A model generated the notes under the pieces. That model was given only the letters and a program-made list of their open reading frames with translations. It was not told where the DNA came from and ran no database searches. The translations under genes and the position numbers were made by a program. This document shows positions 1 to 33,810 of a DNA stretch of 33,810 bases, piece by piece (the first letter of the stretch is position 1; the number at the start of each line of letters is the position of its first letter). This DNA is from a virus. The stretch covers positions 1 to 33,810 of IMG/VR virus record IMGVR_UViG_3300036761_000410. One strand, given 5' to 3'.

Positions 1-163
1 TAAGGCCCGCAAGGCCGGCGCTGGTCATCCCACGTGCAAGGATAAAGGGTAGTAACATACTTGATAACTGTTTAGAACTTCTACCAAATCCTATTTCAGT
101 ATTCTCATCGGGCCAGGTCTTCCGCTTTATCTCCTCGTGTGTTAGAGAACCAGATTCGCTCAA
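1..163 (-). CDS. partial unknown protein, cut by the left window edge
   Basis: An open frame runs from a TTG codon at 163 to the window edge, about 54 codons, without a stop. The TTG overlaps the TGA stop of the upstream glycosylase gene (TTGA), as expected for a coupled gene. In-frame stops lie just upstream, so the gene cannot begin much earlier. The peptide begins with LSESGSLTHEEIKRKTW, a charged, helix-prone stretch, and continues with a hydrophobic SSMLLPFILARG-type segment. I do not recognise it. TTG is a weak start and only the N-terminal part is visible; an ATG further in could be used instead. Confidence 0.4.
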   Translation of the reverse strand, partial: MSESGSLTHEEIKRKTWPDENTEIGFGRSSKQLSSMLLPFILARGMTSAGLAGL

Positions 164-594
164 GCAACATCCTCAAATCTATTTATAAAGTTATCTATTA
201 AGAGTTTATTTTTTTTATACCACCCTGGTTTTCCTTTAAGCCTTTCAGAAATTCGCTTCCTTATTATACTTAAATCTTTGAAAGTTGGAGTCCAGTTATT
301 TAACAATTCCTTCGGCCACATATTGATTGGAAAACTCTTATTCGTATTAATTCCTCTTCTCAACATTTCAGTCTTGAGAGTTACAAATCTATTATGTAAA
401 TATACTCCTTTGTTATAGAAGAAATACGCATGCCCCTTACCTAAAGTAAATTCCTTTGGCACTTTAGTTACTTGAAATCCTTTTTTACTATGTAAAGTTC
501 TTTGCAAGATACCGCAAAGCATTAAAATCTCACAATATTCAGCTACCAGGTGCTGATCTGTTAATTCAAAAGGGGGAACTAAATTAATTCGCAT
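160..594 (-). CDS. denV: DenV-like pyrimidine dimer DNA glycosylase (T4 endonuclease V family)
   Basis: A 144-residue protein of the usual size for T4 endonuclease V, which excises UV-induced pyrimidine dimers by glycosylase/AP-lyase chemistry. The N-terminus MRINLVPPFELTDQHLVAEY follows the family pattern (RINL...ELxDQHLxAEYxE), and GKGHAYFFYNKG matches the T4 GAGHVTFFYDK segment. Glu22 aligns with the catalytic Glu23 of T4. Two differences stand out. The T4 enzyme exposes Thr2 as its N-terminal nucleophile, whereas here Arg follows Met directly. The Arg before the catalytic Glu in T4 is Cys21 here. The ATG is preceded by AAGGA at short spacing and overlaps the stop of the upstream 48-codon gene. 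It probably protects or repairs phage DNA. The family assignment is firm; activity is not proven. Confidence 0.88.
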   Translation of the reverse strand: MRINLVPPFELTDQHLVAEYCEILMLCGILQRTLHSKKGFQVTKVPKEFTLGKGHAYFFYNKGVYLHNRFVTLKTEMLRRGINTNKSFPINMWPKELLNNWTPTFKDLSIIRKRISERLKGKPGWYKKNKLLIDNFINRFEDVA

Positions 595-730
595 CTCTTC
601 CTTTGGCTTGTGTATATGCCCCCCAAGTTAATATCCAATTGCCCGGCTTTCTATTTTCGATATTATAACCAGTAATAATTATAGCCACGACTATCGCTAT
701 TAAAAAATGGATTATTATTGCCAACGGCAA
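584..730 (-). CDS. 48-residue single-pass membrane miniprotein
   Basis: Found by reading the gap between the glycosylase gene and the next gene upstream. The frame starts at a TTG (728-730) with AGGG about 9 bases before it and ends at a TAA inside the first codons of the glycosylase gene. The N-terminal part is a transmembrane helix (LPLAIIIHFLIAIVVAIIIT), followed by a short soluble tail containing GNWILTWGAYTQAKGRDAN. The tail faintly resembles the NWRxxLSWQVQ tag seen elsewhere in the window, which may be chance. There is no ATG in this frame, so the start is uncertain. The overlap with the next gene and the clean hydrophobic helix favour a real gene. Function unknown. Confidence 0.5.
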   Translation of the reverse strand: MPLAIIIHFLIAIVVAIIITGYNIENRKPGNWILTWGAYTQAKGRDAN

Positions 731-766
731 CTGTAGTATCCCTAAAAAAAAGATTTGTTAATACTT

Positions 767-1045
767 TTATTGTTTTGATATACTTGACTCCTTTAACAAA
801 GTTTTTATTTCATCTATAGTTTTATCACCATTCTCAACAATAACTAGTTCCCCTTCCTTCACTTCCTTCACTTCCATAATACACACGTTCAACTTCTCTC
901 CGTAAATGCTTTGAGAAGGCTTATGTAATTGAATTATCTTTAAGCCATTTCTTTTTAAAGTATCTTCCCAAAGCTCGTCTTCGGGAATTACTTGATTGTA
1001 AAATATGTTACCTCTACTTATATCCATTATTAATTTCAATTTCAT
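767..1045 (-). CDS. hypothetical protein, 92 aa
   Basis: An unrecognised small acidic protein. It contains an IIQLHKPSQSIYGEKLN segment, a Val/Lys/Glu-rich beta stretch (IMEVKEVKEGELVIVENG) and a C-terminal helix. The start overlaps the preceding gene by about 32 bases. A second Met, seven codons in (1027), would shorten the overlap to 14 bases and is an alternative start; neither has a good Shine-Dalgarno sequence. It lies in the accessory cluster downstream of the terminase, between a 184-residue unknown protein and a membrane miniprotein. Confidence 0.65.
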   Translation of the reverse strand: MKLKLIMDISRGNIFYNQVIPEDELWEDTLKRNGLKIIQLHKPSQSIYGEKLNVCIMEVKEVKEGELVIVENGDKTIDEIKTLLKESSISKQ

Positions 1046-1568
1046 CGCCTAAATATAATTTATACTTTGCTAAAATTTTATCAATATACCTATTCAAAAA
1101 ATCTTTCGCTTCTTGTAAGGTCTGAGATTCCTTCTTTAGAGTAATCCATTTCCAAGGACAATTAGGATTACCATCTTCGTTAATATCCTTTTTAATTACC
1201 TGCAAACTAATTTTATAAGGAACTCCATCAGTAATACTTCCAACTTCTTTTCTTTTTAATTTGATATGATAGCTATCCGGGAAAAAGGAACACCATTGTC
1301 CAGTTGGGTGTTCTGTTCTAAAAGTAAATTTCTTCTCCCTATCTTTTTTACTTGGCTTTGATTCGTATTTATGATTCTTACGGTGTATTAAAACGTCATG
1401 TTCATTTTGAGCATCGCTGGAAGTAAGACCATACTTTTCCATTTCAGCTATGGATGGTATAGGGTTATCAAATACTACGTGTAACATATTCTTTGGCATA
1501 ACATTTATCTCAAAGTCAATCCCAAAAACGATGGCGGACGAATATTCTAATTGGTCTGATATAGTCAT
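1014..1568 (-). CDS. hypothetical protein, 184 aa
   Basis: An unrecognised soluble protein. It has a Lys-rich central section (residues about 65-82), a TEHPTGQWCSFFPDSYHIKL segment, and a C-terminal helical part (SQTLQEAKDFLNRYIDKILAKYK). The ATG follows the stop of the upstream zinc protein by one base (TAAaATG), with an AGGTAGG stretch just upstream that can act as ribosome binding site. This indicates translational coupling. It has no membrane segment and no cysteine pairs. Function unknown. Confidence 0.7.
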   Translation of the reverse strand: MTISDQLEYSSAIVFGIDFEINVMPKNMLHVVFDNPIPSIAEMEKYGLTSSDAQNEHDVLIHRKNHKYESKPSKKDREKKFTFRTEHPTGQWCSFFPDSYHIKLKRKEVGSITDGVPYKISLQVIKKDINEDGNPNCPWKWITLKKESQTLQEAKDFLNRYIDKILAKYKLYLGDEIEINNGYK

Positions 1569-1569
1569 T

Positions 1570-1920
1570 TTAACCTACCTGTGTTACCTTCCCACAAGTT
1601 CTGCATCTGTAATGATGTTTTGAACATCCCAGGTGCTCTCCATCGGCATAGTATATAGAATCTCTTAGAGCATCTCCTTTACAGGCACACCAAAAATCTT
1701 TATAAGCTTCCTCTCTTGCTTCTAGCCACTTTTTACTCACTACTTTTTTTCCTTCACAAAGACTACAACTCATCACAACAGGGGGGGCATCATACCAACC
1801 CTTCTCGTCCAATATTTTAGCTACTACTGCTCTAGTACCTTCGCCTTTGCAAGTAGGACAGATAATTAAATCCTTTTTTAATTCATTATTCCTTCTAGGG
1901 GGTAATTTAACTTGATTCAT
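1570..1920 (-). CDS. zinc-finger protein with DnaJ-like CxxC pairs
   Basis: About 116 residues with a cysteine layout like the central zinc region of DnaJ: CPTCKGEGT, then CSLCEGKK, then CACKGD, and a final C-x5-8-C-x2-C group (CSKHHYRCRTCGKV). Each pair could help bind zinc; no J-domain is present, so this is a stand-alone zinc-binding protein. I chose the ATG at 1920 over the one at 1938 because AAAGGA lies about 7 bases before it, while the outer ATG lacks a Shine-Dalgarno sequence. A promoter-like motif lies about 35 bases upstream (1954-1971), so this may be the first gene of its own short transcript. Role unknown; nucleic-acid or chaperone-like binding is possible. Confidence 0.75.
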   Translation of the reverse strand: MNQVKLPPRRNNELKKDLIICPTCKGEGTRAVVAKILDEKGWYDAPPVVMSCSLCEGKKVVSKKWLEAREEAYKDFWCACKGDALRDSIYYADGEHLGCSKHHYRCRTCGKVTQVG

Positions 1921-1953
1921 TTTTGCATCCTTTCGCATAAATTATTATTATTT

Positions 1954-1971
1954 CTATCTATAATATACACG
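1954..1971 (-). promoter_or_regulatory. putative promoter or operator, CGTGTATATTATA motif
   Basis: On the minus strand this reads CGTGTATATTATAGATAG, 51 bases before the zinc-protein ATG at 1920 (measured from the CGTG end). A nearly identical motif follows the terminase gene (3267-3284), and a looser version lies before a fibre gene (18594-18611). TGTATATTAT resembles an extended -10 box; no convincing -35 is visible. Recurrence in real gaps between same-strand genes is the main support. Confidence 0.35.
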
Positions 1972-2002
1972 AATTCGCTCAAATAAGGAAGTTGTTTTTA
2001 GA

Positions 2003-2164
2003 CTAAAAACCAAGATTTTTAACAATTTTTCGTGATTTATAATAAAAAAACTTAAGTTTCGCTCCAATGGAGACTAAGATACCAAGTGTTAAAAGATTAA
2101 GAAGATTAGGGTGTGAAAGGCTATCAGGACATATACCGATAAAATGTAAGATACTTTCAATCAT
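2003..2164 (-). CDS. 53-residue membrane miniprotein
   Basis: Found by reading the gap. ATG at 2164 lies one base after the TAA of the preceding gene, so it is tightly coupled; it ends in TAG. The protein begins MIESILHFIGICPDSLSHPN, continues into a Leu-rich hydrophobic helix (LLNLLTLGILVSIGAKLKFF) and ends in a basic tail (KSRKIVKN). This is the layout of a small inner-membrane protein with its positive end in the cytoplasm. The CPDSLSH segment may be a conserved signature of a small phage family, but I cannot confirm that. A near-perfect palindrome, GTTTTTAG-T-CTAAAAAC, spans the stop codon (1994-2010) and might act in termination. Confidence 0.62.
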   Translation of the reverse strand: MIESILHFIGICPDSLSHPNLLNLLTLGILVSIGAKLKFFYYKSRKIVKNLGF

Positions 2165-2165
2165 A

Positions 2166-2402
2166 TTAGAGTAGGTGATAGTTAAAAGGATTCATAAGTT
2201 TCTCGTATTCCAGTCGTAATTTTATTTGACCAGCAATTCTACATTCTTTAAATAACCTTCGTAAAAGGCTCAGTTCCCCAGTAGAAGTATAAACAAGAAT
2301 TATATTAGTATTCTCACTTTTAAAACAAACATAATCAGGCCCGTCGTGCGAGTATTTAAATCCGGCTAATCCCGCTAATTCTTTTATCCTTTCCTTATCC
2401 AT
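2166..2402 (-). CDS. hypothetical protein, 78 aa
   Basis: A short unrecognised protein. It has an N-terminal helix (MDKERIKELAGLAGFKYSHD), a beta stretch (VCFKSENTNIILVYTSTGE) and a C-terminal Arg-rich helix (LRRLFKECRIAGQIKLRLEY). The start overlaps the end of the upstream gene by 8 bases, and its stop is one base before the next small membrane gene. This indicates co-translation in the accessory operon. No motif gives a function. Confidence 0.6.
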   Translation of the reverse strand: MDKERIKELAGLAGFKYSHDGPDYVCFKSENTNIILVYTSTGELSLLRRLFKECRIAGQIKLRLEYEKLMNPFNYHLL

Positions 2403-2706
2403 ATTTATTTTCCAGCAAAAATTGCGAAACTAATTTCTCTAAATCCCAAATAGGAACGGAATCTTTACTACTATAGCCTTTAACCTCAATGTTTATTTCG
2501 GGGTCTACTACATCAATTTTAGCTACTCTATAGCACCATATTAAAAATTTCTTTAATAAATCTTTATCAACACCACTCTTAACCTTATCTTCTACTATCT
2601 TCGCTACGTTTCTGATTAGTTCTTTACTCATAAAACCGAAGTCTTCTTCAACTTTCCATCCGTAATCTTTTATCAAAACTTTTATAATATCATCTTCAGG
2701 TATCAT
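2395..2706 (-). CDS. hypothetical protein, 103 aa
   Basis: An unrecognised mostly helical protein (DIIKVLIKDYGWKVEEDFG..., then KELIRNVAKIVEDKVKSGVD). It includes an aromatic LIWCYRVAKIDV segment and a C-terminal WDLEKLVSQFLLENK helix. The ATG directly abuts the TAA of the preceding gene (TAAATG), and its end overlaps the following gene by 8 bases. No cysteine pair or membrane helix. Confidence 0.62.
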   Translation of the reverse strand: MIPEDDIIKVLIKDYGWKVEEDFGFMSKELIRNVAKIVEDKVKSGVDKDLLKKFLIWCYRVAKIDVVDPEINIEVKGYSSKDSVPIWDLEKLVSQFLLENKYG

Positions 2707-3120
2707 TTATTTTGTCTCTCTACATTTTTTACACAAATTTCTTATCCAACTTGTTTTTGTTTCTTGCACATCGTCCGTAGATCCGCAATTTTCACAAATG
2801 TGGTGCGACATACTTTCAGCGAAACTTATTATTCCACTTTGATGGTCATTATAACCAGTAGTATAAAATCTAAGTTCACCCCACTTTTCTTTTACTTGGA
2901 CTACCTCAATTTGAGGGTTTCTACCTTCGTTATTTCCTTTTTTGGAATTATTGTGGTCGGTATCCCATTGTAATAAATGGCACATTACATCAAGCAACAT
3001 ATACCAGCCATCTCCGCACTCGATTCCCCAACACATTGCGGTTTGTTTCATATCCAAATCTTTTTGACGAAAGATTTTAGGGTATTTTTCAAATAACTTA
3101 TCTTCTAATTTTTTTGTCAT
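2707..3120 (-). CDS. conserved-type phage protein with C-terminal zinc ribbon, 137 aa
   Basis: The protein starts with a KYPKIFRQKDLDMKQT segment, then CWGIECGDGWYMLLDVMCHL, then QVKEKWGELRFYTTGYND, and ends in a zinc ribbon (CENCGST...CKKCRE). This arrangement (KYPKIF, ECGDGW, VKEKWGxLRFY, CENCG) is one I recognise from widespread phage and bacterial hypothetical proteins; no function is known to me. The ATG at 3120 has AGGAG about 9 bases upstream. It is the first gene of the small-gene cluster and follows the only sizeable gap after the terminase gene, which holds a promoter-like motif. Confidence 0.72.
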   Translation of the reverse strand: MTKKLEDKLFEKYPKIFRQKDLDMKQTAMCWGIECGDGWYMLLDVMCHLLQWDTDHNNSKKGNNEGRNPQIEVVQVKEKWGELRFYTTGYNDHQSGIISFAESMSHHICENCGSTDDVQETKTSWIRNLCKKCRETK

Positions 3121-3285
3121 AATTTATTTTCTCCTAAGTTGTAAATGACTTCAATATCATTCTATTAGTTTACTATGCATAATAGTAATATCCATAGAAC
3201 AATAAGTATAAAAACACTAATAAAAAGTTTCAACTTAATACCTTATAAATAGTTAAACATAAATGTTTATATATAATATACACGA
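3121..3285 (-). promoter_or_regulatory. intergenic leader with promoter-like motif after terL
   Basis: The largest empty gap in the left part, 165 bases and very AT-rich. Immediately after the terL stop the minus strand reads CGTGTATATTATATATAA (3267-3284), matching the motif at 1954-1971 in its first 13 bases. Next to it is a short inverted repeat, AAACAT-AA-ATGTTT (3255-3268). I see no ORF and no clear GC-rich, U-tailed terminator. The gap may start a separate transcript for the accessory genes 3120-1, or it may process or terminate the late transcript. Confidence 0.35.
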
Positions 3286-5799
3286 TTAACGCCCTCCTGA
3301 AGTTCTACCGCCCAATGGACTTCCTCTATATAAACCAGGCCCTTTTACTGGATATACAGTAGTTCGTTTTCGTACTGGTCTACCTTGTTTGTCTAATATG
3401 TTTCTTTCGGTAGTTTCTTTAGTAGGATAACTCCAAATAGAAAGTCTGTGAACAATGTTACTCGCAACATCGGCGAAGTCATCGTGCCTTACGGGGCCAG
3501 AATCGGGATGTTTAAAATAAGTATACTTACCAGATATTATTCTTTGTAAGTATTTCATTTCCAGTTTCCATCTATCTACCCAACCTTCGGTATCTTGACC
3601 ATACATTTTTACTTGACCGTGTTCGGCTTTAGAAAGGAAATCTCCATACATCTGACCTTTGTAAGGATTAGTAAAAGTAGTCTCGATAGCCGGTAATCCT
3701 ATAGCTTGAAGAGAAGATACAGCTTGTTGGTTTTGCCATTGATCATAACATATTTCTAATACAAAGTTTCTCCCTCCTAAGTCTTTTATTAACTCTATTA
3801 AATAGTTCAAAACTTCGTTGGGGTCCACAGGTATTGTTTCTATTTTCCCAAAACCTATATCTTTTGGAATAGCATCCCATCCTTTAAATCCATCTATCCA
3901 ATAAGTGGTATCTCTTTCGTCGGGTTTAACGTCAGCGTGCCCCCATCCTAAAGCGTAAGTATCGGCCACTTTAACTTTAGCCTTTCCCCCTGGATCTAAA
4001 CATATAACGAATCTCCAGTTACTTGGATTTCTAAGTATTATACCCCTTTCCGGTTGAGGAATACTATTTATAACGTTCTCAGATATAAAAGCCATAGAAG
4101 GATTAAGAAAATGAGCCCCATATTCAGCGTTGGCCCCCACTGAATCGCTCCTAAATTCAGATGCTAATGATTCTCTTGATATACTGGGTCTCGCGGCCCA
4201 AGTAGGTAATTGTAATAAAGCATAACCTACTTCCCTCTCCATAGTCTGCCCACCTTCTTGTTCGGAACCTCCAGCAATACCATAATGTCTATACATTTCC
4301 CCACCTTTTTCTGCAGGGGATGACTCCAATATAATCTTACCATCTTCTCCAAAGTCTTTAACAGCGGGTACTAAAGCTTTATAAATAGCATAATCACTCT
4401 GAGGGTTTTCTTCCGCTACCTGGTCTGCTGTTTTAGAAGGATCCATCCTAGCCCTTAAGAAGTGCGCAAACTCGGAAAGCATTAACATAAAAGTAGCATC
4501 GCCTCTATTAGTAGCTGCGGATGTAGTAATAGATTTCGCATATAACGAACCGGGCCTCTTCGGCTTTTTAAGTTCTCCTCTTGGAAGTAATATATTCATC
4601 TGTTTAATCTGATCGTTAAGGTATTTATCGTAAGGAGTAAAAAGTCGGAGTTCTGTAAGACTATCTTTATCAAAATCTAAGTAAGGGTCAAAGAAAGGAA
4701 CTTTTCTCAGATTATCTTTAGTTAGTATAAAAACGCTTTCTGCCTGTTTTCCTTTAGCAGCCACGTGAGTTACATAAATAGGATGCCTTTCTCTTATTCC
4801 ATAATATTTTTGGGGATTACCTCTACATATAAGGGTGTAAAGAGCATAAGTAGCAAAGAAAGATGCTAAAGTACTATTATGTACTACAATATTATTAGCT
4901 ATAAAATTATGAGTATCTGGCACGTTTAAATCGTAAGTTTGCTTCTTCCCAACGTACTCGATACTTTTAATAGGATCCCAAATTACATCAGCTTTAACTA
5001 AGTTCTTAAGATAGGTATCGTCTAAGTATTCACTAATCTTTTTCACTTTTCGTATATCCTGTTTCTTTAATCCTTTTCCGATTCTTATCTTATCTACATA
5101 ATTCCAAATTTCTTTCGGGATAGAAGTAATAAAAGCATTATCCATTTTAGCTGCGTTCTTCGTTATAACTTTATCAGTTACAAAGATAGGTAAAACAGAA
5201 GGTACAGCTATTCTATCTTTTTCTTTTAGATCTTTAAGTTCTTTCCATCCCTCAATTGTTAAAAAGGGTTCGTTATCAGTACACTCTAAGGTTCTCCCAG
5301 TCTTAGTTAATATTTTATAACAGGGTTTAATTCCATTATCAAGTACTCTGTAATCAGTAGTTTTAGTAAATTTAAAATCATTCTTTAATGTAAAAATCGG
5401 GGGATGTAAATTATATTCATATAAATCTCCTAACTTATAAATCTTCCCCATATTAGCATCTATTATTTCGGAATCTCCCGTTAAGCATTTAGTACTCCTT
5501 CGACCTAAAACCATTATAAAATGAGTAACAGGGTCTTCTCTATCTAATTCTACTTTTATATTCCAATCTCTGTAGAGAATTCTTATTAGTTCTTCTTCCT
5601 CTAAGATAGGGGGATATATACCCCAAAGATTGTAAAGAGTTTTAATAGCTAAACTTTGAAAGGGGGTAGGATCTTCGTTTAAATAATCGGAAGAGGTTAT
5701 AAATGTAAAAGCATCTAACGGTTCTATTTCCTCATAAGAAGATATGGAACTATCTATAAGATCGTTAGCATAATCAGAGAAACTTATAATTTTAGACAA
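3286..5799 (-). CDS. terL: terminase large subunit (packaging ATPase/nuclease) with intein
   Basis: The DNA-packaging motor: an N-terminal ATPase and a C-terminal RNase H-fold nuclease that cuts the concatemer. The precursor has 837 residues; removing the 204-residue intein leaves 633, normal for TerL. The Walker A loop is GRRSTK (99-104) joined after splicing to ST (309-310). Walker B is FMLMLSE (437-443), with Ser-Glu where Asp-Glu is common. The coupling motif is ESSPAEKG (492-499). Nuclease acidic residues are probably D602 (ICLDPGG), D686 (ICYDQWQ) and the HDDFAD cluster (772-777). The start is TTG, supported by GAGGG just upstream; an in-frame stop precedes it and the next Met is deep in the ATPase. 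A small LSWQ-tagged gene and a candidate small subunit lie immediately upstream. Confidence 0.93.
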   Translation of the reverse strand: MSKIISFSDYANDLIDSSISSYEEIEPLDAFTFITSSDYLNEDPTPFQSLAIKTLYNLWGIYPPILEEEELIRILYRDWNIKVELDREDPVTHFIMVLGRRSTKCLTGDSEIIDANMGKIYKLGDLYEYNLHPPIFTLKNDFKFTKTTDYRVLDNGIKPCYKILTKTGRTLECTDNEPFLTIEGWKELKDLKEKDRIAVPSVLPIFVTDKVITKNAAKMDNAFITSIPKEIWNYVDKIRIGKGLKKQDIRKVKKISEYLDDTYLKNLVKADVIWDPIKSIEYVGKKQTYDLNVPDTHNFIANNIVVHNSTLASFFATYALYTLICRGNPQKYYGIRERHPIYVTHVAAKGKQAESVFILTKDNLRKVPFFDPYLDFDKDSLTELRLFTPYDKYLNDQIKQMNILLPRGELKKPKRPGSLYAKSITTSAATNRGDATFMLMLSEFAHFLRARMDPSKTADQVAEENPQSDYAIYKALVPAVKDFGEDGKIILESSPAEKGGEMYRHYGIAGGSEQEGGQTMEREVGYALLQLPTWAARPSISRESLASEFRSDSVGANAEYGAHFLNPSMAFISENVINSIPQPERGIILRNPSNWRFVICLDPGGKAKVKVADTYALGWGHADVKPDERDTTYWIDGFKGWDAIPKDIGFGKIETIPVDPNEVLNYLIELIKDLGGRNFVLEICYDQWQNQQAVSSLQAIGLPAIETTFTNPYKGQMYGDFLSKAEHGQVKMYGQDTEGWVDRWKLEMKYLQRIISGKYTYFKHPDSGPVRHDDFADVASNIVHRLSIWSYPTKETTERNILDKQGRPVRKRTTVYPVKGPGLYRGSPLGGRTSGGR
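4876..5487 (-). other. mini-intein inserted in the TerL Walker A loop
   Basis: Residues C105-N308 of the TerL precursor form an intein. It starts with CLTGDSEIID (block A, Cys nucleophile), has a block B-like GRTLECTDNEPFLTIEGW, and ends in the classic TYDLNVPDTHNFIANNIVVHN, with Ser as the first residue of the C-extein. It sits directly after the P-loop Lys, a typical intein niche. The stretch between blocks B and F is only about 70 residues and shows no LAGLIDADG or HNH motif, so the homing endonuclease has been lost. In block B the normally conserved His of TxxH is Glu here (TDNE, codon 5269-5271), which may slow or alter the first splicing step. The penultimate His and terminal Asn are intact. 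Confidence 0.93.
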
Positions 5800-5814
5800 T
5801 TGCCCTCTAAAATT

Positions 5815-6186
5815 TTATTTAACCCTCATAAAAGGTCCGTGGGGTTCGAAAACGCAAGCTGTAATAAGAATATAGGTTTTATAACCTATAAATACAAAAT
5901 ATAGTTGTATTAACCTATAAGCATGGTGGTCGTCATCGGATAAAGAGTAATCCACTTGAGGTAACCATAGCGCCCTTGTAATATCTATATGGGTCATCCA
6001 AAGAGGATACGTATTAGATTCTATAGTAGTATGTAAATAATGCCCCGCGAGTCCCGGACCATTCTTGGCTTCCCAAATTTGATTGGGGCCTACCTCTTTT
6101 AGAAAATCGCCCCAAGTAAGCAGTTGTACTTGCCAAGATAAAATCTTCAACCCTCTACTCTTAGTATCGGTATATCTAGTCTCCAT
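5815..6186 (-). CDS. LSWQ-tagged small protein, 123 aa, paralogous to a module at 11.5-12.0 kb
   Basis: Near its N-terminus is GLKILSWQVQ, the peptide tag shared with several proteins of this window. The following domain contains VGPNQIWEAKN and ends with a GPF-type strand (EPHGPFMRVK). The first module of the 498-residue protein at 10476-11969 has the same arrangement (LGWQVQ, then LAPHQIWKDAR, then LDAGPFELL), so the two are probably paralogues of one about 110-residue beta-rich domain. The gene overlaps the end of the candidate terS by 11 bases and is followed by terL after 15 bases, so it is co-translated with the packaging genes. Function unknown; it may be a virion cargo or structural protein rather than part of the terminase. 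Confidence 0.72.
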   Translation of the reverse strand: METRYTDTKSRGLKILSWQVQLLTWGDFLKEVGPNQIWEAKNGPGLAGHYLHTTIESNTYPLWMTHIDITRALWLPQVDYSLSDDDHHAYRLIQLYFVFIGYKTYILITACVFEPHGPFMRVK

Positions 6187-7003
6187 TTAATATTTTTTTA
6201 CCTTTTGTATACTTTAATAACTTAGTTTCATCAAGAGCAGAGCCAATATGTCTATCCATACAAGATGTAATTAGTTGTATGGTTTTCTTTCCTCTTTCGG
6301 GAATATCTCTAAACTCTTGTAACATTGAAGGTACTAATTCATCAAGAAAGGATTGCATATGAACTTGAAATATATTTACATAGTTTTGAGTAACATAGAT
6401 AGTCCCTTCCATCGGGGTCTTTTCAGCCTGCTTCTCTTTTAATATTACATCTTGAACTTCCCCTTGCATGGAATCTATCTGCTTAATATAGGATCTTATA
6501 TCACCTTGTATTTCCTTTAACCGGTAAGCCATATCGTTTATAACAGAATCTGGTTGTCTTTCATCTTTTGCTTTTTGTAAAGTTCTTTCCAATTCATCGG
6601 CTCTTAAATGCTTTTCATCTAGCACTAATTGAAGAGATTGCATATTTTTGATTCTTTCTCTATACAATTCATTTAATGTGTTGTTCTTATCAATCTCATC
6701 CTTATAAATTTCTGCGTATAACTTTACAGCAATCTCACCTGGAGTAATAGCCATACCCTGTTGTTGTAAGTATTCCTTAGCTAGTAAGCCAGGATCGCAA
6801 TGTCTTTTGTGATTTCTAACATTAATATCGTTTATATCAGGGATGTTAGGGGGTAATAGTTTAGAGTAACATTCACATATTTCTTTATACGTTTTCCTTT
6901 GTAATACTATATCAAGGGTAATGTCGTTAAGGAGGTCGTCTTCGAATACAGTGCATATTTTACAAAGGGGATGTCTTTTACTTAAAGCAACTAATTCATT
7001 CAT
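6176..7003 (-). CDS. candidate terminase small subunit (zinc-finger/HTH, coiled coil)
   Basis: 275 residues. The N-terminal part has HPLCKIC (a Cys pair), a helical region with TYKEICECYSKLL, and then NVRNHKRHC. A Cys pair followed by His/Cys near the end of an HTH-like region resembles a group of phage DNA-binding proteins annotated as small terminase or packaging proteins. Residues about 110-195 are strongly helical and probably coiled coil (ERTLQKAKDERQPDS...IKQIDSMQGEVQDVILKEKQ), and the C-terminal 75 residues form a separate domain. It lies two genes upstream of terL, where a small subunit normally sits. Oligomeric DNA recognition at the packaging site would be its role. The start ATG (7003) lies within a 5-copy GAAT repeat; only this ATG gives the long frame. 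The assignment rests on position and motif layout. Confidence 0.55.
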   Translation of the reverse strand: MNELVALSKRHPLCKICTVFEDDLLNDITLDIVLQRKTYKEICECYSKLLPPNIPDINDINVRNHKRHCDPGLLAKEYLQQQGMAITPGEIAVKLYAEIYKDEIDKNNTLNELYRERIKNMQSLQLVLDEKHLRADELERTLQKAKDERQPDSVINDMAYRLKEIQGDIRSYIKQIDSMQGEVQDVILKEKQAEKTPMEGTIYVTQNYVNIFQVHMQSFLDELVPSMLQEFRDIPERGKKTIQLITSCMDRHIGSALDETKLLKYTKGKKILNGD

Positions 7004-7013
7004 TCATTCATTC
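6994..7013. repeat. (ATTC)5 tetranucleotide microsatellite at a gene junction
   Basis: Five exact ATTC units (GAAT on the coding strand) span the stop of the upstream gene and the start of the candidate terS. They create ATGs at 7011, 7007, 7003 and 6999, of which only 7003 opens the long frame. One upstream ATG overlaps the TGA stop as ATGA. Slippage here would change start spacing or fuse or shift the frames. Confidence 0.8.
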
Positions 7014-9200
7014 TCCAGTAACATATTCTTGATAAGGAGAAAAGGGAATAAGGAAATGATATCCAGATTCGTTCCTCCGCCAATTATTAGACGGTGATAT
7101 TATAGTATTAGTATTAAACTGTTTTAATATATTTAGTAATTCTTGGCATCTTGCTTCTTTAGTCGGCCCTCTTAAATTTTCGGATCTACCTTCTATATTC
7201 CAAGGAGTATCAATAGAAATTTCTATTTCATTAGTTCGAGTAAAAAGTCTAACTTCATACTGAGGAAATTTCTCTTTAATAGCATCCTTAACTTCTTTTA
7301 CTGGAAGCAATTGTCTATCTCTTTTTATAGATACGAAAATAACTAGAAACTTTTTGGCTTTTTCACTTACGCGGGGGCCTAAATATTGAAAATAAGGACT
7401 GGTAATGGGGAATTGTACTTCCGTATCGGGGGCTTCTTGTTCTAGTCTATCTTTCAAAAGCTGTACGGTTTCCGGAGGTATATTTTCCCATCTATTATTA
7501 GGTCTATAACCTACAAACGCTTTTCTTTGGCGGCGTCCTATATAAAGGTTTAAAGCAGTTAAACCTACTTCATTTATTATTTCCCTTAAGCGTTGCTTAC
7601 TCATATTCTTAGTCATAGCCCAAGATTCTTTTTCTAAACTAGAAGTAACTTCATCTGGATATTCTTGTATTTTTATTGGTGTTATAAAGGTAAAGTAACC
7701 TGGTAAGTTGGTTTCATAGGCTTTAAAATTAGGATTGAATTGTCTTAATATAGTAGTAATTTCACGAACCATTTCCCTTCTATGAGTAGGATGAAGGTCG
7801 GCTATTCCCCAAACATCCACTCTTATTTCGGTGGTTCCTGTTTTAACATTTATTCTATCAAACCCTAAAGCTTTTAATTGTTTTTTAACTTCCCTCCAAG
7901 GCAAGTTAGGGGTATCTCTATAAACAGGGACTTTTACTATTATACTTTTTCCTTTATACCTTGATTGCTCTATTCTCCCTTCCGGAGTAAGAGCCGACAG
8001 TTCACTTTTTAATTTCTCAATCATTTCCCCAGGGATATTTTCCCATTTATCATTTACTAAGTAACCAGCGTCTACTCTTCTAGTTCGTTTGCCCATGTAG
8101 AAATTAATAGGAGTTAAACCTACCGAAGTTATCAAGTCTCTTATTTCGCCTTTAGAGAGAGTTCTTCTAATAACCCAGGATTCCTTTTGTATAGTCTTTT
8201 CGTTTATCCAATTATCTATTTCATCTCCGGATAATTGCCAATCTCTATTAGAGGGCCATTTGGAAGTATAATCATCCTTAAATGCCCATCTCCATTTTTT
8301 AGCAAATTCAGCATCATTAGTATGATCGTAAAGGATGGCGAGTGCGAGTTGAGAGGGTCCAGAACCACCGTAACCCCAAGCGAATCCAGTAGGAGAATGA
8401 TTTTCTATAGCGAGAGAAGTAACGTGAGAAAAAGGTTTACCATCCTTAGTAACTATATAATCGAAACCAGGTCCTTCTCTATATTTACCTTCATAGATAT
8501 TAAAGGTCTGCCAGGAGAGTTTAAGAGAAGAAGTAGTTACTTCTTTAATAACTTTTATTTTATCAAAATCGGTAAGGGGCACGGGCCAAAAAGAAGGTAA
8601 TCTAGATTCGACTAGCTTCTGAGGGTGTTCGTAATAATATAAAGCGTCTTCAGCAGAACCCGCCCAAAACCCCCAGAGTAAAATTGTATCCTTATGTTTG
8701 GGGTCGTCGGATGTTACCACACTAGTTATTACGCCATATTCATTAGGGTAGTAACTGTGAGGAAAGGGACTACCATAATGTATTAAATATCCGACCAAAT
8801 CCTCGAAGGAGGAAGGCTCTTGTACTTGCCAACTTAATTTGGAGGAGGATTCTTTTATTCCTAATCTTCGAGCATTATACAGTAAAAAGTCCTTAGAATC
8901 TTCGTCGGTGGTAGGCCATAAGTCATTTAAAGCTTGTGCTATCTCCTCTATAGTTAAATTATCTTTATTCTCATTTATGTAAGCATTAAAAATACTATGA
9001 GAACTTGGTGTTATATGCCCGTTATCTATTATAAAGAAAATATATTTTTGGTAGGCTTCTGATTTCACTCGAGCATCGTCCACCCAGTATTGAGTCTGTT
9101 TTTCATAATTAGAATCGCTCCATGATTTATCCTTAAGAATTTCTTTAGAGTCCGGAAGTATCTCAACTTTCCAACTTAGTTTTAAGTCCGGTTCGTTCAT
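7008..9200 (-). CDS. modular protein with five LSW-type tags and a tandem duplication
   Basis: 730 residues from ATG 9200, which overlaps the upstream TGA as ATGA (a TTG at 9212 is the outer alternative). Tags split it into modules: KLSWK at residues 7-11; KLSWQVQ at 121-127; KLSWQ at 227-231; KESW at 339-342; KESW at 524-527. The tag is usually preceded by a Ser-rich link (ESSS, TTSSL, TSSLE). The third module contains SPTGFAWGYGGSGPSQLALA, a pattern I associate with the DUF6166 family. Modules 4 and 5, about 185-210 residues each, are paralogues: both have GLTxxNxYxGxRxR near the start, WENIP next, and ILxQFN near the end. The protein looks like several small proteins fused end to end, each keeping its N-terminal tag. 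Function unknown. Confidence 0.8.
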   Translation of the reverse strand: MNEPDLKLSWKVEILPDSKEILKDKSWSDSNYEKQTQYWVDDARVKSEAYQKYIFFIIDNGHITPSSHSIFNAYINENKDNLTIEEIAQALNDLWPTTDEDSKDFLLYNARRLGIKESSSKLSWQVQEPSSFEDLVGYLIHYGSPFPHSYYPNEYGVITSVVTSDDPKHKDTILLWGFWAGSAEDALYYYEHPQKLVESRLPSFWPVPLTDFDKIKVIKEVTTSSLKLSWQTFNIYEGKYREGPGFDYIVTKDGKPFSHVTSLAIENHSPTGFAWGYGGSGPSQLALAILYDHTNDAEFAKKWRWAFKDDYTSKWPSNRDWQLSGDEIDNWINEKTIQKESWVIRRTLSKGEIRDLITSVGLTPINFYMGKRTRRVDAGYLVNDKWENIPGEMIEKLKSELSALTPEGRIEQSRYKGKSIIVKVPVYRDTPNLPWREVKKQLKALGFDRINVKTGTTEIRVDVWGIADLHPTHRREMVREITTILRQFNPNFKAYETNLPGYFTFITPIKIQEYPDEVTSSLEKESWAMTKNMSKQRLREIINEVGLTALNLYIGRRQRKAFVGYRPNNRWENIPPETVQLLKDRLEQEAPDTEVQFPITSPYFQYLGPRVSEKAKKFLVIFVSIKRDRQLLPVKEVKDAIKEKFPQYEVRLFTRTNEIEISIDTPWNIEGRSENLRGPTKEARCQELLNILKQFNTNTIISPSNNWRRNESGYHFLIPFSPYQEYVTGE

Positions 9201-9700
9201 ACCATTAGCCAATGATCATAAAATAGATTAAACACAATATTCCAGTCGAGAAAGAACCATACTAACACTATTCCTAATACGACCCAGTAATACCACTTAT
9301 TAAATTTAAATATAATTTTGGCAGCTTTAAAATAAAGAACAATTAATGTTACTCCAAAGAAAAATACCATTGCAGATTTAAACAGATGCCAACTATCAAA
9401 AAACATTGGGTGATTCAAAGGTACAATATGTATTCCTAAAAACCATTTTGGAATCTTATTACCATCCTTATCTAATATTAACCCCCCATCTGGCCAGGTT
9501 TCCCATTTGTTTCTCCAGTCACTTTCAAAGTATTTATAAGTGGCAGTGCCGGGTTTTGCAATCTTACTATAAACACTAGAAGAAAACTTATCCTTAGTTA
9601 CATCCATAGAAGCATTTAAAAATGCGCATATAGCAAAGAACAAAGATGCTAATAAAATATCCTTGAATGTAGCTATAAATTGATTCCAGTAAGTTATCAT
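9197..9700 (-). CDS. membrane protein, 167 aa, about three transmembrane helices
   Basis: An N-terminal hydrophobic helix (ILLASLFFAICAFLNAS), a soluble loop of about 75 residues rich in Trp and Lys (SDWRNKWETWPDGGLILDKD), then two C-terminal helices (SAMVFFFGVTLIVLYF and YYWVVLGIVLVWFFLDW). The start overlaps the preceding stop as ATGA and has AAGGAG 7 bases upstream. It could be a lysis or envelope-interaction protein, but the loop between the helices is larger than in common holins and I do not recognise the family. Confidence 0.72.
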   Translation of the reverse strand: MITYWNQFIATFKDILLASLFFAICAFLNASMDVTKDKFSSSVYSKIAKPGTATYKYFESDWRNKWETWPDGGLILDKDGNKIPKWFLGIHIVPLNHPMFFDSWHLFKSAMVFFFGVTLIVLYFKAAKIIFKFNKWYYWVVLGIVLVWFFLDWNIVFNLFYDHWLMV

Positions 9701-10473
9701 TTTGTTACTCCTTTAATAAGGTTAAGTATCCAAGTAAATATACTTTTAATATCAAAGTTTACCCTAAATACATCTACTAGAATAGTATTTATTATTAAAA
9801 GTAAAGTGGATATTCCTAGTATAGCGCCTACTTTAGTATTAAACACAAAATGTAGTAAACCATTTCGCTTAATAAGTTCCTTAGAAGCTTCCCACCATTT
9901 CTTACGAGCTTGCATAGGAGCTACTAGAGCATAAACTTCGTCCAACTTCTGATGGGTCTCTGTTTGCTGTACAAAAATAAATTGAAAAGCTTCCCCTAAA
10001 GGATACACCCCTCCGTTAACTTTAATAGTATTAAGTTTTTCATCAATAGAGCGTGCTAATTTAGTACCATTCTGACTTATATCCTTTAAGGTAGTACTTA
10101 TAGTTTCAAAAGTTTTATTCTCATCTGTAATATGAACGTCTAACTTAGTATGAAGAGATTCTAAAGAATCTGAAAATCTCGTTATAACTTCATTTTGTTT
10201 AGTAATCATTATATCAATCTCCTGTTTTGCGGATTCCACGATTTGTTCGGAATGTTTCTGCCGGCTAGCCAGTAACTCATTGGCATCCATTATTATCTTT
10301 TTCGCTAAATCATATTGTTCTTTATCTCTTCTATCAATCATATCTATGCGGGGTATTAGTTCTTTTCTTAGCGAATCTACTCCAGAATAGATGTATTTTT
10401 TTATCTCTTCACCGTCTTTAAAAATAGGTTTCTTGGAAGAAGTTATTGTTTTCTTAAGTTTGACTTTAGTCAT
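9697..10473 (-). CDS. coiled-coil protein with C-terminal membrane anchor
   Basis: 258 residues from ATG 10473. This start has AAGGGG about 9 bases upstream and lies 2 bases after the preceding stop; an ATG 10 codons earlier (10503) would overlap that gene. After a basic N-terminus (TKVKLKKTITSSKKP), residues about 20-170 are long amphipathic helices (KQEIDIMITKQNEVITRFSD, TFETISTTLKDISQNGTKLA), then a basic segment, and a hydrophobic helix (VGAILGISTLLLIINTILV) near the C-terminus. This looks like a tail-anchored coiled coil with the helical part on one side of the membrane. It is coupled to the following membrane protein (ATGA), so the two may form a membrane complex, for example in lysis or DNA entry. 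Function not established. Confidence 0.72.
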   Translation of the reverse strand: MTKVKLKKTITSSKKPIFKDGEEIKKYIYSGVDSLRKELIPRIDMIDRRDKEQYDLAKKIIMDANELLASRQKHSEQIVESAKQEIDIMITKQNEVITRFSDSLESLHTKLDVHITDENKTFETISTTLKDISQNGTKLARSIDEKLNTIKVNGGVYPLGEAFQFIFVQQTETHQKLDEVYALVAPMQARKKWWEASKELIKRNGLLHFVFNTKVGAILGISTLLLIINTILVDVFRVNFDIKSIFTWILNLIKGVTK

Positions 10474-10475
10474 TA

Positions 10476-11969
10476 TTATTCCCCTTCTATTATCTGTAAC
10501 CATTCTTCTTTGTCAGCAAATGTTAAGGATGCTTCTTTAGATTCTACTATCTCTAAAAATTCCTGCCAATAATGATAAGGAATCCACCAACCAGCCCCCA
10601 TTGAGTTTTCTCTTATGTTTACCCACATGTTATCACTATAAATACCCATCATTCCAACCTCGCCAGTATCTATAGATGCTACCTCATAAATAGTATTTGG
10701 ATCGAATTCGTCAGTATTCCGAGCGTAAAAAACAATATCCAAATCTCTTAATTTTTTAAGAAATGCTATTATCTTTACTTTATCCCCTACTTTTAAAACT
10801 GGTTCTTGTATTTGCCATGATAGTTTGAATATTCCTTGTCCAACTACTTCTAAAGAAAGTCTAGCGTCTTTAAAGTAAGTATGATTGGGGGAAGAAGTTT
10901 CGAATATATCTTCGTGGGAATCCCCTTCCTCTGGCAGTTTCTTTACCTTCTTAACACCACTTGTTAAACCTCTTATAACAGTCTTAGGAGGGTCTATAGT
11001 CATAAATTCGTTGGGAGATTGTATATTTCCTTCATAGTGGGCGAATCCTACGTTTAAGTCCAAAAGCATTACGGTAGGGTCATCTTCTGAAGGAATATCT
11101 TTTTTCTCGTTTCTTATTTTATATTTTGTTAAATAAACTTGTTTACCCTTATCTAGTCCTTCTACTTTACTTAAAGGTCCTACAAAAGTAACCTTACCAA
11201 ATCTTTTAGATAGCGGGTCAAATACTAAAGCACCAATATCATATTTACCACCATAAGTCGAATCTTGCCATGATAGTTTAGAGGATTCTTTATCAGGAAG
11301 GTTATAACTATCTACTATCTCCTTAAAAGCCTTTTTAACCTTCAACCAGTCGGGAATAAAGTTTAGTTCGTCGTTGGGATAATGTACTTTATAATATCTT
11401 TTAATTTCCTCTATTCTCATTACGTTAGAGAATTCATCGGTAGCCTCCCATGCTACTCCTTTTGCTCTTTTTACCATATCTTGAAACAAAAAAGCTTCTT
11501 CAGTAAACCCCGAATCGATCATATCTTTAGCTATATCATCTATAGTAGTATCGGAAGGTATGCATAATAAAGCTACTACATGATCATCGTCAGCGGTTAG
11601 TAAACTAGCCATAATACCTCTGTCCATAGGGTCTATATCTCCTAAGAATACTTGCCAAGAGAGTTTATTTATATCTTCTTCACTCAATAATTCAAAAGGG
11701 CCGGCATCTAGATAAAGATAAGCGAAACAACCAGGAGATACTCTACTGTGAAGAGAACTTGCCCATATGGCCTCTTGTATAACATACCGCGGTTCCCCGC
11801 CAGAATCCTTCTCTTTCCATACAACTTCAATTACATCACCTATCATAAAAAGATAAGAGTAGTCTCGAGCGTCCTTCCATATTTGGTGAGGAGCTAACAT
11901 CGTTATCATTTCTTCAACAGTATAACTATTCTGAACTTGCCAACCTAATATTTGTCTCCAGTTCTTCAT
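10476..11969 (-). CDS. modular protein with four LSWQ tags and SH3-like modules
   Basis: About 497 residues from ATG 11969, which overlaps the fibre-gene stop as TAATG; the start places MKNWRQILGWQVQ at the N-terminus, matching sister proteins. Further tags KLSWQVF (about residue 102), KLSWQDS (231) and KLSWQIQEP (382) divide it into four modules. Module 1 is paralogous to the 123-residue protein at 5815-6186. Module 3 (YDIGALVFDPLSKRFGKVT) and module 4 (VLKVGDKVKIIAFLKKL) look like small SH3/KOW-type beta barrels. The C-terminus carries KEASLTFADKEEW, close to the ASLKF tags of the protein at 30294-33810. Function unknown; the architecture suggests fused cargo or structural modules. Confidence 0.8.
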   Translation of the reverse strand: MKNWRQILGWQVQNSYTVEEMITMLAPHQIWKDARDYSYLFMIGDVIEVVWKEKDSGGEPRYVIQEAIWASSLHSRVSPGCFAYLYLDAGPFELLSEEDINKLSWQVFLGDIDPMDRGIMASLLTADDDHVVALLCIPSDTTIDDIAKDMIDSGFTEEAFLFQDMVKRAKGVAWEATDEFSNVMRIEEIKRYYKVHYPNDELNFIPDWLKVKKAFKEIVDSYNLPDKESSKLSWQDSTYGGKYDIGALVFDPLSKRFGKVTFVGPLSKVEGLDKGKQVYLTKYKIRNEKKDIPSEDDPTVMLLDLNVGFAHYEGNIQSPNEFMTIDPPKTVIRGLTSGVKKVKKLPEEGDSHEDIFETSSPNHTYFKDARLSLEVVGQGIFKLSWQIQEPVLKVGDKVKIIAFLKKLRDLDIVFYARNTDEFDPNTIYEVASIDTGEVGMMGIYSDNMWVNIRENSMGAGWWIPYHYWQEFLEIVESKEASLTFADKEEWLQIIEGE

Positions 11970-14900
11970 TACTTTTCGTAAGCTCCAATATCCCAAGAAC
12001 CTGTTCTAGTCTTTCCTGTAATATCTTTTGTATATTCTACGCCCTCACCAGTTAAATCTACTCCTTTATCAATAGCGGCGGAACCTACCTTTAATGTTAA
12101 ATCCCAAGTAGCTATATTTGTAAATATAGTTGAGTTTGATATATTCCATCTATCAGAACCAATACCTATACTTTCAGCGAATCTTGGAGAGGCTCTTAAT
12201 TGAGTCATGGTATAACTACTAATCAAATTATTAGTACTTCCATCGGAATATTCCGCATATAAGTTACCATCTATATAATTCCAAGTCGGGGAAGTTGTTC
12301 TAAAATGAACTCGGGGGTTAGTACCAGAATCACACGGGTACATAGAATAAATAATATTATTCTTAAGACGAGTCTGTGGGGTATTTATAGCGCCGTCTAT
12401 CTGAACTACGTAAGGATTAGAACCCCCTATAAAGGTATTATTGAAAATGTAACAAGTTGGAGAATTACTGGACCCTCCCATATTTAAAGTAGAGGGCCAA
12501 GCCTGACCATTTATTCTAAAATAAGGTGAAGCTATTATATTTGCATAAATTTTAAAAAATCCATCAACACTACAAATAAGAACTTGGGATCTCCCGTTGT
12601 TCGCCTGCCAGTTAAATAATCTATTAAATGCTATAGTAACGTTCTTGCAAATATTGTCGGTTGCAAAGCAATCATTATGAGCTTGTGTATCGAAAACATT
12701 ATAATCATTCATAACAGCAACATCGTTTCCTATAATAAATATATTTTGCGCATACTGTGCTATAATAGCGTCCTTTTGAATGTCCTGCGGAGTTATCATC
12801 CAATTTCTATAAAATCCATATCTTACAAAAACAGAATCGAGTCTAGTTGTACCGGGGCCGGGGTAACCATCTATACGCATTAACCAAGTTGTGAAATTTT
12901 TATCATAACAAGTAACAGTACAACTATCTATATATATAACATTAAGTCCTTCTGAAGTATTGTTACCTCTTATATAAATACCTTGATTAGTTCCATTTTG
13001 CATTCTAACTGTTATTTTCTCGAGTTTAAGATACTTTCTATCTTGAATAGTAATATTAGTACCAGAAGTACTTCCTGCTATTACAACCTTACCGTAGTGC
13101 CCGGGTGTTTTTCCAGCTCTCACAACTACTAAAGCATTAGCATTTCCGCTCGTTTGAATATCCATATTAGTATTATATACTAAAGAATCATAGCCTACCC
13201 CACCATCTACCCAAACAGTATCACCAGCTGTAACTTGACTCCATATACTAGAACTAGAAACAGTAGTTTGAGCTTTCTGCCAAGTATCATATGGAGATGT
13301 ATTACTTCCGTTAGGAGAAATAAAATGTCCATGTTCGACATAAAGAGGAGCATATTCGTAATCTCCCATATCCCAAGAACCAGTTCTGATATAGTCTACT
13401 CTATCCTTTGCGTAATCGGAGCCTAAAGTATTAAGTCCTATATTTATACAAGGGGAACCTGCCTGTAGTCTATCATCAAAATGAGCTATATTAGCATAAT
13501 TAGGATTAGCAAGTAATGGATTTGTATTTATTCCATTAGTCTCGGCTCCTGCAGTTTTCATTTGAGCTAAATTTTTAGTGCCTCCGTAATTACAAATAGA
13601 AGTATTACCAGTAGTGTAATAATAACAATTATAGTTTATATTAGCCGCTGTTATACTAGAACTAAATTCATAAGCAGAACTACTTGCCTTTGAATAAAAA
13701 ATATTATTCTTAATTTCTGATGCAGGATTTATAGTACCTGCATAAGTAGCAATCTGTAAAGCATTATTGGAAGTATTGGTTACAACAGTATTATTATAAA
13801 AATATAAAAGGAAGTTAGTTCCTGTAGTAAAGAATCCTATACCAGCATTAGAGTCAAATCTCGGTTCTGCAAGAAAATTATCATAAATCTTTATAGTCCC
13901 TACTAATTCAGACATAATAACGCCATTATCAGCGTTACTGGGATACCCCGTCTTCTGGGAGTAATTTATCATATGATTTCTCGCTATAGTAACGTTCGTT
14001 ATTGACTGCCCGCTTACAGAAGCATAACCCATTATGCAATCAACATGAGATGCATTTTGATTGTTTACATAGATATTATTATTTAGAGCGAAGAAATTAG
14101 TCATGAATGAAAAAGCTATACCATCGGTTTCGGTAGAGGTTACTCTATCATTACGTATATCGCACCATCTTACAAGTACAGAATCTACATTGGAAGTAGC
14201 TGGGTATCCTGATATTTCTATTCCTTGAGTATAGGAATTTCTTACTTTTATACTATCGAGATAAATTACATTTACAAGAGAAGAACCATTTTCGTCAATT
14301 AATATACCACCGCGATAAGTATTGATTCTTTGTACTTTCATATACTTACATCCGTGGAGAATAAAATTCTTATTAGTAGCATCTTGTCCATCAAACCATA
14401 CTTCTCCATTATGCCCAGGAGATATACCCTTAGTAATCACAATTGGTAAAGCTGCGGTCCCTGTTTTATTATCGATTTGTACGACGCCAGTATAATTAGT
14501 CGAATCGGCTCCACCATCAACCCAAATAGTGTCACCGATATTTAAATATGGCCAAAGGGGGCTACTAGCAGTCCAGTTGGTACAAGCTTTAGCCCAGGTA
14601 TTATAAGGAACTGTATTAGAACCATTTTTGGAAATAAAATGCCCTCCTTCCACATAAAGAGGAGGAGTAGCAGATCTAGTAGTAATAGAATAAGTATCAC
14701 TTATACCCCCCACTGTTAAAGTAGCATCTACTGTAGTTAAGTAAGAACTAGAAGAAGTATTTTGAATACGTACGGTATTATTATTATAAACTTTTCTTCT
14801 AGTAGCGCTGAAACTTCCAGAATTTACTTGAAATAATTTACCCGCTGCGTATGCGTAAGCACTATCAAAATTGGTTAAAGTTATAGTATTAGAAGTATAA

Positions 14901-15976
14901 AGGGTAGATAGTTCAGCTCCAGTAATATCATTAAATGCAAAAGTCGCGGGGACAGTATCGGGAGCAGTCGATGTTGTAATAGAATAAATTCCTCCCACGC
15001 CACCTACGGTTAGAGTAGCTGTAACGGTAGTTGAATAAGAACCTGAAGAAGTATTTCTAATGTATACTACATCATTACCATGAACTCTTCTTATAGTAGA
15101 ACTAAAACTACCAGAATTTACTTTAAATTCTTTACCAGTAGCATAAGCATAAGCACTATCGAGACTAGTTAAAGTTACGCCATTAGAAGTGTAAAGAGTA
15201 GATAAAGCAGCATTAGTAACAGGAGTAAATACAAAACTAGCCGGTATTGTATCTGGTGGGGCCTTAGTAGTAATAGAATAAACATCAGTTACCCCCCCTA
15301 TGTTTAAGGTAGCATTAACTATAGTTGAATAAGAACTTGAAGAAGTATTTCTAATGTATACAATATCGTTACGATGAACTCTTCTTATAGTAGAACTAAA
15401 ACTACCGGAGTTTACTTTAAATTCTTTACCAGCTGCATAGGCGTAGGAGCTATCAAAAGCATTTAAGGTTATACCATTTGAGGAATACAAAGTGGATAGT
15501 TCCGCATTAAGTTGATCTGCGAATTGAAAATCGGCAGGTATGGTATCTATAATAGAAGCCTTAGTAGTAATAGAATAAACATCGCTAACTCCTCCAACAG
15601 TTAGCGTAGCATTCACGGTAGTTAAATAAGAACCGGAAGATGTATTTCTAATGTATACTACGTCATCGCGGTGAACCCTCTTATAAGAACTTCCCCAACT
15701 TCCTAAGTTTACTCTAAATTCCTTTCCACCTCCGTAAGCGTAAGCACTATCAAAATTGGTTAAAGTTACTCCATTGGAAGTATAAAGAGTAGATAGTTCA
15801 GCTCCAGTAATATCATTAAATACAAAAGTACTGGGAAGAGAATCTACTTGAGAGGGCCCACTTATTTTATTACCTATAATAATTTTATGAACCTGGGGGA
15901 AAGTTCCCCCAGTTATCATAAAAGATATTACTATATATAATAATGTTCTTAAAAAAGCATTTACTTTTCTATACAT
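11969..15976 (-). CDS. giant fibre/adhesin: signal peptide, four beta repeats, two beta-helix domains
   Basis: 1335 residues. The N-terminus (TLLYIVISFMITGGTFPQ) is a hydrophobic, signal-peptide-like segment. Residues about 45-433 are four repeats of about 95 residues, each with LSTLYxSN, a DSAYAYAxGK segment and VYIRNTSS. Two right-handed beta-helix domains follow (about 438-870 and 875-1335), each beginning LYVExGHFIS and containing GDTxWVDGG and a PGHxGxV segment. The first helix ends in WDMGDYEY and the protein ends in WDIGAYEK. Beta-helices of this kind bind or cleave polysaccharide in phage tailspikes and bacterial adhesins; I see no clear catalytic set. It is last in a run of four fibre-like genes. 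A receptor-binding fibre or a surface adhesin are both possible. Confidence 0.82.
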   Translation of the reverse strand: MYRKVNAFLRTLLYIVISFMITGGTFPQVHKIIIGNKISGPSQVDSLPSTFVFNDITGAELSTLYTSNGVTLTNFDSAYAYGGGKEFRVNLGSWGSSYKRVHRDDVVYIRNTSSGSYLTTVNATLTVGGVSDVYSITTKASIIDTIPADFQFADQLNAELSTLYSSNGITLNAFDSSYAYAAGKEFKVNSGSFSSTIRRVHRNDIVYIRNTSSSSYSTIVNATLNIGGVTDVYSITTKAPPDTIPASFVFTPVTNAALSTLYTSNGVTLTSLDSAYAYATGKEFKVNSGSFSSTIRRVHGNDVVYIRNTSSGSYSTTVTATLTVGGVGGIYSITTSTAPDTVPATFAFNDITGAELSTLYTSNTITLTNFDSAYAYAAGKLFQVNSGSFSATRRKVYNNNTVRIQNTSSSSYLTTVDATLTVGGISDTYSITTRSATPPLYVEGGHFISKNGSNTVPYNTWAKACTNWTASSPLWPYLNIGDTIWVDGGADSTNYTGVVQIDNKTGTAALPIVITKGISPGHNGEVWFDGQDATNKNFILHGCKYMKVQRINTYRGGILIDENGSSLVNVIYLDSIKVRNSYTQGIEISGYPATSNVDSVLVRWCDIRNDRVTSTETDGIAFSFMTNFFALNNNIYVNNQNASHVDCIMGYASVSGQSITNVTIARNHMINYSQKTGYPSNADNGVIMSELVGTIKIYDNFLAEPRFDSNAGIGFFTTGTNFLLYFYNNTVVTNTSNNALQIATYAGTINPASEIKNNIFYSKASSSAYEFSSSITAANINYNCYYYTTGNTSICNYGGTKNLAQMKTAGAETNGINTNPLLANPNYANIAHFDDRLQAGSPCINIGLNTLGSDYAKDRVDYIRTGSWDMGDYEYAPLYVEHGHFISPNGSNTSPYDTWQKAQTTVSSSSIWSQVTAGDTVWVDGGVGYDSLVYNTNMDIQTSGNANALVVVRAGKTPGHYGKVVIAGSTSGTNITIQDRKYLKLEKITVRMQNGTNQGIYIRGNNTSEGLNVIYIDSCTVTCYDKNFTTWLMRIDGYPGPGTTRLDSVFVRYGFYRNWMITPQDIQKDAIIAQYAQNIFIIGNDVAVMNDYNVFDTQAHNDCFATDNICKNVTIAFNRLFNWQANNGRSQVLICSVDGFFKIYANIIASPYFRINGQAWPSTLNMGGSSNSPTCYIFNNTFIGGSNPYVVQIDGAINTPQTRLKNNIIYSMYPCDSGTNPRVHFRTTSPTWNYIDGNLYAEYSDGSTNNLISSYTMTQLRASPRFAESIGIGSDRWNISNSTIFTNIATWDLTLKVGSAAIDKGVDLTGEGVEYTKDITGKTRTGSWDIGAYEK
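14678..15844 (-). repeat. four tandem ~95-residue repeats in the fibre gene
   Basis: Coding repeats at protein residues about 45-138, 144-238, 242-335 and 340-433. The shared skeleton is D(S/T)(L/I/V)P, AxLSTLY, YAYAxGKxFxVN, VYIRNTSS and SITT. Units 2 and 3 are the most alike (EFKVNSGSFSSTIRRVH in both), which suggests stepwise duplication. They probably form a stalk of Ig-like or similar beta modules that lengthens the fibre. Confidence 0.85.
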
Positions 15977-15994
15977 AATTAAACCTTATCTTGT

Positions 15995-18559
15995 TTATTT
16001 TTCATAGGCCCCAATATCGGGAGGATTACTTCTAGTCTTTCCAGTTATATCTTTATCGTAAGGAGGCCCAAGATAAACTCCCTTGTCGATAGCCGGGGAA
16101 CCATCCTTCAATGAATAATCGTAATTAAGGTAGTTATTAAACAAACTAGATTCCGCTATATTCCATCTATCAGACCCTATACCGACTGTTTCGGCTCCGT
16201 AAGTAGTTCTTAATGTAGTCATAGAGTATCCGTTGATTAAACCGTTGCTACTACTCTTCGCGTAAGTAGTATAAAGATTACCATTAATCTGATTCCAAGT
16301 AGGAGTACTGTTTTCAAAAGCTACCCTAAAACTTCCGGATTCTCGCGCGGCTACTATATTATTCTTAAAGTATACATAAGGGTTATTAGAATTCCTGGAC
16401 ATGACTACATAAGGACTTGAACCACCTTCGAAGGTATTGTTATAAATATAAAAATAAGTACCAGTAGTTACACTATAAATAGATAAGGACTGCGGTACTT
16501 CGCCATTAGTCCAGCCAAAGAATGGAGTTGCTAATACGTTGTTATACATATCGAACTTACCAGATAAGGCTCCTAATATAATACCATTAGAACAAGTGTT
16601 GACATCTTGAGAATTGATAAGTATGTTGTTAGCTATCGTAAGATTATAAATAGAAGCGTTTACGCCTATAGGGTCATTATGCGGAGTATCATTCCTACCA
16701 GGAGTATCATTATTAACTACCACTTTGTTGTTTAGAACAAATATGTTTGATAGATTTTGTAATACTATACCGTCGCATTGAACATTTATAGAGGGAGTAG
16801 ACCTTGTATTTTGTAAATAGGAATTCATATAGAAAACAGAATCAACATAACTTGTACCTCCACCGTAACCATCTATTTTAATACCAAACTGTTCAGTACT
16901 ACTACTTCCTATACCATTAAGATTCCAAATTATATCCACATCATCTAAATAAATAACGTTGCAACCTTGGGAGGCTCTACTACTTACATATACTCCATAT
17001 CCTCCAGCCGTTGTTTGCATCATTTTTACAGTCATATGTTCTACTCTTATATACTGCTTCACCCCCGTAGGATTCTGTTGATTTATATTTATACCGTTCC
17101 CGGAACTACAAGATATAATTACCTTACCGTTATATCCTGGACTTATACCGGGTCTAACGGTAATAAATTTATTTGGAACTCCCGACTTACCAACAGTTAA
17201 AGACCCTGTATAAGTAAGAGAATCCATACCTCCTGAAATAAATATAGTATCGCCGGGTTGAATAGAAGCCCAATTGATGGCAGAAAATGTTTTCCAAGCG
17301 CCATTCCAAGTATGGGGTGCCAATCCTGTCCCAGCAGGATTAACTTTCCAACTATTAGGACCTTCTACAATATTATAATTATAAATACCCACGTAGTTTT
17401 GGTTAGTTTGATTGTCAATTACATTACTATAAGATATACTAGAAGGATTAAAAGTCCATTTACTTAGACTTGGAGTAACAGTGCCTGAATAACCATAAGA
17501 AACATCTTTTGTGTAGAATCCAGTAGCGTCCGTTATTACTGTACCAGTAGAATTACTAAAGGTCATAACTACATTACTTATTCCATTGTTAACCCCATCT
17601 CTTACATATCCGGATATAGTTACAGGTACATGAGTTCCAGTATAGTTTTGGACAACTTGACCATATATAAGATTAGTATAAGTTATACTTGGTGGATTGA
17701 AAGTCCAACCCGCCAAACTTACAGTAGCGGTGCCAGAGTATCCATATACAATATCTTTTTCATAGTAACCGGAAAGGTTAGTAGTAGCTATACCACCACC
17801 GCCACTAAAAGTTATAATAGCCCCGATTAAACCATTACCAACATTATCTTTTACATAACCTGATATATTAACAGGATTGTTGATGGCTGTATAATTCTGA
17901 CTAATTTGATTAGTAGTAACATTAGTATAAGAACGATTCACTGGATTAAAGGTGTATCCATTAGCAGAAGGAATAGCAATTCCAGTATAATTGTAATCTA
18001 CGGTCATAGAATAATTACCATTTCCGTCACTTACAGCTGGGATACTGTAGCCGCTGAAGGTTATATTAACCCCGCCCACTAGTAAACCAGTTGATGTAGA
18101 AATGTTACCAACAATATCAACGGTAGGGGGAGTAGTATCTAAAGTAGTAACGTAAATAATATTACTAGCTGGACTTTCACCTCTCTGATTAAGAGCTGTT
18201 ACCCAATACTTCACAGTCTCTAAATTACCTCTGGGTTTATCCAAATAAGATATAGTATTCGCTGGTAGCGTAACTAACTTAACGTTGTTTGCGTATACCG
18301 TAAAATTAGTTTCGTTGTTAGAGTTATCTTTCCAATGTAAAGTATTCTCTAATTCCCCGGGTTCCCCACTTAAGTCGGAGGGTGCTTTAGGTGGTTTCGG
18401 TATCCCCTTAATAGTTGCTTGTATCACAATTGGAACAGTAGCTGGAACTGTGTAAGTTGTGTCCTCATCCCCGCTCGGAAGGGTTATAGTAATAACCTCC
18501 TGAGCATAAACCATATTTAATAACATAAATATAGTAGCTAACACTATTCGTAGTCTCAT
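15995..18559 (-). CDS. fibre/adhesin: signal peptide, FN3, three regulatory-like repeats, beta-helix
   Basis: 854 residues. MRLRIVLATIFMLLNMVYAQ is a classic Sec signal peptide with cleavage expected after Ala19, leaving Gln first. Residues about 58-140 form a fibronectin type III domain (APSDLSG, LHWKDNSNNETNFTVY, YWVTALNQRGESPAS). Three carboxypeptidase-regulatory-like repeats follow (146-226, 229-307, 311-391; ISGYVxDxVxNG, YTFNP or WTFNP, NQxxQNY). A right-handed beta-helix (about 400-840) contains GDTIFISGG and VRPGISPGYNGKV and ends with KDITGKTRSNPPDIGAYEK. AAAGGAG lies 8 bases before the ATG. The domain mix is typical of Bacteroidota surface proteins, yet it sits in a phage structural cluster. 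Confidence 0.82.
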   Translation of the reverse strand: MRLRIVLATIFMLLNMVYAQEVITITLPSGDEDTTYTVPATVPIVIQATIKGIPKPPKAPSDLSGEPGELENTLHWKDNSNNETNFTVYANNVKLVTLPANTISYLDKPRGNLETVKYWVTALNQRGESPASNIIYVTTLDTTPPTVDIVGNISTSTGLLVGGVNITFSGYSIPAVSDGNGNYSMTVDYNYTGIAIPSANGYTFNPVNRSYTNVTTNQISQNYTAINNPVNISGYVKDNVGNGLIGAIITFSGGGGIATTNLSGYYEKDIVYGYSGTATVSLAGWTFNPPSITYTNLIYGQVVQNYTGTHVPVTISGYVRDGVNNGISNVVMTFSNSTGTVITDATGFYTKDVSYGYSGTVTPSLSKWTFNPSSISYSNVIDNQTNQNYVGIYNYNIVEGPNSWKVNPAGTGLAPHTWNGAWKTFSAINWASIQPGDTIFISGGMDSLTYTGSLTVGKSGVPNKFITVRPGISPGYNGKVIISCSSGNGININQQNPTGVKQYIRVEHMTVKMMQTTAGGYGVYVSSRASQGCNVIYLDDVDIIWNLNGIGSSSTEQFGIKIDGYGGGTSYVDSVFYMNSYLQNTRSTPSINVQCDGIVLQNLSNIFVLNNKVVVNNDTPGRNDTPHNDPIGVNASIYNLTIANNILINSQDVNTCSNGIILGALSGKFDMYNNVLATPFFGWTNGEVPQSLSIYSVTTGTYFYIYNNTFEGGSSPYVVMSRNSNNPYVYFKNNIVAARESGSFRVAFENSTPTWNQINGNLYTTYAKSSSNGLINGYSMTTLRTTYGAETVGIGSDRWNIAESSLFNNYLNYDYSLKDGSPAIDKGVYLGPPYDKDITGKTRSNPPDIGAYEK
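17387..18124 (-). repeat. three tandem ~81-residue carboxypeptidase-regulatory-like repeats
   Basis: Three beta-sandwich repeats in the 854-residue fibre. Each starts with an ISGYVxD-type strand (GNISTSTG in the first), carries TFSG or TFSN and a YGYSGT or YNYTGI segment, and ends in a Q-N-Y strand. Units 2 and 3 share the fullest match. They likely act as a spacer between the FN3 domain and the beta-helix. Confidence 0.8.
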
Positions 18560-18592
18560 TCTTTTTTCTCCTTTATATTTAAATATTATGAA

Positions 18593-18611
18593 GTGTATTC
18601 GTAGAATACAC
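18593..18611 (-). promoter_or_regulatory. perfect 8-bp inverted repeat in a fibre intergenic gap
   Basis: GTGTATTC-GTA-GAATACAC in the 66-base gap between two fibre genes. It lies 52 bases before the downstream ATG (18559), the same distance as the CGTGTATATTATA motif from its gene at 1920, and begins on the minus strand with the same CGTGTAT. It could be a promoter or operator variant, or an RNA hairpin that separates the two reading units. No U-run follows the stem. Confidence 0.4.
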
Positions 18612-18625
18612 GTTCTCTATTAATT

Positions 18626-21600
18626 CTAAAAGCCCGTAAAGTCTCCCATTAATCCAGCACTAATTATAATATCATCGAAGTATATAAAGGAATTACTATC
18701 GCTGATTCTGAGACTACCGTTAAGCTCTGGTAACCCCCAGAGAACTTTCTTCGGATAAATTCCTGTAGTAGCGTGAGTTTGTCTATTAAATATAAGAGTA
18801 GCATCACACCAGATCTTTATACCTCCATTAGGAGAGGTTTGATGCCCAAAATATTGCCATTTTATTCTATGCCAAGCTCCCGTAAGACTACTCCCCCAGT
18901 TATAGGAAAACTCAGCAAAAACATCGGAACTATCCATTTGTTCTAATAAAAATCGGGTAAAGTTATTACTACCATCGGTTTTTAATCCTAAAAATATTTG
19001 CCAATCAGAGGGATAAGGCCCGTCATAAAGTCCGAATATTTCTATATCAGAGTAATTAGTTGGTACAGAAGTGTTTATAGAATTATCGGCGTAGAAGTAA
19101 AAGTATCCCGAAATAGTATCTTGTCCGGTTCCTGTTGAAAAGGTTTTTTCAATAGCAGTAGTATCTATTCTTGTCTGACTGAGAGTATCTAAATGAAGTT
19201 TCATACCGTAATTACCATTGTGTTTGTAAGCAAGTCCCGTAGATATATCATGATTACCCACATAAGCCCCTGCGAAATAAGCAAAAGCTCTATTAAACTC
19301 ACTCCAGTTATTTTCTTCAAAGTCGGCTAATAATAGTGACCTTGGATATCCAGAAGGTGGAGTAGTTACTCCAGTACCACTTACAGAAACATTCTTAGTA
19401 GTAGCTCCAGAACTAGTATGACTAATATTACCAGAATAAGGAACGGAATTAACGGGACTAAATCTTGCATAAATTGTAGTACCCGGTAAAGTAGGTCCTG
19501 TAGGAGGTAATACTAATTGTGTACCATACCCGCTTCCACTACTTAAAGATATCTGGAATCCAGTAGGAACGTCTATAGTAACGTTACCTAATAAATCTGT
19601 TCCGGATACTGTATAACTTTGAGGAGAGGAATTAGTACCTGTTTCTACATTACCAAAATCAGTAAGAGATGCTACTGAAGTGTAAATATTAGGAGTACTT
19701 GCCCCCATGTATTCATAAGCGCCTATATCAGGAGTATTTGGGTCTCTTGCATTGCCAAGTAAATCAGTATCAATACCCAAATCTAAACCTACTCCAATGG
19801 CAGGTGCTCCAGTCTTTAAGGTATAATCATAGTTAGTAACATCTGAAAATAAATTAGAATTCACTACATTCCATCTATTCGCGGGTGTATTAGCTAACTC
19901 GGCGAATCTCGGAGAAGCGTTCAAATTAGCCATAGTTAAATAACCATCAGCTGTTACCATCAATTGATTACTGCTACCAGCCCAGTATTGTCCATATATA
20001 TTATCATTTATGTTAGCCCATATAGGATTTAATCCAGTGGAACTTAAATACTGTCTAAATCGTATCTTAGGAGCGGCCGAGCCTTGCCCTACGGCGGTGA
20101 AGATGTTATTCTTTAATCTTACGTGATATACGACAGAAGTATCTTGAAAATCAGCCCCATAAAAATTAGAGCCGGCTACAATAGTATTATGATACAGAGA
20201 GTATTCACAAGACGCAGACCCTGGATATATTACAAAAGTAGTAGGCATCCAATTACCATCATTAACAAAATTAGGAGTAGCAAATACATTATTATAAATA
20301 AGCATATAACCACTACCGTTACCTAAGATAGCACCTTGAGATTGATGATTCGCAGTTTGAAGATTTATCATATAGTTGTTAGCTATAGTAAGATTTTTAG
20401 TAATAGCATTACTTGCTATACAATCATTGTGTGCATTATTACCGGTAGGATAAGCGGCTGTAGGCCAGTCGTTATTTATAGTTACGTGGTTATTCAGTAT
20501 CCATATATTCTGAGCGTATTGTAACACGATGCCGTCGGCTTGCACCCAAGTCGCTGGATATCTCGTATTTGCAAGGGTACTATACATAAGGTAAACAGAA
20601 TCTACGTAAGTACTTACTCCCCCGCCAGAACCATCTATTTTAACTAAAAAGTTATCAGTATCCGCTCCTCCGTATCTATCTCCGGAAGCACAAGTAACGG
20701 TCAAACTATCTAGATAAATCCCTTTAGTAGCTCCTACGCTATTACCCCTTACTAAAAGAGCATATCCTTCAGAAACATTAACGGGGGCAAAGTTAATAGT
20801 TATATGCTCGAGTCTTATATATTTCTGATCTTCTATTTTAACAAAACCTTTATTAGAAACAGAGGTGCCGTAGAAAATTACTTCACCGTTGTGCCCGAAA
20901 CTTATGCCAGGTCTTATAGTAATTATATGTCCTGGAGTTCCGCTCCTACCTATATTCACTAAACCAGTATAAGTAATAGAACTATTTACGTTACCTCCGG
21001 AAATATATAAAGTATCGCCGGGTACTATAGCATTCCATGTAACATCCTGCATAGTCTTCCAAGCCTTATCCCAACTAGTCCCATCGTAAGTATTAGTACC
21101 CCCGCCAGTCGCGTAAGCATTCACAAAGTGCCCGTAAGGACCTTCGACTGCTCCCCCCGCGGTTGGAAAGCCTACAAAGTTTTCTGTCATTATACCATCA
21201 CAAACTATAGCATCATCAAGATAAAAATAACCAGCTGCCGCCCAAACCATACTATAACCTTCAACGGCGCCGTAGTGAATAAGATCGGGAAAGAAACCAG
21301 TAGTTACTATCCCCATCTTCTGCAAAACTAAATTATTATTAACATATACTTTAACCCCGCCGTTAGAACCTTGATTTCCAAAGTATTGCCATGTTACTTT
21401 ATACCAAGCCCCCGTAGTAGGATTATTAGTATTCTCAGCAGTAGTAGCAGTATCTAAAGAGGAACCAGCTGCCATATATAAAGCCCATCGAGATACTAAG
21501 TGAGAAGCATCCCATTTAATTCCTATGTAACATAAATCATTTCCCCCGTCATATAAACCAAGAATAAAAAGATCACAAAAACTTACATCGGTTTGAGCAG

Positions 21601-22459
21601 TATTCATAATAGCAGGAAAATAAACAAAGAATCCTCCAGACACAGTATCATAGGTAGCTGAAGTAAAAGTCTTTAATCCATCTACGGGATATCCAGCGGT
21701 ACCTTGATCAATCCCTACTCTCAAGCTTTTAGTACCTATGTTCACAGGGGTAGATACTGTCCATAGGCTTCCATTCGTAGAATCAACGCTGGTAAAATCA
21801 GTTAGATTGCCTTCTTCAAAGTCAATACCTGCTAACTGACGAGTATAAGTAATAGTACCTCCTCCCCCACCAGCTTCATAAATAAAAGTAGTATCCACAG
21901 AAGATACGTTAGAAAATCCCCCTTTCCAGTTCTTTACCCAAAACCACATAGTAGTATTTTTTGGGAGGTTAGTACCGCTGTATGTAAAAGTAGTATCGGT
22001 ATCAGTAGTTGCTCCTATTCGAGTACCCCCAGAAGGAACTTCGCTTATTTCGGGGTTAGTAAATTTCATATAAATTACATTGCTATCAAGGCTATTTGTA
22101 GAATCAGACCATATTATTTCAACATCACCACTAGTACCATCAGCTATAAAATTATAAGGCGCATACGGTAAATCATAGTGATATCTTCCTAAGTACGCCC
22201 AAATGTTATCTATTTCATGGTTTAATGCTGCAATAGAATCATTCATAGTTCCTATGACACCGTCTAAATAGGCTTGGCTGTAATAGTCTCCTGCAATATA
22301 ACTTACCTGAGTCGATATACTCCCAAGAGAAATAGCTGTAGCTCTCGCTAAAGAAGCTGTGGTTACGGTAGTATCTTTAGTTGCGTACCTTTGAGAATAT
22401 ATTGCTCCAGACGATAAAACAACTATCAGTAGAAGTAAACTTAAGAATATTTTTTTCAT
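18626..22459 (-). CDS. giant fibre/adhesin: signal peptide, two LamG-like domains, beta-helix
   Basis: 1277 residues from ATG 22459, chosen because AAGGAAA lies about 8 bases upstream and it opens with the signal peptide MKKIFLSLLLLIVVLSSGAI (then YSQ); the outer frame start at 22498 would overlap the preceding gene. An FN3-like segment follows (PYNFIADGTSGDVEIIW), then a LamG-like concanavalin-fold domain (GIDFEEGNLTDF ... KVTWQYFGNQGSNGGVKVY), a right-handed beta-helix (HFVNAYATGG, GDTLYISGG, RPGISFGHNGEV) ending in PDIGAYEY, an Ig-like segment (LTDFGNVETGTNSSPQSYTV) and a second LamG-like domain (RIKWQYFGHQTSPNGGIKIW). The two LamG domains are paralogous. This suggests a secreted carbohydrate-binding adhesin or tail fibre. 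Confidence 0.82.
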   Translation of the reverse strand: MKKIFLSLLLLIVVLSSGAIYSQRYATKDTTVTTASLARATAISLGSISTQVSYIAGDYYSQAYLDGVIGTMNDSIAALNHEIDNIWAYLGRYHYDLPYAPYNFIADGTSGDVEIIWSDSTNSLDSNVIYMKFTNPEISEVPSGGTRIGATTDTDTTFTYSGTNLPKNTTMWFWVKNWKGGFSNVSSVDTTFIYEAGGGGGTITYTRQLAGIDFEEGNLTDFTSVDSTNGSLWTVSTPVNIGTKSLRVGIDQGTAGYPVDGLKTFTSATYDTVSGGFFVYFPAIMNTAQTDVSFCDLFILGLYDGGNDLCYIGIKWDASHLVSRWALYMAAGSSLDTATTAENTNNPTTGAWYKVTWQYFGNQGSNGGVKVYVNNNLVLQKMGIVTTGFFPDLIHYGAVEGYSMVWAAAGYFYLDDAIVCDGIMTENFVGFPTAGGAVEGPYGHFVNAYATGGGTNTYDGTSWDKAWKTMQDVTWNAIVPGDTLYISGGNVNSSITYTGLVNIGRSGTPGHIITIRPGISFGHNGEVIFYGTSVSNKGFVKIEDQKYIRLEHITINFAPVNVSEGYALLVRGNSVGATKGIYLDSLTVTCASGDRYGGADTDNFLVKIDGSGGGVSTYVDSVYLMYSTLANTRYPATWVQADGIVLQYAQNIWILNNHVTINNDWPTAAYPTGNNAHNDCIASNAITKNLTIANNYMINLQTANHQSQGAILGNGSGYMLIYNNVFATPNFVNDGNWMPTTFVIYPGSASCEYSLYHNTIVAGSNFYGADFQDTSVVYHVRLKNNIFTAVGQGSAAPKIRFRQYLSSTGLNPIWANINDNIYGQYWAGSSNQLMVTADGYLTMANLNASPRFAELANTPANRWNVVNSNLFSDVTNYDYTLKTGAPAIGVGLDLGIDTDLLGNARDPNTPDIGAYEYMGASTPNIYTSVASLTDFGNVETGTNSSPQSYTVSGTDLLGNVTIDVPTGFQISLSSGSGYGTQLVLPPTGPTLPGTTIYARFSPVNSVPYSGNISHTSSGATTKNVSVSGTGVTTPPSGYPRSLLLADFEENNWSEFNRAFAYFAGAYVGNHDISTGLAYKHNGNYGMKLHLDTLSQTRIDTTAIEKTFSTGTGQDTISGYFYFYADNSINTSVPTNYSDIEIFGLYDGPYPSDWQIFLGLKTDGSNNFTRFLLEQMDSSDVFAEFSYNWGSSLTGAWHRIKWQYFGHQTSPNGGIKIWCDATLIFNRQTHATTGIYPKKVLWGLPELNGSLRISDSNSFIYFDDIIISAGLMGDFTGF

Positions 22460-22473
22460 ATTACTTTCCTTAT

Positions 22474-25400
22474 TTAATCTCTTTTCCATATTTGCCAACT
22501 AAATAAAACACTGGCATTTCTTGTTTCTAAACCCACATTACCAAGTTTAACCTTAAAGGTAGCGGAACCTACAGCTGTAATCCAGTAAGGATACCCAAAG
22601 GTATTCGTTTGAGGGGTTATACTAATATCACTTATAGTAGGAGAACTTCCATAATTATGGGTTACTATTACTGAATCATCACCTACAGGAATAGTAGCTG
22701 TTCCAGAGACAAACAAATTTAAAGAATCCTTAAAAGTAGTTCTACTATATTCATTCCAGGTACCGTTAGACCCTAGTACGAAACCTGGCTGTTTAGTTTC
22801 TTCTATTATATAACTATTAAAAGTAGATAAGTTAACTTTGTTAGTTAAAGTATCTTGTAAATGAGTAACATTAGCTATAGAATGTATATGAGAACTATCC
22901 TTAACAGTGGCTGAAATAGAAACGGCCCCACTGCCAGTAACATCACCGCTCAAGGTAATAGTTTGATTACCCGTAATGTAACCAGAGTTATTATTCAAGA
23001 GAGATATATTCTCGCCTTCTTTCATTATTGTAGAAGAAGCTGGTTCATATACTCCAGTATGAGCATGATTACCTTCGGAAACAGTACCAGAGGTAGTACC
23101 GAAGGCCTTATTATAAGCAGTTCCCTTCGCGGCTGTTATCAATTTACCAGTGCCATCGGTTTCTACTACTTGAGAATTACCCAAAGTGGCTCCTATCGCT
23201 GCAATATCAGTAGTAGCTGTTCCAAAGTTCTTATTGAATGCTGTATTTTTAGTAATAACGGGTTCATATACTCCACTATGAGTATGATTACCGGCAGCTA
23301 CTTGTGCAGAACCAGTCCCTACTTTATTCTCTACCACTAAATCAGCGTAAGCATGGAATCGAGCTGTATCTATAATACCAGAAGTAATATCGCTGGCGGC
23401 GTGTAAGTGACCAGTAGCTGATTTACTATTAAGAGCCCCTTGTAAATCCGTTTGATTAGCTAAAGTTCCAGATATATTACCCCAAACGGGAGCTCCTCCA
23501 GTAGCGTCGTTATTCCATTGAATAGTACCATCGGCTTGCTTCTTCATAACATAACCAGTAGTAACTCCAGTCGTATCAGGTAAACCTAATACTTTAGTAT
23601 ATCTTATACTTTCATTACGATTTAATTTTACAGTCAGAGAATCTTGTATTTTACTAGGAGCTATATCAAGTTCATTACGATTTAATTTTACAGTCAGAGA
23701 ATCTTGTATTTTACTAGGAGCTATATCAAGTTCATTACGATTTAATTTTACAGTCAGAGAATCTTGTAAGAGAGATACATCACTAATAGTTACTCCTTTA
23801 GGTTCGAATCTTGCGGTGCCTTCGGCATCAGTTATTAAACTATCTCCTACAACATGTCTTCCATCATGAGAGACGGAATCCGCGAAGGAAGCGCCTCCTA
23901 AACCACTAGCGTCTATTTGCCAGGTTACTTCCCCGTTACCATTAGTTTTAAGTATCTGGCCAGAGTTTCCATCTGTTCTTGGAAAGGTATATTTATTATA
24001 AAACTTAATACTATCCCCGGCGGAAGTTTCCGCTATATTACTAAACTTATATTGATACTTAGCATTAGAATAACTTCTCATAGAAGTACTATCACTTGGA
24101 ATAAGATAAGTACCTTTAGCTTGGTATTTAGCATTAGAATAATTTCTCATAGAAGTACTATCACTTGGTATAAGATAAGTACCTTTGGCTTGGTATTTAG
24201 CGTTAGAATAATTTCTTATTGAAGTACTATCACTTGGAATAAGATAAGTACCTTTGGCTTGGTATTTAGCATTAGAATAACTTCTCATTGAAGTACTATC
24301 ACTTGGAATAAGATAAGTACCTTTAGCTTGAAATCTAGAATTGCCTTCAGCGTCTGTTATTAAACTGTCGCCAGGGACATGTCTTCCATCGTGTAATAAA
24401 GAATCAGCATAAGCGGCGCCCCCAATACCACTTGCGTCAGCCTGCCAACTTACTATTCCAGCACCATTAGTTTTTAACACATAACCACTGGTCCCGTCAG
24501 TAGCGGGGAAAGTATAAATATGACCAACTTTTAATGTCCCATACACTTCTGCATTGCCATTTTTGAATACTGTGAACCCATTTAATCTGTTATTTGTACT
24601 TGTACCAATTCCAACACTAAATAAAGGGTCTGTTGCAACCCAAGTATCTGAACTTCCACCATCTAGTGCATTTCTACCGATAACAAATTCCAAATAACTT
24701 CTTGCTATGTTAGTAAAGCCAAATGCCGTAGAATAAATTCCATAAGTGATACAACTTGTTCCGAATGCCCTTGAACTAGATCCATAAGTACTATTATTTA
24801 CTCCTATGGCTACCCCATAATCACCATCGATAGTATTACCCGTGCCTAGTGCAACACCTTGAGGATAAGTTGCAGTATTATTATCACCAATAACTGTACT
24901 ATAACTTCCCGATACAGAATTATTTGAGCCAATCGCTATACTCCCCTTACCAGAAGCAATATTGTTATAACTAAATGCCACTGAATTTTCTCCAATATTA
25001 GCATCGTTCCACTGAGTCCCCGTAACCGTTCCGACCCTAAAAGCTGCTTTTCTCGGATACCAAAGTAATCTTGTACCAGCACCTAAATTCGGTTCAGTCC
25101 ATCCAGCTCCTGCCGTCCCCGTAAATAGTAAAGCACCAACTCCTTCAAGTGTTGTTCTTGGAGTGATTGTTCCTATACCAACACCAGTGGTATTCCAGAT
25201 ACTCGTATTAGGTAATGTTACATTACCTACAAATTTTGATTTGCCTTGCACTCTCATAGAATCACTAGCTACTACTACTTTACTTTGCGCGGGGGTGACG
25301 ACTATATAACCAGCCCCTTGAGTATAAGAACTACTATAAAGTTTTAAAGTACCGTTTGCGCGCGAATAAGTAGTAACGGTAGCCCCAATAGCAGAAGCAT

Positions 25401-26298
25401 TATAAGTAGGATCAGTAATATCACCATAAGTATTATGTGTTAGAGTTATTCTAAAAGAATTCTTAGTAATTGTCCATCCTGTTACATTTCCGTATAAAGT
25501 ATTATAAATTTTAGTAGCTACTATAGTATTAACGTCCCCATTATCTATAACAGTAGTATAGGTACTATCATCAATAGTAGTATAGAAGTTTCCAGTAGAG
25601 GAAGCCGAGGTTTCTATTTGGAAAGTAAGTACCTCCGCGGTATTGTTACCACTAACATAAGTAAGAATCCACCCCCATAATATTATGTCGTTTGGTAGCG
25701 TTCCTAAACCTGTAGTATCTATACCGGGGTAAGAAATATATACAGTTCCACTATCATTAGGTAAATCAGCTATGGCAGATTGTACTCCAGCTACGCTCAA
25801 ATCGTATTTACCATCTTCAATACCTAAGAACTTCTCGTATAAGTCGCTGTATAATAAGGTATCCCTCATACCAGATTTATTGTTATAAATTAAATTAGAA
25901 GTTAATACTTTGTGAGAGGTATCGGATAGGTCTAATTTATTAGATAAAGCCTCTTGGAGGTCAGTTTGTTCAGTTATATCACCTGTAATATAACCCCAAG
26001 TACCAGTTCCAGCTACTACCCCGCTTACTATTTCCTCTCCACTAATCCAACCGCGTAAGTATATTCTTGGGGGAAGCACTCCTAAACCTGTAGTATCAAC
26101 TCCAGGATATGCAATATTTACTACTCCACTATCTACAGCTACTACTGCAGCTATCGCCCTCTGTAAACCGCTCAGCGTTAAAGGATATTTACCTCTGGCG
26201 TAACCTACATACTTTTCGTATTTCTCATCAGTGTATTGCCCAAAGAGCGATACCGTAAACAATATGCAAAGTAATAAAGGATATAAAAACTTTTTCAT
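22474..26298 (-). CDS. long tail fibre-like protein with signal peptide, YadA-like head and HxH motifs
   Basis: 1274 residues. MKKFLYPLLLCILFTVSLFGQ is a Sec signal peptide. Two related N-terminal modules follow (KYPLTLSGLQRAIA..., then KYDLSVAGVQSAIA..., each with YPGxDTTGLGxLP). Residues about 434-560 are YadA/Hia-type head repeats (SIAIGSNNSVSGSYSTVIGD). Then come a 23-residue tandem repeat (about 658-749), a 20-residue repeat (about 844-896), and a C-terminal part with GHLHAASDI, GNHTHSGVYEP, GNHAHTGVYEP and SSHIHSI. HxH motifs of this type bind iron in the T4 gp37 tip and mark phage long tail fibres. The coexistence of a tail-fibre C-terminal half and a secretion signal is unusual. First of four fibre-like genes; receptor binding is the likely role. 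Confidence 0.85.
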   Translation of the reverse strand: MKKFLYPLLLCILFTVSLFGQYTDEKYEKYVGYARGKYPLTLSGLQRAIAAVVAVDSGVVNIAYPGVDTTGLGVLPPRIYLRGWISGEEIVSGVVAGTGTWGYITGDITEQTDLQEALSNKLDLSDTSHKVLTSNLIYNNKSGMRDTLLYSDLYEKFLGIEDGKYDLSVAGVQSAIADLPNDSGTVYISYPGIDTTGLGTLPNDIILWGWILTYVSGNNTAEVLTFQIETSASSTGNFYTTIDDSTYTTVIDNGDVNTIVATKIYNTLYGNVTGWTITKNSFRITLTHNTYGDITDPTYNASAIGATVTTYSRANGTLKLYSSSYTQGAGYIVVTPAQSKVVVASDSMRVQGKSKFVGNVTLPNTSIWNTTGVGIGTITPRTTLEGVGALLFTGTAGAGWTEPNLGAGTRLLWYPRKAAFRVGTVTGTQWNDANIGENSVAFSYNNIASGKGSIAIGSNNSVSGSYSTVIGDNNTATYPQGVALGTGNTIDGDYGVAIGVNNSTYGSSSRAFGTSCITYGIYSTAFGFTNIARSYLEFVIGRNALDGGSSDTWVATDPLFSVGIGTSTNNRLNGFTVFKNGNAEVYGTLKVGHIYTFPATDGTSGYVLKTNGAGIVSWQADASGIGGAAYADSLLHDGRHVPGDSLITDAEGNSRFQAKGTYLIPSDSTSMRSYSNAKYQAKGTYLIPSDSTSIRNYSNAKYQAKGTYLIPSDSTSMRNYSNAKYQAKGTYLIPSDSTSMRSYSNAKYQYKFSNIAETSAGDSIKFYNKYTFPRTDGNSGQILKTNGNGEVTWQIDASGLGGASFADSVSHDGRHVVGDSLITDAEGTARFEPKGVTISDVSLLQDSLTVKLNRNELDIAPSKIQDSLTVKLNRNELDIAPSKIQDSLTVKLNRNESIRYTKVLGLPDTTGVTTGYVMKKQADGTIQWNNDATGGAPVWGNISGTLANQTDLQGALNSKSATGHLHAASDITSGIIDTARFHAYADLVVENKVGTGSAQVAAGNHTHSGVYEPVITKNTAFNKNFGTATTDIAAIGATLGNSQVVETDGTGKLITAAKGTAYNKAFGTTSGTVSEGNHAHTGVYEPASSTIMKEGENISLLNNNSGYITGNQTITLSGDVTGSGAVSISATVKDSSHIHSIANVTHLQDTLTNKVNLSTFNSYIIEETKQPGFVLGSNGTWNEYSRTTFKDSLNLFVSGTATIPVGDDSVIVTHNYGSSPTISDISITPQTNTFGYPYWITAVGSATFKVKLGNVGLETRNASVLFSWQIWKRD
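23611..23768 (-). repeat. exact 60-bp tandem repeat, 2.6 copies
   Basis: Units 23611-23670 and 23671-23730 are identical base for base, and a third runs to 23768. The encoded 20-residue unit includes SKIQDSLTVKLNRNE. Absence of even silent differences points to a very recent duplication, or to an assembly effect. In-frame gain or loss of units would change fibre length without a frameshift. Confidence 0.93.
24052..24327 (-). repeat. diverged 69-bp tandem repeat, four copies
   Basis: Four copies of a 23-residue unit (core AKGTYLIPSDSTSMRSYSNA) in the fibre gene. Copies differ at scattered bases and at a few residues (M/I, S/N), so this array is older than the exact 60-bp array 0.3 kb downstream. 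Flanking segments with DGRHVxGDSLITDAEG also occur twice, before and after it, which indicates nested duplication. Confidence 0.9.
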
Positions 26299-26313
26299 AG
26301 TTTTCTCGTCTAT

Positions 26314-26661
26314 TTAATATTCCTCTACAGGGTAATCTTGTACTAGTTTAGTATAGAATTCGACTAATTCACCATATAGCTTCATTTTATGCTGATATGC
26401 TGTTATATAAGATTCCTTATAATTCTGTAATGTCCCGAGAATGCGCACTCTATCGTGAAATACGTTAGGTTCAAAAAGGTAATTAATAGCTCCTTCTGTA
26501 GCATATGCCAAAGCCCGTTGCAATTCTTCACCTTTTTCTCTACTGAAAGGAATCTCATGTTCTTCCCAAGTCTTAGTCTTATACTCTTCTTTTTGGTTTT
26601 TACGAATCTCTTCTTCGTTCAACCAACCGAATTTTAATATTTGTCTCCAGTTAGTCGGCAA
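26314..26661 (-). CDS. NWR-tagged small helical protein, 115 aa
   Basis: Begins MPTNWRQILKFGWLNEEEI, a degenerate form of the NWRxxLSWQ tag (NWRQIL intact, LSWQ changed to KFGW). The rest is charged and helical (REKGEELQRALAYATEGAIN, AYQHKMKLYGELVEFYTKLV), with no cysteines or membrane helix. The ATG overlaps the stop of the preceding tagged gene by 11 bases, so the two are translated together, directly upstream of the fibre genes. Function unknown. Confidence 0.7.
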   Translation of the reverse strand: MPTNWRQILKFGWLNEEEIRKNQKEEYKTKTWEEHEIPFSREKGEELQRALAYATEGAINYLFEPNVFHDRVRILGTLQNYKESYITAYQHKMKLYGELVEFYTKLVQDYPVEEY

Positions 26662-26923
26662 AAATATCCTCGCGCGTTAAATGTCTTATGTAGGCTCCTA
26701 AATATAATTTAATGTATTTAGTAACAACATTTTCATCTATATTATCAATTTGGTCTCCGAGAGAAGGATCTATTTGATTTTGAACTTTATCGGGAATAAT
26801 AATAGCCAAATCATCAATAATTTCTTGAGAAGCCTTCATAGCTATCATCTTATTAATATTCCGAGAGGATTCTTCGGGTTGTATCTGCCAACTCAGTATT
26901 TCACGCCAGTTCTTCTTTTCCAT
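26651..26923 (-). CDS. NWR-LSWQ-tagged small protein, 90 aa
   Basis: MEKKNWREILSWQIQPEESS at the N-terminus is a full copy of the tag. The remaining residues are mostly helical and acidic (IIDDLAIIIPDKVQNQIDPS, NVVTKYIKLYLGAYIRHL). I start it at ATG 26923 to match the short leaders of sister proteins; a GTG at 26932 (three codons earlier) is the alternative. Its first codons overlap the end of a 56-residue zinc-ribbon gene in another frame. Function unknown. Confidence 0.68.
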   Translation of the reverse strand: MEKKNWREILSWQIQPEESSRNINKMIAMKASQEIIDDLAIIIPDKVQNQIDPSLGDQIDNIDENVVTKYIKLYLGAYIRHLTREDIFAD

Positions 26924-27071
26924 CTCTCTCACGTGTCAATAGATAGTTAATAAACACCTTAGGTAAGCGAAGGATGCTCATACATTTTGGGCATCCCTGA
27001 ATCTCCTCAGTAGTATGAAAAGCTAAATATTTCCCGCACTTACAGCGGAAATAAAAATTTACTAGTTTCAT
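26901..27071 (-). CDS. 56-residue zinc-ribbon miniprotein
   Basis: Found by reading the gap. ATG 27071 lies 5 bases after the stop of the preceding large gene and has GGAGGT 9 bases upstream, one of the strongest ribosome binding sites in the window. The protein begins MKLVNFYFRCKCGKYLAFHT and carries a second pair in GCPKCMSIL, giving a C-x-C ... C-x2-C zinc ribbon, then a hydrophobic and basic tail. The reading frame overlaps the start of the next, tagged gene by 23 bases. Such ribbons often bind nucleic acid or a protein partner; the specific role is unknown. Confidence 0.72.
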   Translation of the reverse strand: MKLVNFYFRCKCGKYLAFHTTEEIQGCPKCMSILRLPKVFINYLLTRERDGKEELA

Positions 27072-27076
27072 TCAAT

Positions 27077-29569
27077 TTATACCTCCTCGAATCGCAATTT
27101 ATCGTTGAGGTTAAGTAATCCCATTAAAGCTACTTTCAATACTTTCAATGCTTCATTAAAGGAACCTTCGTCGTCACTTGTTCTTATAACTTTCTTCTTC
27201 TCATGTTCTTTACTTATATCATAATCATATAAGTATCTTTCTAATACATTACTCACATGTTCATTTTCCATAGCTTCCTTTACATTCTGAACAGCTGTAA
27301 ACACTTCGGGTTCTACTTCTTCTAATCTCTTTAACAACTGGGCTATCGTGGGAGATTTAGTTTCTCGTTTGCCTCTCTCCACTATAGCTAGTATCTTATC
27401 GCCATAGGCTGCGATCTTATCTTTGGTTTCTCCTAACTGGGTATAAATCATCTCCAAGTAACTAGAAAAGGATTCTTGTTTCTTTACTAAATCTTCCTGA
27501 AAAGGTTTTTGAGTATCCATTAGTTGTTTTTGAATTGGAGCTATAGCTTCCTGCAGTTGCTTCCTAGTTTGTTCAATGTCAGCTTGTACCTTCCGGAACT
27601 TTGTAATGGCTTCCTTTGCTTTACCTTCAGCTTCTGGTATAACTTCAGGCTCTTTGAATTCCTCCAACCCAGGTGCTCTCTTTTGAGGTTTATATTGAAT
27701 AGGTCTTACATCTACCTTTTCTTCTTCATCAGCTGCGGTCTTATTGATAAGTGCATTTGCTATATCCTCATCCGTTGATGATTTCTTTCTAAAAGGATCT
27801 GGGTTCTTAAAGTCTTTATCACCTCTTGCTTCTTCGCTTAAACCGTAATTCTTCTCTCCACCTTTTTCATCATCCATATACTTCTTCAATTCGTTTCTTC
27901 TCATATTGTATACTGGCAGTTTATCTTCATTAGTGAAGTGTTCTCTATCTTTAATTATTTCCGCTTGTGCTTCTTGTATAGGTTTAGTAAAGTCAGGGAA
28001 GTCAGTCATTCCTATTTCCACGTCTCCGGAACTCTTGGTAGGTATATTGGTCTTTGGGTCTCTTCCGGCTTCGTTGGGTTTAACCTCAAGTGATTTTAAG
28101 GCTTTATAACCTCTTTTAGTTAGTTCTTCAACTACTTCATCCTGAAAAGTATGTTTTGATGTGGCGGTTCGTTGAGAAGCTTGTTTACTACGTATTTCAT
28201 CTCTTATCTCTAACCATCTTCTTCCCATATTGGCTACTCTCGAAGACTTTGTTTCGAGGACGGCGTTATCTTTTTTTTTAAGAGAAGACATATGGTCTGA
28301 ACAATCTTCCTTTTCGTCCTTTTCGCCCTTCTCTTCTTTTTTATCCTTTTCCTTTTCTTTCTTATCTTCTTTCTTATCCTTTTTCGTCAGTTTATCAACC
28401 ATATCATCTTCATCATCTTTATCTTCTTTTTTATCCTTCTTCTCACCTTTATCTTCTTCTTTTTTATCCTTCTTAGAAAGTTTTCGTAAAAGGTCGTCCG
28501 CCATAGTCTCTACAGAAAATTCATAAGCGGATGTTTTCATAACTGGTTTAAGATTCTGAACTTGATCCTGTGGTACTAACATATCCTGGCCTTCTGGTGA
28601 TGTAACAGTTGCTCCCTTCTGAGGATCATAATTCTTAACAGTATAAGTTTTATTATCAGCAGGGTTAATATATTGGCTACCAGGCTGGAACTGTTCCTGA
28701 GGATTAGTAGTATTAGTATTCTGAGGAGGTACATTAGTAGGAACAGGACCTCCAGTCTTCATAGAAGACGTTGCCATAAAGTTAGATATATCGGGTCTCC
28801 TTATTTGAGGCACGTCACTCTTTTTCGGTTTAATAGCAATTAACTCTCTAAATGTTGAATCCTTCTCCATTAATCTAATATTATCCTTATTAAATTCAAA
28901 TTCCTCGCCGGATGCTATCTTAAAAGTTTTAGGCATTTGTATCTTACCAGCAGTATCTATTTCAGCATTAGCGAATATTCTACCTTTTTGGTTTCTACCG
29001 TAGCTCCACTCTAGTTCCGCTTGTATCTTAGCTATAGTTATTAATTCAGACCCTAGTTTCTTCTGGCCGTATTCCCCCTTCAGGTAACGGGCTCTTGCTA
29101 AAGATAACCCATTCTGTGAAGCATATCTCTGTAACGCATCCAATGTTTTATAGACTACATGCCTATCCACAAAGGTATTAGTATATACCCCTGATGTTTT
29201 TTCGACTCGAGGCATTACCTCCGTTTCATTAGAATATTTAAGACTATCAATATGGCTAATCTTTTTAGATACTCTATAGGAATGTAATTTCTCCCCTGTT
29301 TCAGGGTCTGTGAATTCTACGGGTTGATTACTAGCCTTAGCCATTCTTGCTTGAACAACTAATCTAGGTTCGCCAGCAAAATATATCTTCCCCGTAGATG
29401 GGGCAATATAGGAAATTACAAGGTCTTCGCTTTGGGAAGAGATCTTGGAAAGTACCTCTTCTCTTTCCGCAGCTTCTTGTGAACTGGCTTCCTTAAGAGC
29501 TTCAGCATCAATCCAAGCGGGAGCTGTACTCTTTGGTTTATTGAATTCGGGTATTATGATCCTTCCCAT
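27077..29569 (-). CDS. large charged structural protein with Lys/Glu tract, 830 aa
   Basis: The ATG has AGGAG about 9 bases upstream. The N-terminal 260 residues form a mixed domain (VISYIAPSTGKIYFAGEPRL, RYASQNGLSLARARYLKGEY). Then come a Pro/Asn/Gln-rich linker (276-295), a small beta segment (PADNKTYTVKNYDPQKGATV), a low-complexity Lys/Glu/Asp block at about 363-422 (KKDKKEEDKGEKK), and a C-terminal helical region with likely coiled coil (about 640-740; KFRKVQADIEQTRKQLQEAI). Ser/Ala-rich junctions such as KEASSQE, KTSAYEF and SKQASQR recur and resemble the module borders of the neighbouring large protein. A scaffold, head-core or internal virion protein is plausible from the charge and helices, but I do not recognise the family. 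Confidence 0.75.
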   Translation of the reverse strand: MGRIIIPEFNKPKSTAPAWIDAEALKEASSQEAAEREEVLSKISSQSEDLVISYIAPSTGKIYFAGEPRLVVQARMAKASNQPVEFTDPETGEKLHSYRVSKKISHIDSLKYSNETEVMPRVEKTSGVYTNTFVDRHVVYKTLDALQRYASQNGLSLARARYLKGEYGQKKLGSELITIAKIQAELEWSYGRNQKGRIFANAEIDTAGKIQMPKTFKIASGEEFEFNKDNIRLMEKDSTFRELIAIKPKKSDVPQIRRPDISNFMATSSMKTGGPVPTNVPPQNTNTTNPQEQFQPGSQYINPADNKTYTVKNYDPQKGATVTSPEGQDMLVPQDQVQNLKPVMKTSAYEFSVETMADDLLRKLSKKDKKEEDKGEKKDKKEDKDDEDDMVDKLTKKDKKEDKKEKEKDKKEEKGEKDEKEDCSDHMSSLKKKDNAVLETKSSRVANMGRRWLEIRDEIRSKQASQRTATSKHTFQDEVVEELTKRGYKALKSLEVKPNEAGRDPKTNIPTKSSGDVEIGMTDFPDFTKPIQEAQAEIIKDREHFTNEDKLPVYNMRRNELKKYMDDEKGGEKNYGLSEEARGDKDFKNPDPFRKKSSTDEDIANALINKTAADEEEKVDVRPIQYKPQKRAPGLEEFKEPEVIPEAEGKAKEAITKFRKVQADIEQTRKQLQEAIAPIQKQLMDTQKPFQEDLVKKQESFSSYLEMIYTQLGETKDKIAAYGDKILAIVERGKRETKSPTIAQLLKRLEEVEPEVFTAVQNVKEAMENEHVSNVLERYLYDYDISKEHEKKKVIRTSDDEGSFNEALKVLKVALMGLLNLNDKLRFEEV

Positions 29570-29590
29570 TGTTTTATCTCCTGTGTTTAA

Positions 29591-29722
29591 TTAACTTTCA
29601 AACTTGTTTATTTCAGTTACAATAACATTACCAGTTGTATTTAACCAGTAAGAATATGGATAATAACCATACATATAAGTATGGCCATCAGTAGTTGTAA
29701 CAGTACAATAATAAATTATCAT
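29591..29722 (-). CDS. 43-residue beta-rich miniprotein
   Basis: Found by reading the gap. ATG 29722 overlaps the TGA of the preceding membrane gene as ATGA, and the frame ends at TAA 29591, about 20 bases before the next ATG. The peptide is rich in Tyr, Thr and beta-formers (MIIYYCTVTTTDGHTYMYGY, then PYSYWLNTTGN). It resembles a small beta-strand protein rather than random translation. Function unknown, no family recognised. Confidence 0.5.
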   Translation of the reverse strand: MIIYYCTVTTTDGHTYMYGYYPYSYWLNTTGNVIVTEINKFES

Positions 29723-29940
29723 TTTTCTTTTACTTTTGTCAATACTCTATTTTGAATTAAATTTTTCAAATCCGAAATAGCGTCAGCTACCTTATAAATC
29801 TCCAATTTAAGTTCTACTTTCATAACATCAATTTCGCTTTCATATCTTAAAATACAAAGATAGAATCCAATCAGCGCCCCCCCGAAAAAGGTTATAGTTG
29901 GATATAGCCATTTACTATTTTCTGTAAACCAATTTTTCAC
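29719..29940 (-). CDS. small membrane protein with cytoplasmic-type helix, 73 aa
   Basis: Begins MKNWFTENSKWLYP, followed by one transmembrane helix (TITFFGGALIGFYLCILRY) and an amphipathic charged helix (DVMKVELKLEIYKVADAISD) that may be a coiled coil. The start overlaps the previous stop by four bases (ATGA) and the stop overlaps the next miniprotein in the same way, so three genes are translated as a chain. The layout fits a membrane-tethered accessory such as a lysis or DNA-entry component; this is only a suggestion. Confidence 0.66.
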   Translation of the reverse strand: MKNWFTENSKWLYPTITFFGGALIGFYLCILRYESEIDVMKVELKLEIYKVADAISDLKNLIQNRVLTKVKEK

Positions 29941-30290
29941 GCGTTTGGAAAATTTAATATTCTAAATGTATATCTTGCATAAGAGAAACCTTCGGTATTT
30001 ATATAATAATAAAAATCATCTGCTTGATTATGTAATATAAATTCAGATGTTCTTCCGGAGATATCATAAAGTGGTGTAATAGTACTATAGGGAGTTGCTA
30101 CATATCCTTCTATTACACGCTTTCCCAAAAGAGCCTGTTGATGTAAAGTATCGAATTGATGAAAATCATAAGTCCCTACTTCCGCCCAGCTACTTGGTTT
30201 TCTCATTGATATATCTCTAAATAAAGCTCTAGTATCTTTAGGAGCTTCGGGTTGTACTTGCCAACTTAATACTTTTCGCCAATTACTCAT
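29937..30290 (-). CDS. NWR-LSWQ-tagged small protein, 117 aa
   Basis: The N-terminus MSNWRKVLSWQVQPEAPKD is the clearest copy of the tag. After a short Pro-rich link, a mixed alpha/beta domain follows (PSSWAEVGTYDFHQFDTLHQ, KRVIEGYVATPYSTITPLYD, ADDFYYYINTEGFSYARYTF). The SYARY and FHQF-type segments give no recognised family. The ATG is 3 bases after the stop of the very large upstream gene. It is coupled at its end to a small membrane protein. Its position between two large proteins fits a virion-associated role. Confidence 0.7.
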   Translation of the reverse strand: MSNWRKVLSWQVQPEAPKDTRALFRDISMRKPSSWAEVGTYDFHQFDTLHQQALLGKRVIEGYVATPYSTITPLYDISGRTSEFILHNQADDFYYYINTEGFSYARYTFRILNFPNA

Positions 30291-30293
30291 AAC

Positions 30294-33200
30294 TTAAAAA
30301 CTTACTGGTACTTGTTGATTCTTAAACTGATTCGGTTCCTCGTTTGCTCCCGGTCCACCTGGAGTACCTGGTGTTCCTTGATTATTCTGTGGAGTAGTAT
30401 TTAACGTAGGAAGCTGAGGGCTTTGCATTTGAGTCTTCATTGCATCATCAAGAGCTTCCTTTTGAGGGGAATCCATAAACTTCACTGTAACCTCTTTTGT
30501 AGCTGGATTAATAGTAGTTTGGAATTGAGGTCCTGTATCACTAGAACTATCATAAATTACATTCTTCTTTTCTTCTTGTTCTTTATCCTTATCCTGTAAT
30601 CCCTGCATAGGTTCCTTGGGTGCTCCTGCCCCAGCTGGTTTTCCAGGAGTACTAGCATCCCATCCCATTGGAGGTATTTCATCGCTAACATCAATAGCGT
30701 ATTTTATAAAAGCCTTATTTATATCCTTTTTAGTAAATGTTTTGCCAGAAGCTTTTTCTCTTTGATAACGCATTTCCATAGTTTCTGTGTTGGGACCATA
30801 TACCTTAGCCCAACGCTCTGGAGTTATTTCTGGAGATCTATCTCTATTATAAGCATAATTCAAAAAGGTTAAATCACTTACTATATCGTCGGGTGTCTGC
30901 ATTCCTCTATTTGTAGGTATGAATCCTTCTGAGGGTTTTCTACTCCAATCTTCTTCCCCTTTATCAGACCACTCTTTTTCGGCTAAATCATCTGCTTCAT
31001 CGCCTGCTTTCTTCTTCATAAGAGTCTCTACCATATTAGCAGTGCTACCTAACGAAACATCAACGTATTTGATCACTTTTACTGTTTCACCTGTATCAGG
31101 CCTATTTAATTGACTGTTTATACGGAGTTCTCTATAATTAGGTAGCACCACAAACTGGTTCTTTTCATTGATGTAACCATATTTATTTATCTTTCCATCT
31201 ATTAGTTCTCTTATAATTTCAACTCCTTGCAACCCACTCTTTGATATTACTTTAAAAGAAGACTTCATATTACCATAGAAATTATTACCAGTTGCGCGGT
31301 TGGCGTAATCTATAATCTCTTGTAATTGGGCTCTTACCTCTCCTATACTATCTGGAACTACATAACCTTGATCCTTATAAAACCATTCCATTGGGAAGTC
31401 GGCTGGGGTACTCTCTCGTCCTAATACTTGCATATGCTCTACTACTTTACTAAGAGCTTGCTTAGCATTGGAGCGAAGTAATCTTAATTCTGGAGGTATC
31501 TTACTCATCGCGAACTTATCTTCAAAGAGGTCTGGTAATATATTAAGGGCTACTCCTGAAGCTTGTTTACTTCCAACGGTACCAGTCATAAAACCACTTC
31601 CATCAGGTAATTCATAGGCAGCCCCATCCTTAGTTTCGGGTTCGTCCTCTATTACTACATCTGCGAACTTCTCTTTCATCCAATCTTTGAACTGTTTATG
31701 TTGAGCAGCTGTTTTAATAAAATTAGAATAACCTTCCCAATAGGAAGTTTCATTTTTATTTTTGTTAAACCATAAGGTAAAATTTGTTTCTTTAGACATA
31801 TCTGTGTCTCTCCTTTCTCTTGCTCTATCTCTTAGTTTGAGTACTTTATCAAATTCATTTTCTGGTTCTTTTAATCCTTCCTGCTCGAGTAATTCCTCTT
31901 TATCTAACCATTGTTCTTCGTTGGTATCCGTAAAGTAAACAATGTAACCACCATTATCTTCTCGAACTATACGGCCTTCCCTACCATGATAACCTATCTG
32001 CTCACCGGGCTTATATATGTAAGATGCTTTTTTCTTGTAACGCCAGTGTTCTGGAAACCTCTCTTTATGACAATTATCGCATAACTCTAAATCACTACTA
32101 AAACCTCCTATTTGAAGTTTTTGGCCGAAGGTGTTATATAATTTAGCTCCTGGTGCTCCACAGTCTTCACACTCGTGCTCTTCTCCAGAATTGAATCTAT
32201 AATTATCATTATAAAAATCATAATCTTCTTCTGTTTGTGAGAATTTTAAGGAAGCTTTTTTGCTACCAAATTGTTCTCTATTGAATGTATCTTCTTCACC
32301 ACGTTGATCCCAATCCTCATTGGTCATCTTTCTTGGACCTACTTCATCTTTCCAATTCTGATAGGCTTCATATATTGCTTCATCTGGTAACTCAATATAT
32401 TCTTGCCATTCTGGTTTAACATCAGTTGCAAATTGAGCTGCAATCTCTTCATCTACACCCATTTCCTCTAATACTCTTTTAACTCTTATTGTTGTATGTA
32501 TCTCATCAGCAGAGGCAGTTACTTCACTTGTAGTTCTTAAAGTAGGGAGTCCTTGAGGAGAAGATGCGTTCCACCATTTCGCAAATATGTTTTTATAAAC
32601 TGCTTTATGTTCCATGGTAGGTATTTGAAATATATCATCAAAAGTATGTCCTAAAGATTTCAAATAATTAAACTGTGTCTTATAAGCTCTTTCCTCTATA
32701 GGGTTATCAGGATAATTTCCTGAATTATTTTGTTGACCAGCTGCTGCTAATGTTGCATGTACCTTTTCATGTACCATCCACCCAGCAGGATCATTATTAA
32801 CATCATAATCCCCCCTAACTCTTATAGTATCAGTAGTAATATCGTATTCTGTAGGATCTATTTTACCTCTTTGCCAGCTAGTAACAGGTATAACTTGTAC
32901 ATTTACAGCATACTTGTTTATATTTAAAGATGCTTCTCTTTCATACATCTGCTTAAACTCTTTAGCACGTTTTTTAGCATATTCCCGCAATATGCTCTTA
33001 GCCATCTGTTTATCTTCCGGTGGAAGATTAAGTAAGTAATCCCCTAAAGTATCTATTTCGACAGCCTGCCCCCACGAGTAATTCCATAATATGTCCTCGC
33101 TCGAATCGGCTCCATAAGAAGCCCAATATTTTATAGAACGATCTAAATATTTTTTGATCAGCCTTCGTATATCTTCTTCGTGGCCGCGTTGTTTCCAAGC

Positions 33201-33810
33201 TTGTTTAATATAACCTAATGACTTCTTATTAAAATTTCTTTGCCATTGCTTATAATAAGCTTCTGCATCCTCATAGGTTACCCCTTCTCCTTCATCATCT
33301 GCAACATCAAATATGTAACTGATTAAGTCATCTACATCAGGTACAACGTGTGCTCTGGAGAAGTGTTCATCAGCTTCTTTTAATACTTTGTCAGTCCACT
33401 CAAAAGAACCAACATTTGAAGTATTCTCATCATCATCTGTATGGTATGCATCATACATGCCAGGTATGTCTTCTGTATATTCCCCTGGTGCGAAATCTTC
33501 ATATGCAAACTTCAATGATGCACCTGCTGGTGTTAATCCTGGACCTGGTGTAGGAAGCTGTGGTCCTTGTGCTTGCGGCTTCTGCTGTGGTTGCCCCTGT
33601 GGGGGTCCTTGCGGTGCCTCTTCCTTCGGTGCTTCAGCTTTCGGTTCTTGAGCTGGTTGACTTGTACCGGCTTGTTCTTGATAAAACTTTAAGCCCTGAT
33701 CTACATTGGTAAACTCTATAGTTACTTTAGCAGTACCTTGTCCGCCTGTCTCATCCATTGTAATATTCTTGGATTTGATACCGGGAGCAATGGGTATATC
33801 CTGTGGTTTA
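30294..33810 (-). CDS. partial giant multidomain protein with HExxH metalloprotease and zinc ribbon
   Basis: The frame is open to the window edge: the 17 codons before the ATG at 33758 read as plausible protein (DIPIAPGIKSKNIT) without a good Shine-Dalgarno sequence, so the true N-terminus probably lies outside. Numbering from that Met: a Pro/Gln-rich linker (32-78); a domain beginning at ASLKFAYED (80); a protease-like segment with WMVHEKVHATLAAAG (HExxH at 330-334) and a downstream EERAY (355-359) that could give the third zinc ligand; ASLKFSQTEED (502); a zinc ribbon C530/C533/C560/C563; an SH3/KOW-like segment (KPGEQIGYHGREGRIV); a helical region; and a Pro/Gly/Gln-rich tail. Module borders carry KKAS, REAS or KQAS. 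It looks like a concatenation of virion or injected domains. Confidence 0.75.
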   Translation of the reverse strand, partial: KPQDIPIAPGIKSKNITMDETGGQGTAKVTIEFTNVDQGLKFYQEQAGTSQPAQEPKAEAPKEEAPQGPPQGQPQQKPQAQGPQLPTPGPGLTPAGASLKFAYEDFAPGEYTEDIPGMYDAYHTDDDENTSNVGSFEWTDKVLKEADEHFSRAHVVPDVDDLISYIFDVADDEGEGVTYEDAEAYYKQWQRNFNKKSLGYIKQAWKQRGHEEDIRRLIKKYLDRSIKYWASYGADSSEDILWNYSWGQAVEIDTLGDYLLNLPPEDKQMAKSILREYAKKRAKEFKQMYEREASLNINKYAVNVQVIPVTSWQRGKIDPTEYDITTDTIRVRGDYDVNNDPAGWMVHEKVHATLAAAGQQNNSGNYPDNPIEERAYKTQFNYLKSLGHTFDDIFQIPTMEHKAVYKNIFAKWWNASSPQGLPTLRTTSEVTASADEIHTTIRVKRVLEEMGVDEEIAAQFATDVKPEWQEYIELPDEAIYEAYQNWKDEVGPRKMTNEDWDQRGEEDTFNREQFGSKKASLKFSQTEEDYDFYNDNYRFNSGEEHECEDCGAPGAKLYNTFGQKLQIGGFSSDLELCDNCHKERFPEHWRYKKKASYIYKPGEQIGYHGREGRIVREDNGGYIVYFTDTNEEQWLDKEELLEQEGLKEPENEFDKVLKLRDRARERRDTDMSKETNFTLWFNKNKNETSYWEGYSNFIKTAAQHKQFKDWMKEKFADVVIEDEPETKDGAAYELPDGSGFMTGTVGSKQASGVALNILPDLFEDKFAMSKIPPELRLLRSNAKQALSKVVEHMQVLGRESTPADFPMEWFYKDQGYVVPDSIGEVRAQLQEIIDYANRATGNNFYGNMKSSFKVISKSGLQGVEIIRELIDGKINKYGYINEKNQFVVLPNYRELRINSQLNRPDTGETVKVIKYVDVSLGSTANMVETLMKKKAGDEADDLAEKEWSDKGEEDWSRKPSEGFIPTNRGMQTPDDIVSDLTFLNYAYNRDRSPEITPERWAKVYGPNTETMEMRYQREKASGKTFTKKDINKAFIKYAIDVSDEIPPMGWDASTPGKPAGAGAPKEPMQGLQDKDKEQEEKKNVIYDSSSDTGPQFQTTINPATKEVTVKFMDSPQKEALDDAMKTQMQSPQLPTLNTTPQNNQGTPGTPGGPGANEEPNQFKNQQVPVSF

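Follow-up and report, generated by a model that had tools for sequence, protein, structure and literature searches.

The internal proteins of the T-even phages are diverse and have only the capsid targeting sequence in common (PMC3012670); for IPIII, the first 10 residues are enough for targeting (PMC9026906), and in phage P1 the first 30 residues of DarB package a reporter (PMC9024508). Here, we analyzed 33.8 kb (33,810 nt) from an uncultured tailed phage. The sequence is an IMG/VR record, a genome fragment with genes mostly on the minus strand, and is referred to as the window. As in the T4 case, a short N-terminal peptide is common in it to otherwise unrelated proteins, and it also recurs within a single protein of five modules (Table 1). 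The ATG of this gene overlaps the upstream gene as ATGA, and an alternative TTG at 9212 is also open, which would make the protein four residues longer.

Counted from the ATG, the peptide was found exactly where the first-pass annotation had placed it, as KLSW at residues 7, 121 and 227 and as KESW at residues 339 and 524. It is to be noted that the copy at residue 7 is N-terminal and not internal. In composition-preserving shuffles of the protein, KLSW occurred at a mean of 0.011 against the three observed, and K[LE]SW at a mean of 0.020 against five; none of the 20,000 shuffles reached the respective count. The Ser/Thr-rich link that was said to precede each copy is real as a tendency, Ser and Thr making up 20 of the 55 residues in the five positions ahead of 11 internal tags from two viruses (p = 5e-5), but it does not extend to residue 339, which is preceded by INEKTIQ. 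Among the four module types of the protein, DUF6166 (PF19663) was the sole domain recognized, module 3 scoring 86.6 bits, above the curated cut-off of 27, and no solved structure resembling the protein by sequence was found.

Table 1. Coordinates of the tagged proteins, tag copies, modules and other genes of the window.
Feature	Position	Strand	Size or residues	Remarks
Five-module protein	7008..9200	minus	730 aa	counted from ATG 9200
Tag 1, KLSWK	9168..9182	minus	7-11	N-terminal; 16.3 bits (cross-trained profile)
Tag 2, KLSWQ	8826..8840	minus	121-125	preceded by ESSS; 13.4 bits
Tag 3, KLSWQ	8508..8522	minus	227-231	preceded by TTSSL; 15.6 bits
Tag 4, KESW	8175..8186	minus	339-342	by position only; 8.1 bits, within shuffle range
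Tag 5, KESW	7620..7631	minus	524-527	by position only; 10.5 bits, within shuffle range
Module 2	8535..8852	minus		relative: C-terminal tagged module of L017:13919-14728 (E 2e-9)
Module 3	8199..8534	minus		DUF6166 domain, PF19663, E 1.2e-24
Module 4	7644..8198	minus		duplicate of module 5 (E 6e-28)
Module 5	7011..7643	minus		duplicate of module 4 (E 6e-28)
Second multi-tag protein	10476..11996	minus	506 aa	N-terminal NWRQILGWQ; KLSWQ at residues 111, 240, 391
Free-standing tagged protein	5815..6186	minus		KILSWQVQ near N-terminus; 21.5 bits
Free-standing tagged protein	26651..26932	minus		NWREILSWQIQPE; 19.6 bits
Free-standing protein, variant tag	26314..26661	minus		NWRQILKFGW
Free-standing tagged protein	29937..30290	minus		MSNWRKVLSWQVQPE; 19.4 bits
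Terminase large subunit	3286-5799			interrupted by short intein
Polyvalent-like multidomain protein	30294..33809	minus		partial, off contig end; HEKVH (HExxH) at 32771-32757

The tag core recurs in five other proteins of the window, in one of them as a variant, and the assertion that the same peptide forms the N-terminus of free-standing proteins was borne out by the four such proteins of Table 1. A near-identical virus (51 kb) shows the same tag set. In a distinct lineage, the 27-kb virus IMGVR_UViG_3300031669_000201 (L017), the tag is N-terminal in seven cases and internal in three. The separate tagged genes there begin with MxNWRK[IV][FL]SW and the internal modules are headed by KLSW; a profile trained only on this virus recovers the KLSW tags of the window. 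The tag is thus a property of the phage and not of gene 7008-9200 alone, with the consensus (NWRK)[IV][LF]SW[QK][VI]Q and a Glu often at the fourth or fifth position after the Trp (W+4/+5). As only two virus lineages carry it, both of them partial contigs, few independent evolutionary events are represented. A pattern scan of genome contigs returned four matches, none with the tag in reading frame, which were regarded as chance, as were the matches beyond the two lineages in scans of viral contigs; tblastn of the tagged proteins against named phages gave no convincing match. Within the window, fibre gene 22474-26298 has a C-terminal FSWQIW, probably a chance likeness as well.

Several other features of the window were recorded. 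A terminase 64% identical to that of the window (L058) carries a much longer insertion at the place corresponding to the intein. The region 11969-26298 encodes fibre or lyase-like proteins of 854-1335 amino acids, several with apparent signal peptides ending in SLFGQ, AIYSQ or MVYAQ, which is unusual for phage virion proteins. The polyvalent-like protein at 30294-33809 contains SLKF-type junction motifs, and its modules are rearranged relative to those of a ~98% identical virus, G001, whose counterpart includes a SLKLSWQ-headed, DMP19-like module (a DNA-mimic family) that is missing from the window. Across this protein and that of L012:4364-9148, the recurrent junction motifs are ASLKF, ARLKF, GSLKLSWQ and ASLNI, possibly a looser form of the tag.

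The first-pass annotation had proposed that gene 7008-9200 looks like fused tagged proteins, and that its kind of module could occur in related phages as separate genes with their own tag. It was indeed found that, in the 27-kb virus, KLSW-headed internal domains also exist as free tagged genes. The C-terminal module of the 506-aa protein, a member of an SH3-like family, is related to the free-standing L017:8544-8849 (E 4e-6), and that of L017:5459-6067 to the free-standing L017:16168-16446 (E 5e-11); module 2 of the 730-aa protein matches the second module of L017:13919-14728, tag included. Moreover, LR756511, a huge phage matching module 3, has only an untagged DUF6166 gene, that begins just after the tag position. 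Because of these pairs of free and internal modules, the untagged DUF6166, and the position of the tag outside an SH3-like model (see below), the origin of the 730-aa gene as fused tagged proteins is supported.

The two KESW copies, originally read as decayed tags, are weaker than claimed, since neither rises above shuffled proteomes when scored with the profile trained on the 27-kb virus; we accept them as tags only by their position, since both lie at junctions of the duplicated module pair. The duplication of the modules at both copies, in contrast, was confirmed (Table 1). Decay of KLSW to KESW is plausible, and as the motif sits on two modules that are duplicates of each other, the pair would be explained more simply by one inherited change than by two separate decays. 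A comparable case is the internal repeat of L017:9674-11350, in which copies 1 and 2 carry KNAW and RLAW and only the last (third) has a full KLSW.

What, then, might the tag do? The reading that we consider best, to which we would give about an even chance, is that of a short linear recruitment tag that heads a folded domain and docks cargo to the particle, the fused proteins being derived from tagged genes. Recruitment to the particle is proposed because the distribution of the tag resembles that of the T4 and P1 signals, with one short peptide on many unrelated carriers. The tag would dock its cargo to a structure of the assembling phage, most probably the head core, and the cargo would then be carried in the virion; no capsid, core or prohead protease genes were recognized in the partial contigs examined. 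The 730-aa and 506-aa proteins would have arisen when neighboring genes for tagged cargo were fused and duplicated; each fused module would have retained its header, and some headers, such as KESW, would have drifted later. Cleavage after a Glu near the tag may release the modules, which is the least supported step of this scheme.

Such cleavage is central to an alternative, namely that the gene encodes a polyprotein which a phage protease cuts beside each tag, recognizing either the tag itself or the adjacent Glu and releasing modules about 105-210 residues long. Of 24 tags, 12 have a Glu at W+4/+5, compared to 53 of 388 other Trp (p 3e-6), and 6 of the 11 internal tags have an [IL]xE no more than 16 residues upstream, where 2.0 were expected (p 0.007); these statistics must be read in the light that both tests were framed, and the positions chosen, after inspection, and that some of the tags are paralogues. 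Prohead proteases of T4 and the giant phages cleave after Glu (PMC5694885), an HExxH-motif protein is encoded in the same window, and embedded peptidases have been proposed to free the domains of polyvalent proteins (PMC5512222). Given the Glu specificity of T4-type proteases, it is reasonable to propose cleavage near the tag, and cutting at the tags is no more than suggested by the Glu residues around them. However, tags 3-5 of the 730-aa protein are among the half of all tags that have no Glu at W+4/+5, and the protease was not among the genes recognized in the partial contigs. The free-standing proteins also start with the tag, where a bare cleavage site would be of little use unless the tag additionally targets. 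Overall, we regard the polyprotein as rather doubtful.

Alternatively, the tag may serve in loading or docking at the tail or baseplate, akin to the N-terminal effector signals by which contractile injection systems load their payloads (PMC11495950). The genes with a tag in the 27-kb relative are found among tail sheath, spike and baseplate genes, including baseplate J, a neighborhood that would suit tail or baseplate recruitment equally well; it is for this reason that such a role stays in consideration. On the other hand, the contractile-injection signals are disordered and 50-70 residues long (PMC11495950), compared to a core of about 8-15 in the tag, and in the window, the tagged genes have terminase and fibre genes nearby rather than those of the sheath. 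We consider a tail or baseplate address unlikely.

It was also considered that LSWQ is simply the ordinary first strand of each domain, recurring because the modules are distant paralogues. The L.W.V alternation of LSWQVQ would suit a strand, and several modules are truly paralogues. Nonetheless, the only structure prediction that could be used, the AlphaFold model of L017:16168-16446 (built with six relatives), shows the tag at low confidence and not as a strand: an SH3-like domain is predicted confidently from about residue 20, mostly at pLDDT 85-94, while residues 1-4 and 8-13 are below pLDDT 50. Foldseek matched this model best, although weakly, to L21e and NusG-type barrels. The tag thus lay outside the fold, and not in its core as the strand reading demands. 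The DUF6166 relatives lack the tag altogether, and the tag heads domains without detectable mutual similarity. In the full-length model of the 730-aa protein the tags are in coil; because the mean pLDDT of 42.8 is poor, this model was not used further. Taking the SH3-like model and the untagged DUF6166 relative together, the tag is predicted, where it could be examined, to be a header outside the domain, and the strand reading is very improbable. Lastly, that the repeat is a DNA element, such as a recombination or regulatory site translated by chance, is hardly credible, even though two near-identical viruses differ in the arrangement of the neighboring multidomain protein, since the tags vary in synonymous codons for Ser (AGT, TCT, TCA, TCC, AGC, TCG; i.e., AGT as well as TCN) and Leu (TTA, CTA, CTC, CTG) and it is therefore the peptide that is conserved, not the DNA.

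In the huge phage LR745208 (L027 / LR745208.1), which gave the best terminase match of the named phage records, a similar pattern was found, with peptides like MTTLRSKLIRLAHENPALRPQLLPLLKEA at 11 places and mostly at N-termini. This peptide is of ~29 residues, (M)TLRSKLIRLAH.NP.LR..LLPLLKEA, and in one case is clearly internal, a 588-aa frame having it at residue ~346. The pattern is the same as that of the window tag, but the peptide is longer and unrelated to LSWQ; by its recurrence, it apparently forms a family of N-terminal tags in its own right. The same test on 90 kb of LR756511 did not reveal any family of recurrent N-terminal peptides. One tagged protein of LR745208 had looked by eye like kin of the SH3-like family, but a profile of the SH3-like domain did not detect this protein, and we therefore do not claim that the two are related. 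A broader form of the recruitment reading, which we put forward only tentatively, is that one phage-specific tag serves as both virion address and module header, that cargo genes are joined into polyproteins with a tag between their parts, that the tag-headed units are shuffled and possibly cut apart while the particle assembles, and that different huge phages, LR745208 being an example, would have acquired tags of their own to the same end.

If the tag marks cargo, virion-borne unknown proteins of uncultured large phages would become predictable from sequence alone. Repeated internal tags, if true, would be a way to build multidomain cargo that is undescribed in the cited papers; internal tags were likewise not described in the literature on phage polyproteins and packaging signals, as represented mostly by papers outside subscription. 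That a second huge phage follows this pattern with a peptide unrelated to LSWQ points to a general strategy, which can be sought through recurring N-termini.

The tag can be compared with several known systems. The effector signal of the PVC contractile injection system is, like the tag, N-terminal and loads diverse cargo, but it is a disordered extension of 50-70 residues that works with an AAA ATPase, while the tag is about 8-15 residues with no extension of that kind, and no AAA ATPase like that of PVC loading was seen here. The polyvalent proteins described by Iyer et al. in 2017 (PMC5512222) share with the window the multidomain architecture, with an HExxH motif in the 30294-33809 protein and a DMP19-like domain in the counterpart from G001; the 730-aa protein differs in having DUF6166 as its sole recognized domain, and no repeated header peptide was found described in the accessible part of that paper. 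The T4 capsid targeting sequence of IPI-III and Alt is likewise a short N-terminal peptide on diverse small phage proteins, with a core of about 10 residues and a Glu nearby. No sequence identity is claimed, and internal copies heading fused modules are absent from the descriptions in the available text of the cited T4 papers. In P1 DarB, an N-terminal signal is carried by a large multidomain phage protein, as it is here; DarB, however, has one signal per protein, whereas the tag is found once per module and on separate genes as well.
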